From Stappia indica (GTDB lineage: Bacteria > Pseudomonadota > Alphaproteobacteria > Rhizobiales > Stappiaceae), in the NCBI RefSeq assembly GCF_009789575.1, contig NZ_CP046908.1, positions 1,674,001-1,738,000 on the forward strand: DNA of 64,000 bases, written 5' to 3'. Below, piece after piece: positions 1-64,000 of the stretch. The translations under genes and the position numbers were made by a program. A model generated the notes under the pieces. That model searched no databases. It saw only the letters and a list, made by a program, of their open reading frames with translations, and was not told the origin of the DNA. How positions within the stretch are numbered: the first letter of the stretch is position 1; the number at the start of each line of letters is the position of its first letter.

Positions 1-663
1 GGCCTGACGACGCAGAACGACGTCATCCTGGCCAACAGCGAGGGCAACAAGACCAATTTCGACGACCCGAAGGTCGCCGAGGCGCTGCAGTACATGGTCG
101 ACCTGTCGACCAAGCACGGCGTGATGGAGCCGGGCATCATCGAGTGGGGCGCAACGCCGAAGGCCTTCTTCGAGCGCCAGACCGCGATCATGTGGACCAC
201 CACCGGCAACCTGACCAACGTGCGTGACAACGCGCCGTTCGAGTTCGGCGTCGGCATGCTGCCCGCCAACAAGCGCCGCGGCGCCCCGACCGGCGGCGGC
301 AACTTCTACCTGTTCAAGGGCGCGTCCGAAGAGCAGCTGACCGCGGCCGCCGACTTCGTGAAGTGGATCACCGGTCCCGAGCAGGCCGCCAAGTGGACCA
401 TCGCCACGGGCTATGTCGCGCCGCGTCCGGACGCCTGGGAGACCGAGGCGATGAAGACCTACGCCGCCGACTTCCCGCCGGCCACCGTTGCCCGCGACCA
501 GCTCGAGTTCGCCGTCGCGGAGCTGTCCACCTACCAGAACCAGCGCGTGACGACGATCTTCAACGATGCGCTCGCCGCCGCCATCACCGGCCAGAAGGAC
601 GCGGCGACCGCTCTGAAGGACGCGCAGGCCCAGGCCGACGCGATCCTCGCCGAGTATCGCTGA
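1..663 (+). CDS. Sugar-type ABC transporter substrate-binding protein (C-terminal part)
   Basis: The reading frame is open from the first base, so the N-terminus with its signal peptide lies outside the window; about 220 residues remain. This is the C-terminal lobe of a family 1 (UgpB/MalE-like) extracellular solute-binding protein, which binds a sugar or glycerol-phosphate-like ligand in the periplasm. Family features visible are a segment of FFERQTAIMWTTTG type, a GGGNFYLFKGA stretch and a helical tail ending in AEYR. Two permease genes follow on the same strand after 130 bp, which supports the assignment. The ligand cannot be told from the sequence. No ATPase gene follows within the window, so it must lie upstream or elsewhere. 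Confidence 0.85.
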   Translation, partial: GLTTQNDVILANSEGNKTNFDDPKVAEALQYMVDLSTKHGVMEPGIIEWGATPKAFFERQTAIMWTTTGNLTNVRDNAPFEFGVGMLPANKRRGAPTGGGNFYLFKGASEEQLTAAADFVKWITGPEQAAKWTIATGYVAPRPDAWETEAMKTYAADFPPATVARDQLEFAVAELSTYQNQRVTTIFNDALAAAITGQKDAATALKDAQAQADAILAEYR

Positions 664-676
664 CGCCTGACGGCAG

Positions 677-690
677 GCCGGGAAACCGGC
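677..690 (+). other. Small GNRA-tetraloop hairpin between binding-protein and permease genes
   Basis: GCCGG and CCGGC form a 5-bp stem around a GAAA tetraloop, 13 bp after the stop codon of the binding-protein gene. No T-run follows. Such intercistronic hairpins often protect the upstream mRNA 3' end and help keep binding protein in excess over permeases; here that role is inferred. Confidence 0.35.
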
Positions 691-793
691 TCACGCCAAA
701 AACCAAGGGGATCGGCAGCTGTCGCTGCCGGTCCCCGACCCGGTCCGGGGCAGGACGGGCCGACAGGGATGCGAGGGAAGGACCAAGGGCAAG

Positions 794-1708
794 ATGACGA
801 CCGCGACAGGCCGCACGAGAGTGCCGATGCTGATACGCAGCCGCGAGTGGATACACGCGTGGCTGTTGCTGCTTCCCGCGCTCTTCTTCCTTTTCGCCTT
901 CACCCATGTGCCGGCGGTGATGACGCTGTGGAACAGTTTCCACTCGACCCCGCGCGGCCGGCGACCGGCCCGGTTCATCGGCCTCGACAATTACGAGCGG
1001 ATGATGGGCGATCCCATCTTCTGGAAAGTGCTGGGCAACAATCTGTGGTTCGCCTTCGGCACGATCCCGCTCTCCGTCGGCATCGCCATCGTCATGGCCC
1101 TTTGGGTCAATGACCGCCTCGCGGGGCGCGGCTTCGTGCGCATGGCCTATTTCACCCCGACCGTGCTGCCGCTGATCGCCGTCGCCAATATCTGGCTGTT
1201 CTTCTACACGCCCGGCTTCGGCCTGATCGACCAGGTCGGCTCGGCCCTGTTCGGCTGGCCGCAGACCAACTGGCTCGGCGACCCGTCGACCGCCCTCAAC
1301 GCCGTCATCGTCGTCACGGTGTGGAAGGAGGCCGGCTTCTTCATGATCTTCTATCTTGCGGCCCTGCAGGCGATCCCGCCCTCCCTGGTGGAAGCTGCGA
1401 AGATCGAGGGCGCCGGCCGCTGGACGATCTTCTGGCGCATCACCTTCCCCTTGATGATGCCGACCACGCTCTTCGTGTCGATCAACGCGGTGATCAACTC
1501 CTTCCGCCTGGTCGATCACATCTTCATCCTGACCAATGGCGGCCCGGACAACGCCTCCTCGCTGCTGCTGTTCCACATCTACGAGACGGCCTTCAAGTAC
1601 TGGGAGACCGGCTACGGCGCGACGCTGACCGTCGCGATGCTGGCGATCCTGTGTGCGCTCGCCATCGGCCAGTTCTTCTTCTTCGACCGCAGGGTGCACT
1701 ACAAATGA
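794..1708 (+). CDS. Sugar-type ABC transporter permease (UgpA/MalF-like)
   Basis: A 304-residue inner-membrane permease with about six hydrophobic segments, the first near residues 20-40. The cytoplasmic EAA loop (EAAKIEGAGRWTIFWRI, about residue 200), which docks to the ATPase, is present. It forms the channel of the importer served by the binding protein upstream. The ATG at 794 gives a short hydrophilic leader before the first membrane segment; an ATG at 827 is also possible. Its stop overlaps the start of the next permease (ATGA), so the two are translationally coupled. Confidence 0.88.
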   Translation: MTTATGRTRVPMLIRSREWIHAWLLLLPALFFLFAFTHVPAVMTLWNSFHSTPRGRRPARFIGLDNYERMMGDPIFWKVLGNNLWFAFGTIPLSVGIAIVMALWVNDRLAGRGFVRMAYFTPTVLPLIAVANIWLFFYTPGFGLIDQVGSALFGWPQTNWLGDPSTALNAVIVVTVWKEAGFFMIFYLAALQAIPPSLVEAAKIEGAGRWTIFWRITFPLMMPTTLFVSINAVINSFRLVDHIFILTNGGPDNASSLLLFHIYETAFKYWETGYGATLTVAMLAILCALAIGQFFFFDRRVHYK

Positions 1709-2556
1709 CCGCCGCAGCCGACGCTCCCGCCCGCCCGCGCCGCCGGCGCTTCGACCTCGACCGGACGCTCAACACGCTCGCCGCCTGGGTGCTGGCCCTG
1801 ATGTGGATCCTGCCGCTCGCCTTCGCGATCTGGACGGCGATCCACCCCTCCGCCTACGAGGCCCGCTTCGAGCTGCTGGCGCCGCTGACTTTCGAGAATT
1901 TCGAGAAGGCCTGGGGTGCCGCACCCTTCGCGCGCTACTTCCTCAACACCTTCATGCTGGTCACGCTGATCCTCGCCGGCCAGTTCCTGCTGTGCACGCT
2001 GGCCGCCTATGCCTTCGCGCGCTTCACCTTTCCCGGCCGCTCGATCCTGTTCACGCTAGTGCTGCTGCAGCTTCTGGTGATGCCGGACATCCTGATCGTC
2101 GAGAACTACAAGACCATGCGCATCCTCGGCCTGGTCGACACCATCCCGGCGATCGCGCTGCCCTACATCGCCTCCGGCTTCGGCATCTTCCTGCTGCGCC
2201 AGACCTTCATGACCGTGCCGCGCGAACTCGACGAGGCCGCGCGCATCGAGGGCTCCAGCATCCTCGGCATCCTGTGGCGGGTCTACATCCCGCTCGCCAA
2301 GCCGACCTATCTCGCCTACGGCCTCGTCTCGGTCAGCCACCACTGGAACAACTTCCTGTGGCCGCTGATCGTCACCAACTCGGTCGACACGCGCCCCGTG
2401 ACGGTCGGCCTCAGCGTCTTCTCGGCCATCGATTCCGGCATCGAGTGGTCGGTGATCAACGCGGCGACGCTGATGACCTCCGGACCGCTGCTGATCGCCT
2501 TCCTGCTGTTCCAGCGCCAGTTCGTGCAGAGCTTCATGCGCGCCGGCATCAAGTAG
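1705..2556 (+). CDS. Sugar-type ABC transporter permease (UgpE/MalG-like)
   Basis: A 283-residue inner-membrane permease, second half of the transporter heterodimer. It has about six membrane segments and an EAA loop (DEAARIEGSSILGILWR). The ATG at 1705 overlaps the stop of the preceding permease, which fixes the start. The frame runs open far upstream, but only this start gives a normal permease N-terminus. A strong terminator follows at 2584, so this is the last gene of the operon. Confidence 0.88.
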   Translation: MTAAADAPARPRRRRFDLDRTLNTLAAWVLALMWILPLAFAIWTAIHPSAYEARFELLAPLTFENFEKAWGAAPFARYFLNTFMLVTLILAGQFLLCTLAAYAFARFTFPGRSILFTLVLLQLLVMPDILIVENYKTMRILGLVDTIPAIALPYIASGFGIFLLRQTFMTVPRELDEAARIEGSSILGILWRVYIPLAKPTYLAYGLVSVSHHWNNFLWPLIVTNSVDTRPVTVGLSVFSAIDSGIEWSVINAATLMTSGPLLIAFLLFQRQFVQSFMRAGIK

Positions 2557-2583
2557 GACGGATCACCTACGCCCGAATGCAAA

Positions 2584-2624
2584 ACACCCCGGCAGGCTGG
2601 CCGCCTGCCGGGGTGTCGTCTTTT
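2584..2624 (+). terminator. Rho-independent terminator of the sugar ABC operon
   Basis: A perfect 14-bp stem (arms 2584-2597 and 2603-2616) with a 5-nt loop, followed by CGTCTTTT. It lies 27 bp after the last permease and just downstream of the convergent vWA gene, so it may serve both directions. Confidence 0.85.
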
Positions 2625-2641
2625 CTACGGCAAGCTCTTGC

Positions 2642-4618
2642 CTACTTCACCGTGACCGGCACCCGCGCGACGACACGGGGCTCGCCGGTGGCGATGACAT
2701 AGCGCAGTTCGTACTGGCCCGGCTCTGCCGGCGCCATGACCGTGATCCGGCCGTCCGCGATGTTCTCGGCGCTGTTCCAGGCACCGCCGACATAGGCCCC
2801 ATCGCCGTCGCCGACCAGCGCGAAGCCAACCCAGTTGGCCCCGGCCATCGGGCCTTCCGCAACCACCTGCAGTTCGCTTCCGGCCTCGACCTCGGCCGGC
2901 GCCTCGAGCTTCACCTGTGCTTCGGCTACGGTAACCGGGAGCGAGGCCAGAACCTTCGGCCCTTCCGAGGCCGAGAGCACATAGCGCAGTTCGTAGTCGC
3001 CCGCGATCCCCGGCGTCGGCAGGCGGACGCTGGAACCCTCGGGCGTGGCCCAGCCGATATACTCGCCGGCCGGCGCGCCCACCGAGGCAAAGCCGACCCA
3101 GTCGGAGGCCCCGCCCGGGCCCGTCCAGGCGACATCCACATGGCTGCCGACCATGAGAGGCCCGTCAATGGCGACCGTGGCCGGCGAGTCCACCACCTTG
3201 AACGGCGTGCGGACCATCACCTGTCCGTCATTGCCGGCGACATAGATCGCCTCGAAGTCGCCCGGTTCCGCCGGAGCCTGCATGGACAGGACCGCCCCGT
3301 CGCGCACGAAGGCATAGCGCCCATCGTGATCGTCCGCAGTGCCGCCGGGAGGAACGAAGGCAAGGTAGTCGCCATTCCCGTTCGGGCCGCGCCAGGAGAC
3401 CTTGGCCGTGGTGCCGGCCGGCACCTGCGCCGGCAACTCGATGGCAAGGTCGGCCGGCGTTACCTCGATCGCAGCGGTTGCCAGCACCCGGTCTCCCGCC
3501 TTCGCCCACACATAGGCGACCGCGTAGCTGCCGGGCTCGGAGGGCAGGCGCATCTCGACCGGGCTGCCGTCGCGCACCCAGGCCCAGTTGTCGGTCTCCA
3601 GCCGGTTTCCGTCCGCATCCAGGATGCGCAGGAAGTCGCTCTCCTCCATCGGTCCCGTGAAGGCGACCGAAAGGCTGGAGGAGGCGGGGCCGCCGGCAGC
3701 AGCGGGAGAAACGCTTGCTGCGGGCACGTCGCTGGCGAGCTTCACCACGACCGATGCGCCCTGGTCGCCGACAGTCACCTCGACACCGCCGGCGCGATCT
3801 CCGGCCGTGGCGGTCACGAGATAGTCGCCCGGCGACAGGTCCATCTTCGCGTCGTTGCCGCCAAGGGTCGCGACGAGCTGCTCGCTCGCCGCATCGACCA
3901 CCGTCCAGTCCACCGCACCAGCGACCGCATTGCCGGTCTCGGCCTCGACCGCGCTGAAGGTGACCGGAAAGCCGGCAGGCTCAGCGGACGCCGCCTCGGT
4001 CGAGCTCTTCAGCGCCTCCGACAGTTCGCCGGCATTGCGGGCGTTGAAGTAGCGCCCGCCGGTCGCAGAGGCGATACAGGCGATCTTCGCCTGGTCGGCA
4101 CGCGAGGCAATGTCGAAGCCGATGACGTGAGCGGTGAAGTCGATGCCGCCCGCAGCCAGCTCCCGGGCAAGGGCGCAAGGGTCGCCGCCGCAGGTCTCGA
4201 TGCCGTCGGAGATCAGCACCAGCCGTGCCGGCCGGTCATTGGCATTGAGCCCGGCCGCAGCCTGCCGCAACGCCTCGGTGATCGGCGTCTTGCCGCGCGG
4301 CTTCATCGCCGCGACGGCGCGGGTGAGCGCAGAGCGGTCGAGGGGGGTGACCGGGACCACCTGTTCGACATCGCCGCAGTCGCCGGTGCGACGGTGGCCA
4401 TAGGCCATGAGACCCGTCGGCGCGCCGTCGGGAAGGGTCTCCACCAGCCCGGCCAGCGCCTCGCGGGCGATATCGACCTTCGCCACGCCGTCGATCTGCC
4501 CCCACATGGAGTTGGACATGTCGATGACGAGCAGCGTGTCGGGCTGCGTCTCCTGCGCTATCGCCGCGGGCACGGCCAATACCGCTGCCAGCAGCGCGGC
4601 AATTCCTGTCTGTCGCAA
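2642..4618 (-). CDS. Secreted von Willebrand factor A domain protein with repeated beta domains
   Basis: Predicted 658 residues. I chose the TTG at 4618 because GGAGG lies 5 nt upstream and the product begins directly with a signal peptide (RQTGIAALLAAVLAVPAAIA); starting at the ATG at 4708 would add 30 atypical residues. Residues 28-205 are a vWA domain with an apparently complete metal site: D33-x-S35-x-S37, T111 and D138. A beta domain (about 218-295) follows, then four repeats of roughly 80-90 residues from about 315 to the end, each closing with a P(A/S)EPG-x-Y/F-E-L/A-x-YV type strand. This suggests a periplasmic or surface protein using the metal site for binding. Partners are unknown; there is no operon neighbour. 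Confidence 0.82.
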   Translation of the reverse strand: MRQTGIAALLAAVLAVPAAIAQETQPDTLLVIDMSNSMWGQIDGVAKVDIAREALAGLVETLPDGAPTGLMAYGHRRTGDCGDVEQVVPVTPLDRSALTRAVAAMKPRGKTPITEALRQAAAGLNANDRPARLVLISDGIETCGGDPCALARELAAGGIDFTAHVIGFDIASRADQAKIACIASATGGRYFNARNAGELSEALKSSTEAASAEPAGFPVTFSAVEAETGNAVAGAVDWTVVDAASEQLVATLGGNDAKMDLSPGDYLVTATAGDRAGGVEVTVGDQGASVVVKLASDVPAASVSPAAAGGPASSSLSVAFTGPMEESDFLRILDADGNRLETDNWAWVRDGSPVEMRLPSEPGSYAVAYVWAKAGDRVLATAAIEVTPADLAIELPAQVPAGTTAKVSWRGPNGNGDYLAFVPPGGTADDHDGRYAFVRDGAVLSMQAPAEPGDFEAIYVAGNDGQVMVRTPFKVVDSPATVAIDGPLMVGSHVDVAWTGPGGASDWVGFASVGAPAGEYIGWATPEGSSVRLPTPGIAGDYELRYVLSASEGPKVLASLPVTVAEAQVKLEAPAEVEAGSELQVVAEGPMAGANWVGFALVGDGDGAYVGGAWNSAENIADGRITVMAPAEPGQYELRYVIATGEPRVVARVPVTVK

Positions 4619-4910
4619 ATGAACCTCCACCGGATGCGTCAAGCACCGCACGCGAGTGCACGCGGCGCTTTTCACCATGCCCGCCCCAACCACCCAGTGG
4701 TGTGACACCCGTCACGCAGCGACCGTCGGCATGTTCGCGAGCTTGCAGCGCGTCCGTTTTTTTCGGCTCTGCGTCCGCCGGCTGCGGATCGCGCTTGGCC
4801 GCAGGCACGGCTACCGACAAGAAAGACAGGCGTGCCATCCGCCGCGTCGAGGGGGGCGATGTGGCACGGATCCCCGGACGGACTTCCAGAACGGATTTCA
4901 GGATACGCGC

Positions 4911-5555
4911 ATGGCCCTTTCCAACACCGCCCGCTCGTCTGGCGCTCGCCTGACGGCCGCCCTGCTTTTTGCCGCCGCCCTCGCCGGGTGCCAGGCCCCG
5001 GCCAGCTCCGGACCGCCGCCACCGCCGCCGGCTTTTGCGGCCCCGAACTTCGGCTCTCCGGCTTTCGGCAGCACCAGCCAGGCCGCATCGCCGATGCAGC
5101 GCACCGCCACTCTCTCGTCCTCGTCGAAGTCGTGGGTGACGCCGGACGGCACCCGCCACACGAAATCGTCCAGCACCACCGCCTCGGTGCGGGTCGACCC
5201 CAACGCCATGGGCAATGCCGCCGCGATGCTGTTCGGCGCGATGATGGGCCAACCGGGCACAGCCCCCGCCCCCGTCACCAAGGGCCAGATCGCCGGCGAC
5301 TGGAATGTCGAGGTCGACGGCAAGCAGTGCCGCCTGTCGCTGCGCCCCACCGGCGCGGGCATGGGCGACTTCGCCTCCACATTCGGATGCATGGGCACCG
5401 ACCTGCAGAGCGTCTCGAGCTGGTCCCTGCGGGGCAACGAGGTCGTCCTGACCGGCATGATGAGCAAGCGCGTCGCGGTGCTCGCCCTCAACGGCACCAA
5501 CCGCATGGACGGCACGGCGGACGGCTCCTCCGGCAGGATCATCGCCTGGCGCTGA
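4911..5555 (+). CDS. Omp19/AprI-Inh-like outer membrane lipoprotein
   Basis: Predicted 214 residues. The N-terminus is a lipoprotein signal with lipobox LAGC (Cys at about residue 27), followed by a Pro/Ala-rich linker. The C-terminal roughly 90 residues (AGDWNVEVDGKQCRLSL onward, with a second Cys in TFGCMG) match the protease-inhibitor Inh/AprI domain found in Brucella Omp19. In that family the two cysteines form a disulfide in an eight-stranded beta barrel, and the protein is surface-exposed or periplasmic and may inhibit proteases. The ATG at 4911 is chosen because it gives the lipoprotein signal; the frame is open upstream. Confidence 0.78.
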   Translation: MALSNTARSSGARLTAALLFAAALAGCQAPASSGPPPPPPAFAAPNFGSPAFGSTSQAASPMQRTATLSSSSKSWVTPDGTRHTKSSSTTASVRVDPNAMGNAAAMLFGAMMGQPGTAPAPVTKGQIAGDWNVEVDGKQCRLSLRPTGAGMGDFASTFGCMGTDLQSVSSWSLRGNEVVLTGMMSKRVAVLALNGTNRMDGTADGSSGRIIAWR

Positions 5556-5566
5556 CGCATGAGGCC

Positions 5567-5588
5567 GGCGCGGGATCTGTCCCGCGCC
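5567..5588. terminator. Hairpin between convergent genes
   Basis: A perfect 9-bp GC-rich stem (GGCGCGGGA/TCCCGCGCC) with loop TCTG lies between the lipoprotein gene and the convergent AraC gene. It lacks a T-run on either side, so it is a weak or factor-dependent terminator at best. Confidence 0.5.
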
Positions 5589-5595
5589 GCATCCA

Positions 5596-6648
5596 TCAGG
5601 CACTGAGAAGCCGGATCCACTCCTCGTAGCGGCGGTCGAGATCGCGGTCGAAATCGCTGCTCGCCCGCTCCGCACCGGCCGGAGCTGCCCGCATGTCTCG
5701 CGCCGTGGTCCCGAAGCGGGCACGGAAGGCGCGCGAGAACGCACTGTCATTGGCGAAACCGCAATCGGCCGCAATGGCCGAGATCGGCCGTTCGGCAAAA
5801 CGGTGGTCGATCAGCATGCGCAGCGCCAGCCGCAACCGCTGTTCGCGGATATAGGCCAGCACCCCGCCGAACGGTTCGAACATCTCGTAAAGGCGGGTAC
5901 GCGACACGCCCGACAGCCGCGCCACCCGTGCCGGCGACAGATCCGGATCGCGAAGATGCTCGGCGATCCGCTGGCGCGCCCGCACCAGCAGCGCAAAGGC
6001 GATGCCCGCCTCGCCCTGACTGTCGTCGCGTCGGCTTGCATTGAGACAGGCGGCCGTCAGCGCCACGGTCGCCGCGCTTGCCTCGGTTCCCTGCGACAGG
6101 CTCATGTCCGGCGCCAGCGCCTTCAGCGTCGTCATGTGATCGATCAGCAGGCGGGCAAGCGGATTTCCCTGCGCATGAATGACCTGCATGTGCCGATCGC
6201 CGGCCTGCTTCAGCTGCGGTTCGATGAGCGAGCGCGGGACGAGGAGCGACAGGTTGGTGAAGTCGCTGGTCTGCGACCGCATCTCCTGGGCAAGGTCGAA
6301 GACGACCAATGCATCCTGGCCGAAGACCTCGTCGCGGCCACGATGGTGGAACTCCATCCGGCCCTGCTCGTAGACCTGGATCATCAGATGATCCATGCCG
6401 TCGCGCGCGATGGTCGCCGACGAGCGCGCCCAGGACTGGGCCTCGGTCCTGGTTCGGGCCAGCGCCACATCGCCGATCACATGCGCATCGAGCTCCGCGC
6501 GAAATCCGTGGGCCCGACGCTCGCGCGGCACGCCCACCTCGAAGACACAACCGATGCTTTCGCGCCAGACCTCGAACCGGTCGGCGAGCGGAACGGCATC
6601 CAGCGAGAACACCGAATGCGGAACGCGCGAAATGTCTTCCGTCGTCAA
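5596..6648 (-). CDS. AraC family transcriptional regulator
   Basis: Predicted 350 residues. The N-terminal part resembles the AraC-binding-like domain of AraC regulators (ADRFEVWRESIG near the start). The C-terminal roughly 100 residues are a two-HTH AraC DNA-binding domain (LSPARVARLSGVSRTRLYEM; then AIAADCGFANDSAFSRAFR). I chose the TTG at 6648, which has GAGGAGGG a few bases upstream; the ATG at 6741 would add about 31 residues unlike the family. The gene stands alone between convergent and co-oriented neighbours, so its target and ligand are unknown. Confidence 0.85.
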   Translation of the reverse strand: MTTEDISRVPHSVFSLDAVPLADRFEVWRESIGCVFEVGVPRERRAHGFRAELDAHVIGDVALARTRTEAQSWARSSATIARDGMDHLMIQVYEQGRMEFHHRGRDEVFGQDALVVFDLAQEMRSQTSDFTNLSLLVPRSLIEPQLKQAGDRHMQVIHAQGNPLARLLIDHMTTLKALAPDMSLSQGTEASAATVALTAACLNASRRDDSQGEAGIAFALLVRARQRIAEHLRDPDLSPARVARLSGVSRTRLYEMFEPFGGVLAYIREQRLRLALRMLIDHRFAERPISAIAADCGFANDSAFSRAFRARFGTTARDMRAAPAGAERASSDFDRDLDRRYEEWIRLLSA

Positions 6649-6771
6649 ATTTCCCTCCTCGGGATTTGCGCCGCGGAATTTAGCAGGAGCTGAAATCGCT
6701 GCAAGGGAACACGATGAGCCGAAGGCGGCCCTTGCGCCCAAACATGCCCCGCAAGGCCCGGGATGGCCGGC

Positions 6772-7461
6772 TCAATCTCCGTTGAGGCGGGCCGTCGTGT
6801 CTTCGGAAAACCCGGCTTTCGACTTTTTCTCGAATGCCGCACGCCAGGACGCCGACAATGGCGCCAACGCGGCGATGGCAGCGGCCACCGACGGATCGAG
6901 GCGCGGATCGAAGCGGGCTGCGACGACCCTGTCGAGCGGCCAGTCGGGACAGGGACGGGCCGTCAGCTCCATCGTATCGCCGACCGAGATCCGCCCGCCC
7001 TCCAGAACGCGGTAATACCAGCCGGTGCGCCCGCTCTTCTGCATCGCCATCGCCATCTCGTCGATCCCCGTGTGGGCGGGCAGCTTCCAGCACGGCTGGC
7101 GTCCCTGGCAGATCTCGACGAGCGTCGAGCCGATGCGGAAGCGGTCTCCGAGGCACACATCGGCCTCGGTGACGCCAAGGGTCGAGATGTTTTCGCCAAA
7201 ACCGCCGGCAACAAGGCGCTCGGCGTGTTCGGGCCACCGCGCGGCCCAGTAGGCATAGTGATCGGCAGGATAGTGGTGCAGCGCCTTTTCCGGCCCGCCA
7301 TGAACGGCCCGGTCCGCCTGCTCGTCGTCCTCGAAGCCGTCCAGGCCGAGTTCCAGGGGACCGCGGACGGCCTCCTTGCCGATAGCCGAGGGCGGCTTGC
7401 CATCCCAGCGCTCGCGCGCCTTCCCGATGTAAAGGCCGGTCACGGTGGCAATGATCTGCAT
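6772..7461 (-). CDS. MOSC domain protein (YiiM-like)
   Basis: Predicted 229 residues. The MOSC beta-barrel domain covers roughly residues 30-160, with the conserved segment VEICQGRQPCWKL holding the cysteines expected of YiiM/YuaD-like proteins. Relatives are thought to carry sulfur or act with the molybdenum cofactor, for example in detoxifying N-hydroxylated bases. The ATG at 7461 starts the conserved sequence (MQIIATVTGLYIGKARE) and has GGAG upstream. It is divergent from the GntR gene at 7752, with a perfect palindrome in the spacer. Confidence 0.83.
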   Translation of the reverse strand: MQIIATVTGLYIGKARERWDGKPPSAIGKEAVRGPLELGLDGFEDDEQADRAVHGGPEKALHHYPADHYAYWAARWPEHAERLVAGGFGENISTLGVTEADVCLGDRFRIGSTLVEICQGRQPCWKLPAHTGIDEMAMAMQKSGRTGWYYRVLEGGRISVGDTMELTARPCPDWPLDRVVAARFDPRLDPSVAAAIAALAPLSASWRAAFEKKSKAGFSEDTTARLNGD

Positions 7462-7546
7462 GGGGAAACTCCGGTCGATCGGAAGGACCGGCACCTTACG
7501 CCTGCCCCGCCCGCCTCTCAAGCGACCAGCTGTCGCGCGCTGTCCA

Positions 7547-7575
7547 TTACGAACCAATAGGTGATTGGTTCGTAA
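7547..7575. promoter_or_regulatory. Perfect 12-bp inverted repeat, candidate regulator-binding site
   Basis: TTACGAACCAAT (7547-7558) and ATTGGTTCGTAA (7564-7575) are perfect complements around 5 nt. The site lies between the divergent MOSC and GntR genes. The TTGGT/ACCAA core is the kind of symmetry bound by FadR-type GntR dimers, so autoregulation by the neighbouring regulator is plausible but inferred. Confidence 0.6.
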
Positions 7576-7679
7576 GCAGGAAGGTGCTCATGCAAATGCC
7601 AACAGCCTCAAAAGAAGCTGAAAATTTCATCAGGTATGCGCGTTTTGCAAGCTTTGAAAAAACCGCCTTCCGCACCGGC

Positions 7680-7709
7680 TTGCCAGCCCTTCTCTTCTGC
7701 GCCAATAAT
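7680..7709 (+). promoter_or_regulatory. Candidate sigma-70 promoter of the GntR-peptide ABC operon
   Basis: TTGCCA (7680-7685) and AATAAT (7704-7709) each match the -35 and -10 consensus at 5 of 6 positions with an 18-bp spacer. A start point near 7717 would give a leader ending at the GTG at 7752. It favours that start over the ATG at 7590. Confidence 0.45.
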
Positions 7710-7751
7710 GGGACCAATAAAGCAAAAGGTACGAGGCAGGTTCGAGCTCCC

Positions 7752-8454
7752 GTGACCGACGAGACCCCGATACAGCGCAACTCCAGCCTGGCCCTGGAGC
7801 GCCTGCGCATCATCGTCGACCAGCTGGAACGGGAAGCCCGTGACCAGCTGCCGACCGAGCGCGAACTCGCGGAAGAAATCGGCGTCGGCAGGCGGGCGGT
7901 GCGCCGCGCCCTCGACGTGCTCGAAGCGGAAGGGCGGATCTGGCGCCGCCAGGGGGCCGGCACGTTCATCTCTGCGGCCCGCAACCGGGCCGAGAACCGC
8001 ATTCGCCATCTGCCCGAACTGACCAACATGTTCGAGGTGATGGAGGTTCGACTGCGCATCGAGCCGGCGCTCGCCCGCCTCGCCGCCTTGCGGGCCACCG
8101 CCGCCGACATCGCCCGCATGCGCGAGATTTCGGAGAAGGTCGCCGCGGCAACCGACATGGACAGCCGCGAGCTCTGGGACAGCTCGCTGCACCGGGCCGT
8201 TGCCATGGCCGCCGGCAACACCCTGTTCCTGGCGCTGTTCGACGTGGTCGACCGGGTGCGCCAGGACGAGAACTGGCGCCATGTGCGCGAAGCGCTGCGC
8301 ACGCCCAGCTCGCAGCGCCTCTACCATTCCCAGCACGAGGAGCTGGTCGACGCGCTGGAGCGGCGCGACCCGGTCGCTGCCGAGCGGACCATGCGCAAGC
8401 ACCTGCTCAGCCTGCAGGAAAGGCTGATGCTGCAGACCGTCGAGGGCCCTGCCG

Positions 8455-8465
<11 letters not shown>
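7752..8465 (+). CDS. GntR family regulator, FadR/FCD subfamily
   Basis: Predicted 237 residues from the GTG at 7752. An N-terminal winged HTH (ARDQLPTERELAEEIGVGRR..ALDVLEAEGRIWRRQGAGTF) is followed by an all-helical FCD ligand domain (from about residue 85, with HxxH-type HRAV and RKHL positions). The family binds small carboxylate or amino-acid ligands and usually represses its neighbours. The frame stays open upstream to an ATG at 7590 with a good AGGAAG site, but that extra stretch has unusual composition and contains the candidate promoter. The stop overlaps the start of the ABC ATPase gene, so it likely controls the peptide transporter operon that follows. Confidence 0.82.
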
Positions 8466-9476
<1,011 letters not shown>

Positions 9477-9480
<4 letters not shown>

Positions 9481-10580
9481 CCGGCGACCCGCGCGACGTG
9501 ATCCTCGAGGCCCGTGGCCTTGCCAAGCGGTTCCCCGTCGGCATGAAGCTGTTCGGCGAACGCCAGAGCGTGCGCGCGGTCGACGGCGTGTCGCTCAAGG
9601 TGCATCGCGGCGAGACGCTGGCGGTGGTCGGCGAAAGCGGCTGCGGCAAGTCCACCCTCGCCCGCCTGCTGCTGCGCCTGATCGACCCCAGCGAGGGCGA
9701 GGTGCTTTACGGCGGCACGAACATCGCCGCCTTGCCGAAAAAAGAGATGCGGCGGCTGCGCAAGGATCTGCAATTCGTCTTCCAGGATCCGTTCTCTTCG
9801 CTGAACCCGCGCATGAGCGTCGGCGCCATCATAGAGGAACCGATGCGCGTCCATGGCCTCGGCGATGCCGCGTGGCGTCGGGGGGAGGTCGCTCGCCTTT
9901 TGACGCGCGTCGGGCTGAGGGCCGAATTCGCCGACCGCTACCCGCACGAGTTTTCCGGCGGCCAGCGCCAGCGCATCGGCATCGCCCGGGCACTGGCATC
10001 CGGCCCGAAAGTGCTGATCGGCGACGAACCGGTCTCCGCGCTCGACGTGTCGATCCAGGCGCAGGTGATCAACCTTCTGGAGGACCTGAAGCAGGAATAC
10101 GACCTGACCCTGGTGCTGATCGCCCACGACCTTGCTGTCATTCGCCACATGAGCGACCGGGTCGCCGTGATGTATCTCGGCGAGATCGTCGAGGAAGGCG
10201 ACACGGCCGCCCTCTACGATGCGCCCTTCCATCCCTATACGCAGGCCCTGATGCGGGCGATCCCGATCCCCAGCCCCAGAGCCCGCAAGGCCGCTGTGAA
10301 GCTCGACGGCGACGTGCCCTCGCCGCTCGCGCCGCCCTCAGGCTGCCGCTTCCATACCCGCTGTCCGCTTGCCGATCTGCGCTGCGCCGCGGACCGGCCG
10401 GCCCTTCGGGAGGTAGAACCGGGGCGCCGCGTCGCCTGCCACCACTGGCAACGGGCGGCGAAGGAGGAGGCCGCCGTCCTTGCCGAACCGGAGGCCTCGC
10501 AGGCCGCCCGCCGCCGTCTTTCGCTTTACCGGGACAGAAGCGAACGCCAGCAGAACTCCGTCCCGCAATCTGAATCATAA
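9477..10580 (+). CDS. Peptide-type ABC transporter ATPase (DppF-like)
   Basis: Predicted 367 residues. Walker A GESGCGKS, signature FSGGQRQRIGIARAL, Walker B VLIGDEPVSALD, and a C-terminal extension with GCRFHTRCPLADLRC. It is the second ATPase of the heterodimer of a dipeptide/oligopeptide-type importer. The ATG at 9477 overlaps the previous stop. A tail of about 35 residues after the Cys motif is Ala/Glu/Arg-rich and probably disordered. Confidence 0.9.
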
Positions 10581-10605
10581 GAACCTGACCAGAGGAGCCT
10601 TGAGA

Positions 10606-12117
10606 ATGCGACAGAGTCTTCTTGCAGCCCTGCTGTTGAGCGCCAGCGCCCTTGTCGCGCTGCCCGCCGCCGCGGCCGACCTGAGGATCGGCCTCCAGGA
10701 GGATCCGGATGTGCTCGATCCGGACCAGTCCCGCACGTTCGTCGGCCGTATCGTCTATGCCTCGCTTTGCGACAAGCTGGTCGACATCACGCCGGACCTC
10801 GAGATCATCCCGATGCTGGCGACCGCGTGGTCGTGGTCGGACGACGGCAAGATCCTGACCATGGACCTGCGCGACGGCGTCACGTTCCATGACGGCACCG
10901 CCTTCGACGCGGAGGCCGTAAAGGCCAATATCGAGCGCTCGAAGGGCCTGCCGGAAAGCCGCCGCAAGAGCGAGGTCAAGTCGATCGAAAGCGTCGAGGT
11001 CACCGGCCCGATGCAGGTGAAGATCACCCTCGCCCAGCCGGATGCGACGCTGCTTGCGCAGCTTGCCGACCGCGCCGGCATGATGGTGTCGCCCACGGCC
11101 GCCTCTGCCGCCGGAGCCGACTTCGGCTCCAATCCGGTCTGCTCAGGCCCCTTCGCCTTCAAGGAGCGCGTCCAGCAGGACCGCATCGTCCTGACGCGCT
11201 TTGCCGACTACTGGAATGCCGACGCGATCCACTTCGACAGCGTGACCTTCCTGCCGATCCCCGACACGACCGTGCGCCTCGCCAACCTGCGCTCGGGCGA
11301 TCTCGACATGCTGGAGCGGCTGGCGGCCACCGACGCGGCCTCGGTGAAGGAGGACGCGGGCCTCGTCTATGCGGACGCGGTCAGCCTCGGCTACCAGGGC
11401 ATCACCATCAATGTCGACAATGGCGAGCGCGGCAACAACCCGTTCGGCAACGACCCGCGGCTGCGCCAGGCGTTCGAGCTGACGCTCGACCGTGACGCGA
11501 TCAACCAGGTGGTCTTCGAGGGCGTGTTCGCGCCGGGTAACCAGCCCTTCCCGCCGACCAGCCCCTGGTACGACAAGGAAACGCCGATCCCGGCGCGTGA
11601 CATCGCCAAGGCCAAGGAGCTGATGAAGGAAGCCGGGCACGAGACCTTCGAGCTGGAGGTGCAGGTCGCCAACAATCCGGTTCAGACACAGCTGATGCAG
11701 GTGGTGCAGTCGATGGCCGCCGAGGCCGGCTTCGTCGTCAAGCTCAAGTCGATGGAGTTCGCCAGCCTGCTCGCCGACCAGACGGCCGGCAATTACCAGG
11801 CGAGCCAGGTGGGCTGGTCGGGCCGCACCGACCCGGACGGCAACATCCACCAGTTCATGACCTGCAAGGGCGGCATCAACGACAGCAAGTACTGCAACCC
11901 GGAGGTCGACGCGCTGCTCGACAAGGCGCGTACCAGCAACGACATAGCGACCCGCAAGGCGAGCTATGACGCAGCCCGCAAGATCCTCGCGAAGGATCTG
12001 CCGATCATCTACCTCTATCACCAGACCTGGATCTGGGCGCTGGACGGCAAGGTCGAAGGCTTCGTCCCCTATCCGGACGGCATGATCCGCCTGCAGAACG
12101 TCAAGTTCAAATCCTGA
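10606..12117 (+). CDS. Peptide-type ABC transporter substrate-binding protein (family 5)
   Basis: Predicted 503 residues. It begins with a Sec signal (MRQSLLAALLLSASALVALPAAAA) and has the family 5 (DppA/OppA/NikA) features TWSWSDDGKILTMDLRDGVTFHDG and VWALDG..P near the end. It delivers the ligand to the permeases encoded downstream. The ATG at 10606 has AGAGGAG about 10 nt upstream. Linkage to a gamma-glutamyltransferase suggests glutathione or another gamma-glutamyl peptide, but the ligand is not proven by sequence. Confidence 0.88.
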   Translation: MRQSLLAALLLSASALVALPAAAADLRIGLQEDPDVLDPDQSRTFVGRIVYASLCDKLVDITPDLEIIPMLATAWSWSDDGKILTMDLRDGVTFHDGTAFDAEAVKANIERSKGLPESRRKSEVKSIESVEVTGPMQVKITLAQPDATLLAQLADRAGMMVSPTAASAAGADFGSNPVCSGPFAFKERVQQDRIVLTRFADYWNADAIHFDSVTFLPIPDTTVRLANLRSGDLDMLERLAATDAASVKEDAGLVYADAVSLGYQGITINVDNGERGNNPFGNDPRLRQAFELTLDRDAINQVVFEGVFAPGNQPFPPTSPWYDKETPIPARDIAKAKELMKEAGHETFELEVQVANNPVQTQLMQVVQSMAAEAGFVVKLKSMEFASLLADQTAGNYQASQVGWSGRTDPDGNIHQFMTCKGGINDSKYCNPEVDALLDKARTSNDIATRKASYDAARKILAKDLPIIYLYHQTWIWALDGKVEGFVPYPDGMIRLQNVKFKS

Positions 12118-12125
12118 CGCGACAG

Positions 12126-12163
12126 ATGCAAGGCCCGGGCGGTCCGGGCCTTGCATCCCTTTT
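12126..12163 (+). terminator. Intra-operon hairpin with T-run after the binding-protein gene
   Basis: A perfect 13-bp stem (12126-12138 and 12144-12156) with loop GCGGT is followed by CCCTTTT. It lies between the binding-protein gene and the permease genes, so it probably ends part of the transcripts and stabilises the upstream message, keeping binding protein in excess. Confidence 0.75.
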
Positions 12164-12180
12164 CCGGACACGGCCCGTTC

Positions 12181-13128
12181 ATGCTGACCTTCATCGCAAG
12201 ACGCCTGCTGATCGCGATCCCGACACTGCTGCTGGTGTCGGTGTTCGTGTTCACGCTGCAAAAGCTCCTGCCGGGCGATCCCGCTCTGGTTCTCGCCGGC
12301 GAGGAGCGCGACCCGGAAGTGCTCGCCTTCATCCGCGAGAAGTACCGGCTGAACGACCCGATCTTCTATCAATACGCCTACTGGCTTGGCGGGCTGGTGC
12401 AGGGCGATCTCGGCATCTCCCTGCGCACCAACCAGCCGGTGCTGCAGCTGATCCTCGACAAGCTTCCCGTGACCATCCAGCTCGCGGTGATGGCGATGAT
12501 CATCGCCATGGTGATCGGCATTCCGGCCGGCATCCTGTCGGCGGTGAAGAAGGGCAGCCCCATCGACTACATCGCCAATTTCGTGGCGCTGTCGGGCCTG
12601 TCGATCCCCAATTTCTGGCTCGGCATCATGCTGATCCTGCTGGTCTCCGTGGAACTCGGCTGGCTGCCGGCCTCGGGCTACGCATCGCCCTTCGAGGACC
12701 CGGTGCGCTCGTTCCAGACCATGATCATGCCCGCCTTCGTGCTCGGCACCGCCCTTGCCGCCACCTTGATGCGCCACACGCGCTCGGCGATGCTCGGCGT
12801 GCTCAAGGCCGACTATGTGCGCACCGCCCGCGCCAAGGGCCTGGGCGAGCGCGTCGTCATCCTCAAGCATGCCTTCCGCAACGCGCTGCTGCCCATCGTC
12901 ACGCTGGGTGCGCTGCTGTTCGGCGAGTTGCTCGCCGGCGCCGTGCTGACCGAACAGATCTTCACCATTCCCGGCTTCGGCAAGCTGATCGTCGATGCGG
13001 TCTTCACCCGCGATTATGCGGTCGTCCAGGGTGTCGTGCTGTGCACCGCGGCCGGCTTCATCCTGATGAACCTCATCGCCGACGTGCTCTACTTCCTGCT
13101 CAACCCGCGCATGAGGGCGACGCTGTGA
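12181..13128 (+). CDS. Peptide-type ABC transporter permease (DppB-like)
   Basis: Predicted 315 residues with six membrane segments and the DppB-type motif KADYVRTARAKGLGERVVI (EAA-like loop). The N-terminus MLTFIARRLLIAIPTLLLVS is typical of DppB/OppB. The frame is open back to about 12126, but the ATG at 12181 gives the family start and upstream sequence belongs to the terminator hairpin. The stop overlaps the GTG of the next gene. Confidence 0.9.
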   Translation: MLTFIARRLLIAIPTLLLVSVFVFTLQKLLPGDPALVLAGEERDPEVLAFIREKYRLNDPIFYQYAYWLGGLVQGDLGISLRTNQPVLQLILDKLPVTIQLAVMAMIIAMVIGIPAGILSAVKKGSPIDYIANFVALSGLSIPNFWLGIMLILLVSVELGWLPASGYASPFEDPVRSFQTMIMPAFVLGTALAATLMRHTRSAMLGVLKADYVRTARAKGLGERVVILKHAFRNALLPIVTLGALLFGELLAGAVLTEQIFTIPGFGKLIVDAVFTRDYAVVQGVVLCTAAGFILMNLIADVLYFLLNPRMRATL

Positions 13129-14024
13129 CCACGCCCGCCACCGCCTCCCCGCTCCTGCCCGCAGATGCCGACGACGGCGCCCTGCCCGCGCGCAGCGGCA
13201 GCCGCGCCTGGAAGAAGCTGAAACGCAACAAGAGCGCGCTCTTCGGCTTCCTGCTGGTCGCCTTCTTCGTCGGCATCGCCGTGCTGGCCCCGATCCTGCC
13301 GATCGCCGACCCGGCCGCGACCAGCTGGTCGGCGATCCGCAAGCCGCCGTCCGAGCTCTACTGGCTCGGCAGCGACGAGATCGGCCGCGACATCCTCTCG
13401 CGCATGATCTGGGGCGCCCAGGCGTCGCTGCTCGCCGGCGTCGTCTCGGTGCTGATCGCCGTGGTCGTCGGCGTGCCCTTCGGCCTCGTCTCCGGATATT
13501 TCGGCGGCTGGACCGACCAGATCATCTCGCGCATCACCGATGCGTTGCTGGCGACACCCTTCCTCATCCTCGCCATCGCGCTTGCCGCCTTCCTCGGTCC
13601 GAGCCTGACCAACGCGATGATCGCCATCGGCCTGTCGGCGACACCGATCTTCATCCGCCTGACCCGCGGCCAGGTGCTGTCGGTGAAGACGGAGGATTAT
13701 GTGGAGGGCGCGCGCGCCGTCGGCCTGTCGGACGTCGCCATCATGTGGCGCTACATCCTGCCCAACGTCTTCGCGCCGGTGCTGGTGCAGGCGACGCTGA
13801 CGGTCGCGACCGCAATCATCGCGGAGGCGAGCTTGTCCTTCCTCGGCCTCGGCCAGCAGCCGCCCGATCCCAGCTGGGGATCGATGCTGAACGTTGCCAA
13901 GAATTTCATGACCCAGGCGCCGTGGATGGCGTGGTGGCCGGGTGCCGCCATCTTCCTCGTCGTTCTCGGCTTCAACCTGCTCGGCGACGGCTTGCGCGAC
14001 GCGCTCGACCCGCGCGAGAGCTGA
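13125..14024 (+). CDS. Peptide-type ABC transporter permease (DppC-like)
   Basis: Predicted 299 residues. After a hydrophilic N-terminal stretch (OppC-N type, WKKLKRNKSALFG), six membrane segments follow, with the loop TEDYVEGARAVGLSDVAIM. The GTG at 13125 overlaps the stop of the DppB-like gene (GTGA), which fixes the start by coupling. It forms the channel with the DppB-like protein. Confidence 0.9.
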   Translation: MTTPATASPLLPADADDGALPARSGSRAWKKLKRNKSALFGFLLVAFFVGIAVLAPILPIADPAATSWSAIRKPPSELYWLGSDEIGRDILSRMIWGAQASLLAGVVSVLIAVVVGVPFGLVSGYFGGWTDQIISRITDALLATPFLILAIALAAFLGPSLTNAMIAIGLSATPIFIRLTRGQVLSVKTEDYVEGARAVGLSDVAIMWRYILPNVFAPVLVQATLTVATAIIAEASLSFLGLGQQPPDPSWGSMLNVAKNFMTQAPWMAWWPGAAIFLVVLGFNLLGDGLRDALDPRES

Positions 14025-14074
14025 CCCCGCGCTTCGGCCCGGCAACAACACGGAAAACCCCCAAGGGAGATCGG

Positions 14075-15862
14075 ATGTCCACCTTCACCACCAGACCGGA
14101 AATCCGGGGCACGTTCGGCGTCGTCACCTCGACCCACTGGATCGCCACGGCGATCGGCATGAGCATCCTGGAAAAGGGCGGCAACGCCTTCGACGCGGCG
14201 GCCGCCACCGGCTTCGTGCTGCAGGTCGTCGAGCCGCATCTCAACGGCCCGGGCGGCGACCTGCCGGTGATCCTGCACGATGCGACGAGCGGCAAGATGG
14301 AGGTGATCTGCGGCCAGGCCCCGGCTCCGGCCGGCGCGACCATCGAGCACTACCGCCGCGAGGGCCTGTCGCTGATCCCCGGCGACGGGATGCTGGCGAC
14401 CGTCATTCCCGGCGCCTTCGACGGCTGGATGCTGATGCTGCGGGACCATGGGCGGCTGCCGCTGCGCGATGTCCTGGAGCCGGCGATCCACTATGCCCGC
14501 AGCGGCCATCCGATGCTGGCGCGCGTTTCTGCGACCATCGCAGGCCTTGCGGGCTTCTTCGAAAAGGAATGGCCGACCTCGCATGCCACCTGGTGTCCGG
14601 GGGGCAAGGCGCCGGCGACGGACGAGCTGTTCTGCAACCCGGCCCTTGCAGACACCTGGGAGCGGCTGCTGAGGGAAGCGGAGGCGAAGAGCGGCCGCGA
14701 GGCACAGATCGAGGCGGCGCGCGATTGCTTCTACCGCGGCTTCATCGCCGAAGAGATCGCCGCCTTCGTCGAAAAGACCGAGGCGATGGACGCCAGCGGC
14801 ACGCGGCACAAGGGCGTGCTGACCGCCGACGATCTTGCGAACTGGCGCGCGACCACGGAAACGCCGCTGACCTACGACTATCACGACTGGACCGTCGCCA
14901 AGACCGGCCCCTGGGGTCAGGGCCCGGTCTTGCTGCAGGCACTCGCCCTGCTCAAGGGCACGGCCATCGGCCAGGTCGACCCGGTCGGCGCCGACTTCGT
15001 GCATCTCGTCGCCGAGGCGATGAAGCTCGCCTATGCGGACCGCGAGGTCTATTACAGCGACCCTGCCTTCACCGACGTGCCGATGCAGCACCTGCTGTCC
15101 GACGCCTACAGTGCCGGACGGCGGGCACTGATCGGCGAGACCGCCTCCTTCGACCTGCGTCCCGGCATCGTCCCCGGCTACGAGGCACAGGTGCAAAAGG
15201 CGATGCAGGTGATCGAGGGCCTTGGCACCTCGGCGACCGGCGTCTACGAGCCGACCATGGCGCATCTGTCGGAAAAGCGCGGCGACACGGTGCATATCGA
15301 CGTCATCGACCGCTGGGGCAACATGGTTTCCGCCACGCCGTCCGGCGGCTGGCTGCAATCCTCGCCGATCATTCCCGCGCTCGGCTTCTGCCTCAACTCG
15401 CGCGCCCAGATGTTCCTACTGGAGGACGGGCTGCCGACCTCGCTTGCTCCGGGCAAGCGGCCGCGCACGACGCTGACCCCCAGCCTTGCGCTGAAGAACG
15501 GCGTTCCCACGCTTGCCTTCGGCACGCCGGGCGGCGACCAGCAGGACCAGTGGCAGCTGTCGCTGTTCCTGCGTCTCGCCCATCACGATCTCAACCTGCA
15601 GCAGGCAATCGACCAGCCGCTGTTCCACACCACCCACTTCCCGGCGTCGTTCTATCCGCGCCAGCGCCAGCCGGGCCACATCATGGTGGAGGAGAGCTTC
15701 GGCAAGCCGGTGCTCGACGCATTGCGCGCGCGCGGGCATGCTCTCGACGTGGCGCCCGCCTGGTCCATCGGCCGGCTGACGGCCGCCCGCCGCGACCCGA
15801 ACGGGTTGCTGCGTGCCGCCGCGACGCCGCGGCTGATGCAGGCCTATGCGGCCGGACGCTGA
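14075..15862 (+). CDS. Gamma-glutamyltransferase (gamma-glutamyl hydrolase) family protein, cytoplasmic type
   Basis: Predicted 595 residues. The Ntn-hydrolase fold of gamma-glutamyltranspeptidases matures by self-cleavage before a threonine; here the nucleophile is in RGDTVHIDVIDRWGNMVSATPS. The SGG-type and FGTPGGDQQDQWQ segments of the small subunit are present. It would hydrolyse or transfer the gamma-glutamyl group of glutathione-like substrates. Unlike most relatives it has no signal peptide (MSTFTTRPEIRGTFGV), so it probably acts in the cytoplasm on imported substrate. AAGGGAG lies about 6 nt before the ATG. It is 50 bp after the permease gene, in the same operon. Confidence 0.85.
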   Translation: MSTFTTRPEIRGTFGVVTSTHWIATAIGMSILEKGGNAFDAAAATGFVLQVVEPHLNGPGGDLPVILHDATSGKMEVICGQAPAPAGATIEHYRREGLSLIPGDGMLATVIPGAFDGWMLMLRDHGRLPLRDVLEPAIHYARSGHPMLARVSATIAGLAGFFEKEWPTSHATWCPGGKAPATDELFCNPALADTWERLLREAEAKSGREAQIEAARDCFYRGFIAEEIAAFVEKTEAMDASGTRHKGVLTADDLANWRATTETPLTYDYHDWTVAKTGPWGQGPVLLQALALLKGTAIGQVDPVGADFVHLVAEAMKLAYADREVYYSDPAFTDVPMQHLLSDAYSAGRRALIGETASFDLRPGIVPGYEAQVQKAMQVIEGLGTSATGVYEPTMAHLSEKRGDTVHIDVIDRWGNMVSATPSGGWLQSSPIIPALGFCLNSRAQMFLLEDGLPTSLAPGKRPRTTLTPSLALKNGVPTLAFGTPGGDQQDQWQLSLFLRLAHHDLNLQQAIDQPLFHTTHFPASFYPRQRQPGHIMVEESFGKPVLDALRARGHALDVAPAWSIGRLTAARRDPNGLLRAAATPRLMQAYAAGR

Positions 15863-15877
15863 CGGGAGACCGCCTGA

Positions 15878-16630
15878 ATGACCTACTCGATTGTCGCCCG
15901 CGATGCCGCGACCGGCCAGTTCGGCATTGCCGTCGCCAGCCGCTTCTTCGCGGTTGGCGCCGTCGTCCCGCACATGGCGGGCGGCGTCGGCGCCATCGCC
16001 ACCCAGGCCTTCATCTCGCCGCTCTACGGTACCGACGGCATGAAGATGCTGCAGGCCGGCGCTTCGGCTGAAGACGTCGTCGCGGCGATGACCGGCCGCG
16101 ATGCGGGGGCCCACTCGCGCCAGCTTCATGTGATGGATGCGACGGGGCGCAGCGCCGCCTTTACCGGCGAGAAATGCGTTGCCTGGGCAGGGCATCTCTT
16201 CGCCGACGGGGTTTCGGTCGCCGGCAACATGCTCGCGAGGCCGGCGGTCCTGGAGGCAACGCTGGAAACCTATCTCCGCCACCCGGAGAAGGCTTTCGCC
16301 GACCGGCTGCTCACCGCTATGGAAGCCGGCGAGGCAGCCGGCGGCGACAAGCGCGGCAAGCAGTCTGCGGCGCTCAAGATCGTCCGCGGCGAGGCTTATC
16401 CGTGGATCGACATTCGCGCCGACGACCATCCCGACCCGCTGCCGGAACTCCGCCGGCTGATGGCGGTCGCCGCCGAGCGCTACCTGCATGTCGCCGAAAC
16501 CCTGCCGACCTCCGACAATGTGTCGGGCATGCTCGACCGAACGGTCATCGACCTGAAGATCGCCCAGCTGGAGGCGGAGCGGATCAAGGACGGGCTGCCC
16601 TCTGCCTCCTTCGCCACGCCGCTGACCTGA
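15878..16630 (+). CDS. DUF1028 family protein
   Basis: Predicted 250 residues with the DUF1028 N-terminus (MTYSIVARDAATGQFGIAVAS, then GAIATQAF). The family has an Ntn-hydrolase-like fold and is often found next to peptide transporters and gamma-glutamyltransferases; its reaction is not established. The gene follows the gamma-glutamyltransferase by 15 bp, so it belongs to the same operon and probably acts on the same imported compound. Confidence 0.85.
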   Translation: MTYSIVARDAATGQFGIAVASRFFAVGAVVPHMAGGVGAIATQAFISPLYGTDGMKMLQAGASAEDVVAAMTGRDAGAHSRQLHVMDATGRSAAFTGEKCVAWAGHLFADGVSVAGNMLARPAVLEATLETYLRHPEKAFADRLLTAMEAGEAAGGDKRGKQSAALKIVRGEAYPWIDIRADDHPDPLPELRRLMAVAAERYLHVAETLPTSDNVSGMLDRTVIDLKIAQLEAERIKDGLPSASFATPLT

Positions 16631-16697
16631 AAGCCGTTGCCGGACGCCCCGGGTCGGGTTAAGGCGCTGCATGATCAGCATGCGTGGAGGCCAGAGG

Positions 16698-17615
16698 ATG
16701 TGCGAGACGGAGGAAACGGCGGCCGTCAGGGCAAAACCGCCCCGGTTCATTACCGCAGCCTCCCACGAAGGGCCCGGCCTCGACCGGTATCGCGCCTCGC
16801 TTGCCCGCTTCGGCATCGTTCCGGACATCGTCTGGACCGGCCATCCCTATCCCGGGCATGCGGCACGTGCCCGTCTGGTGCTCGAACGACTTCGCACGTT
16901 GCCGGAGGACGAAATCGTCGTCCATACCGATTGTTTCGATGTGGTCCTGATCCGCGACCCGGCAGAGCTTGTCGCCCGCTTTCTCGCCTTCGGCGCTCCG
17001 ATCGTGATCTCCACGGAACCAGGCTTCACCTGGAAGCTCCCGGCCCGATTGCGCGCATCGCGCTCCTACCCGAAGGCGGGCGGAAAGAGCGGCATGTACC
17101 GCTATCTCAATGCCGGCTGCTATGTTGGCGAGGCCGGCGCGCTTGCCGCCATGCTCTCCGAACTCGACTATGCCAGCGCCGTCGACTGCGACCAGTCGCT
17201 GCTCAACAAGTGGTTCATGGAAAATCCCGGCCGCGCCGCGCTCGACTACGATCAGGAGATCTTCGCAAGCTCGGCCTGCCAGTCGGGGCTGGAGCGCAAG
17301 CTCTACCGGTTCGACGGCGCCCACCTCGTCAATACGCGCACGGGCGGCAAGCCGTTCTTCTTCCACTTCCCGGCCGAGAACCGCCTGTGCACGAAGCATG
17401 TGCTCGACATGCTGCCCTTCGAGCTGCCGCGCCTGCCCGTCCGCTCGCGCGACCGGCGCAAATATATCCTCAACGTGATCGAGAGCCGGCCGACCTTCTG
17501 GTTCGACCGGCCCGCCTATCCGCTGGAGGATGTCGTCGGCCTCCTCGCCTTTCGGCTGCTGCCGGCAGGGCTGCTTGCCGGCCTCGGCTATCTCGCCTGG
17601 CGCGCCATCAGCTAA
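16698..17615 (+). CDS. PLOD-type glycosyltransferase-like protein
   Basis: Predicted 305 residues. It resembles the glycosyltransferase domain of procollagen lysyl hydroxylases and its bacterial relatives: an acidic HTDCFDVVLI segment in place of a DxD site, STEPGFTWK, YLNAGCYVG and an acidic DCDQSLLNKWF region. The last roughly 25 residues are hydrophobic (VVGLLAFRLLPAGLLAGLGYLAW), which may anchor it to the membrane. I chose the ATG at 16698 because GGAGG lies 7 nt upstream; the ATG at 16671 is possible. It is 67 bp past the DUF1028 gene and may be separate. The acceptor is unknown. Confidence 0.7.
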   Translation: MCETEETAAVRAKPPRFITAASHEGPGLDRYRASLARFGIVPDIVWTGHPYPGHAARARLVLERLRTLPEDEIVVHTDCFDVVLIRDPAELVARFLAFGAPIVISTEPGFTWKLPARLRASRSYPKAGGKSGMYRYLNAGCYVGEAGALAAMLSELDYASAVDCDQSLLNKWFMENPGRAALDYDQEIFASSACQSGLERKLYRFDGAHLVNTRTGGKPFFFHFPAENRLCTKHVLDMLPFELPRLPVRSRDRRKYILNVIESRPTFWFDRPAYPLEDVVGLLAFRLLPAGLLAGLGYLAWRAIS

Positions 17616-17632
17616 GCGCGGGCGCCCCGCCT

Positions 17633-19102
17633 TTACTGCGGGTCCAGCACCGCCTCGACCTCGATCTCCACCTCATAGCCGCCGATGAGATCGCCGACGG
17701 CAAGCATCGTGTTGGCCGGGCGGATCTCGCCGAAGACCCGGCCATGCACGCGCGATGGACCTTCCCAGGCGCCGACATCCTGCAGGTAGACCCGCGTGCG
17801 CACCACATCCTCCATCGAACCGCCGAAGGCGGTGAGCGCGGCGGCGATCTTGTCGAGGATATAGGTGGTCTGGGCCTCGGCATCGCCCGGTGCGACGCAA
17901 TGGTCGGCGCCATGGGTGGCGGTCGTGCCGGAGACGAGAACCCGGTCGCCGATGCGCATGGCCCGGCTGAAGCCGGCAAGCGGCTCCCAGATGCTGCCCG
18001 ACGACAGGCGCCAGCGGTTGGGCCGGCCCGGCACCGGCTCCGGCGTGTAGACGCTGGGGATCTGGTCGAGATGGTGGCTGAGGTCGCCAGACGCGGTGAG
18101 GAACGGAGGGCGGCGATACTCGTCGCCGCAGTCGCCGGGGATCGGCGTCATCGCCCCGAAAGCATCCTCCAGCAGGGCGCGGTCCTCGTCGTCGAGCGCA
18201 AAGCCGAAGAGGCGGAGATTGTCCGCCCGGTGCTCGCGCTCGCCCACCCGCGCGCCGATGATCACGCCGGCGACGGAGGGCGTTTCAAGCACCCAGCGCG
18301 TCGCGACATTGGAGAGGGAAACCCCGTGTTTCTTCGCGATACGGTCGAGCGCCGAGAGCAGCCCTTGAAAAGCCTGCCAGCCGCCGGCCGTGTCGATGAA
18401 GCGCTTGTATTTCATCCGGCTCCAGTCGGCGATTTCCGTCGGCTCCGGCTTGCCGAGCCAGCGTTCGGACAGGAACCCGCCGCACAGCGTGCCATAGGCG
18501 AGAAGCCGCACGCCCCGCTCCTGGCAAAGGGCGGTCAGGGCGCCGGCTGCGCGCCGGTCGACCACCGAGAAGGACACCTGGTTGGACACGATGGGCAGGT
18601 TCTCGGCCAGCGCAACGCGCAGATGGCCGGCATCGAAATTGGTAACGCCGATCTCGCGGATGAGCCCTTCCTCGCGGAGCTTCGCAAGATGCTTGAGGGC
18701 ATCGAGCCAGCCCGGATGCTCGAAGGTCCACCAGTGGAATTGCAGCAGGTCGACGCACGTGACGCCAAGCCGGTCGAGCCGCTCCTGCACGCCGGCCCGC
18801 ACGACGTCCTCGGTCATCGGTCCCGGCTCCGGGCACCACTTGGTGAAGGCGAGCGGACGCCCCTCCCCCTCGCCGTGGCGCGCCAGCAACCGGCCGGCAA
18901 CGAGCTCCGCATTGCCGTAGTGGTCCGCCATGTCGAAGGTGGTGAAGCCGGCGGCCGCATAATCGGCAAGGTGCCCGGCTGCCGCCTCCAGATCGACGGG
19001 CGTGCCGTCCTTCTCGATGTCGGCGATCTGCCAGAGGCCGGTGAGAATGCGGCTGATCTCCAGGTCGGGGCCGAGTTTCGTCGTATCGGGACGGCTGGTC
19101 AT
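17633..19102 (-). CDS. Aldo-keto reductase-RidA fusion protein
   Basis: Predicted 489 residues. Residues 1 to about 325 are an aldo-keto reductase with the full tetrad D57, Y62, K88 and H123. Residues about 350-489 are a RidA/YjgF-like domain (GDRVLVSGTTATHG..ILDKIAAAL..VRTRVYLQDV..RPANTMLAV..EIEVEAV). AKRs reduce carbonyls with NAD(P)H; RidA proteins hydrolyse reactive enamine/imine intermediates or handle related compounds. It is the last gene of a minus-strand operon, with its ATG overlapping the stop of the permease gene (ATGA), so it is tied to transport of its substrate. A paralogous AKR is encoded at 24056. Confidence 0.83.
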   Translation of the reverse strand: MTSRPDTTKLGPDLEISRILTGLWQIADIEKDGTPVDLEAAAGHLADYAAAGFTTFDMADHYGNAELVAGRLLARHGEGEGRPLAFTKWCPEPGPMTEDVVRAGVQERLDRLGVTCVDLLQFHWWTFEHPGWLDALKHLAKLREEGLIREIGVTNFDAGHLRVALAENLPIVSNQVSFSVVDRRAAGALTALCQERGVRLLAYGTLCGGFLSERWLGKPEPTEIADWSRMKYKRFIDTAGGWQAFQGLLSALDRIAKKHGVSLSNVATRWVLETPSVAGVIIGARVGEREHRADNLRLFGFALDDEDRALLEDAFGAMTPIPGDCGDEYRRPPFLTASGDLSHHLDQIPSVYTPEPVPGRPNRWRLSSGSIWEPLAGFSRAMRIGDRVLVSGTTATHGADHCVAPGDAEAQTTYILDKIAAALTAFGGSMEDVVRTRVYLQDVGAWEGPSRVHGRVFGEIRPANTMLAVGDLIGGYEVEIEVEAVLDPQ

Positions 19103-20100
19103 GTGCGGTCGGATCCTGTCGTCGCGGCGGGTGTGCCGCGCCATCTGTGAAGGAAAGGCAGGCGGCGACGCGTGCCGCCCGGTTCGGGAAGCAGCCCTTG
19201 CGGGCGGAAGAGAAGGATGGCGCACAGGGCGACACCGATGATCACGGTCTGCAGCGAGGCGGCGCGGGCCTGCTCGCCGGCAGGCGCCAAGGCCTCGACC
19301 ACCGCGGACGATGCCGCCCAGAGCGCCCAGACCAACAGCGCGCCGAGGATGGCGCCGCGATTGTTTCCGGAACCGCCGACGATGAGCATCGCCCAGACCT
19401 GAAAGGTCAACATCGGCAGGTAGTTCTCCGGCGCGATGAAGCCGATGAAATGCGCCTGCGCCGCACCTCCAAGTCCCATGATCGCCCCGCCGAGCGCAAA
19501 GGCCTCGATCCGGAAGCGGCGCGGGCTCTTGCCGAGCGCCTCGGCCGCCACTTCGTCCTCGCGGATCGCGCGAAGCGCGCGGCCCCAGGGGCTTTTCGCC
19601 AGATGCTGGAGCATCAGATAGAGGCCGAACACAACGGCGACGAGGAGCGCCATATTGGCGAGCGAAAAGGCGAGCGAGCGGCCGGCCAGGTCGCCGAAGG
19701 GACGCGGGATCAGGCTGATGCCGAAGGGGCCGCCGGTGATGCCCTCGAGATTGAGCACGGCAAGCTGCACGGTAACGGCAATGCCGAAGGTGGAGATCGC
19801 CAGATAATCGGCGCGCAGGCGAATGGTCATCCAGCCGATCAGCGCCGAGAGCAGCCCGGATGCTGCGAAGGCACCAAGCCAGCCGACGAGGATCGGCAGC
19901 TCGAAACCGCCGAGGCGTCCCTCCACCGCCGGCGACGTCAGCAGTGCCGACACATAGGCACCGACAGCGACGAAGCCGGCGACGCCGACATTGAACAGCC
20001 CCGTCTGGCCCCACTGCACATTGAGGCCAAGGACGATCACCGCATAGGTGAGCGCAACGGTGAGGAAAAAGGCGCAGTAGGCCAGAAGCTCCAGGCTCAT
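19099..20100 (-). CDS. Branched-chain-type ABC transporter permease (LivM-like)
   Basis: Predicted 333 residues with eight or more membrane segments, the LivM signature GLNVQWGQTGLFNVGVAGFVAVGAY-type region (from about residue 28) and the cytoplasmic loop RAIREDEVAAEALGKSPRRFRI. It forms the channel with the LivH-like protein. Start and stop overlap both neighbours (ATGA), so the operon is fully coupled. Substrates of the family include amino acids, urea, amides and aromatic acids; the ligand here is unknown. Confidence 0.9.
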   Translation of the reverse strand: MSLELLAYCAFFLTVALTYAVIVLGLNVQWGQTGLFNVGVAGFVAVGAYVSALLTSPAVEGRLGGFELPILVGWLGAFAASGLLSALIGWMTIRLRADYLAISTFGIAVTVQLAVLNLEGITGGPFGISLIPRPFGDLAGRSLAFSLANMALLVAVVFGLYLMLQHLAKSPWGRALRAIREDEVAAEALGKSPRRFRIEAFALGGAIMGLGGAAQAHFIGFIAPENYLPMLTFQVWAMLIVGGSGNNRGAILGALLVWALWAASSAVVEALAPAGEQARAASLQTVIIGVALCAILLFRPQGLLPEPGGTRRRLPFLHRWRGTPAATTGSDRT

Positions 20101-21008
20101 GCCGCCCTCCCGAACAGGCCGGTGGGGCGCGCCACCAGAACGACCGTGATCACGGCAAAGGCAACCGCCGCCCGCCATTCGGCGCCTATCGTCTGGACCG
20201 CCAGCGCCTCGCACAGGCCGACGATCAACCCGCCGAGCATGGCGCCGGGCACGGATCCGATACCGCCGAGGATGACGGCGGCGAAGAGCGGCAGCAGCAG
20301 GTCGAAGCCCATATAGGGGCGGATCTGCACCAGCAGGCCCGACATGGTGCCTGCTGTACAGGCCAGCGCGCCGCCGATGATCCATACCGCGCGCACGATC
20401 TTCGCCGTATCGATGCCGACGATGCCGGCCAGCGCCGGGTTCTCGCTGACCGCACGCATGGCGCGGCCGAGATCCGTGCGGGTGAGCAGCAGGTGAACGG
20501 CGATCACCGCCAGGAACGCAAGACCGATCAGCAACAGCTGGTCCGGCGTGGCACGGATGCCGCCGGGCAGCGGCATGGCAATCTGGAGTTCACGGGAATA
20601 GTAGGCAGGCTTCGAGGTGTAGAGGAATTCGAGCAGGCTGCGCAGCGCCATGGACGCACCGAAGCTCGCCATCACCACGATGATCGCCGTTGCCCCGCGC
20701 CGTCTCAGCCTGGCGAACAGGAGATGGTCGACGGCAAGCGCCAGAACCGCCGTGAGCGCCATGGCCAACAATCCGGCAAGGATCAGCGCCACCGACACGC
20801 TGAACGGATCGAGCGGGGCAAGGCTGGCGCCGGACACCGCACCGATGGCCAGCGACAGGCTGAGCGAGAGATAGGCGCCCCAGCTGAGCAATTCGCCATG
20901 GGCGAAATTGGCAAAGCGCAGGATCGAATAGGTCAGCGTCAGGCCGACGGCACCAAGGCCGATCATCGCCCCGGCCAGCAGGCCCTCGAGCAGGATCTGG
21001 GCGCTCAT
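20097..21008 (-). CDS. Branched-chain-type ABC transporter permease (LivH-like)
   Basis: Predicted 303 residues, about eight membrane segments, with the LivH features GLTLTYSILRFANFAHGEL and RAMRAVSENPALAGIVGID. It pairs with the LivM-like permease. It overlaps by 4 bp with the genes on both sides. Confidence 0.9.
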   Translation of the reverse strand: MSAQILLEGLLAGAMIGLGAVGLTLTYSILRFANFAHGELLSWGAYLSLSLSLAIGAVSGASLAPLDPFSVSVALILAGLLAMALTAVLALAVDHLLFARLRRRGATAIIVVMASFGASMALRSLLEFLYTSKPAYYSRELQIAMPLPGGIRATPDQLLLIGLAFLAVIAVHLLLTRTDLGRAMRAVSENPALAGIVGIDTAKIVRAVWIIGGALACTAGTMSGLLVQIRPYMGFDLLLPLFAAVILGGIGSVPGAMLGGLIVGLCEALAVQTIGAEWRAAVAFAVITVVLVARPTGLFGRAA

Positions 21009-21781
21009 CGTGTCCCCTCCCCGGCGGGTGCGGCGCCGTCCGCATGGGCGCCCAGGAACAGGCGGCCGATATCGGGATCGGCGGCGAGATCCGCCGCCGG
21101 TGCATCGTGGCGCAACAGGCCGTCGACCAGGATCACGGCGCGCGAGGCAATCGCCAGAGCCGCCCTGACATTCTGCTCGACCAGGAGGATCGGCACGCCG
21201 CTGCGGTTGATCTCGACCAACCGCGCGAACATTTCCGCCACCGCCTTGGGCGACAGTCCCGCAGAAGGCTCGTCGAGGATCAGCACCTTCGGCTCGACCA
21301 GGAGGGCGCGTGCGGTCGCCAGCATCTGGCGCTGGCCGCCGGACAGGCCGCCGGCAAGCGCGCCCGGCCGGCTTGCAAGATCGGGATAGGCCGCGAGCAT
21401 CGCCTCGATGCGCTGCTGGCGCTCCGCCTTGGGCAGGATGGCGGCCGCCACCTGCAGGTTCTCCCGGATCGTCAGAGTCGCGAAGATGTTCTCCGTCTGC
21501 GGCACGAAGGCCAGCCCCTTGCGCACCAGCGTATGGCGCGGCAGGTCCGTGATCTCCTCGCCGGAGAGATGCAAGGTGCCGCCATGCAGCGGCACCAGCC
21601 CGGCAACCGCCTTGACGAAGGTCGACTTTCCGGCCCCGTTCGGCCCGAGCACCGTGACGAATTCGCCCGGCGCCAGGGTGAAGTCGATACCCTTGACGAT
21701 AGGCAGGTCCGGCTCGTAGCCGGCGACAAGGCCGCGGGTCGCAAGCGGCGCCGACGATGCGGCGGATGCGGCTGTCGTCAT
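21005..21781 (-). CDS. Branched-chain-type ABC transporter ATPase (LivF-like)
   Basis: Predicted 258 residues. Walker A GPNGAGKS, signature LSGGQRQMLATARALL, Walker B VLILDEPSAGLSP, the LivF-type short ATPase. The ATG at 21781 overlaps the stop of the LivG-like gene; upstream open frame is not used. Confidence 0.9.
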   Translation of the reverse strand: MTTAASAASSAPLATRGLVAGYEPDLPIVKGIDFTLAPGEFVTVLGPNGAGKSTFVKAVAGLVPLHGGTLHLSGEEITDLPRHTLVRKGLAFVPQTENIFATLTIRENLQVAAAILPKAERQQRIEAMLAAYPDLASRPGALAGGLSGGQRQMLATARALLVEPKVLILDEPSAGLSPKAVAEMFARLVEINRSGVPILLVEQNVRAALAIASRAVILVDGLLRHDAPAADLAADPDIGRLFLGAHADGAAPAGEGTR

Positions 21782-22611
21782 GTCGCCGCCTCCGGCACCA
21801 CCTCGCCGAGATAGGCTTCCGCCACCTCGCGATTGGCCATGATCTCCGCAGGCGTACCGGCCGCCAGTTCCCGCCCGGACGCCATCACGACGATCCGCCC
21901 GCACAGGCGGGCGATCATGTCCATGTTGTGCTCGATGAGGAGGATGCTGACGCCCATGCGGTTGATCTCGACGATCCGGTCGATGATGACGTCGAGCAGG
22001 GCCGGATTGACGCCCGCCGCCGGCTCGTCGAGCAGGATCACCGCCGGCTCGGCCATCATCACGCGGGCAAGCTCCAGCAGCTTGCGCTGACCGCCGGACA
22101 GGACGCGGGCCGGCTGGTCGACGAGATGGCCGAGGGTCACGAAGTCGATCAGCGCCCTCGCCCGCTCGCGTGCCGCACGCTCCTCGGCCCGCACCGTACC
22201 GGGCTGCAGGAAGTTGCGCAGGATGCTTTCGCCGGTCTGGTTCTGCGCCGCAGCCATGACATTGTCGAGGATGCTCATGCCGGCGAAGGGCCGCGGGATC
22301 TGGAACGTGCGCCCGAGCCCCATGGCCAGCCGCCGTGCGGCTGGCTGTCGCTCGATCCGCTCGCCCTTCAGGCGGATTTCACCGGCATCCGGCACGAGAC
22401 TTCCGGCGATAAGGCTGAAAAACGTCGTCTTGCCGGCGCCGTTCGGCCCGATCAGCCCGACGATCTCTCCGCCATGGAGGTCCAGCGACATGCCGTCCAC
22501 CGCCCGGTTGCCACCGAACCGCCGGGCAACGCCCGTCGCCGACAGGACCGGCGGCGACCCGCCGGCCGATACGCGCGCTGCCCCGTCCGCAGTGCTGCTG
22601 ACTGACTGCAA
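21778..22611 (-). CDS. Branched-chain-type ABC transporter ATPase (LivG-like)
   Basis: Predicted 277 residues. Walker A GPNGAGKT, signature LSGGQRKLLELARVMM, Walker B VILLDEPAAGVNP and the LivG C-terminal BCA-type extension (PAEIMANREVAEAYLGEV). The start is a TTG at 22611 with AAGGAG 7 nt upstream, a near-ideal ribosome site, and no in-frame ATG fits. First gene of the minus-strand transporter operon, divergent from the GntR gene at 22898 with palindromic operator-like sites between them. Confidence 0.88.
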   Translation of the reverse strand: MQSVSSTADGAARVSAGGSPPVLSATGVARRFGGNRAVDGMSLDLHGGEIVGLIGPNGAGKTTFFSLIAGSLVPDAGEIRLKGERIERQPAARRLAMGLGRTFQIPRPFAGMSILDNVMAAAQNQTGESILRNFLQPGTVRAEERAARERARALIDFVTLGHLVDQPARVLSGGQRKLLELARVMMAEPAVILLDEPAAGVNPALLDVIIDRIVEINRMGVSILLIEHNMDMIARLCGRIVVMASGRELAAGTPAEIMANREVAEAYLGEVVPEAAT

Positions 22612-22720
22612 GGATCCGCTCCTTATCCCGGCGCCTCGGCGGCGGGGTCTTTTCGCCCCTGTCTGTCACGACCTCCAAAAGGCAATCGACAGCCACCAAA
22701 GAACCGCCTCGCGATCCGTG

Positions 22721-22762
22721 ATGTTTGATCAAACATATCTTGATCACAGATCGCGTTTGATT
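22721..22762. promoter_or_regulatory. Tandem TTGATC palindromes, candidate operator of the GntR/FCD regulator
   Basis: ATGTTTGATCAAACAT (22721-22736) is a perfect 16-bp palindrome. A second TTGATCA core (22740-22746) has its centre 15 bp further and a third half-match TTGATT (22757-22762) 17 bp beyond. They lie in the only AT-rich stretch between divergent livG-like and gntR genes, so one regulator could control both arms. Confidence 0.6.
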
Positions 22763-22897
22763 GTAAAGATGGAACAGACGGGTTTTTCAGCCGGCTTCGA
22801 GGGAAGTGCGACCACCGCCTTGCGAGGCGCTTCGACCGCATTCCGGCACTCTCACGCCGCAAGACCTGCCCCGGAGGGGGAAGCCAAGGAGGAGGCG

Positions 22898-23665
22898 ATG
22901 GCTGCAAGGACGGCTGGCGGATTGCTGCGTGTTGCCGGCGCCGTGCCCGATGCCGGCGACAGCGAAAGCGCGCTCGCCCCGCTCAATCCGGTCGGGCGCC
23001 GCACGGTGCAGGACAGCGTCTATGACGAACTGCGCCGATCCCTGATCCAGGGCCTGTTCGATCCCGGCGAAGTCCTGCGCATCGTCGACGTTTCCAACCG
23101 CCTCGGCACCAGCACCATGCCCGTGCGCGAGGCCCTGGCCCGCCTGATCTCGGAGCAGGCGCTTGAGGCGATGCCCAACCGCTCCGTCCGCGTGCCGCTT
23201 ATCTCCCGCGACCGCCTGGAAGACCTTGCCCGCGCCCGCGCGATCATCGAGAGCGAGGTCATCGGCCTTGCCATGCCGAACGTCACGGATGCGCTCGTCG
23301 ATCAACTCGTGCACCTGACCGATGCCTGCGACGCCGTGCTGGCGACCAAGGGACGCGAGATTTCCGGCGAGGCTGCGGACCTCAACCACGCCTTCCACTT
23401 CACCCTCTACCGCGCCGCCGGATCACAGGTGATGATCCCGATCATCGAGAGCCTGTGGCTGCAGTCGGGCCCGTATCTGCGCGCCTCCGCCCGCCTCTTC
23501 GATCCCGTCACCGACCGATCCGCCACCCACTTTCACCGCGAGATCGTCGAGGCCGTCACCCGGCGCGACACGCCGGCCGCACAAGCCGCGCTCAAGGCGG
23601 ATATCGGACGTGCCTTCGACATCCTGCGCAAGCATCTGACCGAAACCGGCGAGGAAACCCGATGA
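22898..23665 (+). CDS. GntR family regulator, FCD subfamily
   Basis: Predicted 255 residues. A winged HTH (VYDELRRSLIQGLFDPGEVLRI..RLGTSTMPVREALARLISEQALEAMPNRSVRV) is followed by an FCD helical domain with metal-ligand-type His/Asp positions (D-x-x-x-H in DLNHAFHFTL, HFHREIV). The ATG at 22898 has AGGAGGAGG just upstream. The stop overlaps the next gene (ATGA). It probably controls both the Liv-type transporter and the downstream enzymes through the TTGATC sites. Confidence 0.86.
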   Translation: MAARTAGGLLRVAGAVPDAGDSESALAPLNPVGRRTVQDSVYDELRRSLIQGLFDPGEVLRIVDVSNRLGTSTMPVREALARLISEQALEAMPNRSVRVPLISRDRLEDLARARAIIESEVIGLAMPNVTDALVDQLVHLTDACDAVLATKGREISGEAADLNHAFHFTLYRAAGSQVMIPIIESLWLQSGPYLRASARLFDPVTDRSATHFHREIVEAVTRRDTPAAQAALKADIGRAFDILRKHLTETGEETR

Positions 23666-24042
23666 GCCACGAGGCGAACGACGACAGCTTCGAGCTCTAC
23701 GATCTCCGGGTCGAGGCGGTGATGCCGGAAGACGGCGGCAAGGTCTATTGCGGGGCAAAGCCGGGCGATCACTTCGAGCTGCGCGGCGAGATGCTGCACC
23801 TGCCGCCTGGCCAGGGCTTCTCGATCTACTCCATCGCGGCCGTCCTGCCGCTGCTGGCGGCAAAGCAGCGCCCGACCCATCCCAACGACTGGATGACCAG
23901 CGACGCGGATGTCGCCTGCCCCGATCCCAACTGCGCCAGCCGGCTGCGCATCACGCGACTCAGCCTGCGCCGTTTCTCCCACGCGGCGACCACCGCCGTT
24001 CCCCTTCCAGGTGCCGGCGACGACGGCGCAAACGGCGAGTGA
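23662..24042 (+). CDS. TIGR04076 family protein
   Basis: Predicted 126 residues, small and soluble. The pattern of an N-terminal YDLRVEAV strand, KVYCGAKPGDHFEL, a SIYSIAAVLPLLAAKQR helix and a C-terminal DVACPDPNC motif matches the TIGR04076 family, which has no assigned function. The conserved cysteines could bind a metal. It sits between the regulator and an aldo-keto reductase with overlaps or tight spacing, so it is probably part of the same pathway. Confidence 0.72.
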   Translation: MSHEANDDSFELYDLRVEAVMPEDGGKVYCGAKPGDHFELRGEMLHLPPGQGFSIYSIAAVLPLLAAKQRPTHPNDWMTSDADVACPDPNCASRLRITRLSLRRFSHAATTAVPLPGAGDDGANGE

Positions 24043-24055
24043 CCCCGTGACTGCG

Positions 24056-25108
24056 ATGGAAACCCATGTCCTGAAGGACGATCACGTCATCTCCCGCGTC
24101 ATCCGCGGCGGCTGGCAACTTGCCGGCGGGCACGGCGCCGTCGACCGAGACACGGCAATCGACGACATGATCGCTTTTGCCGATGCCGGCATCACCACCT
24201 TCGACTGCGCCGACATCTACACCGGCGTGGAAGAGCTGATCGGCGCCTTCCGCGAGCGCTACCGCGACTTGCGGGGAGAGGAAGCCCTGTCCCGGATCTG
24301 CGTCCATACCAAGCTGGTGCCGGATCTCGACCGCTTGATCGGCATAGACCGCGCGCATGTGGAGGAGCTGGTCGACCGGTCGCTGTCGCGGCTGCGCTGC
24401 GAGCGGCTGGACCTCGTCCAGTTCCACTGGTGGGACTACAACGCGCCCGGCTGGCTGGACGTTGCCCTGTGGCTCAAGGAGCTGCGCCAGGCCGGCAAGA
24501 TCCGCAATATCGGCGTCACCAATTTCGACAGCGACCATGTCGCCGCCATGCTGGCCGCAGGCGTTCCTCTCGTCTCGGCGCAGGTGCAGTATTCCCTGCT
24601 CGACACGCGCCCGGCCAAGCGGCTCGCCGGCATCGCCCGCGACAACGGCATCTCCTTCCTGTGCTACGGCACGGTCGCCGGCGGTTTCCTCAGCGAGAAG
24701 TGGCTCGGCCAGGCGGAGCCAGCCGCCGAGCTGGAGAACCGCTCACTGGTCAAATACAAGCTGATCATCGAGGATTTCGGCGGCTGGGACCTGTTTCAGG
24801 CGCTGCTGGCCGCCCTCAAGCAGGTTGCCGACAAGCACGGCACCGACATCGCAAGCGTTGCCAGCCGCTGCGTGCTGGACCGCGATCAGGTCGGCGCCGT
24901 CATCGTCGGTGCGCGCAACCGGGCACACCTTCCCTCCAATCTCGGCCTTTGCGATATCGCCCTGGATGCCGACGACCGCGCGAAGATCGCGGACGTGCTC
25001 GCCTCCTCACGCGAACTGGACGGCGACGTCTACACGCTGGAGCGGGACCGCCACGGGCGCCACGGCCGCATCATGAAATACAACCTCAACGACGAGAAAG
25101 CGGCATGA
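24056..25108 (+). CDS. Aldo-keto reductase
   Basis: Predicted 350 residues with the AKR tetrad D50, Y55, K86 and H124 and the late GAR segment (VGAVIVGARNRAHLPSNL) that binds the cofactor phosphate. It is clearly a paralogue of the AKR half of the protein at 17633: both share FHWW..PGWLD, GVTNFD, a GT..GGFLSE(K/R)WLG block and a GGW..FQ.LL..L block. The GTG at 24047 is an alternative start. It overlaps the next gene by 4 bp (ATGA). Confidence 0.85.
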   Translation: METHVLKDDHVISRVIRGGWQLAGGHGAVDRDTAIDDMIAFADAGITTFDCADIYTGVEELIGAFRERYRDLRGEEALSRICVHTKLVPDLDRLIGIDRAHVEELVDRSLSRLRCERLDLVQFHWWDYNAPGWLDVALWLKELRQAGKIRNIGVTNFDSDHVAAMLAAGVPLVSAQVQYSLLDTRPAKRLAGIARDNGISFLCYGTVAGGFLSEKWLGQAEPAAELENRSLVKYKLIIEDFGGWDLFQALLAALKQVADKHGTDIASVASRCVLDRDQVGAVIVGARNRAHLPSNLGLCDIALDADDRAKIADVLASSRELDGDVYTLERDRHGRHGRIMKYNLNDEKAA

Positions 25109-25548
25109 CGGGCGCGGGCGACCTTGGCGCTGCTGCCGCCCGCGAGATCCTCGCCCGGCACGAATTCTTCGTCGACTGGTTCTCCGGCCGGCTTTCCGAC
25201 AGCGCCTTTGCCGCCTCCCTTGCCGCCTTCGAACCGGACTTCCATCGCATCGACCCGGACGGCGCCCTGCAGGATCACGCAGGCCTCACTGCGATGCTGG
25301 CCGCCGCGCGAGGACGGCTTGCCGACGGGTTCGCGATCACCATCGAGGAGATCGCGGTGCTGAGGGAGACCGGCGAGGAGGCCTTGATGACCTATTTGGA
25401 ACGGCAGGAGCACGGCGGAAGGACCACTTTCCGCCGCGCCGGCGCGCTGTTCTCCAGAAATGCCGACGCCCCTTTGGGAGTGGCGTGGCGCTTCGTCCAG
25501 GAAACCTGGATCAATGACCGTACGGACGAACAACCGGCGGCAGAATGA
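25105..25548 (+). CDS. Small SnoaL-like (NTF2-fold) protein
   Basis: Predicted 147 residues. The layout (N-terminal helices, FEPDFHRIDPDG, a long helix, then strands ending GVAWRFVQETW) is that of SnoaL/DUF4440-type NTF2-fold proteins, which are small binding proteins or enzymes. The match is by pattern only. ATGA overlap with the aldo-keto reductase, and the binding-protein gene follows after 17 bp, so it belongs to the operon. Confidence 0.6.
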   Translation: MTGAGDLGAAAAREILARHEFFVDWFSGRLSDSAFAASLAAFEPDFHRIDPDGALQDHAGLTAMLAAARGRLADGFAITIEEIAVLRETGEEALMTYLERQEHGGRTTFRRAGALFSRNADAPLGVAWRFVQETWINDRTDEQPAAE

Positions 25549-25565
25549 CGAGAAGGGGAACAGCA

Positions 25566-26840
25566 ATGAGCAAGTTGAAATGGACTTCCGCGCTTGCCGG
25601 CGGCGTCCTCGCCGCATTGGCGGCAGGTCCGGCGGCACAGGCCTGCGAGGTCACCGTCGGCCTCGTCCTCGAACTCACCGGCCCCGCCGGCCAGTACGGC
25701 CAGGCCGGCGCCAAGTCGGTCGAGATGGCGTTCCGCGATCTCAACGAGGCCGGCGGCGTTCTCGACGGCTGCAAGCTTGTGACCGACACCCGCGACAGCC
25801 AGAGCCAGGGCAACGTCGCCGTCGATCAGGCGACCCAGCTGGTCAACATCAAGAAGGTGCCGGTCGTCATCGGCGGCATCATCTCCTCGGTGTCGATCCC
25901 GATCCTGACTTCGGTCACCGCGCCCGCTGGCGTCGTCCAGGTCTCGCCCGCCTCCTCCTCGCCGACGCTGACCCAGCTCGCCCGCGACGGAAAGACCGGC
26001 GGCTACTTCTTCCGCACCATCACGTCCGACGCCCTCCAGGGCACCGCAGCGGCGAAATATGCCATCGACCAGGGGCTGAAGAAGCTCGCGATCGTCCATG
26101 TGAACAACGACTTCGGCGTGAACATGGTGCGCGAGTTCTCCTCCGCCTTCGAAAAGCTCGGCGGCACCATCACGTCCACGACCCCCTATAACGAGAAGCA
26201 GGCGAGCTACTCCGCCGAGGCATCCGCCGCGATGGCGGGCGAGCCGGAAGCGCTCTATCTCGTCAGCTACCCCGTCGACGGCGCCACCATCGCCCGCGCC
26301 TGGATCTCGCAGGGCGGACCGCAGACCTTCCTGCTGAACGACGGCATGAACTCCACCGACTTCATCGAGAGCGTCGGCGCGAAGTTCCTCGACAACGCCT
26401 TCGGCACGTCGTCCGGCACCACGCCGACCAAGTCGACGGAGTATTTCTACGGCGCCTACAAGGACTTCTCAGGCGGCATCGAGCCGAGCGCCCCTGCCGC
26501 CGACCGCTCCTACGATGCCGGCGCCATTGTCGGCCTCGCCATCGCCAAGGCGGGCTCCGCCGAAGCCGACGCGATCAAGGCCGCCATTCCGCAGGTCGTT
26601 GCCGCCGACGGCGAGCCGATCTTCGCGGGCAAGGACGAGTTCGCCAGGGCGCTCGAGCTGATCAAGGCCGGCAAGCCGATCAAGTATGAAGGCGTCATCG
26701 GACCGGTCGGCTTCGACGAATACGGCGACATCACCGGCCCGTTCCGTCTGTGGCGGATCTCGTCCGGCGAGGTCACGACCGTCGGCCAGATGTCGGCGGA
26801 GGACGTGATGAGCCTCAAGGACGAACTGGCCGGCAAGTAA
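25566..26840 (+). CDS. Branched-chain-type ABC transporter substrate-binding protein (LivJ-like)
   Basis: Predicted 424 residues with a signal peptide (MSKLKWTSALAGGVLAALAAGPAAQA) and the Leu/Ile/Val-binding protein type I fold (VTVGLVLELTGPAGQYGQAG, then PVVIGGIISSVSIPI). It is on the opposite arm from the permeases and ATPases at 19099-22611 but is the only binding protein in the locus, so it presumably serves them. AGAAGGGG lies upstream of the ATG. A terminator follows at 26862. Confidence 0.88.
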   Translation: MSKLKWTSALAGGVLAALAAGPAAQACEVTVGLVLELTGPAGQYGQAGAKSVEMAFRDLNEAGGVLDGCKLVTDTRDSQSQGNVAVDQATQLVNIKKVPVVIGGIISSVSIPILTSVTAPAGVVQVSPASSSPTLTQLARDGKTGGYFFRTITSDALQGTAAAKYAIDQGLKKLAIVHVNNDFGVNMVREFSSAFEKLGGTITSTTPYNEKQASYSAEASAAMAGEPEALYLVSYPVDGATIARAWISQGGPQTFLLNDGMNSTDFIESVGAKFLDNAFGTSSGTTPTKSTEYFYGAYKDFSGGIEPSAPAADRSYDAGAIVGLAIAKAGSAEADAIKAAIPQVVAADGEPIFAGKDEFARALELIKAGKPIKYEGVIGPVGFDEYGDITGPFRLWRISSGEVTTVGQMSAEDVMSLKDELAGK

Positions 26841-26861
26841 GCCTGCACACGTCAAAAAGAA

Positions 26862-26900
26862 GGGCCCGTACCGATGCCGGTGCGGGCCCTGCCCCTTTTT
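26862..26900 (+). terminator. Terminator after the LivJ-like gene
   Basis: A 12-bp stem (26862-26873 with 26878-26889, one non-Watson-Crick pair) is followed by TGCC and TTTTT. It lies between the convergent LivJ-like and BKACE-family genes. Confidence 0.8.
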
Positions 26901-26937
26901 GGCGGATCCGCCGGGCGTCAAACGCCCCGGCCGAGCC

Positions 26938-27765
26938 TCATGCGGCAAGCCCGAGGAGCGCGCGCGCCTCGGCAACGCTCGCCGGATGGCGGCCGTATTG
27001 CGGGCAAAGATCGACGACCCGCTGCACCAGGGCGGCGTTCGACGGGGCAAGCCGGTCCTTGTCGAGACGGACATTGTCCTCAAGGCCGGTGCGGCAATGG
27101 CCGCCAAGCTCTAGGCTCCAGCGGTTGAGCTCGATCTGGTTGCGGCCGATGCCGGCTCCCGTCCATGTCGCTTCGGGCATCAGCCGCTTCAAGGTCTCGA
27201 CATAGAACTCGAAGACCTTGCGGTCGGCCGGCATGGCGTTCTTCACGCCCATCACGAACTGGACATGCAGCGGTCCCTTGAGGCGTCCGTCCTTGACCAT
27301 AGAGGCCGCCTGGAACATGTGCGACAGATCGAAGGCCTCGATCTCCGGCTTGACGTTGTAGGCGAGCATTTCCGAGGCCAGCCAATCTACGAGATCCGGC
27401 GGGTTCTCGTAGACGCGCGTCGGGAAATTGTTGGACCCCACCGACAGGGACGCCATGTCGGGAGCCAGCGGCAGCATGCCGCCACGGGCCTTGCCGGCAC
27501 CCGAGCGACCGCCGGTCGACAGCTGGATGATCATGCCGGGGCAATGCTTCTTCAGCCCCTCGACCAGCCGGGCAAACCGCTCCGGATCGGAGGTCGGCTT
27601 GCCGTCCTCCTCGCGCACGTGACAATGAGCGATCGTGGCTCCCGCCTCGAACGCCTCCTGCGTGCTTTCGACCTGCTCGGTAACGGTGATCGGCACCGCC
27701 GGGTTGTCCGATTTCTGCGGCACGGAACCAGTTATCGCCACGCAGATGATGCAAGGGTCGGACAT
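26938..27765 (-). CDS. BKACE family (3-keto-5-aminohexanoate cleavage-like) enzyme
   Basis: Predicted 275 residues. The family cleaves beta-keto acids with acetyl-CoA in a zinc-dependent reaction. The zinc motif HCHVRE is present near residue 47, with GGxxG-like STGGRSG and the family's PEIEAFDLSHM and GVGRN-like GAGIGRNQ segments. Two starts are possible: the ATG at 27765 (AGGAGG 12 nt upstream) and a GTG at 27774 (3 nt); I keep the ATG. It converges on the LivJ-like operon and may contribute a late step in the same catabolism, which is inference. Confidence 0.83.
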   Translation of the reverse strand: MSDPCIICVAITGSVPQKSDNPAVPITVTEQVESTQEAFEAGATIAHCHVREEDGKPTSDPERFARLVEGLKKHCPGMIIQLSTGGRSGAGKARGGMLPLAPDMASLSVGSNNFPTRVYENPPDLVDWLASEMLAYNVKPEIEAFDLSHMFQAASMVKDGRLKGPLHVQFVMGVKNAMPADRKVFEFYVETLKRLMPEATWTGAGIGRNQIELNRWSLELGGHCRTGLEDNVRLDKDRLAPSNAALVQRVVDLCPQYGRHPASVAEARALLGLAA

Positions 27766-27902
27766 GGTACGCACATACCTCCTCTGGAGAAAGATGCGGC
27801 TTGAGGCAAGCCGCGCCCCGGCACCCGCCCCTCCCGGACAGGCGTTTCACGGGAACCTCCGGTCTGGTTAGCAGCTTCGCCGGGGCTCGGCAAATGAGTG
27901 GA

Positions 27903-29933
27903 TCAGAACACCCCACGCACCGGCGTCACGACAGCCTGCGGGGCCAGGCTGCCGGCCCCGCCTCCCGGTCTGCCGCCGCGCGCAAGCAGGGCCGCAAGGT
28001 CGGAGGCCGGCACGGGTGCCCCGAACAAGAACCCTTGCGCCACCCGGCAACCGGCACCTGTCAGAAGCGTCACCTGCTGCTCCGTCTCGACGCCCTCCAC
28101 CGTCACGCCGATGTCGAGCCGGGCGGCCAGTTCCAGGATCGAGGTGACGATCGACAGGCTGTGACGGTCGGTATCGAGCGACCTTACGAAACTGCGGTCG
28201 ATCTTGAGTTCGTCCCACTGGAAGCTGCGCAGATACGACAGCGCCGAATAGCCGGTTCCGAAATCGTCGAGCGAGATCGATACGCCCAGTGCCTTCAGTT
28301 TCTTCAAGGTGGCGATCGCCCGGCGCGTGTCCTTCATGACCACGCTTTCGGTCACTTCCAGCTTCAGCCGCGATGCCGGCAGGCCGAAGCGCAGCAGCAC
28401 ATCCGCAACGGTTTCCGCAAGATCCTCGCGGGCGAGCTGGGCGACCGACAGGTTGACCGCCACCGGCAGTTCCATGGAAAGGGCGAGCGCGTCTCGGCAG
28501 GCCTGCTCCAGGATCCGCTCGCCGATCTCGACGATCCGGCCCGACGCCTCGGCGATGGGGATGAACTCGCTGGGAGGAACCCAACCGAGCGTGGGGTGAC
28601 GCCAGCGCGCCAGCGCCTCCAGGCCGACGATGCGGCCGGTCAGCATGTCGACCTGTGGCTGGTAGTGGGTGGCGATGTCGCCGTCCTCCAGCGCCTGGGT
28701 AATGCCTTCCTCGATCTGGCGGCGGCGCGTTGCGTCCGCGCGCATGGAGACATCGTAGAGCTGCACACGACCCTTGCCGGTTGCCTTGGCATGGCTCAGC
28801 GCCAGGTCCGCGTTTTGCAGCATCGACGAGCCGCTCTCGTCGTCCTGCGCTAGGGCAACGCCGATCGTCGCGTTGACCACCACATTGCCACCGCTCAGGG
28901 TATGAGCCTCATGCAGGCCGTCGATGAGCAGCTTGCCCCTGGCGACCGCTTCCTCCTCTCCTCCGGACAGCCGGGTCAGCACTGTGAACTCGTCGCCGCC
29001 GAGCCGCGAGACCACGTCGCGCGGGCCCCAGTCGGCAACGATCCGGCGCAACCTGTCGGCCACCGAGCGCAGCAGGTCGTCGCCGGACGCATGACCTAGA
29101 ATGTCGTTGACCGCCTTGAACCCGTCGAGATCCAGCGCAAGCACGGCAAGTCGCCTGCCGTCACGCGGCCTTCCGGTCGATATCGCCTGTTCCAGTGCGT
29201 CATGGAAGGCGATGCGGTTGGGCAGGCCCGTGAGCGGATCGTGTCGGGCCGTGAACTCGAACTCCCGTGCCGTCTGCTCCGCCGTTGCCCTGGCCCGGCG
29301 CAGCGAACGGGCCTGGAAGGACATGAACAGCAGCAAGATCGCGCCGGTCCCCACCAGCACTTCCACCAGGATGTTCTGGAGCCTCTGGCGCTCGAGCAAT
29401 GTGGCACGAATTTCGGCGGCCTCGACCAGATTGTCCATCAGCGCCTCGCCGCCGATGCGATCGATGACGCCCACAGCCTTTTCCAGTACGGCATCGATGC
29501 GCGCCAACGCCGCCCGATCCGGCAAGGCGGCATAATCGCTCTCGATCGATGCCACATCCCGCGACAGCTCGTCGAGCATCGCCTTGCGTTGCGGCGATAC
29601 CGAAACGAAGGCGCCGAACGCGCCCGACGACCAGGTCTCGATACGGCTTGCCAGGATATTGTAGAAGAGCCACGCCTCTTCTGCGTCCGATACCCGCCCG
29701 GTCGCCGCGTATTGCGAGATGCGCTGGCGTGCCGTTACCGCGTCGACACGCCCGTTGAGCCCCGACATGGCAATGTCGTAGCGCATCGACTTGTCGACGG
29801 CTCCCCCGGTCGTCAACACCGCCTCGGCATGCAACAGGACCGCCAGCACCAGAACCACCAGGACCGTAATGGCCAAATGGCGGAAGCGGTCGCCGACGGA
29901 TGTCGCGCGCTTGAGGAGGATCGACAGGGTCAT
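27903..29933 (-). CDS. Membrane GGDEF/EAL cyclic-di-GMP protein
   Basis: Predicted 676 residues. Two membrane segments (about 19-38 and 188-206) enclose a helical periplasmic region of about 150 residues. A diguanylate cyclase domain follows with an intact GGDEF at 312-316, then an EAL phosphodiesterase domain with EAL at 439-441, DDFGTGYS and KIDRSF segments. Both active sites look intact, so it could make or break c-di-GMP. No RxxD inhibitory site precedes the GGDEF. Its start is 4 bp after the stop of a small secreted protein, which suggests that protein as its periplasmic partner. Confidence 0.88.
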   Translation of the reverse strand: MTLSILLKRATSVGDRFRHLAITVLVVLVLAVLLHAEAVLTTGGAVDKSMRYDIAMSGLNGRVDAVTARQRISQYAATGRVSDAEEAWLFYNILASRIETWSSGAFGAFVSVSPQRKAMLDELSRDVASIESDYAALPDRAALARIDAVLEKAVGVIDRIGGEALMDNLVEAAEIRATLLERQRLQNILVEVLVGTGAILLLFMSFQARSLRRARATAEQTAREFEFTARHDPLTGLPNRIAFHDALEQAISTGRPRDGRRLAVLALDLDGFKAVNDILGHASGDDLLRSVADRLRRIVADWGPRDVVSRLGGDEFTVLTRLSGGEEEAVARGKLLIDGLHEAHTLSGGNVVVNATIGVALAQDDESGSSMLQNADLALSHAKATGKGRVQLYDVSMRADATRRRQIEEGITQALEDGDIATHYQPQVDMLTGRIVGLEALARWRHPTLGWVPPSEFIPIAEASGRIVEIGERILEQACRDALALSMELPVAVNLSVAQLAREDLAETVADVLLRFGLPASRLKLEVTESVVMKDTRRAIATLKKLKALGVSISLDDFGTGYSALSYLRSFQWDELKIDRSFVRSLDTDRHSLSIVTSILELAARLDIGVTVEGVETEQQVTLLTGAGCRVAQGFLFGAPVPASDLAALLARGGRPGGGAGSLAPQAVVTPVRGVF

Positions 29934-29937
29934 CGGC

Positions 29938-30423
29938 TTACTTCAACTTGATGCGACGCAACTGCCAGATCGAGCGGGAGTAATAGAGTTCGTTTCTCAG
30001 CTCCGGGAAACGGTCGAAGGGATAGATGACGAAAAGCGGCCCCTTGTCCCGGACGCCCAAATAGGCGCCATCCGCCTTGAAGGCGAGAAGGATGTCATAG
30101 GCCGTCGCGTCGGACACAGGGATCTCGGTGTAGAAATTGTTGAGCGCGACGCCCTCGATCATCTCGCCCTTGCCGCCGACCTTCTCCAGAAGGTCCGAAA
30201 GGAGGATTCCCTCGAAGGTCACGACCTTGTCGTGCCACGGCGTCGAGGTGGTGACCTTGCTGACGCCCATTGCCTCCAGATCGGCAACGGTGAAATCGCG
30301 AGGGGCGCTGCCGTCGATGTTGCCCTCCACCGTCAGGACGACAGGACCGGACGCGTGGGCAGCGGGGACGGCAAGCAACCACGCGCCTGCAATAAGTGAC
30401 AGAAAGAACCGTGCAAGTGACAT
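29938..30423 (-). CDS. Small periplasmic molybdopterin-oxidoreductase-fold protein
   Basis: Predicted 161 residues with a signal peptide (MSLARFFLSLIAGAWLLAVPAAHA). The rest resembles the oxidoreductase molybdopterin-binding (sulfite-oxidase-like) fold: PRDFTVADLEAMG, WHDKVVTFEGILLSDLLEKVG, YDILLAFKADGAYL and PFDRFPELRNELYYSRSIWQL. It is about half the size of a real molybdoenzyme and has no cysteine in the mature part, so it probably lacks cofactor and may bind a ligand instead. Encoded first in an operon with the GGDEF/EAL protein. Confidence 0.7.
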   Translation of the reverse strand: MSLARFFLSLIAGAWLLAVPAAHASGPVVLTVEGNIDGSAPRDFTVADLEAMGVSKVTTSTPWHDKVVTFEGILLSDLLEKVGGKGEMIEGVALNNFYTEIPVSDATAYDILLAFKADGAYLGVRDKGPLFVIYPFDRFPELRNELYYSRSIWQLRRIKLK

Positions 30424-30799
30424 GACCGCTCTCCGTTATTTTACCTATTATTCAATCGAAAGTCGCGGATTGTTTCTTGATGCGCGACGTCGCCGCTTCG
30501 ATTCAGGCCTCACTATAGTACGATACGGAGGCAAATTTTAGATTAATTACTTTGCACTGCTACGGAAGATTTACATTTTGTTAACCATGCCGCTTCTTCA
30601 GCACGACGGCGCCGGCACAAACACCGGTTTGTCGGGGATCCTGCAGCGGGTTGAGACGTTCCTCGAAACACCAACAGCCCGGATGGTTTTTCCATCCGGG
30701 CTGTTTGCTTTGGGTTGTGTGAGCGGGCGGGGTGTTCCGCCCGTTTCCTGCGTGCGGGCCTTTGCCGGTCCTTCCCGGGCCTTTCGGCCTGCGGTTGCC
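30424..30799. other. Intergenic region of 376 bp, AT-rich in its first part
   Basis: From 30424 to about 30590 it is clearly AT-richer than the surroundings and probably holds the promoter of the minus-strand periplasmic-protein/GGDEF operon; a TATAGT -10-like element is visible on the minus strand near 30515, with no convincing -35. The remainder holds the cox hairpin at 30673. No convincing gene is seen. Confidence 0.5.
30673..30705 (-). terminator. Stem-loop downstream of the cox operon
   Basis: A perfect 14-bp stem (AACAGCCCGGATGG, 30673-30686, with its complement 30692-30705) and a 5-nt A/T loop lies 95 bp past the coxM-like stop. There is no clear T-run on either strand, so termination is likely but not certain. 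Confidence 0.6.
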
Positions 30800-31600
30800 T
30801 TAGCCGTTGAGTTTTGCGACGGCGCGTTTGGCCATGACGGCGACGAGGTTGGCGCGGTACTCGGCCGAGCCGTGGATGTCGGAGATGAGGTCGTCCGCAT
30901 CGGTCGTGACGGCGGCTGCGGCCTCCGGCGTGAAGCTCTGCGACAGCGCCTGTTCCAGCCCCTCGTGGCGGAAGACGCCGCCCGCGCCCGCCCCCGTCAC
31001 CGCGACCCGCACGCCGCCGTCGGTGCGCGCAACGAACACGCCGGCCATCGCATAGCGCGAGGCCGGGTTCGGATACTTGGCATAGGCGCAGGCCGCGCAG
31101 GCGGGGATCTCGACCGCAGTCACGATCTCCCCCTCCTCCAGCGCCGTCTCGAACAGGCCGGTGAAGAACTCCTCCGCAGCCAATCGCCGCTTGTCGGTGA
31201 CGATGGTCGCCCCCAAGGCCAGCATTGCCGAGGGATAGTCCGCCGCCGGGTCGTTGTTGGCGATCGACCCGCCGATCGTCCCGCGATGGCGCACATGCGG
31301 ATCGCCGATATGGCCGGCAAGCTCCGCAAGACCCGGCGCCAGCCGCCGCACGCTCGGTGAGCCGGCAACCTCCGCATGGGTCGTCGCCGCCCCGATCCGC
31401 AAGCCCCCACCCGTTTCAGTGATGCCCTTCAGGTCGGCGACATGCGTCACGTCGACAAGGTCGGACGGCGCGGCCAGCCGCTGCTTCATCGTCGGCAGCA
31501 GGGTCATGCCGCCAGACAGGATCTTGCCGTCCTCGCAAGCGGCGATCTTCGCCGCCGCATCGGCGACGCTCGTCGCCCGGTGATAGGTCGTCTCGTACAT
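30800..31600 (-). CDS. coxM: Xanthine dehydrogenase-family FAD subunit (CoxM-like)
   Basis: Predicted 266 residues. The FAD-binding motifs SGGMTLLPTMK (about 29-39) and GTIGGSIANNDPAADYP (about 109-125) are typical of the medium subunit of molybdenum hydroxylases. It passes electrons from the [2Fe-2S] subunit to an acceptor. Last gene of the coxG-S-L-M operon; the S-L-M order is that of form II CO dehydrogenase-like clusters. It is separated from coxL by about 165 bp. Confidence 0.85.
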   Translation of the reverse strand: MYETTYHRATSVADAAAKIAACEDGKILSGGMTLLPTMKQRLAAPSDLVDVTHVADLKGITETGGGLRIGAATTHAEVAGSPSVRRLAPGLAELAGHIGDPHVRHRGTIGGSIANNDPAADYPSAMLALGATIVTDKRRLAAEEFFTGLFETALEEGEIVTAVEIPACAACAYAKYPNPASRYAMAGVFVARTDGGVRVAVTGAGAGGVFRHEGLEQALSQSFTPEAAAAVTTDADDLISDIHGSAEYRANLVAVMAKRAVAKLNG

Positions 31601-31766
31601 CCCGGTTCTCCCTCGCCCGGCATCCGACCGGGCCTCTTGCTCGTCTGGTGAGGCGCCCCGGGGGCCAAGGGCCGTCCGGGAGCACCGTCCTCAAGGATTG
31701 CGCGGCCTGCTCCGCGGCCCTACTCCGCTGCTTGTTGCCGGCGCAGCGCAGATCACTCCGCTGCTC

Positions 31767-34136
<2,370 letters not shown>

Positions 34137-34231
34137 CTCGTCCTCCCTCGCAAGGGCCGCGATGCCCGGCATCCTCCCGCCCGGCACCCGCCCTGCATGC
34201 GTTCCTCATGTCGATAGCTTCGACGTGCCAA

Positions 34232-34259
34232 TCGCTTCGAACAGTTCGCTTCGAACAGT
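34232..34259. repeat. Perfect 14-bp tandem duplication
   Basis: TCGCTTCGAACAGT occurs twice in direct succession (34232-34245 and 34246-34259) in the 260-bp spacer between coxL and coxS. Confidence 0.9.
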
Positions 34260-34311
34260 CTCCCGGCAGGCCCGCCGCATCGCCATCCCCCGAACGGCGG
34301 CAGGCCCCTTG

Positions 34312-34347
34312 CCTGGGCGGCCTGGGCAGCCTGGGCGGCCTGGGCGG
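34312..34347. repeat. Four tandem copies of a 9-bp unit in the coxS-coxL spacer
   Basis: CCTGGGCGG repeats four times in a row, the second copy with one change (CCTGGGCAG). With the 14-bp duplication nearby, it makes this operon spacer unusually repetitive. Confidence 0.9.
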
Positions 34348-34397
34348 CGGCGCCTCAAACCCCGTGCGACGCCCCCTCCGGTCCCCTGTTCGGCGCC

Positions 34398-34889
34398 CTA
34401 TTCGGCCGCCGTCTTCATCCCGGCCATCGTCTCGCTCGCGGCCGCGATCGCCTTGACGATGTTGTGGTAGCCCGTGCAGCGACAGATGTTGCCTTCCAGC
34501 TCGGCCCGGATCGTCGCCTCGTCCAGCGGACCCCCGCCATGGCGCGCGATCATGTCCACCGCCGCCATGATCATCCCCGGCGTGCAGAAGCCGCATTGCA
34601 GACCGTGATGCTCCTTGAACGCCGCCTGCACCGGGTGCAACTCGCCCCCGGACGCCAGACCCTCGATCGTCGTCACGTCGCAGCCCGAGGCCTGCGCCGC
34701 CAGCATCGTGCAGGACTTCACCGCCTTGCCGTCCACATGCACCACGCACGCCCCGCATTGCGACGTGTCGCAGCCCACATGCGTGCCCGTCAGGCCGAGC
34801 CCCTCGCGCAGGAACTCAACGAGAAGCGTCCGGTCCTCGACCACCCGCGTCACCGTCCGACCGTTCACGACCATGTTCACTTCGGCCAT
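34398..34889 (-). CDS. coxS: [2Fe-2S] subunit of CO dehydrogenase-like enzyme (CoxS-like)
   Basis: Predicted 163 residues. Both iron-sulfur clusters are supported: C40, C45, C48 and C60 for the plant-ferredoxin-type cluster and C99, C102, C136 and C138 for the second. It links the molybdenum subunit to the FAD subunit. The ATG at 34889 with GGGAGGA upstream is preferred to a start at 34910. Confidence 0.9.
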
Positions 34890-34999
34890 GCAAATCCTCC
34901 CTCGTTCCAAAAGGCCTGTTCCAACGCCCCTTCAGGGCAGGCCGGCCATCTTCAAACCTGTTGCTCAAACCTCAGCGCGCCAAGCTCGGCGCGCCAACT

Positions 35000-35734
35000 T
35001 CAACGCATCAGCGCCAGGATCACGATCACAACCGCAAGCGCGGCAAGACCCCACACCATCGGCCCGCCGAGAAAGCCCCGGCCAGCCGCCGTCTCGACCT
35101 CGCTCTCCACCTCGCGCGCCGCCTTCGTCACACGCTCTTCCGCCTCAAACACCGCACCCGAGACTGCCTCGCCGACCTCTTCGGGAAGCCGCGACAGCGC
35201 CGCGCTCTTCGCCGCCTCGATCTCACCAGCGTCCGGCTCGTCAAGACCAGCAGAGCCCGCAGCCGCAGCACCAGCAGCACCAGCCTCAGCCGCGCCGCCC
35301 TCCACGATCTCCTTGAACTTGCCGAAGAACTCGTCCGCCATCTTGCGCGACGTCGACACGATCAGCCGGCTGCCAAGCTGCGCCAGCTTGCCGCCGACCT
35401 GCGCCTTCACCGTGTAGCTCAGAACCGTCTCCGCCCCGTCCTCGGCCAGCGACACGTCCGCCGCCCCCTTGGCAAAGCCGGCAACCCCGCCCTTGCCCTC
35501 GCCGACGATCGTGTAGCTCTCCGGCGGGTTCAGGTTCTCCAGCGTCACCGCGCCCTTGAACGTCGCCTTCACAGGACCGATCTTCGCAACGACCGTCGCC
35601 GTCATCTCCCGGTCCGAAACCTTCTCAAGCTCCTCGCAGCCAGGAATGCACCGACGCAACACATCCGCATCGTTCAGCGCTGCCCAAACCGCACCGCGAC
35701 CAGCCAAAATCCGATACTCGCCAACCAAATCCAT
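35000..35734 (-). CDS. coxG: CoxG-like SRPBCC protein with C-terminal membrane anchor
   Basis: Predicted 244 residues. Residues 1 to about 150 are the CoxG SRPBCC domain ([43 protein letters not shown]). An Ala/Glu-rich linker follows, then a single membrane helix at the C-terminus ([17 protein letters not shown]). CoxG-type proteins help recruit CO dehydrogenase or its electrons to the membrane. It is the first gene of the minus-strand cox operon, divergent from the FIST gene. Confidence 0.85.
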
Positions 35735-35835
35735 GAAAGCTCCTCCCGGCCCGGCCGCCGGCGGCTAACGCCTGGCGGGCCGTTTGCCCGGTCTCCCGTC
35801 CGGACGCTTTCAGGAAAAGGCAGGACCCGGCGCTT

Positions 35836-35846
35836 GTACACTGTAC
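35836..35846. promoter_or_regulatory. Short palindrome in the coxG/FIST divergent spacer
   Basis: GTACA and TGTAC flank one base. It is one of few symmetric sites in the 250-bp spacer between coxG and the FIST-domain gene, so it may be an operator. Evidence is weak because the site is short. Confidence 0.25.
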
Positions 35847-35986
35847 TTTCGGTCGAAGCCGAACGTCCGCTTGTCACGGGGAAGCGAGCAGCCCTAGACT
35901 GAACTGTCGCCGCAGCGTCATCCGGCAGCCGGTCCTTGCCGGCCGGCCGGACCGGGGAGATGACGGGCGGCACGAGGGAGGAAAGC

Positions 35987-37168
35987 GTGCAGCCGAACGG
36001 CGGCATCGAACACGCCTGCGGTGTGATCGCACTCGAATGCGACGATCCGGGCGATGCAGGATACTGGACCCGCGTGGCTGCCGCGCGGGAGCGCAGTTCT
36101 GCAGGCTTTGCCCTGGTGTTCTTCTCCTCGGCCCGTTTCGCACCCGGCATGGTGACAAGCGCACTGTCGCAGGCCTGCCCCGGCCTGCGCTATGCAGCCT
36201 GCTCGACGGCCGGGGAGATCACCCGAAGCGGCATTTCCGAAGGCAATCTCATCGTCATCCTCTTCCCGGCTGCCCGCTTCCGGATCGCAGCCCATCGCAT
36301 CAGCGACATCCGCCGTGCCGGCATGGAGCGGATCGTCGCGCAGGTGGGCGAGGCAAAGCGCTCCTTCGTCGCGCCGGGGAGCGCCGTGCGCATATCGAAC
36401 ACCTTCGCCTTGTGCCTGATCGACGGCCTCTCCTTTGCCGAGGAATCGGTCACCGCCGCCCTTCACTGGGGCCTCGACGATATTCCCCTGCTCGGCGGCT
36501 CGGCCGGCGACGACATGCGCTTCGGCGAAACGACCCTGATCCTGGACGGCGAACCGGCAAGCGATGCCGCGCTCCTGGTCCTGGTCGAGACGCAGGTCCC
36601 CTTCCATATCTTCAAGACCGACAATTTCGTGCCGACACCGGACAAGCTGGTGGTCACACGCTCCGATCCCGACCGGCGCATCGTTCACGAGTTCAACGCA
36701 GCACCCGCGGCGCAGGAATACGCCCGCGTGATCGGCATGGACCCGCAAAGCCTTTCGCCGATGAGCTTTGCCTCGCATCCGCTCGTCGTGCGGGTCGGCG
36801 GCGAATACTATTGCCGCTCCGTCCAGAAGATGAACCCGGATGGGTCGCTCTCGTTCTTCTGCGCCATCGACGACGGCATCGTCATGACCGTCGCGGAGCC
36901 GGCCGGCATGACGCGCACCACCCGCGCCGCCTTCGACGCAGTGCGCGAGCGCATCGGCGGCATCGACTTCGTGCTCGGCTTCGACTGCGTGCTGCGCCGG
37001 ATCGACGCCCGCAACCGCCAGGTGACGCATCGCATTGCCGCGATCTATCACGAGAACAAGGTCATCGGCTTCAACACCTACGGCGAACAGTATCTGTCGA
37101 TGCATCTCAACCAGACCTTTACCGGCATTGCCTTCGGTCTCGGCGAGAGCGACAGGAGCGGCCCGTGA
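35987..37168 (+). CDS. FIST domain sensor protein (NosP-like)
   Basis: Predicted 393 residues. FIST-N (about 20-200; ALVFFSSARF, CSTAGEI, PLLGGSAGDDM) and FIST-C (about 220-370) domains cover the protein. In Pseudomonas and Vibrio, FIST proteins called NosP bind haem and nitric oxide and control a co-encoded histidine kinase. The GTG at 35987 is chosen because GGGAGG lies 5 nt upstream; an ATG at 35960 is possible. Its stop overlaps the kinase start (GTGA), so the two products are made together. Confidence 0.82.
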   Translation: MQPNGGIEHACGVIALECDDPGDAGYWTRVAAARERSSAGFALVFFSSARFAPGMVTSALSQACPGLRYAACSTAGEITRSGISEGNLIVILFPAARFRIAAHRISDIRRAGMERIVAQVGEAKRSFVAPGSAVRISNTFALCLIDGLSFAEESVTAALHWGLDDIPLLGGSAGDDMRFGETTLILDGEPASDAALLVLVETQVPFHIFKTDNFVPTPDKLVVTRSDPDRRIVHEFNAAPAAQEYARVIGMDPQSLSPMSFASHPLVVRVGGEYYCRSVQKMNPDGSLSFFCAIDDGIVMTVAEPAGMTRTTRAAFDAVRERIGGIDFVLGFDCVLRRIDARNRQVTHRIAAIYHENKVIGFNTYGEQYLSMHLNQTFTGIAFGLGESDRSGP

Positions 37169-38517
37169 GCATTCTCGACATCGACGACGTCGAACGCCTC
37201 AAGCGCATCAACGATGCTCTGATCAATCGCGTCGAGCGCGCGATGGACCAGCAGCGCAACGCCTTCTCGCTGTTCCAGACCGCCATCGCGCTGGAGGGGC
37301 AGGTCCGCCGGCGCACGGACGAGCTGACCTCCACGCTGCGCAATCTCGAAAAGACCAACGCGGAACTTGCCCGCCAGAAGGAGATATCCGAGCGCGCCGA
37401 CCAGTCGAAGACACGGTTTCTGGCGGCGGCGAGCCACGACGTGCTGCAACCGCTGCACGCCGCCCAGCTGACCATGTCGGCGCTTTACGACCTGCAGGAG
37501 AGCGAACGCGGCCGGGCGATGGTCATGCAGGTCGAGCGCTCGCTCGACACCATGAACGAGCTGCTGCACACGCTGCTGGACATCTCCCGGCTCGATGCCG
37601 GAGTGATGGTGCCCAACCCTGCCGCGGTGCCGCTTGTGCCGGTCATCGAGTCCCTCCTGTCCGATCTCCGGCCGATCGCCGAGGCAAAGGGCCTGCGCCT
37701 GCAAACCTCCATCACCGGAGACCACGTGCGCTCCGACCGGACCATGCTGCGCCGCGCCTTGCAGAACCTGATTTCCAATGCCATCCGCTATACCGACCGC
37801 GGCGGCGTGCTGATCGGCACCCGTCGGCGCGGCAACATGGTGGCAATCGAGGTGGTCGACACCGGCTGCGGCATCCCGCTCGACCAGCGCGAGCTGATCT
37901 TCGACGAATTCCACCGCGGGCCGGCGGCCAAGGACCGCGCGGGCCGCGACGGCGACTGTGCTCTCGGCCTCGGCCTTTCGATCGTGCGCCGCCTCGTCAC
38001 GGCCCTTGGCCACGACCTCAGCCTGACCTCGGAAGTCGGCAAGGGCAGCCGCTTCCGCATCCTCGCCGAACGCTGCGAGCCGCCGTCAATCGGCGAAATC
38101 CGGCCGCAAACGGCTCAGCGGCCGATCAGCGATGCGACCCTGGCCGGCCGCCGCGTGCTGCTTCTTGAAAACGACATCGAGGTGACCCGCGCCATGTCGA
38201 CCCTGCTCGACGGCTGGGGCTGCGAGCACAGGGTGGCGGCGTCGCAGGAAGGGGCAGAAGAGGTGCTGGACGAAGGGTTCATGCCGGACCTGATCATTGC
38301 CGACCAGCATCTCGACCACGGCGACCACGGCACCCTGACCGTTGCCGCACTGCTGCGCCGGCTCCGGCGGCGGCTTCCGGTTATCCTGGCGACTGCGGAC
38401 ATATCGGAGCCTGTCATGCGCCAGGCGGCCGATCTGGGCGCGGAGTTCATGGCAAAGCCGCTGAAACCCGCCCAGTTGAGAGCCCTCATGGCGCATATGC
38501 TCGCCTCGGCTCCGTAA
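37165..38517 (+). CDS. Hybrid histidine kinase (NahK-like)
   Basis: Predicted 450 residues, no membrane segments. A coiled coil (about 40-80) precedes the HisKA domain with phosphoacceptor H91 (AAASHDVLQP), a HATPase domain (SNAIRYTDRGG; DTGCGIP; LGLGLSIVRRL) and a receiver domain with D380 (DLIIADQHL). The GTG start overlaps the FIST gene. It is likely regulated by the FIST protein and may pass phosphate to the LuxR regulator encoded convergently at 38540. Confidence 0.86.
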   Translation: MSILDIDDVERLKRINDALINRVERAMDQQRNAFSLFQTAIALEGQVRRRTDELTSTLRNLEKTNAELARQKEISERADQSKTRFLAAASHDVLQPLHAAQLTMSALYDLQESERGRAMVMQVERSLDTMNELLHTLLDISRLDAGVMVPNPAAVPLVPVIESLLSDLRPIAEAKGLRLQTSITGDHVRSDRTMLRRALQNLISNAIRYTDRGGVLIGTRRRGNMVAIEVVDTGCGIPLDQRELIFDEFHRGPAAKDRAGRDGDCALGLGLSIVRRLVTALGHDLSLTSEVGKGSRFRILAERCEPPSIGEIRPQTAQRPISDATLAGRRVLLLENDIEVTRAMSTLLDGWGCEHRVAASQEGAEEVLDEGFMPDLIIADQHLDHGDHGTLTVAALLRRLRRRLPVILATADISEPVMRQAADLGAEFMAKPLKPAQLRALMAHMLASAP

Positions 38518-38539
38518 GCGGAAACAGGCCGCCAGGTCT

Positions 38540-39259
38540 TCAGTCCCGGCCGCCGACCCCGCCTTTATCATGACCGAAGGGATCGGCGGAACCGAGCCCC
38601 GAATTCTGCTCCAGCTTCGACATCTCGATCACCGCCTGGGTGCGGCTGTGAACGTTCAGCTTGCGTAGGATCTCGGAGACATGCGCCTTCACGGTGGTCT
38701 CGCCGACCTGCAACTCGTAGGCGATCTGCTTGTTGAGCAACCCGTCGCAGATCATGCCCAGCACCTTGAGCTGCTGCGGCGTCAGGGTCGCGACGCGGCT
38801 GATCATGTCCCTGGCATGCGCATCAATCTGTTCGTCGCTGGCAGCGACAAGATTGTCCGGCACGAAGACAGCGCCATTGATCACCTTCTGGATCGCATCG
38901 GCAAGGGCTGCCTTCTTGGCCGACTTCGGGATGAAGCCGGCAGCCCCATAGGCGATCACCTGCGAAACGACCTTGGGGTCCTCGTGGCCGGAGACGACCA
39001 CGACCGGAAGACGCGGGAAATTGGTGCGCAGGTGCAGCAGCCCGTCCATCCCGCGCACGCCGGGAATGCTGAGGTCGAGAAGTGCGAGATCGAAGCCGCC
39101 TTCCGCGGCGAGGATGTCGCAGGCCTCCGGCAGCGAGGCGGCATCCTGCGTGTCGGCATCCGGATAGGCCAACGTCACCGCACTGTGCAACGCCTCTCGA
39201 AACAGCGGATGATCGTCGATGATCAGGAATTTCGCCATGGCACCGGTTTGAACTGTCAT
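38540..39259 (-). CDS. LuxR-type response regulator
   Basis: Predicted 239 residues. A receiver domain has acidic pocket DD (15-16), phosphoacceptor D62 (LALLDLSIPG) and K at the KSAK segment; the C-terminal LuxR HTH is LTPQQLKVLGMICDGLLNKQIAYELQVGETTVKAHV-like. It resembles the regulators that accompany FIST/hybrid-kinase pairs. The ATG at 39259 has GGAG upstream; the ATG at 39238 is also possible. It converges on the kinase gene with a 22-bp gap. Confidence 0.86.
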   Translation of the reverse strand: MTVQTGAMAKFLIIDDHPLFREALHSAVTLAYPDADTQDAASLPEACDILAAEGGFDLALLDLSIPGVRGMDGLLHLRTNFPRLPVVVVSGHEDPKVVSQVIAYGAAGFIPKSAKKAALADAIQKVINGAVFVPDNLVAASDEQIDAHARDMISRVATLTPQQLKVLGMICDGLLNKQIAYELQVGETTVKAHVSEILRKLNVHSRTQAVIEMSKLEQNSGLGSADPFGHDKGGVGGRD

Positions 39260-39421
39260 GTCGGCTTCTCCGACCATCGCACCAAATGCGTGATATTCAA
39301 AGGCTTTCCCCGGACGAGCCGGCAAGCGCCAGCCTCCTGGCGACAAGTGTCGCCAAGGGACCGCACTCCGGCAAGCGGACTAAAGAACGAGAGAGGGAAA
39401 CGAAAGCCCTTGAAAGGGCGC

Positions 39422-40156
39422 TCAGGCGAAGCGGGTGAAGAGCTCCGCCTCGCTGTTGTCCGTGTCGCCGACCGCCTCGAAACACACGACCGGGCCTTCC
39501 GACAAGGCCGCATTGTAGGCAAATCCGTCCGCACACAGGCCAGAGAAGATCTCGATCATGCCTGCCTTGCCGATCTTGTGCGGATGCAGTTCCAGCACGA
39601 TCCGCTTGAGCCCGCTGACACGCAGGTCGCGGAACAGATCGAGTTCGGCCCCCTCGATATCGGCGATGAGCACCGTGATCTTCTTGTCCGCGATGAAGGC
39701 GGAGGCGTCCACCGCCGGCACGCGCACCGTCTCGGTCACGCCCTCCTGATCCTGGCCGATCCCAGAGCGCCAGAACTCGCGGTGCAGGGTGAACTCGACG
39801 AAGCCCGCCTTCAGGACCTGAGGATCCGAGACGAACGCCGCGTTGATCACCTCGACCCCGGTCACACCATTCTTGCGATGGGTCTCGCGAATATGCGGGA
39901 TCAGACGAGCATCGGCTTCCACCGCGGCGTAATAGGCCGGCCCGACATTGCGCATCACGCCGGCGGAGATGAATCCAATACCGGCCCCGAGCTCCAGCAC
40001 CCGGTCCTCCTTGCGCACGAAACGCGAGGCCATGGAGAGTTCGGAGGCCTCATAGCGGCCGCGCCGAATTTCCTCGATGATCCGATCATTGGCAACGGTC
40101 TCGTCCAGAGACAGCACCAACCCGCTGGTGCGATGGGTTACCAGTTGCCCCGACAT
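39422..40156 (-). CDS. FkbM family methyltransferase
   Basis: Predicted 244 residues. S-adenosylmethionine binding motif ELGAGIGF (about 76-83), the FkbM signature DIEGAELDLFRDL and a C-terminal ELHPHKIG segment. The family methylates hydroxyl groups of sugars, polysaccharides or small molecules. The ATG at 40156 is the likely start; 40210 would add 18 residues. No clear partner genes are adjacent, so the substrate is unknown. Confidence 0.8.
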   Translation of the reverse strand: MSGQLVTHRTSGLVLSLDETVANDRIIEEIRRGRYEASELSMASRFVRKEDRVLELGAGIGFISAGVMRNVGPAYYAAVEADARLIPHIRETHRKNGVTGVEVINAAFVSDPQVLKAGFVEFTLHREFWRSGIGQDQEGVTETVRVPAVDASAFIADKKITVLIADIEGAELDLFRDLRVSGLKRIVLELHPHKIGKAGMIEIFSGLCADGFAYNAALSEGPVVCFEAVGDTDNSEAELFTRFA

Positions 40157-40320
40157 CCGATCCACTCCCGTCCTGTCCGCAATGCCGTGGTGCTGTGACC
40201 CGATCCGCAACCATCTGCATCCGCATTTTTATCAATACTCGCATTGCGAGCAATGCTGCACTTCTTGTCGCAAAGCTTCGAGCCTTGCGCAAGAGGCGCA
40301 GTAGATCGCGGCAGGGATCT

Positions 40321-40902
40321 TCAGAGACGCGTCGTATCGGCGAGATCGACGATGGCGGCAACCAGGGCATCGGCTGCCCGGTCTATGTCTCCACTGTTGT
40401 CGATGATGCACGCAGGCGCGACCGGCAGCGCTTCCCCGGCCCTGGCGATGCGGGCGGCGATGTCGTCCGCGCTTTCACGCCCGCGCGCGGCAAGGCGCGC
40501 GGCCAGCACATCGGGGGCCGCCACGATCTGGATCACGCAGAGCGTCGGGAACCGCTCCTGCATGCCGGCGAGAACCTTGCGCGACCCGTTGACCACGGCA
40601 GGACGCCCCGCTGCAAGGTGCTCAGTCAGCGATGCGGGAAGCCCATAGCCGAGGCCATGCGCGCGCCAGCTATAGGCGAATGCACCGGCTCGCTCGGCCT
40701 CCTCGAAGGCCTCTGCCGTCATTGGCACATGCGTCTCGGCATCGGCGCTCGCCGGCCGGGTGATCGACCGCTGCACGAAAAGGATGTCCGGACGCCCGGA
40801 AAGGGCCGCCCGCGCGCGCGCCAGCAGCGTGTCCTTGCCGACCCCGCTCGGCCCGACAACGGCGATCAGCGGTCCCGGCCTGCCCAATGCTGCCCCCTGC
40901 AT
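40321..40902 (-). CDS. phnN: Ribose 1,5-bisphosphate phosphokinase PhnN
   Basis: Predicted 193 residues, guanylate-kinase-like fold with P-loop GPSGVGKDT (17-25) and the R-S-x-T-R-P segment. It phosphorylates ribose 1,5-bisphosphate to PRPP, the last step that returns C-P lyase products to metabolism. It follows phnM with a 3-bp gap and is the last phn gene. No strong terminator is seen behind it. Confidence 0.9.
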   Translation of the reverse strand: MQGAALGRPGPLIAVVGPSGVGKDTLLARARAALSGRPDILFVQRSITRPASADAETHVPMTAEAFEEAERAGAFAYSWRAHGLGYGLPASLTEHLAAGRPAVVNGSRKVLAGMQERFPTLCVIQIVAAPDVLAARLAARGRESADDIAARIARAGEALPVAPACIIDNSGDIDRAADALVAAIVDLADTTRL

Positions 40903-40905
40903 GGC

Positions 40906-42045
40906 TCAGACCACCCGGTTGCCTTCGCGCCAGACTGTACGCACGATCGGGATGTGCTCCTCGACGCGCACGCGCACCAGATCGGCACGCTTGCCGATGG
41001 CGATCTCGCCCCGGTCATCGAGCCCGGCGGAGCGGGCCGGCGTGCGCGAAACCATGGCAATCGACTCCGGCAGGTCGATGCCGTCGACCACCTCGCCCAG
41101 GAAGAACGCGGACTGGATGAGGCTGAAGGGGATGTAGTCCGACGACAGAATGTCGAGCAGGCCGTTCGCGGCCAGATCGCGCGCCGAGACATTGCCCGAA
41201 TGCGAGCCGCCGCGCACCACGTTGGGGGCACCCATCAGAACCGCCAAACCCTGGGCCTTGGACGCGCGCGCCGCCTCCAGGGTCGTCGGAAATTCCGCGA
41301 CCCGGATGCCCAGCTCCACGGCCTCGTCGACATGGGCATCGGTGGCGTCGTCGTGACTGGCCAGCATCACGCCGCGGGCCTTGGCGCGCTCGGCGACGAT
41401 CTTGCGGTTCTTGTCCGACCAGGTCGCCGACTGCGCCATCCGCCGCTCGCAGAAGTCGTTGAACTCCGCGTCGCTCATGCCGCGCTTGCCCTTGTAGTAG
41501 ACTGCGTAGGCCTCGAGGCTGACGAACTGGCGCTGGCCGGGCGAATGGTCCATCAGCGAGGCGATGCGCACGCGCGGGTCGTTCTCGAAGATCTCGAAGC
41601 TCTCCAGGCAGTTGGGCGCAGACACCTCGCAGCGCAGGTGGATGAAGTGATCCGCCCGCAGCCAGTCTTTCGCCATGCCCGCCTCGATGGCGTCGGCCAG
41701 CCGCCGCATGTCGACATCGGTGATGTCGGTGTCTTCGTCGAGCCCGACGCGCAGGGCGTCGAAAACCGTGGTGATGCCGCTGGCGGCAATCTGCGCATCA
41801 TGGGCGCAGACGGCAGCGATCGGGTTCCAGCGAACCTTGGGCCGCGGCGCGTAATGGTTCTCCAGATGGTCGGTGTGCAGCTCGACCAGCCCGGGGATCA
41901 CATAGTCGCCGCCCATGTCCTGCGCACCCGGCAGCGAGGAGGGACCGCTGTCGATGCCGGCGATGCGGCCGTCGCGCAGGTGCAGCGAACCCTCGACGAC
42001 CTGGTCGGCGAGCACGATCCGGGCATTGGTGAGTATGGTATCCAT
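40906..42045 (-). CDS. phnM: PhnM triphosphate diphosphohydrolase
   Basis: Predicted 379 residues, amidohydrolase superfamily. The metal site HTDHLENH (from H57) and the LASHDDAT segment are visible. PhnM splits diphosphate from alkylphosphonate-ribose triphosphate to give the 5-phosphoribosyl phosphonate used by PhnJ. The start at 42045 lies 30 bp after the DUF1045 gene. Confidence 0.92.
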   Translation of the reverse strand: MDTILTNARIVLADQVVEGSLHLRDGRIAGIDSGPSSLPGAQDMGGDYVIPGLVELHTDHLENHYAPRPKVRWNPIAAVCAHDAQIAASGITTVFDALRVGLDEDTDITDVDMRRLADAIEAGMAKDWLRADHFIHLRCEVSAPNCLESFEIFENDPRVRIASLMDHSPGQRQFVSLEAYAVYYKGKRGMSDAEFNDFCERRMAQSATWSDKNRKIVAERAKARGVMLASHDDATDAHVDEAVELGIRVAEFPTTLEAARASKAQGLAVLMGAPNVVRGGSHSGNVSARDLAANGLLDILSSDYIPFSLIQSAFFLGEVVDGIDLPESIAMVSRTPARSAGLDDRGEIAIGKRADLVRVRVEEHIPIVRTVWREGNRVV

Positions 42046-42075
42046 CGGTCCGTCTTTCTCGAAGGGAACGGTCTG

Positions 42076-42768
42076 TCAGCCGCCTGTTCCCGCAAGGGGT
42101 GCCTGATGCAGGCAGATGAAGGGAGCGCCCGGAGCCGGTTCGGCAAAGATCGCCAGCCGATCGAAGGCGACCGGGTCCGCCACCAGCGCCTCGAACTGTT
42201 CGTCCAAAGCGCGGTGAACGGCCCTCGCCGTCTCCCCGTCCAGCCGGTCGCTGAGCGTCATGTGGAAGCGGAATGCGTCGAAAATATAGGGATAGCCCCA
42301 GGTCTTAAGCAGATCCCGCTGGTGCGGCGACAACCTTTCAGGCCGCCGACGCGCAATCTCGGCCTCGGTGAGGGGCGCCCGAAAGGGGTCGAACTGCCGC
42401 ACCACCGTGGCAGCAAGCGCATCGAGCTCGTCCGCAGGACCGGCCGGCGTCAGCGCGAAAAACCCGTCGAGGTTCGAAACCTTGAGCTGCAAGGGAGAGA
42501 GCGGCGCGGTCTCGGCACAAAAACGGTCGAAGGCTGCAGTCAGCTCCGCCTCGCTCCGCCCCGCGGCCAGACGGAACGGCGCCTTCAGCGTACCGTGGAA
42601 GCCGTAGCGCACCGCCGAAGCGATCAGCCCGGCACGCGCATCCGACGAAAAGCCGCCGAGGTCGGTCGCCTCCACGCTGCGGCCGAACACGCTGCGGCCG
42701 AGCCAGTCCTCGGCCGCACGTACCAGCGGGTGCCCGGCATCGGGCGTGAAGTAGATCGCGTATCGCAT
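42076..42768 (-). CDS. DUF1045 phosphonate-operon protein, 2H phosphoesterase-like
   Basis: Predicted 230 residues of the phosphonate-operon DUF1045 family. Two H-x-T motifs, H58-G-T60 and H169-M-T171, are about 110 residues apart, the hallmark of 2H phosphoesterases that open cyclic phosphates. The C-P lyase product is a 1,2-cyclic phosphate opened by PhnP in E. coli, and no phnP is present in this cluster, so DUF1045 may do that job. That role is inference. The ATG at 42768 starts the conserved MRYAIYF. Confidence 0.82.
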   Translation of the reverse strand: MRYAIYFTPDAGHPLVRAAEDWLGRSVFGRSVEATDLGGFSSDARAGLIASAVRYGFHGTLKAPFRLAAGRSEAELTAAFDRFCAETAPLSPLQLKVSNLDGFFALTPAGPADELDALAATVVRQFDPFRAPLTEAEIARRRPERLSPHQRDLLKTWGYPYIFDAFRFHMTLSDRLDGETARAVHRALDEQFEALVADPVAFDRLAIFAEPAPGAPFICLHQAPLAGTGG

Positions 42769-42893
42769 GCGTTCCGCTTTTTTTGGAACCAACGGCCGGC
42801 GAGGGCGTATGCGCCAGGGGTGGCAACGCCTCGCTCCGGCCCCGGTGACGGGCAGGACTTGCCGGGAAATATCCCGGCAATAAGCCGTCGAAC

Positions 42894-44240
42894 TTACGTC
42901 CGTCCGGTCCGTCCGATCAACAGGCCTCTGAGCCATCCCGACAGGCTATCCATCGCCATCACCATCAGGACGATGAGGATGATGTAGTAGCTGACTTCCT
43001 CCCAGTCCTTCTGGGTGATGATCGCCTGGGTGAGCAGCAGGCCGATGCCGCCGCCGACGATGGCACCGATCACGGTGGCGCTACGGGTATTCGATTCCAG
43101 ATAGTAGAGCACCTGGCTGAGCAGCACCGGGACGATCTGCGGCATGACGCCGAAGCGCGCCTGCTGGATCGGCGAGGCGCCTGTCGACTGGACGCCTTCC
43201 ACCTGCTTGCGGTCGATGTTTTCCAGCGTCTCGGAGAACAGCTTGCCGAACGAACCGGTGTCGGTCATCAGGATCGCCAGCGATCCGGTGAGCGGACCGG
43301 GTCCGAAGGCCCGGCTCAGGATTATCGTCCAGATCAGCCCGTCGACGCCCCGGACGAAATCGAAGAAGCGCCTGAGCACGAAGCGCAGGCTGCGCGCCGG
43401 CGTGAAGTTGGACGCTGCGAGGAATGCGAGCGGCAGCGCCACGACCGCCGCTCCCATCGTCCCGAGGAAGGCCATCAGGACCGTCTCGAACAACGCCCAT
43501 GCCACATCGCCATGCCGCCACATCTGATTGTTCCAGAAGTCCGAGATCATGTGAACGACGTTCGGCCGCGCCGGGTCGATACGCTCGCCGGAAATGGCAA
43601 GGTTCGCCAACTCGGGGAAGGACAGTCCGCTGAACGGGCTGTCGAGCGTGAAGAAGAACAGCTCCCAGCCCGGTTCGTAGCGAAACGTCTCGGTGCGATT
43701 GCGCGTCATCGAGAAGCGGCCCTCGGGCGTCGTCACGGTGACGCGCGCGGAAGACGCATTGATCCAGTCCGGAATGTCGCCTTCGGGCAGGTCGAGGCGA
43801 ATGCCCCGCCCTTCCGGTTCGACCCGGACCACGCCGTAGTCCGGGATGGTGAAGCGCGCGCCCTCGCCCTCGTAGACGACCTCGTAGCCCTTGCCGAGGT
43901 CGATGCGCGTGATGCCATCCTGCATGCCCACCCAGTCGGGCAGACGGCCGGGCGGATAGGTCCCCTTGTTCTCGCCTTCGATGGCGACGGTGACGGCGCC
44001 GGAGCGGTTGTCCCGCGTCACATGCGTCTTGTGGCTCCAGAAGTCGGACAGGAGGATTGCGACATTGTCGGTCCTTGCATTCGCGGCAATGCCGGGAATG
44101 TCGAAGGCAAAGAATACGTAGGTCAGATAGACGAGAACCACCGCGGGAACAGCGAAGGCGACTCTCCGCTTGCGGTCGAAAGCAGCCACCGCCGCATCGC
44201 CAAGCGTGCCGGCGGGCGTCGTGGAGATCATGGCGGTCAT
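42894..44240 (-). CDS. phnE: Phosphonate ABC transporter permease PhnE2 with large periplasmic insertion
   Basis: Predicted 448 residues against roughly 260-300 for ordinary PhnE. After the first membrane segment (about 28-46) there is a non-membrane region to about residue 245, rich in strands and Pro-Asp-Trp turns, then five or so membrane segments with the EAA-like GVQSTGASPIQQARFGVMPQ loop. The insertion is flanked by two similar SDFW segments (residues 65-68 and 233-236). It forms the channel with PhnE1. Single continuous frame, so not a frameshift artefact. Confidence 0.87.
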   Translation of the reverse strand: MTAMISTTPAGTLGDAAVAAFDRKRRVAFAVPAVVLVYLTYVFFAFDIPGIAANARTDNVAILLSDFWSHKTHVTRDNRSGAVTVAIEGENKGTYPPGRLPDWVGMQDGITRIDLGKGYEVVYEGEGARFTIPDYGVVRVEPEGRGIRLDLPEGDIPDWINASSARVTVTTPEGRFSMTRNRTETFRYEPGWELFFFTLDSPFSGLSFPELANLAISGERIDPARPNVVHMISDFWNNQMWRHGDVAWALFETVLMAFLGTMGAAVVALPLAFLAASNFTPARSLRFVLRRFFDFVRGVDGLIWTIILSRAFGPGPLTGSLAILMTDTGSFGKLFSETLENIDRKQVEGVQSTGASPIQQARFGVMPQIVPVLLSQVLYYLESNTRSATVIGAIVGGGIGLLLTQAIITQKDWEEVSYYIILIVLMVMAMDSLSGWLRGLLIGRTGRT

Positions 44241-44241
44241 G

Positions 44242-45099
44242 TCAGTGCCCCTTCACCAGCTTGTGCCGGAAATGGCTCGACACCTGGTCGATGACGACGA
44301 TGGTGGCGAAGAGCAGCAGGAAGATCGCGACGACCTGATCGTAACGGCCCTGCCCCCACTGCATCGCCGTCTTGAGGTCGTAGCCGATGCCGCCCGAGCC
44401 GACGAAGCCGAGAATTGCGGAGGCGCGCACGTTGATCTCGAAGCGCAGGAGCGCATAGGAGAGCCAGTTCGGCGTGACCTGCGGCAGCACGCCGAGCCAC
44501 ATGGCCTGGCTCCAGCTTGCGCCCGCAGACGACAGGCCCTCGACCGGCTTGCGGTCCGCATTCTCGCTCACTTCCGAAAACAGCTTGCCGAGCGCTCCCG
44601 TCGTGTGGAAGGCGATGGCGATCATCGCCGGCACCGGCCCGCCGCCGAGGATGAAGATGAGCACCAGGGCGATGACGATCTCCGGGATCGCACGCATGGC
44701 ATCCATCGTCCGCCGGAACAGCGGAATGAGCCTGGGGAAGCGGGCAAGGCCGCGCGTCGACAGCAGCGACAGCAGCGCCCCGCCGCAGGCGCCGATCAGC
44801 GTGGCGACGCCGGCAATGTTGACGGTCTCGATCAACGAGGGAAGAAACTTCCACATCAGGCCGGGCAGGTTTGCGGCCTTGGCCACGGCTTCCGAGACCA
44901 CTTCGGAGGGGAAGTCGAAGAATTGGTGAATACCGGTCCAGAAACCGCCAGCATTTCGGGCATCGGCAAGCTGAAAACCCGACACCATCAACAGCACGAA
45001 GACGAGCAGCAGGATGCCGCTGTACATCTGCCGTTGGCGGGCATGGGCGAGATAGTCGGCGCGGATATCGCCCGGCCTGGCGGAAGCCGTGTCCGTCAT
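44242..45099 (-). CDS. phnE: Phosphonate ABC transporter permease PhnE1
   Basis: Predicted 285 residues, ordinary PhnE length, with about six membrane segments and the loop GLSSAGASWSQAMWLGVLPQ. The ATG at 45099 has AGGA upstream. PhnE2 follows after 1 bp. Partner of PhnC and PhnD. Confidence 0.9.
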   Translation of the reverse strand: MTDTASARPGDIRADYLAHARQRQMYSGILLLVFVLLMVSGFQLADARNAGGFWTGIHQFFDFPSEVVSEAVAKAANLPGLMWKFLPSLIETVNIAGVATLIGACGGALLSLLSTRGLARFPRLIPLFRRTMDAMRAIPEIVIALVLIFILGGGPVPAMIAIAFHTTGALGKLFSEVSENADRKPVEGLSSAGASWSQAMWLGVLPQVTPNWLSYALLRFEINVRASAILGFVGSGGIGYDLKTAMQWGQGRYDQVVAIFLLLFATIVVIDQVSSHFRHKLVKGH

Positions 45100-45134
45100 G
45101 AAGTCCTGCTGCAGGTGCCTGTGGCCAAAGCGCA

Positions 45135-45158
45135 CGGGCGGGACCGAAGTCCCGCCCG
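45135..45158 (-). other. UUCG-tetraloop hairpin between phnD and phnE1
   Basis: On the mRNA strand a perfect 10-bp stem (CGGGCGGGAC/GTCCCGCCCG) is closed by C(UUCG)G, one of the most stable RNA tetraloops. It starts 21 bp after the phnD stop and has no T-run. It probably blocks 3' decay so that phnD message outlasts the permease message. Confidence 0.65.
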
Positions 45159-45179
45159 GCAATCAAGAAGATCGTTCGA

Positions 45180-46085
45180 TCAGTTGCTCTTGGCCTTGCG
45201 GACCGCGATGATCGACTCGTAGGCATCGTGGGTGATCGGGGCAAAGCCCGCGGTCTCGCCGGCCGCCACGTTGTAGGCGCACTCCGGATCCTTGCCGTGC
45301 ATGTCCTTCAGCAGGGCGGTGACCTTCTCCTTGACGTCGGCCGGCAGGGCACGGCGCAGGACGATCGGACCTTCCGGGATCGGCTTGGAGCGCCAGATCT
45401 CGACCAGGTCGTTCATGTCCACGAGACCGGCATCGACCGCCTTGCGCAGAGCACCGGAATTGTAGCCGTCGATCCACTCGCCCTGGCCGTCGGCCCAGGT
45501 CACGCCGCCGTCGACATCGCCGTTCTTCACGGCGACGATGGTCTGCTCATGACCGCCGGTGAAGACGACCTCGCCGAAATAGGCGCCGTTCTCCATGGAA
45601 GCGCCGGTCTGCTGCGGGATCTCGATGGACGGGATAAGGTAGCCGGAGGTCGAGTTCGGGTCGCCGAAACCGAACTTCTTGCCCTTCATGTCTTCCAGCG
45701 AGGCAATGCCGCTGTCCTTGCGGGCAAAACCGATGGAATGATACGAGAACGAGCCGTCGAGATTGGTCTTGACCAGGACGACGTCGACCGCTTCCGGGTT
45801 GGTCAGGTAGGTCTTGGCATAAGCCGAGGCACCGAGCCAGGCGAGATCGATCGAGCCGCCGAGCAGGCCCTGGATGACGCCGTCATAGTCGGCGGGGGTG
45901 AAGATCTTGGTTTCGACGCCGAGCAGGTCCTGGACATAGGCGCGCAGGCACTCGTTGGAGGCCAGACGGTCCTGGGCGTTTTCGCCGCCGAGCACACCGA
46001 TGCGGAACTCGGTGATGTCCTGCGCCGCAGCGCCAACGGACATGGTCGCAACCGCAGTGGCGGCCAAGAGAAGCTTCTTGAGCAT
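45180..46085 (-). CDS. phnD: Phosphonate ABC transporter substrate-binding protein PhnD
   Basis: Predicted 301 residues with a signal peptide (MLKKLLLAATAVATMSVGAAA). PhnD features include FRIGVLGGENAQDR, AWLGASAYAKTY and FGFGDPNSTSGYLIPS, the phosphonate-binding core. The ATG at 46085 has AGGAG upstream. Binds phosphonates, and often phosphite or phosphate esters, in the periplasm. Confidence 0.92.
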   Translation of the reverse strand: MLKKLLLAATAVATMSVGAAAQDITEFRIGVLGGENAQDRLASNECLRAYVQDLLGVETKIFTPADYDGVIQGLLGGSIDLAWLGASAYAKTYLTNPEAVDVVLVKTNLDGSFSYHSIGFARKDSGIASLEDMKGKKFGFGDPNSTSGYLIPSIEIPQQTGASMENGAYFGEVVFTGGHEQTIVAVKNGDVDGGVTWADGQGEWIDGYNSGALRKAVDAGLVDMNDLVEIWRSKPIPEGPIVLRRALPADVKEKVTALLKDMHGKDPECAYNVAAGETAGFAPITHDAYESIIAVRKAKSN

Positions 46086-46160
46086 GTGACGTCTCCTGAA
46101 AGAGTCGTTGGATGATTCTTGTGTTTGACCGCGCGCGGACACCGCGCCGGATCCTGCGGC

Positions 46161-47012
46161 TCAGGCGGAGGCGGAGGCCGTCCGCAGCAAGGCCGGGGAT
46201 GGGGTGGTCACCGCCGCCGGCACCGGCCGGGCGTCGATGCTTGTCGAGGTGATGGCCTCGGATATTTCATTGCCGTCGCCGTCGGTCCCGTAGATCTCGC
46301 GCACCGCGTCGGCCGTCAGTTCGTCCGCCGTACCGTCGAACACGACCCGCCCCTGCGACATGCCGATGATCCGCTCGCAATAGGTGCGTGCGGTATCCAG
46401 CGTATGCAGGTTGGTGATGACGGTGATGCCCTCGCGTTCGTTGATGTCCTTGAGCGCATCCATGACGATCTTGGCGTTCAGCGGATCGAGCGAGGCGATC
46501 GGCTCGTCGGCGAGCAGCACCTTCGGCGACTGCATCAGCGCCCGCGCAATCGCCACGCGCTGCTGCTGGCCGCCCGACAACGCCTCGGCGCGCTTCAGCG
46601 CATGCTCGGCAACGCCCAACCGCTCGAGAATGTCGATGGCGCGCAGGATGTCGGCCTTGGGAAAGAGGTTGAAGACGGTCGCGAGCGTCGAGCGGGCATT
46701 CAGCGTGCCGTGCAGCACGTTGGAAACGACGTCGAGGCGGGGAACGAGATTGAACTGCTGGAACACCATCGCGCAGTCGCGCCGCCAGGAGCGCAGGGCA
46801 GCTCCCGACAGGGCCGAGACCTCGGTGTCGCGGAACATGATCCGCCCGCCGTTCGGATCGACGAGCCTGTTGAGCATCCGCAGCAGCGTGGATTTCCCCG
46901 CACCCGAACGGCCGATGACACCGACCATCTGTCCGTCCGGAATGTCGAGCGTCACGGCATCCACCGCGGTCAGCAGTCCGAACTTTCGCGTCACACCGTC
47001 GAGCTTGAACAT
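46161..47012 (-). CDS. phnC: Phosphonate ABC transporter ATPase PhnC
   Basis: Predicted 283 residues. Walker A GRSGAGKS, signature [15 protein letters not shown], Walker [14 protein letters not shown]. First gene of the phnC-D-E1-E2-DUF1045-M-N transcription unit. A Pho-box-like repeat array lies 45 bp upstream (47057-47096). Confidence 0.92.
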
Positions 47013-47056
47013 CTGCGCCTCAATCCTGATGATTGAAGCTTGCGTACTCGGTATAG

Positions 47057-47096
47057 ATGACAGGGAATCTGCGGTTTTATGACAGTTCCCTGACGT
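47057..47096 (-). promoter_or_regulatory. Pho-box-like repeat array upstream of phnC
   Basis: Read on the minus strand, CTGTCAT occurs at 47085-47079 and again at 47063-47057, exactly 22 bp apart. The 11-bp register is filled by CCGCAGA in between and ACGTCAG before (47096-47090). PhoB-type regulators bind 7-bp CTGTCAT repeats every 11 bp. A TATACC -10-like element follows directly. This predicts phosphate-starvation control of phosphonate uptake. Confidence 0.7.
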
Positions 47097-47134
47097 TTGC
47101 CGGATACAGCGCAGTAATTCGACGGCTCACGACT

Positions 47135-47755
47135 TCACTGGCCAGTCTCGTAACGCTCCAGGAACGCTTCCGCATCGAGACTTCGGAAGTCTTCGAGCGT
47201 TTCGCGCAAGCGTTCATGGCTCCAGTCCCACCAGGCAAGCGCCTGCATTCGCGCGACGGTTTCCGCGGAAAATCGCTCGCGGATCAGCCGCGCCGGGACA
47301 CCTCCGACGATGGTGTAGGGCGCGACGTCCCGCGACACGACGGCCCCCGATCCGATCACCGCGCCATTGCCGACCGACACGCCGGGAAGGATGGTGGCAC
47401 CGTGGCCGATCCAGGCGTCATGGCCGATCCGGACCCTCAAGGCCCGCCGCCGCCGGAAGAAGTCCGCTTCCTGGTCCGCATCGTCCCAGTAGTCGTTCGC
47501 CCGATAGGTGAAATGGTGCAGCGTTGCCCGCTCCATCGGATGGTGGGTGGCATTGATCCGCACGCAGGCAGCGATGTTTGCGAACTTGCCGATCTCGGCA
47601 TTCCAGATCATCGCGTCGCGCATCACGTAGGAGTAGTCGTCCATGCGGGTCTCGCTGATGCTGACCCGCGCATCCACCTCGGTATAGCAGCCGAACTCGC
47701 AGTCGCTGACCTCGGCGGTCGGATGGATGAACGGAGTTTCGGAAAGTCGTGCCAT
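47135..47755 (-). CDS. Phosphonate-operon hexapeptide-repeat acetyltransferase
   Basis: Predicted 206 residues. Left-handed beta-helix hexapeptide repeats ([20 protein letters not shown], then [18 protein letters not shown]) place it with CatB/VatD-like acyltransferases, of the subfamily found in phosphonate operons (TIGR03308 type). It may acetylate aminophosphonates as PhnO does, though PhnO is of an unrelated GNAT fold; this is inference. The ATG at 47755 follows the phnL stop by 10 bp. Confidence 0.82.
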
Positions 47756-47765
47756 GCCCCGTTCC

Positions 47766-48491
47766 TCAGGCTGCGCGCGCCGGCGCGAAGCCGCGCACGT
47801 CGATGATCCGGTCTGCAACGGCCTCGCGCACTTCCTCGTCGTGGAAGATGCCGATCTGCGCCACGCCCCGCGCCTTCTTCTCCGCGATCATTTCGATCAC
47901 GACACGCCGGTTGGCCGCATCGAGCGAGGCCGTCGGCTCGTCGAGCAGCAATACCGGGTGATCGGTGATGAAGCCGCGAGCGATGTTCACGCGCTGCTGC
48001 TCGCCGCCCGAAAAGGTCGCAGGCGGCAGCTGCCAGAGCCGTAGCGGCAGATTGAGCCGCTCGAGCGTTGTTGCAGCCCGCTCCCGCGCGACATCCGCGT
48101 TGATACCGCGCGCCACCAGGGGCTCGGCAACCACATCGATTGCCGCGACACGCGGAACCGTGCGCAGAAACTGGCTGACATAGCCAAGGGTCTCGCGGCG
48201 GATGGCCAGTACAAGCCGCGGCGAGGCCGTGACGAGATCGACCATTGTCTCGCCGTGACGGATCAGGATCTCCCCGCCGGTTGCGGCGTAGTTGCCGTAG
48301 AGCATCTTGAGGATGGAGCTCTTGCCCGCGCCCGAAGGACCGCCGAGCACGACGCACTCACCAGCGTGCACCTCGAAGGACGCCTCCTCCACCACCGGCA
48401 GTTCGAGGCCGCCCTGCAGGTGCATGCAGAAGGACTTCGACAGAGCACTCGACCTTACGGCAATGGCATTTCGATTGACGGGATCGGACAT
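47766..48491 (-). CDS. phnL: C-P lyase system ATP-binding protein PhnL
   Basis: Predicted 241 residues. Walker A GPSGAGKS, signature [15 protein letters not shown], Walker [13 protein letters not shown]. Like PhnK it is an ABC ATPase not used for transport but needed with the C-P lyase core complex. The ATG at 48491 lies 2 bp after the phnK stop. Confidence 0.92.
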
Positions 48492-48493
48492 GA

Positions 48494-49279
48494 TCACCCC
48501 TGCAGAATGGAAGAGACGAGAAGCTGGGTGTAAGGCGCCTGCGGATCGTCGAGCACGCGGTCGGTCAGCCCTTCCTCGACCACGCGGCCATCCTTCATCA
48601 CGATCATCCGGTGCGACAGCAGCCGGGCGACCGCGAGATCGTGGGTGACGACGATGGCAGCAAGGCCGAGGTCGTTGACAAGACCGCGAAGCAGGTCGAG
48701 CAGACGCGCCTGCACCGAAACGTCGAGCCCGCCGGTCGGCTCGTCCATGAAGACGAGACGCGGCCCGGTCACGAGATTGCGGGCGATCTGCAATCGCTGG
48801 CGCATGCCGCCGGAGAAGGCGCGCGGCTGGTCGTCGATACGATCCGCGGCGATCTCAACCCGCGACAGCCAGTGGGTGGCCGTGTCGCGAATGCGCCCGT
48901 AGTGCCGCTCGCCGACGGCCATCAGCCGCTCGCCGACATTGGCACCGGCCGAGACGGTCATGCGCAGCCCGTCGGCCGGGTTCTGGTGCACGAAGCCCCA
49001 GTCCGTGCGCATCAACAGGCGCCGCTCGGCCTCGCTCATCCGGTAGAGATCGCGGCTTTCGCCGTCCCGCATGCGGTAGCTGACGCTGCCAGCACTCGGC
49101 TCCAGCCGGGTCGAGATGCAGTTGAGCAGCGTGGTCTTGCCCGAGCCGCTCTCGCCGACAATGGCCAGAACCTCGCCCGGATAAACCTCGAACGAGACAT
49201 CCCGGCAACCAACCCGTTCGCCGTAGTAGCGCGACAGTCCCTCGACACTCAGAAGCGGCGTTTCATCCAGCATCGTCAT
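48494..49279 (-). CDS. phnK: C-P lyase system ATP-binding protein PhnK
   Basis: Predicted 261 residues. Walker A GESGSGKT, signature FSGGMRQRLQIARNL, Walker B LVFMDEPTGGLDV. PhnK docks on the PhnG-H-I-J core. Its ATG at 49279 overlaps the phnJ stop; a GTG at 49282 is an alternative. Confidence 0.92.
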   Translation of the reverse strand: MTMLDETPLLSVEGLSRYYGERVGCRDVSFEVYPGEVLAIVGESGSGKTTLLNCISTRLEPSAGSVSYRMRDGESRDLYRMSEAERRLLMRTDWGFVHQNPADGLRMTVSAGANVGERLMAVGERHYGRIRDTATHWLSRVEIAADRIDDQPRAFSGGMRQRLQIARNLVTGPRLVFMDEPTGGLDVSVQARLLDLLRGLVNDLGLAAIVVTHDLAVARLLSHRMIVMKDGRVVEEGLTDRVLDDPQAPYTQLLVSSILQG

Positions 49280-50205
49280 CACACCGCCTCCCCTTCGGTC
49301 TTGCCATGGCCCATATAGGCCTCGTCCGGCGACAGACGGCCGCGGTGACCGTCGGCCCGGCGGCTCTCGCAATGGTCGGTATCGGAGCAGACGAACATCC
49401 GCCCGCCGCGGTCGTCGAGGATCACCTCGTCGAGATAGACACCCTCGGCACCGCACAGGGCACAGGGCTCGTCGAATGTCTGGATCTCGAAGGGATGGTC
49501 CTCGAAGTCGAGACTGACGACCCTTGTATGCGGCGGAATGGCGTAGATCCGCTTCTCGCGACCGGCGCCGAACAGCTGCAGGGCATCGCTCATGTCCATC
49601 TTCGGATTGTCGAACTTCGGCGTCGGCGACGGGTCCATCACATAGCGACCCGACACCAGCACCGGATAGGCATAGGTGGTCGCGATATGGCCGTGGCGGG
49701 CGATGTCCTCGTAGAGCTTGACGTGCATCAAGCCGTATTCCTCGAGCGCATGCATCTTGCGGGTTTCCGTCTCGCGCGGCTCCAGGAAGCGCAGCGGTTC
49801 GGGGATCGGCACCTGGTAGACCAGCACCTGCCCGGCCTGCAGCTTTTCCTCCGGGATGCGGTGGCGCGTCTGGATGATCGTCGCCTCGCGCGTCTTCGTG
49901 GTCACCGCGACATTGGCCACCTTCTGGAAGAACGCACGGATCGACACCGCGTTGGTGGTATCGTCCGCCCCCTGGTCGATGACCTTGAGGACATCCTGCG
50001 GCCCGATGATCGAGGCGGTCACCTGCACGCCGCCCGTACCCCAGCCATAGGGCATCGGCATCTCGCGGCTGGCAAAGGGCACCTGGTAGCCGGGAATGGC
50101 GATGGCCTTGAGGATCGCCCGGCGGATCATCCGCTTCGTCTGCTCGTCCAGATAGGCGAAATTGTAGGTGGCGAGGTCCTCGCCAAGTGCGGTTGCAGCG
50201 CTCAT
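49279..50205 (-). CDS. phnJ: C-P lyase radical SAM enzyme PhnJ
   Basis: Predicted 308 residues. The cysteines C248, C251, C273 and C279 follow the CX2CX21CX5C spacing of PhnJ, whose Fe-S cluster and radical S-adenosylmethionine chemistry break the C-P bond to give alkane and a cyclic ribose phosphate. The ATG at 50205 overlaps the phnI stop (ATGA); open frame upstream is antisense-like and not part of the gene. Confidence 0.93.
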   Translation of the reverse strand: MSAATALGEDLATYNFAYLDEQTKRMIRRAILKAIAIPGYQVPFASREMPMPYGWGTGGVQVTASIIGPQDVLKVIDQGADDTTNAVSIRAFFQKVANVAVTTKTREATIIQTRHRIPEEKLQAGQVLVYQVPIPEPLRFLEPRETETRKMHALEEYGLMHVKLYEDIARHGHIATTYAYPVLVSGRYVMDPSPTPKFDNPKMDMSDALQLFGAGREKRIYAIPPHTRVVSLDFEDHPFEIQTFDEPCALCGAEGVYLDEVILDDRGGRMFVCSDTDHCESRRADGHRGRLSPDEAYMGHGKTEGEAV

Positions 50206-51320
50206 TCGGCGGCCTCCTGCGTGTCGCTTTCGCTTCCCCGCCGCGCCTCGAATTCCGCTCGCATCCGGCGGACGAGATCGAGTTCCGCCTGGAAGTCGAC
50301 ATAGTGCGGCAGTTTCAGATGCTCGACGAAGCCCGTCGCCTGGACGTTGTCGGCATGGGAGATGACGAATTCCTCGTCCTGCGCCGGGGCGACGCGGTCT
50401 TCGCCCAACTCGCCCGCGCGCAGCGACCGGTCGACCAGCGCCATCGCCATCGCCTTGCGCTCCGATTGGCCGAATACGAGGCCATAGCCGCGGGTGAACT
50501 GCGGCGGGAGCTTCGCCGAACCGGCGAACTGGTTGACCATCTGGCATTCGGTGACACGGATGCGGCCGAGCGAAACGGCAAAGCCGAGTTCCGGTACGTC
50601 CATCTCCACCTCGACCTCGCCGATGCGGATCTCGCCGGCGAAGGGATGCGTGCGTCCGTAGCCGCGCTGGGTGGAATAGCCGAGAGCCAGCAGAAAGCCC
50701 TCGTCGCCGCGCGCAAGGGCCTGAAGACGCAGATCGCGCGCCATCGGGAACTCCATCGGCTCGCGCGTCAGGTCGCCGGAGGGTTCCTGCGGCATCTCGG
50801 CCGGGTCTCCCGCATAGGCCCGCTCGATCAGGTCTTCCTGCGCGAGAATGTCGGCGACGCGGGTCAGCGGCTCGCCTTCGCTGTCGCGCGCCGGGGCAGG
50901 CTCCACCGCCTCGTCGCCGGCAAGCGCAGGATCGAGCAGGCGGTGCGTATAGTCGAAGGTCGGACCGAGAACCTGCCCGCCCGGCAAGTCCTTGTACGTG
51001 GCCGAAACCCGCCGCTCGGCGACCATCTCGCCGGTCTCGACCGGCAACGAGGCACCGAAGCGCGGCAAGGTCGTGCGATAGGCGCGCAGAAGGAAGATCG
51101 CCTCGATCATGTCGCCCCGCGCCTGCTTGACGGCCAGCGCGGCAAGCTCGGGCGCATAGAGAGAGGCTTCCGCCATCACCCGGTCGACGGCCAGAGCCAG
51201 CTGCTCGACGAGCTGTTCGACGGTGATCGAGGGAAGGGACCGGTCGCCGCGGCGGCGGTCGGCCAGCATCTTGTGGGCGTTGGCGATGGCCGCCTCGCCG
51301 CCCTTGACTGCGACATACAT
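50202..51320 (-). CDS. phnI: C-P lyase core protein PhnI
   Basis: Predicted 372 residues, full PhnI length, beginning MYVAVKGGEAAIANAHKML. PhnI is the nucleosidase of the core complex that exchanges adenine of ATP for phosphonate. It overlaps phnH and phnJ by 3-4 bp. Confidence 0.93.
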   Translation of the reverse strand: MYVAVKGGEAAIANAHKMLADRRRGDRSLPSITVEQLVEQLALAVDRVMAEASLYAPELAALAVKQARGDMIEAIFLLRAYRTTLPRFGASLPVETGEMVAERRVSATYKDLPGGQVLGPTFDYTHRLLDPALAGDEAVEPAPARDSEGEPLTRVADILAQEDLIERAYAGDPAEMPQEPSGDLTREPMEFPMARDLRLQALARGDEGFLLALGYSTQRGYGRTHPFAGEIRIGEVEVEMDVPELGFAVSLGRIRVTECQMVNQFAGSAKLPPQFTRGYGLVFGQSERKAMAMALVDRSLRAGELGEDRVAPAQDEEFVISHADNVQATGFVEHLKLPHYVDFQAELDLVRRMRAEFEARRGSESDTQEAAE

Positions 51321-51946
51321 CAGCCCGTCTCCGTCTCGTTGGCATGCCTTGCGACCGTGCTGCGCGGCAGCGCCATGATGCGCAGTCCGGCGACGAGCAC
51401 GATGTCGACCCCGCGCGGAAAGAGCGCCCGGTTCGCAGTGCGCTGCGCCGCGAAATCCTCAGGCAGGCCGGCTGGGCTCACCACCCGCTGCCCGTCGATG
51501 CCGGGACCTTCCAGGATCAGGTGCGCGCCGCCCTCCAGCGCATCCACCTCGACCACCAGCGTCGTCGAGCGGTCGGGATATTCCTGCGTCCCCAGGGCAA
51601 GGGCGTCCAGCGCCGGCATGGCGACGGCCCGCGCGAAAGCGAAGGTGGACTTGTCCGCCTCCTGCACCACCGGCGCACCGCACTGGAAGGACAGCCAAGC
51701 CCGCACACCCTCGCTGTCGGCGCCATCGCCCAGCCAGACCGGCGTATCGGGATCGCACATCGACACCGCGATGGCGCCCGAGCCCGACCCCAGGGGAGCG
51801 GGCGGTGCGACGGAGACGGGAAGATCGTGAAGGGTGCCGGGGCGTGCGGTCGCATCCATCAGGGCGCGGAAGACGCCCTGCGCCTCGAACACCGGATCGT
51901 TGAAACCGCCGGACACGGCGAGCGTGGAAAGAACGGCTTCGGACAT
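51320..51946 (-). CDS. phnH: C-P lyase core protein PhnH
   Basis: Predicted 208 residues, with the PhnH features GGFNDPVFEAQGVFRALMDA, PGTLHDLP and LEGPGI. PhnH belongs to the PhnG-H-I-J core. It overlaps phnG by ATGA and phnI by 1 bp. Confidence 0.92.
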   Translation of the reverse strand: MSEAVLSTLAVSGGFNDPVFEAQGVFRALMDATARPGTLHDLPVSVAPPAPLGSGSGAIAVSMCDPDTPVWLGDGADSEGVRAWLSFQCGAPVVQEADKSTFAFARAVAMPALDALALGTQEYPDRSTTLVVEVDALEGGAHLILEGPGIDGQRVVSPAGLPEDFAAQRTANRALFPRGVDIVLVAGLRIMALPRSTVARHANETETG

Positions 51947-52413
51947 CAGTCGTCTCCGCGAACCATGGTGAAGAAGTCGACGCGCGTTGCGGCGGCCTCG
52001 CGCTTGACGCGGGAGACCTCATCGGCGCGGGCGGCGGCCAGCGGCGCCAACACGTGCGCCTCGATGTCGTCGCGGCGCGCGCCGTCGCTCCACATGGCCG
52101 CAAGCACCGCAGAAAGGCGCGCCTTTGCCCTGTCCTGTCCCAGCGCATAGGCGTGGCCGACGGTGCCGCCGGCGAGCCGGACGGTGGCCCGCGTCACCGC
52201 CGCCTCTCCAAGGTTGAAGGGAGCACCGTCGCCGCCGATGCGGCCGCGCACCATGACCAGCCCGATCTCGGGTCCGCGCACCGGCATCGCCTCCGGCAAC
52301 GCGCCGAGCGCCGCCGCGCAGGCCGCGATCTCGCCGCCGGGAGAGGCCGCCAGAACGTCCATCAGCCGCTTGAGGCCAGGCCCCGCCTCGCTTTGCGTTT
52401 CCGCTTCCCTCAT
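51946..52413 (-). CDS. phnG: C-P lyase core protein PhnG
   Basis: Predicted 155 residues with PhnG features (RGPEIGLVMVRGRIGGDGAPFNLGEAAVTRA, then GRDRAKA-like region). The ATG at 52413 has ACGGAG 7 nt upstream, better than a start at 52467. First gene of the minus-strand C-P lyase operon; the promoter region with operator and Pho-like boxes lies at 52517-52582. Confidence 0.9.
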   Translation of the reverse strand: MREAETQSEAGPGLKRLMDVLAASPGGEIAACAAALGALPEAMPVRGPEIGLVMVRGRIGGDGAPFNLGEAAVTRATVRLAGGTVGHAYALGQDRAKARLSAVLAAMWSDGARRDDIEAHVLAPLAAARADEVSRVKREAAATRVDFFTMVRGDD

Positions 52414-52516
52414 GTGCCGCTCCGTTTTCAGTTTCGCACTCGCCCGGGAGGCTCTCATGCCCCGCAATGGCAGCAGCCACCTTCGCGCCCAGTGTCCCTA
52501 CACCTGCCGTCTATAT

Positions 52517-52536
52517 TTGTCTAGTATTATAGACAA
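52517..52536. promoter_or_regulatory. Palindrome over the phnG -10 element, candidate PhnF operator
   Basis: TTGTCTA (52517-52523) and TAGACAA (52530-52536) form a 7-bp inverted repeat. On the minus strand the sequence contains a perfect TATAAT (52531-52526), a likely -10 of phnG. A bound repressor would block that promoter. PhnF, encoded divergently, is the obvious candidate. Confidence 0.65.
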
Positions 52537-52564
52537 CCGACAATACAGACCCTACAAGCTCCGC

Positions 52565-52582
52565 GTGACGGCGGCATGACAG
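52565..52582 (-). promoter_or_regulatory. Pho-box-like site upstream of phnG
   Basis: On the minus strand CTGTCAT-GCCG-CCGTCAC (52582-52565) matches the 7-4-7 Pho box layout (CTGTCAT/CTGTCAC) at all but one base of the two 7-mers. It lies about 33 bp from the TATAAT element, farther than usual, so the exact promoter it serves is uncertain. Confidence 0.55.
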
Positions 52583-52678
52583 GGCAAGCCCCACCCCACC
52601 GCTCCCCGGTCAGCGAAACCCGGTCGCTTCGGCTCCGCTTCTGTTGGCTGTCGACCTCCTGGCTTGCTAGAAGGGCTA

Positions 52679-52943
52679 GGTCGTGGACTCATAATTGTGC
52701 CGGAAACGGCGTTTGGCCCGGCAATGATGTGCCAGGAGGAGCGTGATGGCCGGGGCAGCCCCCCCCGCCCGAGCGGCCCGACGCCGCAGATCGAAGTCGG
52801 GCCGACGCCCTCCGGGTCTGCGCGAACCTGCCGGCAACGGCGTCGCAAGACCTTGAAAACCGGACGGTTTCCTGCGGGCTTGCTCCTTGTATCCGATCAG
52901 GTTCGCGCAGACCGTTTCTCGCCAGAATTATGAGTTCACGACC
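52679..52943. mobile_element. MITE-like element, 265 bp with terminal inverted repeats
   Basis: The left end (52679 onward) and the reverse complement of the right end (to 52943) both read GGTCGTG-G/A-ACTCATAATT, 17 of 18 identical, and align again at GAAACGG further in, for imperfect repeats of about 30 bp. No transposase gene lies inside. A second perfect 16-bp inverted repeat (52815-52830 and 52898-52913) lies in its right half. No clear target-site duplication is seen. It looks like an IS remnant or non-autonomous element in the phnG/phnF spacer. Confidence 0.65.
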
Positions 52944-52973
52944 CAAAGCCGAAGCGGCGGCGAAAGGACACGC

Positions 52974-53714
52974 ATGAGTGGAATTGAACGGCAGACGGGG
53001 GTCGCCCTGTGGCGGCAGATCGCCGACGAGATTCGCGCCGGCATCGGCAATGGCGATCATGACGACACGGGACGCCTGCCGACCGAGGCCGTGCTGGCCG
53101 CGCGTTTCGACGTCAACCGCCACACGGTACGGCAGGCCCTGGCGGCGCTTGCCCGGGAAGGCGTCGTGGAGACCGTGCAGGGGCGCGGCACGACCATCGT
53201 TCCGCGCCGCCGCGTGACCTATCCGATCGGCACCCGCACCCGCTTTTCCGCCGGCCTCGGCGGTCAGGTGGCCCAGGCCGTCACACGACTGGTCGGCGTC
53301 TCGCAGGAAAACGCGACGCCCGAGCTTGCGGCGCAGCTGCGGCTGGCTGCCGGCGCTCCCCTGCTTCGGCTCGAAACGCTTGGCGAGGCGGACGGCGTTC
53401 CCCTGTCCCGTGCGGTCCACTGGTTCGACGCGGACCGGTTCTCCGGGTTGCCCGAGGCCTATCGCCGGGAAGGCTCGATCACACGGGCGCTGGCGGCCTG
53501 CGGCGTGGCGGACTACGTGCGCCAGTCGACGGAGATTTCGGCAGCGCCGGCAACCGCCTCCGACCGGGTGGATCTTGCCCTGCAGCCGGGGGCCGTGGTG
53601 CTGCTCACCCGTTCGCTGAACGTCGACGGGCAGGGATATCCCATCCAGGCCAGCCACAGCCGCTTTGCGGCGGACCGCGTCAGTCTTTCGGTCGCAACCG
53701 AGCCCAACGGCTGA
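52974..53714 (+). CDS. phnF: PhnF, GntR/HutC family regulator of phosphonate genes
   Basis: Predicted 246 residues. Winged HTH (RLPTEAVLAARFDVNRHTVRQALAALAREGVVETVQGRGT) and a UTRA ligand domain (TRFSAGL.., DGVPLSRAVHWF, VVLLTRSLNVD.QGYPIQASHSRFAADRV). PhnF represses phn genes and senses phosphonate or phosphate status. The ATG at 52974 has AAAGGA upstream and lies just past the MITE-like element, which has therefore displaced or supplies part of its promoter region. Confidence 0.88.
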   Translation: MSGIERQTGVALWRQIADEIRAGIGNGDHDDTGRLPTEAVLAARFDVNRHTVRQALAALAREGVVETVQGRGTTIVPRRRVTYPIGTRTRFSAGLGGQVAQAVTRLVGVSQENATPELAAQLRLAAGAPLLRLETLGEADGVPLSRAVHWFDADRFSGLPEAYRREGSITRALAACGVADYVRQSTEISAAPATASDRVDLALQPGAVVLLTRSLNVDGQGYPIQASHSRFAADRVSLSVATEPNG

Positions 53715-53852
53715 AATTGACGTTACGTTAGAATTTGCCGCACCTTGCGAAAGATCAATGCGTTGCATTTTTATATTCGATAATTAGAAATAAATAATAA
53801 ACTCGGCGCAGCGCCGCGTGCTGCTGCCTTCATTGGGACGAGAGGACAGGCC

Positions 53853-55157
53853 TTGCTTGCAAACAGACGACAGTTTCTCGCCCTTGTGGCCGCGGCTTCG
53901 GCCGCAGCGACACACAGCGGGCCGATACAGGCCCAGCCCGTACCGACCGGCGCACGTATCGTCATCCTCGGCGCCGGTGCAGCCGGAACCGCGCTTGCGA
54001 ACCGCTTGACGGCCCGCTTGCCGGGCGCGCGGATCACACTCCTCGACCCGCGTCAGGCGCATCTTTATCAACCCGGCTTCACCCTGATCGCCGCAGGCCT
54101 CAAGCCCGCCTCCTACTCGGTCTCGATGACGGCGGAGTGGTTGCCCCGCAAGGCGGAATGGATCCAGGAGGCAGCTGCAGAGATCGATCCGGAAGCCAGA
54201 CGTGTCGTCACCACGTCGGGCCGCGCGCTTACCTATGACTTCCTCGTGGTCGCAACCGGCCTGAAACTCGACTACGAGGCCATCGAAGGCATGTCGACCG
54301 ATCTCATCGGCAGCAACGGCATCGGCTCGGTCTATGCAGGGCCCGACCAGGCGGCCGCCACCTTCGCCGAAATGAGCCGCTTCGTGGAAAAGGGCGGCAC
54401 CGCTCTCTTCACCCGGCCGGCAACCGAAATGAAATGCGCCGGCGCACCGCTCAAATACGCCTTCCTCACGGATGACGCCGCGCGTCGCAAGGGCACGCGC
54501 GACAAGGTGAAGATCATCTATGCGGCCCATTCGGGCGCGTTCTTCTCGGTGCCGATCGTCAACGAGAAGGTCCGGATGCTGTTCGAGGACCGAGGCTTCG
54601 AGACGGTGAAAAACCATGTGATGGTGGCCATCGACCCAGGCCGCCGCATCGCCACCTTCGACACCCCCGAGGGGCGCAAGGAGGTCGGCTACGACTTCAC
54701 CAACGTCATTCCGCCAATGCGGGCACCCGATGCCATCCGCTTCAACAGTCCGCTGTCCTGGCAGCAGGGACCATTCGCAGCGGATGGCTGGCTCGAGGTC
54801 GACAAGCACACGCTGCGCCATCTGCGCTATCCCAGTGTCTTTGCGCTTGGCGACGTGGCAGGCGTGCCGAAGGGAAAGACGGCCGCCAGCGTGAAGTGGC
54901 AGGTGCCGGTCGTGGAAGACCAGCTGGCTGCGCAGATCGCCGGCCGCGAAAGCACCGCCCGCTACGACGGCTACACCTCCTGCCCGCTGATCACCCGGGT
55001 CGGCCGGGCCATGCTGGTGGAGTTCGACTACAAGGACAATCTCGTCCCGTCCTTCCCCGGGCTCATCGCTCCGCTGGAGGAACTCTGGGTGTCCTGGCTG
55101 ATGAAGGAAATCGCCCTCAAGGCCACCTATAACGCAATGCTGCGCGGACGCGCCTGA
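53853..55157 (+). CDS. Tat-exported sulfide:quinone oxidoreductase-like flavoprotein
   Basis: Predicted 434 residues from a TTG at 53853 with AGGA upstream; no in-frame ATG precedes. A twin-arginine signal (NRRQFLALVAAASAAA) is followed by an FAD site (ILGAGAAG, 38-45). Two cysteines fit the SQR/flavocytochrome c redox pair: C195 (EMKCAGAPLKYAF) and C377 (YTSCPLIT). The third cysteine of type I SQR is absent. It probably oxidises sulfide and passes electrons to quinone at the membrane; the export signal places it on the periplasmic face. A small membrane protein gene follows. Confidence 0.82.
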   Translation: MLANRRQFLALVAAASAAATHSGPIQAQPVPTGARIVILGAGAAGTALANRLTARLPGARITLLDPRQAHLYQPGFTLIAAGLKPASYSVSMTAEWLPRKAEWIQEAAAEIDPEARRVVTTSGRALTYDFLVVATGLKLDYEAIEGMSTDLIGSNGIGSVYAGPDQAAATFAEMSRFVEKGGTALFTRPATEMKCAGAPLKYAFLTDDAARRKGTRDKVKIIYAAHSGAFFSVPIVNEKVRMLFEDRGFETVKNHVMVAIDPGRRIATFDTPEGRKEVGYDFTNVIPPMRAPDAIRFNSPLSWQQGPFAADGWLEVDKHTLRHLRYPSVFALGDVAGVPKGKTAASVKWQVPVVEDQLAAQIAGRESTARYDGYTSCPLITRVGRAMLVEFDYKDNLVPSFPGLIAPLEELWVSWLMKEIALKATYNAMLRGRA

Positions 55158-55169
55158 CAGGAGGACGCC

Positions 55170-55523
55170 ATGAAGGAAATGACGCTTTCCACCCTGCTGG
55201 CCGTGTTCGAGGAAATGTTCGGCACCGGCCTGTTCTGGACCCTCGTCGCGGCGGCCGCGCTTGTCACCGCGGCATTCCTCTTCGTTCTGCTGCGTGAACG
55301 GCGGCTCGTCGGCCGCTGGCTTCTGCGGGCAGAATTACTGGCACCGGTCGGCGCCATCGCCGCGATCTTCTTCGTGCTGACGATCACCAACTCGGGATTT
55401 TCCGACCTGGGAGGCCCCATCGACGTGATCGTCATGATCCTGATCGGCGCCGCAGGGGCGGTCGGGCTGACGATCCTCGCCTATGTGATGCAGGCACTGC
55501 TGCTCGGCCACAGGCAACGGTAA
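55170..55523 (+). CDS. Small membrane protein, DUF5368-like
   Basis: Predicted 117 residues with three membrane segments (about 20-42, 55-72 and 84-108). The start MKEMTLSTLLAVFEEMFG and overall pattern fit the DUF5368 family, often beside SQR-type genes. It is 12 bp after the flavoprotein gene with AGGAGG upstream, so the two are co-transcribed; it may anchor the flavoprotein. Function is not known. Confidence 0.75.
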   Translation: MKEMTLSTLLAVFEEMFGTGLFWTLVAAAALVTAAFLFVLLRERRLVGRWLLRAELLAPVGAIAAIFFVLTITNSGFSDLGGPIDVIVMILIGAAGAVGLTILAYVMQALLLGHRQR

Positions 55524-55550
55524 GCCGCGCTGCCAGTCCGGGCGCGTCTA

Positions 55551-56714
55551 CTAGGAAACCGTCAACCGCCCGGCCAGCCGCTCCAGCATCGCAAGGCACG
55601 CCTGGAGCTGATCGAGCGACACGAACTCGTCCGGCTTGTGCGCCTGCGCAATCGAGCCCGGGCCGCAGACGACGACCGACATTCCAAGCTGCTGGAAAAG
55701 GCCCGCCTCGGTCCCGAAGGAGACCACATCGGCGCTGTTGGCGCCCGTCAGCTCGGCGACGATGCGGCGCGCCTCGTTTTCCTCGACCGGCTCGAGGCCA
55801 GCGACCTCGCCCACCACCTCGCGGCGGATCAAGGCCTGCGGATGCACGCTGCGCATGGCCGGCAAAAGCTCGTCGTGGACATAGGCGTCGATGGCCTCGC
55901 AGACGAAGGCCCGGTCGGCCTCGGTGACCGGGCGCATCTCCCAGTCGAGGCTGGCGAGGCCGGGGATGACGTTGTGCGCCACCCCTCCCATCAGCCGCCC
56001 GAGCTGCAGCGTCGTCCAGGGCGGATCGAAGCGGCTGGCGGCCGGCGCCCTCCCCTTCAACTGTTCCTTCAGCTCCATCAGCCGCATGCCGTAGCGCAGC
56101 GCGTATTCCACCGCATTGACGCCTGCATCGGGAACCGAGCCGTGCCCCTCCAGGCCGCGAAAACTCGTGGTGTATTCGCAGCAGCCCTTGTGCCCCTCGA
56201 TGATCCGCATCTCGGTCGGCTCGCCGATCACCGCGAGTGACGGCCGCACGCCCATTCCGGGCAGCTCGCTCACCAGCTTGCGCGCGCCAAGGCAGCCCAC
56301 TTCCTCATCGTAGGTCAGGCAGATGTGGACCGGCCGCGACAGGTTCGCCGCGGCAAAGAGCGGGGCCGTCGCCAGCACCGCGGCGATGAACCCCTTCATG
56401 TCGCAGGTGCCGCGCCCGTAGAGCAGCCCGTCCGCCTCGCGCATGCGGAACGGGTCGGAGGACCAGTCCTGGTCCGCCACCGGCACGACATCGCTATGGC
56501 CGGACAACACGATGCCGCCATCCTCGTTCGGACCGATGGTCGCGAACAGGTTGGCCTTGCTCCCGGTCTCGTCGACCATCACCCGGGTCTCGGCGCCGAG
56601 GTCTCCCAGCCGGTCTGCGGCCCAGGCGATGAGCTCCAGGTTGCCGTCGCTCGAAACGGTGGCGAAGGAGATCAGCTCCCCGAGCAGGGTCTTGGTGTCG
56701 TCGATCAGTGCCAT
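55551..56714 (-). CDS. M20 family deacetylase (ArgE-like), probable N-acetyl-diaminobutyrate deacetylase
   Basis: Predicted 387 residues. Two-zinc M20 sites are visible: HSDVVPV, GRGTCDMKG, the general base in DEEVGC, GEPTEM and the late AHKPDEF. The sequence looks like acetylornithine deacetylase ArgE. Its position 19 bp behind doeA suggests it removes acetyl from N-acetyl-2,4-diaminobutyrate, the product of ectoine hydrolysis, in place of the unrelated DoeB/EutE deacetylase. That substrate is inferred from context. Confidence 0.82.
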   Translation of the reverse strand: MALIDDTKTLLGELISFATVSSDGNLELIAWAADRLGDLGAETRVMVDETGSKANLFATIGPNEDGGIVLSGHSDVVPVADQDWSSDPFRMREADGLLYGRGTCDMKGFIAAVLATAPLFAAANLSRPVHICLTYDEEVGCLGARKLVSELPGMGVRPSLAVIGEPTEMRIIEGHKGCCEYTTSFRGLEGHGSVPDAGVNAVEYALRYGMRLMELKEQLKGRAPAASRFDPPWTTLQLGRLMGGVAHNVIPGLASLDWEMRPVTEADRAFVCEAIDAYVHDELLPAMRSVHPQALIRREVVGEVAGLEPVEENEARRIVAELTGANSADVVSFGTEAGLFQQLGMSVVVCGPGSIAQAHKPDEFVSLDQLQACLAMLERLAGRLTVS

Positions 56715-56733
56715 GCCGGTCCGTCCCGCCGCC

Positions 56734-57918
56734 TCAATCCTTGACGAAGAGCGCGCGCGGGCGGTTGCACAGGCACTCCGCCGGCCCGTCTTCGCGGATC
56801 AGGATGCTCTCGGTGATCTCGAGGCCCCAATTGTCCATCCAAAGGCCCGGCATGAAGTGGAAGGTCATCCCCGCCTCCAGCACCGTGTCGTCGCCCGGAC
56901 GCAGCGAGATGGTCCGCTCGCCCCAGTCCGGCGGATAGGAAACGCCGATCGGATAGCCGCAGCGCGCCGCCCGGTCGATGCCGGCCCGCTCCAGCGGAGC
57001 GCCCAGCGCCTGCGCGATGTCGCTGGCCCGGTTGCCGGCGCGCGCTGCCTCAAGACCTGCCTCCAGTCCCTCGACCAGCGCCTTTTCCGCGTCGAGCAGA
57101 TATTGCGGCGGCTTGCCGAGATAGACCGTCCGGCAGAACGGCACGTGGTAGCGCCGATAGCAGCCGGCGATCTCGAAGAACGTCGCGGTGTCGGCGGCGA
57201 TGTGGCGCCCGTCCCAGGTCAGGTGGGGAGCGGCGGCATCCGATCCGCTCGGCAGCAGGGGAACGATGGAGGGATAATCGCCCCAGGCATCCTCCGTGCC
57301 GCGGATCGCATCGGCATAGATGTCGGCGACGAGGTCCGTCTTGCGCATGCCGGGGTGGATCCGGTCGAAGATGCCGTCGATGATCTTCTCCGAGATCCGC
57401 GCGGCCCGGCGCATGAACACCAGTTCCTCGTCGGACTTCACCGCACGCTGCCAGTTCACCAGCGCCGTCGCATCGACAAAGGTCGCCTGCGGCAGTTCCT
57501 CCTGCAAGGTCAGGAAGGCCTTGGCGGAAAAATAATAGTTCTCCAGCTCCACGCCGATCCGCGCGGTGCCGTGGCCGGCCTCGCGGATCAGCTCCGCCAG
57601 GGTCTGCATCGGGTGGCGGACGGTCGACTGCACATAATGGTCCGGATAGAAGGCGACCCGCTCGTCCGGCATCCAGACCGTGCGCACGGCACCATTGGCG
57701 TCCTGCCGGCGCCCCCACCAAACGGGATCGGCATCGTGGAAGACGAGCACTCCCTGGTGGACGTAGAAGGACCAGCCGTCATAGCCGGTCAGCCAGGACA
57801 TGTTGGCAGGGTCCTCGACGAACAGCACGTCGATGTCCCGCTCGCGCATTGCCTTGCGCACCTTTTCAAGTCGCCTTGAGAATTCCGCGTCGGAAAACGG
57901 AAGTTCAGTCGCCGGCAT
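56734..57918 (-). CDS. doeA: Ectoine hydrolase DoeA
   Basis: Predicted 394 residues of the M24 (creatinase/Xaa-Pro peptidase) fold. The segment NMSWLTGYDGWSFYVHQGVL and WWGRRQDANGA..VWMP are characteristic of ectoine hydrolases. It opens the ectoine ring to N-acetyl-2,4-diaminobutyrate. The ATG at 57918 has GGGAG upstream. First gene of a two-gene minus operon, divergent from the Lrp-type regulator. Confidence 0.87.
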   Translation of the reverse strand: MPATELPFSDAEFSRRLEKVRKAMRERDIDVLFVEDPANMSWLTGYDGWSFYVHQGVLVFHDADPVWWGRRQDANGAVRTVWMPDERVAFYPDHYVQSTVRHPMQTLAELIREAGHGTARIGVELENYYFSAKAFLTLQEELPQATFVDATALVNWQRAVKSDEELVFMRRAARISEKIIDGIFDRIHPGMRKTDLVADIYADAIRGTEDAWGDYPSIVPLLPSGSDAAAPHLTWDGRHIAADTATFFEIAGCYRRYHVPFCRTVYLGKPPQYLLDAEKALVEGLEAGLEAARAGNRASDIAQALGAPLERAGIDRAARCGYPIGVSYPPDWGERTISLRPGDDTVLEAGMTFHFMPGLWMDNWGLEITESILIREDGPAECLCNRPRALFVKD

Positions 57919-58027
57919 TCCTGTCACTCCCCAACGGCCGGATGCTCGCATGGCGACCCGGCAAATCATCGGTGCACTCTGCACGCTCTCCCCACCATTT
58001 GAAAACCCGTCAGAATAAGGCGTCCCG

Positions 58028-58049
58028 GCCGCAGCTTGAACGCTGCGGC
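58028..58049. promoter_or_regulatory. Inverted repeat in the doeA/regulator spacer
   Basis: GCCGCAGC and GCTGCGGC (58028-58035, 58042-58049) are perfect complements around 6 nt, upstream of the Lrp-type gene and in the divergent spacer. It could be the Lrp-type operator or an mRNA hairpin. Confidence 0.35.
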
Positions 58050-58098
58050 ATCCTCTGGCAGATGGACTCTCCTGCCCCAATCCCGCTATGACGCCTGC

Positions 58099-58584
58099 AT
58101 GATCCGCCTCGACGACCGCGACATCGCCATCCTGAAGGTTCTTTCCCGCGAGGGCCGCCTGTCCAAGGCGGAGCTGGCGCGCCGGATAAACCTCAGCCCG
58201 ACCCCCTGTTGGGAGCGCCTGAAGCGGCTCGAAAAAGCCGGGGTCATCGAGGGCTATCGGGCCGATGTCGCCCTGCGAAAGACCGCGCCCCATGTCACGG
58301 TCTTCGTCACCCTGGAGCTGGAAAACCACAGTTCCGCGGCCTTCCAGGCCTTCGAGCGGGCCGTGGAGGCCTATCCGGAGATCGTTCAGTGCTGGGCCCT
58401 TGGCGGCGGCTTCGACTACCTGCTGCAGGTGGTCACGCGCGACGTCGACAGCTATCAGCGGCTGATCGACCGCCTGCTCGACCAGGGCCTCGGGCTCGCC
58501 CGCTACTACACCTACATCGTCACCAAGCCGGTGAAGACGGGGCATGCCCCTCCCTTCGATCTGCTGCTCGGCAAGGGAGACTGA
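58099..58584 (+). CDS. doeX: Lrp/AsnC family regulator (DoeX-like)
   Basis: Predicted 161 residues. N-terminal HTH (DIAILKVLSREGRLSKAELARRINLSPTPCWERLKRLEKAGVIEGY) and a RAM-type effector domain (VTVFVTLEL, CWALGGGFDYLLQVV). In ectoine-degraders DoeX controls doeA and responds to diaminobutyrate derivatives. The ATG at 58099 starts the conserved region. Its place between doeA and the downstream dehydrogenase/aminotransferase genes supports this role. Confidence 0.82.
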   Translation: MIRLDDRDIAILKVLSREGRLSKAELARRINLSPTPCWERLKRLEKAGVIEGYRADVALRKTAPHVTVFVTLELENHSSAAFQAFERAVEAYPEIVQCWALGGGFDYLLQVVTRDVDSYQRLIDRLLDQGLGLARYYTYIVTKPVKTGHAPPFDLLLGKGD

Positions 58585-58729
58585 TCGGTCTGCCGGCCAG
58601 CCGCAAAAAAGACGAATCGTCTACACGGGCGGCCCGCTTCAGACGCTTGTTCCCCCTTTTTTGCCCCATCCTCTCCCTGTCGCGGCCCCATGCTGCGCAC
58701 TGACCCCAGTCATATGCGGGAGACGGAAC

Positions 58730-60217
58730 ATGACGGCACCGAACACCAGGTCGGCGGAACGGACCGCCCCCCTTCTCGACGACGCCCGTCTGCTCAGGCA
58801 GTTTTCCTACATTGCCGGCCGCTGGTCCGCGGCAACGGACGGCCGCACCTTCCCGGTGCGCAACCCGGCCGACGGCAGCCGGCTGGGCGACGTGGCGAGC
58901 CTGTCCGCCGACGAGGCGCGCGCCGCCATCGATCCTGCCCATAAGGCCTTCTCCGTCTGGTCCGCCCTCCTGCCGCAGGAGCGGGCGCAGTTGCTGCGCC
59001 GCTGGTTCGAGCTCATCTGCGACAACCGCGAGGATCTCGCCCGGCTGATGACGCTGGAGCAGGGCAAGCCGATTTCCGAAGCGCGCGGCGAGATCGATTA
59101 TGCCGCCGCCTTCATTGAATTCTATGCCGAGGAAGCCCGCCGGCCCGACACGCAGAGCGTCACCTCGCACCTGCCGGATGCGGAGATGGAGACCTGGCTC
59201 GAGCCGGTCGGCGTCGCCGCTCTCGTCACGCCCTGGAACTTCCCTTGCGCGATGATCACCCGCAAGGCCGCAGCGGCCCTTGCCGCCGGCTGCACCGTCC
59301 TTGTCCACCCCTCGCACGAGACCCCGTTCTCGGCGCTTGCGCTGGCGGAGCTGGCCGAGCGCGCCGGCTTTCCGGCAGGCGTGTTCAACGTGGTGACCGG
59401 CGATGCGGCGACCATTGTCGGCGCCTGGATGGACGATGCTCGCGTGCGCGCCGTGTCCTTTACCGGCTCCACCGAGATCGGGCGGCTGATCTACCGGCAG
59501 GCGGCCTCGACGGTGAAGCGCCTGGTGCTGGAACTGGGCGGCCATGCCCCCTTCCTCGTCTTCTCCGATGCGGATCTGGAGCGCGCGGTCGCGGAAGCGG
59601 TCAAGGCAAAGTTCGCGACCTCCGGCCAGGACTGCCTCGGTGCGAACCGCTTCCTCGTCGCCCGCCCGCTCTACAAGGCCTTCTGCAAGCGCTTCGCCGA
59701 GGCGAGTGCCGCACTCACCGTCGGACCGGGTCTTGAGGACCCGGCCATCGGTCCCTTGATGAACGAGCGCGCGGTCGCCAAGCAGGAGGCGCATGTCGCC
59801 GATGCGCTGGAGCGCGGGGCAAAGCTTCTCGCCGGTGGCAAGCGCCTTCCCGCCGGCCCGCTGTTCTACGCACCGACCGTGCTGTGCGACGTGCCCGATG
59901 ACGCGCTGATCATGCGCGAGGAGACCTTCGGCCCCGTCGCAGCGATCCGCCCCTTCGACAGCGAGGAGGAAGCTGTCAGGATCGCCAATGACAGCGAGTA
60001 CGGCCTGATCGCCTATGTTCACAGCGAGGACCCGCGCCGCATCTACCGCCTGTCGCGGGCCCTGCGCTACGGCATGATCGCCGTCAATCGCACCAAGGTG
60101 ACCGGCGCGCCGATCCCCTTCGGCGGCATGAAGCAATCCGGCATCGGCCGGGAGGGCGCAGCAGACGGCATGCGCGCCTTCATGGACCTCAAATATGTCT
60201 GCCGCGACTGGGCCTGA
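58730..60217 (+). CDS. doeC: Aldehyde dehydrogenase (DoeC-like)
   Basis: Predicted 495 residues. The catalytic pair is intact: Glu in LELGGHAPF and Cys in SGQDCLGANRF, with FTGSTEIG for NAD(P). The motif usually reading KPS/KPAE..TP is here HPSHETP. In ectoine catabolism DoeC oxidises aspartate semialdehyde to aspartate; the sequence alone fits a succinate-semialdehyde-type dehydrogenase. GGGAG precedes the ATG at 58730. Confidence 0.82.
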   Translation: MTAPNTRSAERTAPLLDDARLLRQFSYIAGRWSAATDGRTFPVRNPADGSRLGDVASLSADEARAAIDPAHKAFSVWSALLPQERAQLLRRWFELICDNREDLARLMTLEQGKPISEARGEIDYAAAFIEFYAEEARRPDTQSVTSHLPDAEMETWLEPVGVAALVTPWNFPCAMITRKAAAALAAGCTVLVHPSHETPFSALALAELAERAGFPAGVFNVVTGDAATIVGAWMDDARVRAVSFTGSTEIGRLIYRQAASTVKRLVLELGGHAPFLVFSDADLERAVAEAVKAKFATSGQDCLGANRFLVARPLYKAFCKRFAEASAALTVGPGLEDPAIGPLMNERAVAKQEAHVADALERGAKLLAGGKRLPAGPLFYAPTVLCDVPDDALIMREETFGPVAAIRPFDSEEEAVRIANDSEYGLIAYVHSEDPRRIYRLSRALRYGMIAVNRTKVTGAPIPFGGMKQSGIGREGAADGMRAFMDLKYVCRDWA

Positions 60218-60248
60218 TGCCCGCCGGCCTCAACCAAGGGAGCTATCC

Positions 60249-61619
60249 ATGCTGACCAACGACCAGCTCGACAAGTGGGACCGGGAGAACTTCTTCCATC
60301 CCTCCACCCATCTGGCGCAGCATGCGCGCGGCGAAAGCCCCTCGCGCATCGTCACCGGCGGTGACGGCGTGTTCATCCAGGATCGCGACGGCAATCGCCT
60401 CCTCGATGCCTTCGCCGGGCTTTACTGCGTCAATGTCGGCTACGGCCGCACGGAGATCGCCGAAGCCATCGCCGCCCAGGCGAAGGAACTCGCCTACTAT
60501 CACGCCTATGTCGGCCATGGCACCGAGACCTCCATCACGCTGGCGAAGATGGTCGTGGAACGCGCGCCTGCGAACATGTCGAAGGTCTATTTCGGCCTCG
60601 GCGGTTCGGATGCCAACGAGACCAACGTCAAGCTGGTCTGGTACTACAACAACATCCTCGGCCGGCCGGAGAAGAAGAAGATCATCTCGCGCTGGCGCGG
60701 CTATCACGGCTCCGGCCTGATGACCGGCTCGCTCACCGGGCTTGAGCTCTTCCACAAGAAGTTCGACCTGCCCTTCGCCCAGGTGCTCCACACCGAGGCG
60801 CCCTACTATTTCCGCCGTCCCGACCTCGACATGAGCGAAGCCGACTTCACGGCCCACTGCGTCGCCGAGCTGGAAGAGCTGATCGCCAACGAGGGCGCCG
60901 ACACCATCGCCGCCTTCATCGCCGAGCCCGTCCTGGGCACCGGCGGCATCGTGCCGCCGCCCGCCGGCTACTGGGAGCAGATCCAGCGCGTCCTGAAGAA
61001 GCACGACATCCTGATGATCGCCGACGAGGTGGTCACCGGCTTCGGGCGCCTCGGCACCATGTTCGGCTCCGATCACTACGGCATCGAGGCCGACATCATC
61101 ACCATCGCCAAGGGCCTCACCTCGGCCTATGCGCCGCTGTCCGGCTCGATCATCTCCAAGAAGGTCTGGGAGGTGCTGGAGCGCGGCACCGACGAGAACG
61201 GACCGATCGGCCACGGCTGGACCTATTCCGCCCACCCGATCGGCGCTGCTGCCGGCGTCGCCAATCTCAAGCTGATCGACGAAATGGGACTCGTGGCCAA
61301 TGCCCGCGAGACTGGCGCCTATTTCAACGAGGCTATGCGTGCGGCCCTTGCCGACCATGCGAAGGTCGGCGACGTACGCGGCGAAGGCCTGCTCTGCGCG
61401 GTGGAATTCGTCGACGACAAGGCCTCGCGCCGCTTCTTCGACGCATCCGCGAAAGTCGGCCCGGCGGTTGCCAGCGCCCTCTTGAAGCGCGGCGTCATCG
61501 GCCGCGCCATGCCCCAGGGCGACATCCTTGGCTTCGCGCCGCCGCTCTGCCTGACCAGGGCCGAGGCCGACAGCATCGTCGAGGCGACGCGCGCCGCAGT
61601 TACCGAGGTCTTTGCCTGA
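60249..61619 (+). CDS. doeD: Class III aminotransferase (DoeD-like)
   Basis: Predicted 456 residues, PLP-dependent. The lysine is in TIAKGLTSAYAPLSG and the aspartate in IADEVVTGFGRLG. In the doe pathway DoeD moves the omega-amino group of 2,4-diaminobutyrate to an oxo acid, giving aspartate semialdehyde. AAGGGAG lies about 6 nt before the ATG at 60249. A terminator follows, ending the operon. Omega-amino acid or GABA use cannot be excluded. Confidence 0.84.
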   Translation: MLTNDQLDKWDRENFFHPSTHLAQHARGESPSRIVTGGDGVFIQDRDGNRLLDAFAGLYCVNVGYGRTEIAEAIAAQAKELAYYHAYVGHGTETSITLAKMVVERAPANMSKVYFGLGGSDANETNVKLVWYYNNILGRPEKKKIISRWRGYHGSGLMTGSLTGLELFHKKFDLPFAQVLHTEAPYYFRRPDLDMSEADFTAHCVAELEELIANEGADTIAAFIAEPVLGTGGIVPPPAGYWEQIQRVLKKHDILMIADEVVTGFGRLGTMFGSDHYGIEADIITIAKGLTSAYAPLSGSIISKKVWEVLERGTDENGPIGHGWTYSAHPIGAAAGVANLKLIDEMGLVANARETGAYFNEAMRAALADHAKVGDVRGEGLLCAVEFVDDKASRRFFDASAKVGPAVASALLKRGVIGRAMPQGDILGFAPPLCLTRAEADSIVEATRAAVTEVFA

Positions 61620-61646
61620 ACCGGCAAACATCCATCGCGATACAAG

Positions 61647-61683
61647 AAGGGCCGGAGCACACGCTCCGGCCCTTTTTCTTTTT
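61647..61683 (+). terminator. Terminator after the aminotransferase gene
   Basis: A perfect 12-bp stem (AAGGGCCGGAGC with its complement) and loop ACAC is followed by a T-rich run (TTTCTTTTTTG). It sits between the doeD-like gene and the convergent MarR gene. Confidence 0.88.
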
Positions 61684-61694
61684 TGAAAGGCGGA

Positions 61695-62195
61695 TCAGGC
61701 GGAAAGGCCCGCTTCCGTAGGTCCGTTGCCCGTTCCCCCGCCCGGCTCATCCGGCTCCAGCAGGTCGGCAACCGTGTGAAACGCGCGGATGATCGATGCC
61801 TGATCCTCGGTGCTCATCGCCGCCATGCCGGAGAAAAACCGCTTGTGAATGAGCGGCGGAGCCTCGGCGAGAACCCCCTTGCCGGTTTCCGTCAGTTCCG
61901 TGTGGACGATGCGGCGATCCACGGTGCTCCGGCGCCGGGTGATGAGACCACGCAATTCGAGCTTCTCCAGGATCGTTACCGTCGTCGGCGGGCTGATATT
62001 CGCAACGCGCGAGATCTCCGCCGTCGTCGCCGCCTCGAAATCGCGCACGGCGTTGAGCACGACGATCTGCGGGATCGTCAGCCCCGTCTCGCGTGCCACC
62101 CGCTTCGACCGGACATCCATCGCCTGCACGATCCGCCGGATCGAGCGAATGACATCGCTTGCATCCTTTTGGGCGGCTGCGCGTTCATCCGTCAC
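61695..62195 (-). CDS. MarR family regulator
   Basis: Predicted 166 residues from a GTG at 62195 with AAGGAG about 7 nt upstream; the frame is open further. The winged helix (TAEISRVANISPPTTVTILEKLELRGLITRR.STVDRRIVHTELTETGK) is typical. It is divergent from the amidotransferase gene, with a palindrome between them, and may control it. Confidence 0.83.
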   Translation of the reverse strand: MTDERAAAQKDASDVIRSIRRIVQAMDVRSKRVARETGLTIPQIVVLNAVRDFEAATTAEISRVANISPPTTVTILEKLELRGLITRRRSTVDRRIVHTELTETGKGVLAEAPPLIHKRFFSGMAAMSTEDQASIIRAFHTVADLLEPDEPGGGTGNGPTEAGLSA

Positions 62196-62255
62196 GGGTC
62201 TCTCCTTGCGTTGGGCCTTGTCCAGCGGCTTGCACAGATAATTACACCACAAAAG

Positions 62256-62269
62256 ATTTGATTTCAAAT
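62256..62269. promoter_or_regulatory. Palindrome in the marR/amidotransferase spacer
   Basis: ATTTGA-TT-TCAAAT is a perfect palindrome in an AT-rich island between the two divergent genes, a typical MarR operator layout. Confidence 0.45.
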
Positions 62270-62409
62270 GATTTGTACTCTAACTAATGACCCAAGCCAG
62301 CCACCGGATGCGGTGGGCCCTGTGCCCGCCCCGATGGCAGAAGTCATCCGCAAGCCCCGGAAAACCGGACCTTGCGGCAACACGATATGCAGCAAAGGGG
62401 CTTCCTTTC

Positions 62410-64000
62410 ATGTGCGGTATTGCCGGCGAATTTCGCTTCGATGGACAATTTGCGGATGCGGAGGCGGTTGCCCGGATGACGGAGCGTCTGGCGCCGCGCG
62501 GTCCCGACGGATCCGGCGTGATGGCACAGGGGCCCGTGGCGCTCGGCCATCGGCGGCTGAAGATCATCGACCTGTCGGAAAAGGCGTCCCAGCCCATGGC
62601 CGATCCGGCGCTGGAGCTGTCCATCGTCTTCAACGGCTGCATCTACAACTACCCGGAGCTACGCAAGGAGCTGGAGGCCAAGGGCTACAGCTTCTTCTCG
62701 CATGGCGACACGGAGGTGATCCTCAAGGCGTTCCACGCCTGGGGCGCCGACTGCGTGAAGCGCTTCCACGGCATGTTCGCCTTCGCCATCCATGACCGCC
62801 GCGACGGGTCGGTCACGCTCGCCCGCGACCGCTTCGGCATCAAGCCGCTCTATCTTGCGGAAAAGGGCAAGCGCCTTCGCTTCGCCTCCACCCTGCAGGC
62901 GCTGCTGGCCGGCGGCGACGTCGACACCGGTATCGACCGGGCGGCGCTCACTTGCTTCATGAGCTTCCATGCGGTGGTGCCCGCTCCGCGCACCATCCTG
63001 TCGGGCGTGCGCAAGCTGCCGCCGGCGACCGTGCGCCGGATCGAGGCCGACGGGCACTCCAGCGAACACCGCTACTGGAACGCGTCCTACACCCGCCGCG
63101 AGGAAGACAGCGGCCTGTCCGCCGACGACTGGCGCGACCGGGTGCTGGAAGCGCTGCGTCTCGCCGTGCGCCGCCGCATGGTCTCGGACGTTCCGGTCGG
63201 CGTCCTGCTGTCGGGCGGCGTCGACAGCTCGCTGATCGTCGGCCTGCTGGCCGAGGAGGGCCAGAAGGACCTGATGACCTTCTCCATCGGCTTCGAGGAA
63301 GCCAATGGCGAGAAGGGCGACGAGTTCGTCTATTCCGACCTGATCGCCGAGCGCTTCGGCACCGATCACCACAAGATCTTCGTGCCCTCGGCCGATCTCA
63401 TGACCTCGCTCCCGGACACCATCGCCGCCCAGTCGGAGCCGATGGTCTCCTACGACAATATCGGCTTCTTCCTGCTCAGCCGCGAGGTGTCCAAGCACAT
63501 CAAGGTGGTGCAGTCGGGCCAGGGCGCCGACGAGGTGTTCGGCGGCTATCACTGGTATCCCCCGCTGGCCGGCTCCAACGATGTCGTCGCCGACTATGCC
63601 CGCGTCTTCTTCGACCGCTCGCGCGCGACGATGGGCCGCCACCTCTCGCCCGAGTGGATGGCGGACAAGGACGAGGCCCTCGACTTCGTCGCGGCTCACC
63701 TGATGCAGGGCGGGGCTGAAACCCCGGTCGACCGGGCACTGCGTCTCGATGCCGAGATCATGCTGGTCGACGACCCGGTCAAGCGGGTCGACAACATGAC
63801 CATGGCCTGGGGCCTGGAGGCGCGCGTTCCCTTCCTCGACCACGAACTGGTCGAGTTGGCCGCGCGCATTCCGCCGGAGCTGAAGCTGGCGCAGGGCGGC
63901 AAGGGCGTCCTCAAGGAAGCCGCCCGCAAGGTCGTCCCGCATGAGGTGATCGACCGCAAGAAAGGCTACTTCCCCGTGCCCCAGCTGAAATACATCCAGG
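62410..64000 (+). CDS. asnO: N-acetylglutaminylglutamine-type amidotransferase (AsnB family), 3' end outside window
   Basis: About 530 residues are visible and the gene runs off the window. Cys2 (MCGIAGEF) is the glutaminase nucleophile of the class II amidotransferase domain; the synthetase domain has the PP-loop LLSGGVDSS. The segments NGCIYNYPELR and MSFHAVVPAPRTILSGVRKLPP fit the subfamily that makes the osmolyte N-acetylglutaminylglutamine amide rather than ordinary asparagine synthetases. The next gene, not seen, should be the NAGGN synthetase if this is right. Confidence 0.83.
   Translation, partial: MCGIAGEFRFDGQFADAEAVARMTERLAPRGPDGSGVMAQGPVALGHRRLKIIDLSEKASQPMADPALELSIVFNGCIYNYPELRKELEAKGYSFFSHGDTEVILKAFHAWGADCVKRFHGMFAFAIHDRRDGSVTLARDRFGIKPLYLAEKGKRLRFASTLQALLAGGDVDTGIDRAALTCFMSFHAVVPAPRTILSGVRKLPPATVRRIEADGHSSEHRYWNASYTRREEDSGLSADDWRDRVLEALRLAVRRRMVSDVPVGVLLSGGVDSSLIVGLLAEEGQKDLMTFSIGFEEANGEKGDEFVYSDLIAERFGTDHHKIFVPSADLMTSLPDTIAAQSEPMVSYDNIGFFLLSREVSKHIKVVQSGQGADEVFGGYHWYPPLAGSNDVVADYARVFFDRSRATMGRHLSPEWMADKDEALDFVAAHLMQGGAETPVDRALRLDAEIMLVDDPVKRVDNMTMAWGLEARVPFLDHELVELAARIPPELKLAQGGKGVLKEAARKVVPHEVIDRKKGYFPVPQLKYIQ

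Follow-up and report, generated by a model that had tools for sequence, protein, structure and literature searches.

The DNA window analysed here, a 64,000-nt stretch of Stappia indica contig NZ_CP046908.1, contains two divergent operons encoding an importer, a regulator and two aldo-keto reductases (AKRs), one of them fused to a RidA domain. The question raised by this locus is whether its genes belong together and, if so, which compound they handle. The original prediction saw in it a regulated import-and-degradation unit in which the two AKRs act together, and this is well supported by the recurring co-occurrence of the genes, a conserved palindrome and gene overlaps. Our tentative proposal, to which we would give a little under even chances, is that the unit is a GntR-controlled importer and carbonyl-redox module for a tryptophan/kynurenine-type compound.

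Gene layout and the intergenic palindrome

The two operons span 17,633–26,840 of the window, livGFHM and the AKR-RidA fusion gene facing away from gntR and the genes for a TIGR04076 protein, a second AKR (AKR2), a SnoaL-like protein and LivJ. Every gene in the original prediction was located, at its stated position or within a short distance of it:

17633..19102, minus strand: AKR-RidA fusion, 489 aa in one open frame (Pfam and gene-start check)
19099..20100, minus strand: livM-type permease (Pfam BPD_transp_2), overlapping the fusion gene by 4 nt
20097..21008, minus strand: livH-type permease (Pfam BPD_transp_2)
21005..21781, minus strand: livF-type ATPase (Pfam ABC_tran; NCBIfam; start examined)
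21778..22611, minus strand: livG-type ATPase (Pfam ABC_tran and BCA_ABC_TP_C; NCBIfam; TTG start likely)
22723..22734, no strand: operator-like palindrome GTTTGATCAAAC in the gap between the divergent operons
22898..23665, plus strand: GntR/FCD regulator (Pfam GntR and FCD), first gene of the right-hand operon
23662..24042, plus strand: TIGR04076 family protein (NCBIfam score 53.5 bits, cut-off 33)
24056..25108, plus strand: second aldo-keto reductase, AKR2 (Pfam)
25105..25548, plus strand: SnoaL/DUF4440-like protein (sub-threshold Pfam matches only, E 0.014-0.022)
25566..26840, plus strand: LivJ-type binding protein, the unit's only one (Pfam Peripla_BP_6)
26938..27765, minus strand: BKACE gene (Pfam), a neighbour judged to lie outside the unit

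The left-hand operon is coupled as predicted, with 4-nt overlaps at every junction of livM, livH, livF and livG (19,099-22,611, minus strand), and ends in the single-frame fusion gene. Its products and LivJ together resemble the Liv/HAAT branched-chain amino acid importers in that all five subunits are present by Pfam (two permeases, two ATPases and one binding protein), and the single LivJ-type gene (25,566-26,840) agrees with the earlier statement that the locus has only one binding protein. Unlike in those importers, however, this gene lies in the opposite operon, beside the enzymes, and the unit's Liv subunits reach no NCBIfam equivalog cut-off among the matches listed. The solved relatives of LivJ are named as binders of amino acids or of unspecified ligands. 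The regulator, originally placed between the two arms, is indeed found there but actually heads the right-hand operon.

Counting was confined to divergent loci in which GntR and LivG each score above 180 bits on opposite strands. Of these 60 loci, the window being one, 58 carry the palindrome TTTGATCAAA in the gntR/livG gap; L043 and L058 do not. Across 118 loci totalling 2.45 Mb, a single copy lies elsewhere than in such a gap. The perfect form GTTTGATCAAAC occurs once in the 5.1-Mb genome of this Stappia, at 22,723-22,734 of the window, and the same genome holds three operator matches with at most one mismatch. GntR probably binds this conserved palindrome, through which the local GntR/FCD regulator would control both divergent operons.

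Conservation of the gene set

A search for co-occurrence of the fusion, the TIGR04076 gene and the second AKR gene, suggested with the original prediction, returned the full set (TIGR04076, AKR2, livJ and livGFHM accompanying the fusion) at 80 of 92 fusion loci and the exact gene order of the window at 58 of the 92. The loci with the full set belong to two or more orders of the Alphaproteobacteria. Because the set recurs with the fusion so often, we do not attribute it to chance and take the two arms to be one unit. Among the 12 loci with an incomplete set, L085, L088, L107, L113, L121 and L126 are short pieces, L119 is complete apart from an AKR2 match above the threshold, and L040, L054, L064, L115 and L116 are true exceptions. 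In the class sample, fusion carriers G270 and G115 have no TIGR04076 gene adjoining the fusion, and the fusion of G142 sits at a contig end. About ten genes with predicted roles in uptake and processing of a compound thus appear to move as one unit in many soil and sea bacteria. The literature searches turned up no account of such a gene set, in keeping with the earlier remark that no named pathway is known to contain it.

Independent occurrence of the arms, which had been named as evidence against a single system, was mostly not seen, these 80 loci holding both, but the TIGR04076-AKR2 pair does occur alone: an AKR2-like neighbour is present at 16 of the 18 TIGR04076 places fetched, and at 12 of these 16 the stretch contains no fusion. 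The pair is therefore more widespread than the fusion, and the TIGR04076 protein gains a regular partner enzyme. The SnoaL/DUF4440-like gene is optional (14 of 92 fusion loci). BKACE, originally counted as a member of the system, we place outside it because it is convergent with livJ and occurs at only 3 of the 92 fusion loci, each of them in Stappia (3 of the 77 that reach at least 1.2 kb past livJ). That the true unit is larger, with BKACE cleaving a beta-keto acid that the AKRs produce, is very improbable: although BKACE adjoins livJ in the window and at three further Stappia loci, it is transcribed towards livJ, and 89 of the 92 fusion loci showed no BKACE gene. Of these 89, 74 extend 1.2 kb or more beyond livJ, a fourth Stappia locus (L051) among them.

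The AKR-RidA fusion and its partner enzymes

By Pfam, the fusion comprises an AKR domain (residues 19-312) and a Ribonuc_L-PSP domain (residues 374-485, E 4.3e-21), with a linker conserved around GDCGDEYR, and its structure model has a mean pLDDT of 90.4. Within one family, that of G375, 53 of the 297 genomes carry it. The Asp-Tyr-Lys-His tetrad is the catalytic mark of the AKR superfamily; in the fusion it corresponds to Asp57, Tyr62, Lys88 and His123, which are invariant in all 33 fusions aligned (L052 was left out because a stop codon interrupts the range given for it). AKR2, 41% identical to the AKR of the fusion over 329 aligned columns, keeps the same residues in a pairwise alignment, so that the tetrad is intact in both. 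Neither AKR could be assigned beyond the superfamily with Pfam or NCBIfam, the top NCBIfam match of each being a methylglyoxal-reductase model at a score far under its cut-off.

The position of the RidA arginine (Arg105) is occupied by Asn464, which is invariant in the same 33 fusions and aligns with the arginine of Pro-Ala-Arg in RidA proteins of solved structure; the nearest solved relative of the domain by sequence, 3i7t, has Thr there. According to PMC4433059, the arginine is needed for imine hydrolysis by RidA and binds carboxylates, the subfamilies that have lost it (Rid4-Rid7) are described as mysterious, and the function of such arginine-less Rid proteins is an open question. The fusion therefore carries a recognizable RidA-type domain that, by its alignment, is without the residue required for imine hydrolysis, and since this holds for all 33 fusions, RidA can no longer serve as evidence for the enamine/imine chemistry originally proposed. 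The domain resembles arginine-less Rid proteins in its Pfam family and in the lost arginine, but differs in being fused to an AKR and in having an invariant Asn. Because it is joined to an AKR in a defined operon, for which there are both a conserved palindrome and a possible pathway, the question of what arginine-less Rid proteins do is directly testable here.

The TIGR04076 protein has a conserved CPDPxC-like motif (alignment of 36 sequences) and a structure model of mean pLDDT 87.2. Proteins of the same family by annotation are carried by Rhodococcus plasmids and by the Bilophila isethionate cluster (PMC8667426), likewise with oxidoreductase genes nearby; the partners there are glycyl-radical-enzyme or LLM flavin oxidoreductase genes, whereas in the Stappia unit the partner is an AKR.

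Candidate substrate and competing explanations

The proposed link to tryptophan comes from relatives in which genes predicted to encode kynureninase and tryptophan 2,3-dioxygenase lie within the operon or nearby. Both are inside the module's operon at four Aurantimonadaceae loci, where livM and kynU share 4 nt (L089, L093 and L094) or are 2 nt apart (L096), and kynU of L089 overlaps the dioxygenase gene by 4 nt, ahead of the fusion; at two Mesorhizobium loci both lie near the fusion. Family calls exceed the cut-off for the dioxygenase in L053, L089, L094 and L096 and for kynureninase in L053 and L089, and L053, L089 and L096 come from genomes with a single kynureninase, the one located at the module. 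The L053 block also holds a benzoate-CoA-ligase-family gene and a salicylyl-CoA-5-hydroxylase-type gene. Over all 92 fusion loci, kynureninase is present at 6, the dioxygenase at 7 and both at 6, neither being found in the flanks examined at 85; kynureninase is also present at 3 of 26 other loci. In L095 (Jiella, of the same family as the in-operon cases) livM adjoins the fusion with nothing between.

In Aurantimonadaceae and Mesorhizobium, as well as in one variant type among the Alphaproteobacteria and, within 10 kb, on a haloarchaeal plasmid, the unit or its TIGR04076-AKR2 pair shares an operon or neighbourhood with tryptophan-kynurenine-anthranilate clusters (TDO, KynU, aminobenzoyl-CoA route), and we know of no described cluster of this kind with a TIGR04076 gene, two AKRs or an AKR-RidA fusion. 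Unlike them, the window contains neither a kynureninase nor a tryptophan dioxygenase gene; in the same genome these lie at 3.75 Mb, 2 Mb from the module, in a region with none of the three operator matches (at most one mismatch). In the family of G375, kynureninase was found in 43 of 53 fusion carriers versus 120 of 244 non-carriers (the Fisher values ignore phylogeny), the other ten carriers having none at E 1e-50. Since G375 was picked as the centre of this sample for its locus adjacency and G376 was also known beforehand, the unbiased cases of kynureninase within 3 kb number at least two among the matches listed (G417 and G460). In the family of Stappia itself, dioxygenase and kynureninase occur in 27 of 27 fusion carriers, and the enrichment of kynureninase alone is not significant (27/27 versus 53/60, p 0.09, phylogeny ignored).

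We infer the substrate class and reaction order as follows. All the genes would form one mobile catabolic unit in which LivJ with LivGFHM imports a tryptophan/kynurenine-type aromatic compound, the TIGR04076 protein with AKR2, and the AKR-RidA fusion, alter its carbonyl or hydroxyl groups, and the product enters the tryptophan-kynurenine-anthranilate route. A more specific version, which we regard as possible but rather unlikely, is a so far undescribed branch leading into tryptophan metabolism: a tryptophan or kynurenine compound, oxidised or modified in some other way, would be imported and converted by the TIGR04076-AKR pair and the fusion to a kynurenine-pathway intermediate, with the arginine-less Rid domain newly serving the AKR as a partner in catalysis or channelling.

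The unit might instead degrade a cyclic amide, a hydantoin-like compound or a secondary amine unrelated to tryptophan, the kynurenine genes being nearby through chance or shared-habitat clustering. Fusion-less variants point this way: L162 and L182 hold a DAO-type FAD oxidoreductase with DUF3830, L166, L167, L173 and L174 have a separate Rid protein, hydantoinases A and B, a class V aminotransferase-like protein and a DAO or Amdase/racemase-type protein. Hydantoinase A and/or B genes also lie near the module in L112, L117, L118, L165, L170 and L043. However, L173 and L174 carry kynureninase-type genes too, and genomes of this kind generally have many hydantoinase and DAO genes, whereas kynureninase is single-copy in 155 of the 163 genomes of one family that have it, so that the former are likelier to be chance neighbours; we consider this explanation rather unlikely. 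It is improbable that the genes are a detoxification set, in which the AKRs reduce reactive carbonyls or enone by-products from aromatic amino acid uptake and breakdown and the Rid domain disposes of a carboxylate-free intermediate. The catalytic tetrad kept in both AKRs, their methylglyoxal-reductase matches far under the cut-off and a Rid domain without the carboxylate-binding arginine (by the rule in PMC4433059) are consistent with such a role, but a dedicated importer and a local regulator in the same two operons fit catabolism better. As for the nitrogen-containing substrate originally suggested, it has lost its basis in RidA but is still favoured, because genes of the kynurenine/anthranilate pathway and of DAO and hydantoinase type are found in some relatives.

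A conserved divergent unit

The window occupies positions 1,674,001–1,738,000 of a 5.1-Mb genome in one contig, and its module (17,633–26,840) comprises two divergent operons that start from a 286-base intergenic region. The features concerned are as follows:

Leftward operon (−): livG, livF, livH, livM and the AKR-RidA fusion gene (AKR, aldo-keto reductase), with 4-nt overlaps at all junctions
Rightward operon (+): gntR, TIGR04076 (a gene named for its protein family), AKR2 (a second aldo-keto reductase), a SnoaL-like gene and livJ; gntR overlaps TIGR04076 by 4 nt, and AKR2 likewise the SnoaL-like gene
27,903–29,933: GGDEF-EAL protein
30,800–34,910: molybdopterin dehydrogenase of the xanthine/aldehyde oxidase type (large subunit by Pfam, small subunits by eye alone)
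42,894–52,467: phosphonate-binding protein and PhnI (C-P lyase type) genes (Pfam; the rest of this stretch by eye alone)

All frames of 92 fusion-anchored loci (12 on plasmids and the best 80 of 562 confirmed on named genome contigs) were compared against the window's proteins. The proposal that the Liv arm, TIGR04076 and AKR2 form one system was borne out, in that TIGR04076, AKR2, LivJ and LivGFHM all accompanied the fusion at 80 of these 92 loci, 72 of the 80 also holding an above-threshold GntR. The exact gene order of the window was present at 58/92 loci and a second order, with gntR adjoining the fusion gene, at 12/92; the SnoaL-like gene was found at 14/92. The original prediction had also counted a beta-keto acid cleavage enzyme gene as part of the system, a suggestion that we abandon, as such a gene stood beside the module at only 3 of the 92 loci (3 of the 77 reaching past livJ). 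This gene (26,938–27,765) is convergent with livJ, and its three occurrences beside the module are all in Stappia (L048–L050). GGDEF/EAL genes lay near the module at 5/92 loci (L037, L046, L048, L049 and L050), with weak matches at L036 and L052.

A match spanning at least 80 % of the fusion was found in 17 plasmid records, and hosts of the plasmid-borne unit include Rhizobiaceae, Phyllobacteriaceae, Stappiaceae, Methylobacteriaceae, Amorphaceae, Paracoccaceae and Roseobacteraceae, so that the unit spans Hyphomicrobiales and Rhodobacterales. Within the family of the window's own genome the fusion is patchily distributed (27/87 genomes). No description of this gene set was found in the literature searched.

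The fusion protein and the TIGR04076–AKR2 pair

The AKR-RidA fusion is a genuine single reading frame, and in its structure model both domains are confident (mean pLDDT 90.4, pTM 0.92), the linker being lower. Its closest named relatives among the matches listed are from Stappia (three at 97–98 % identity, one at 89 %), which marks the window's genome as Stappia-type. Imine hydrolysis by Rid proteins is reported to require an arginine, which is absent from Rid4–Rid7, proteins of unknown function (PMC4433059), and this rule is backed for Rid1–3 (PMC5619798). In the fusion this position, which aligns with the arginine in the Pro-Ala-Arg of RidA proteins of known structure, is Asn464, invariant in 33/33 aligned fusions, as is the AKR tetrad. 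The argument that the RidA domain points to enamine/imine chemistry therefore fails; the domain is nonetheless clearly conserved despite loss of the arginine.

In a class-wide sample of 289 genomes, 17 held TIGR04076, at 19 places in all, and eight had the full-length fusion. Among the 18 TIGR04076 neighbourhoods retrieved (the window's own left out), 16 had an AKR2-like neighbour and, because 12 of these 16 had no fusion in the stretch, TIGR04076–AKR2 is the wider pair; the fusion looks like an addition. In variants its place is taken by DUF3830 and a DAO-type flavoprotein (L162 and L182) or by a stand-alone Rid gene accompanied by hydantoinase A/B and further enzymes (L166, L167, L173 and L174). 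At the former two loci, which have the DAO-type oxidoreductase and no fusion, the DUF3830 gene immediately precedes TIGR04076 (L182:11158–11649; L162 near 8892).

Several plasmids carry other arrangements. A Paracoccaceae plasmid with TIGR04076-AKR2-Liv and no fusion listed has an annotated L-aspartate dehydrogenase gene after livJ (L184:17742–18419). A Rhizobium jaguaris plasmid holds an AKR2 relative (62 %) without the module (L183:12001–13014), adjoining an acyl-CoA dehydrogenase family gene and about 6 kb from a non-ribosomal peptide synthetase. On a Rhodococcus plasmid, two TIGR04076 genes (L187:7682–8192) adjoin genes annotated as LLM flavin oxidoreductase, amino-acid transporter and salicylyl-CoA 5-hydroxylase. 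An Antarctobacter plasmid has the fusion alone (L040:12001–13464), adjoining amino-acid and PotD/PotF-type ABC transporters, N-formylglutamate amidohydrolase and members of the glutamine synthetase and isochorismatase families.

A palindrome between gntR and livG

A conserved palindrome, TTTGATCAAA, lies in the gntR-livG gap of 58 of the 60 divergent loci, the window counted, and takes the form GTTTGATCAAAC in 43 of the 58. Across all 118 loci compared (2.45 Mb), a single copy was found outside such gaps (L070:997), and none in the second-order loci. The window's own genome has one perfect GTTTGATCAAAC, at the module (22,723–22,734), and two further one-mismatch sites away from it. The GntR protein probably binds this palindrome. 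The own-genome scan gave no operator match near Stappia's own kynurenine genes, which weakens the tryptophan link considered below.

Association with tryptophan-kynurenine genes

The most economical account, which we put forward tentatively, takes the module for a portable unit that combines an importer with redox enzymes and that yields, or is induced by, a compound of the tryptophan-kynurenine-anthranilate route. Carbonyl or hydroxyl groups would be the targets of the fusion and of AKR2 together with TIGR04076, and some lineages have built genes of this route into the module's operon. When the kynureninase and tryptophan 2,3-dioxygenase of L089 were used as queries against the 118 loci and the window, kynureninase was found at six of the 92 fusion loci (L053, L089, L092, L093, L094 and L096) and at three of the 26 others (L173, L174 and L185), the dioxygenase at the same six and L124, and neither in the window. 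Family scores exceeded the cut-off for the dioxygenase of L053, L089, L094 and L096 and the kynureninase of L053 and L089, that of L174 falling narrowly below (238 vs 246). At L089, L093, L094 and L096, from two Aurantimonas, a Fulvimarina MAG and Aureimonas, all Aurantimonadaceae, both genes are part of the operon, with livM on one side and the fusion gene on the other; the livM/kynU junction is a 4-nt overlap in the first three and a 2-nt gap in L096, and in L089 the kynU/dioxygenase junction is a 4-nt overlap as well. In Jiella (L095), of the same family, neither gene was found at the module. The module's copy is the one kynureninase (E 1e-30) of the L053, L089 and L096 genomes. The L053 block beside the fusion extends to benzoate-CoA-ligase-family, salicylyl-CoA-5-hydroxylase-type, enoyl-CoA hydratase and acyl-CoA dehydrogenase genes, and at L173 there is a 4-nt overlap between TIGR04076 and a hydrolase gene.

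In the family centred on the L053 genome, which was picked for its fusion-kynureninase adjacency, 53/297 genomes carry the fusion, and kynureninase was present in 43/53 carriers vs 120/244 non-carriers (one-sided Fisher 1.2e-5, ignoring phylogeny). It lay within 3 kb of the fusion in at least four genomes (G375, G376, G417 and G460, the first two known beforehand; three carriers' positions are not included); among the matches listed, chance expectation within ~10 kb was 0.17 (two or more cases, Poisson 0.014). In the window's own family, the dioxygenase was present in 27/27 carriers vs 45/60 non-carriers (p 0.004) and kynureninase in 27/27 vs 53/60 (p 0.09).

Against the tryptophan link, however, stand the ten of 53 carriers without kynureninase and the 85 of the 92 fusion loci (12 plasmid, best 80 of 562) with neither gene in the available flanks. 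We consider it rather unlikely that the module handles an unrelated lactam or amine, and still less probable that its enzymes are a detoxification set. Clustering of all the flanking genes and inspection of the biggest clusters by eye (generic transporters, short-chain dehydrogenases, transposases and GGDEF genes set aside) gave as recurrent families a CoA-ligase group (nine loci), hydantoinase B (nine), hydantoinase A (seven), the SnoaL-like gene (eight), kynureninase (seven) and hydrolase (six); groups of four to five loci include aldehyde dehydrogenase, 2-hydroxyacid dehydrogenase, indolepyruvate-oxidoreductase-like and aminotransferase genes. On an Acuticoccus plasmid, a peptide deformylase gene (Pfam; L043:13447–13944) lies 9 nt after the annotated fusion gene; a deformylase would be in keeping with a formylated intermediate.
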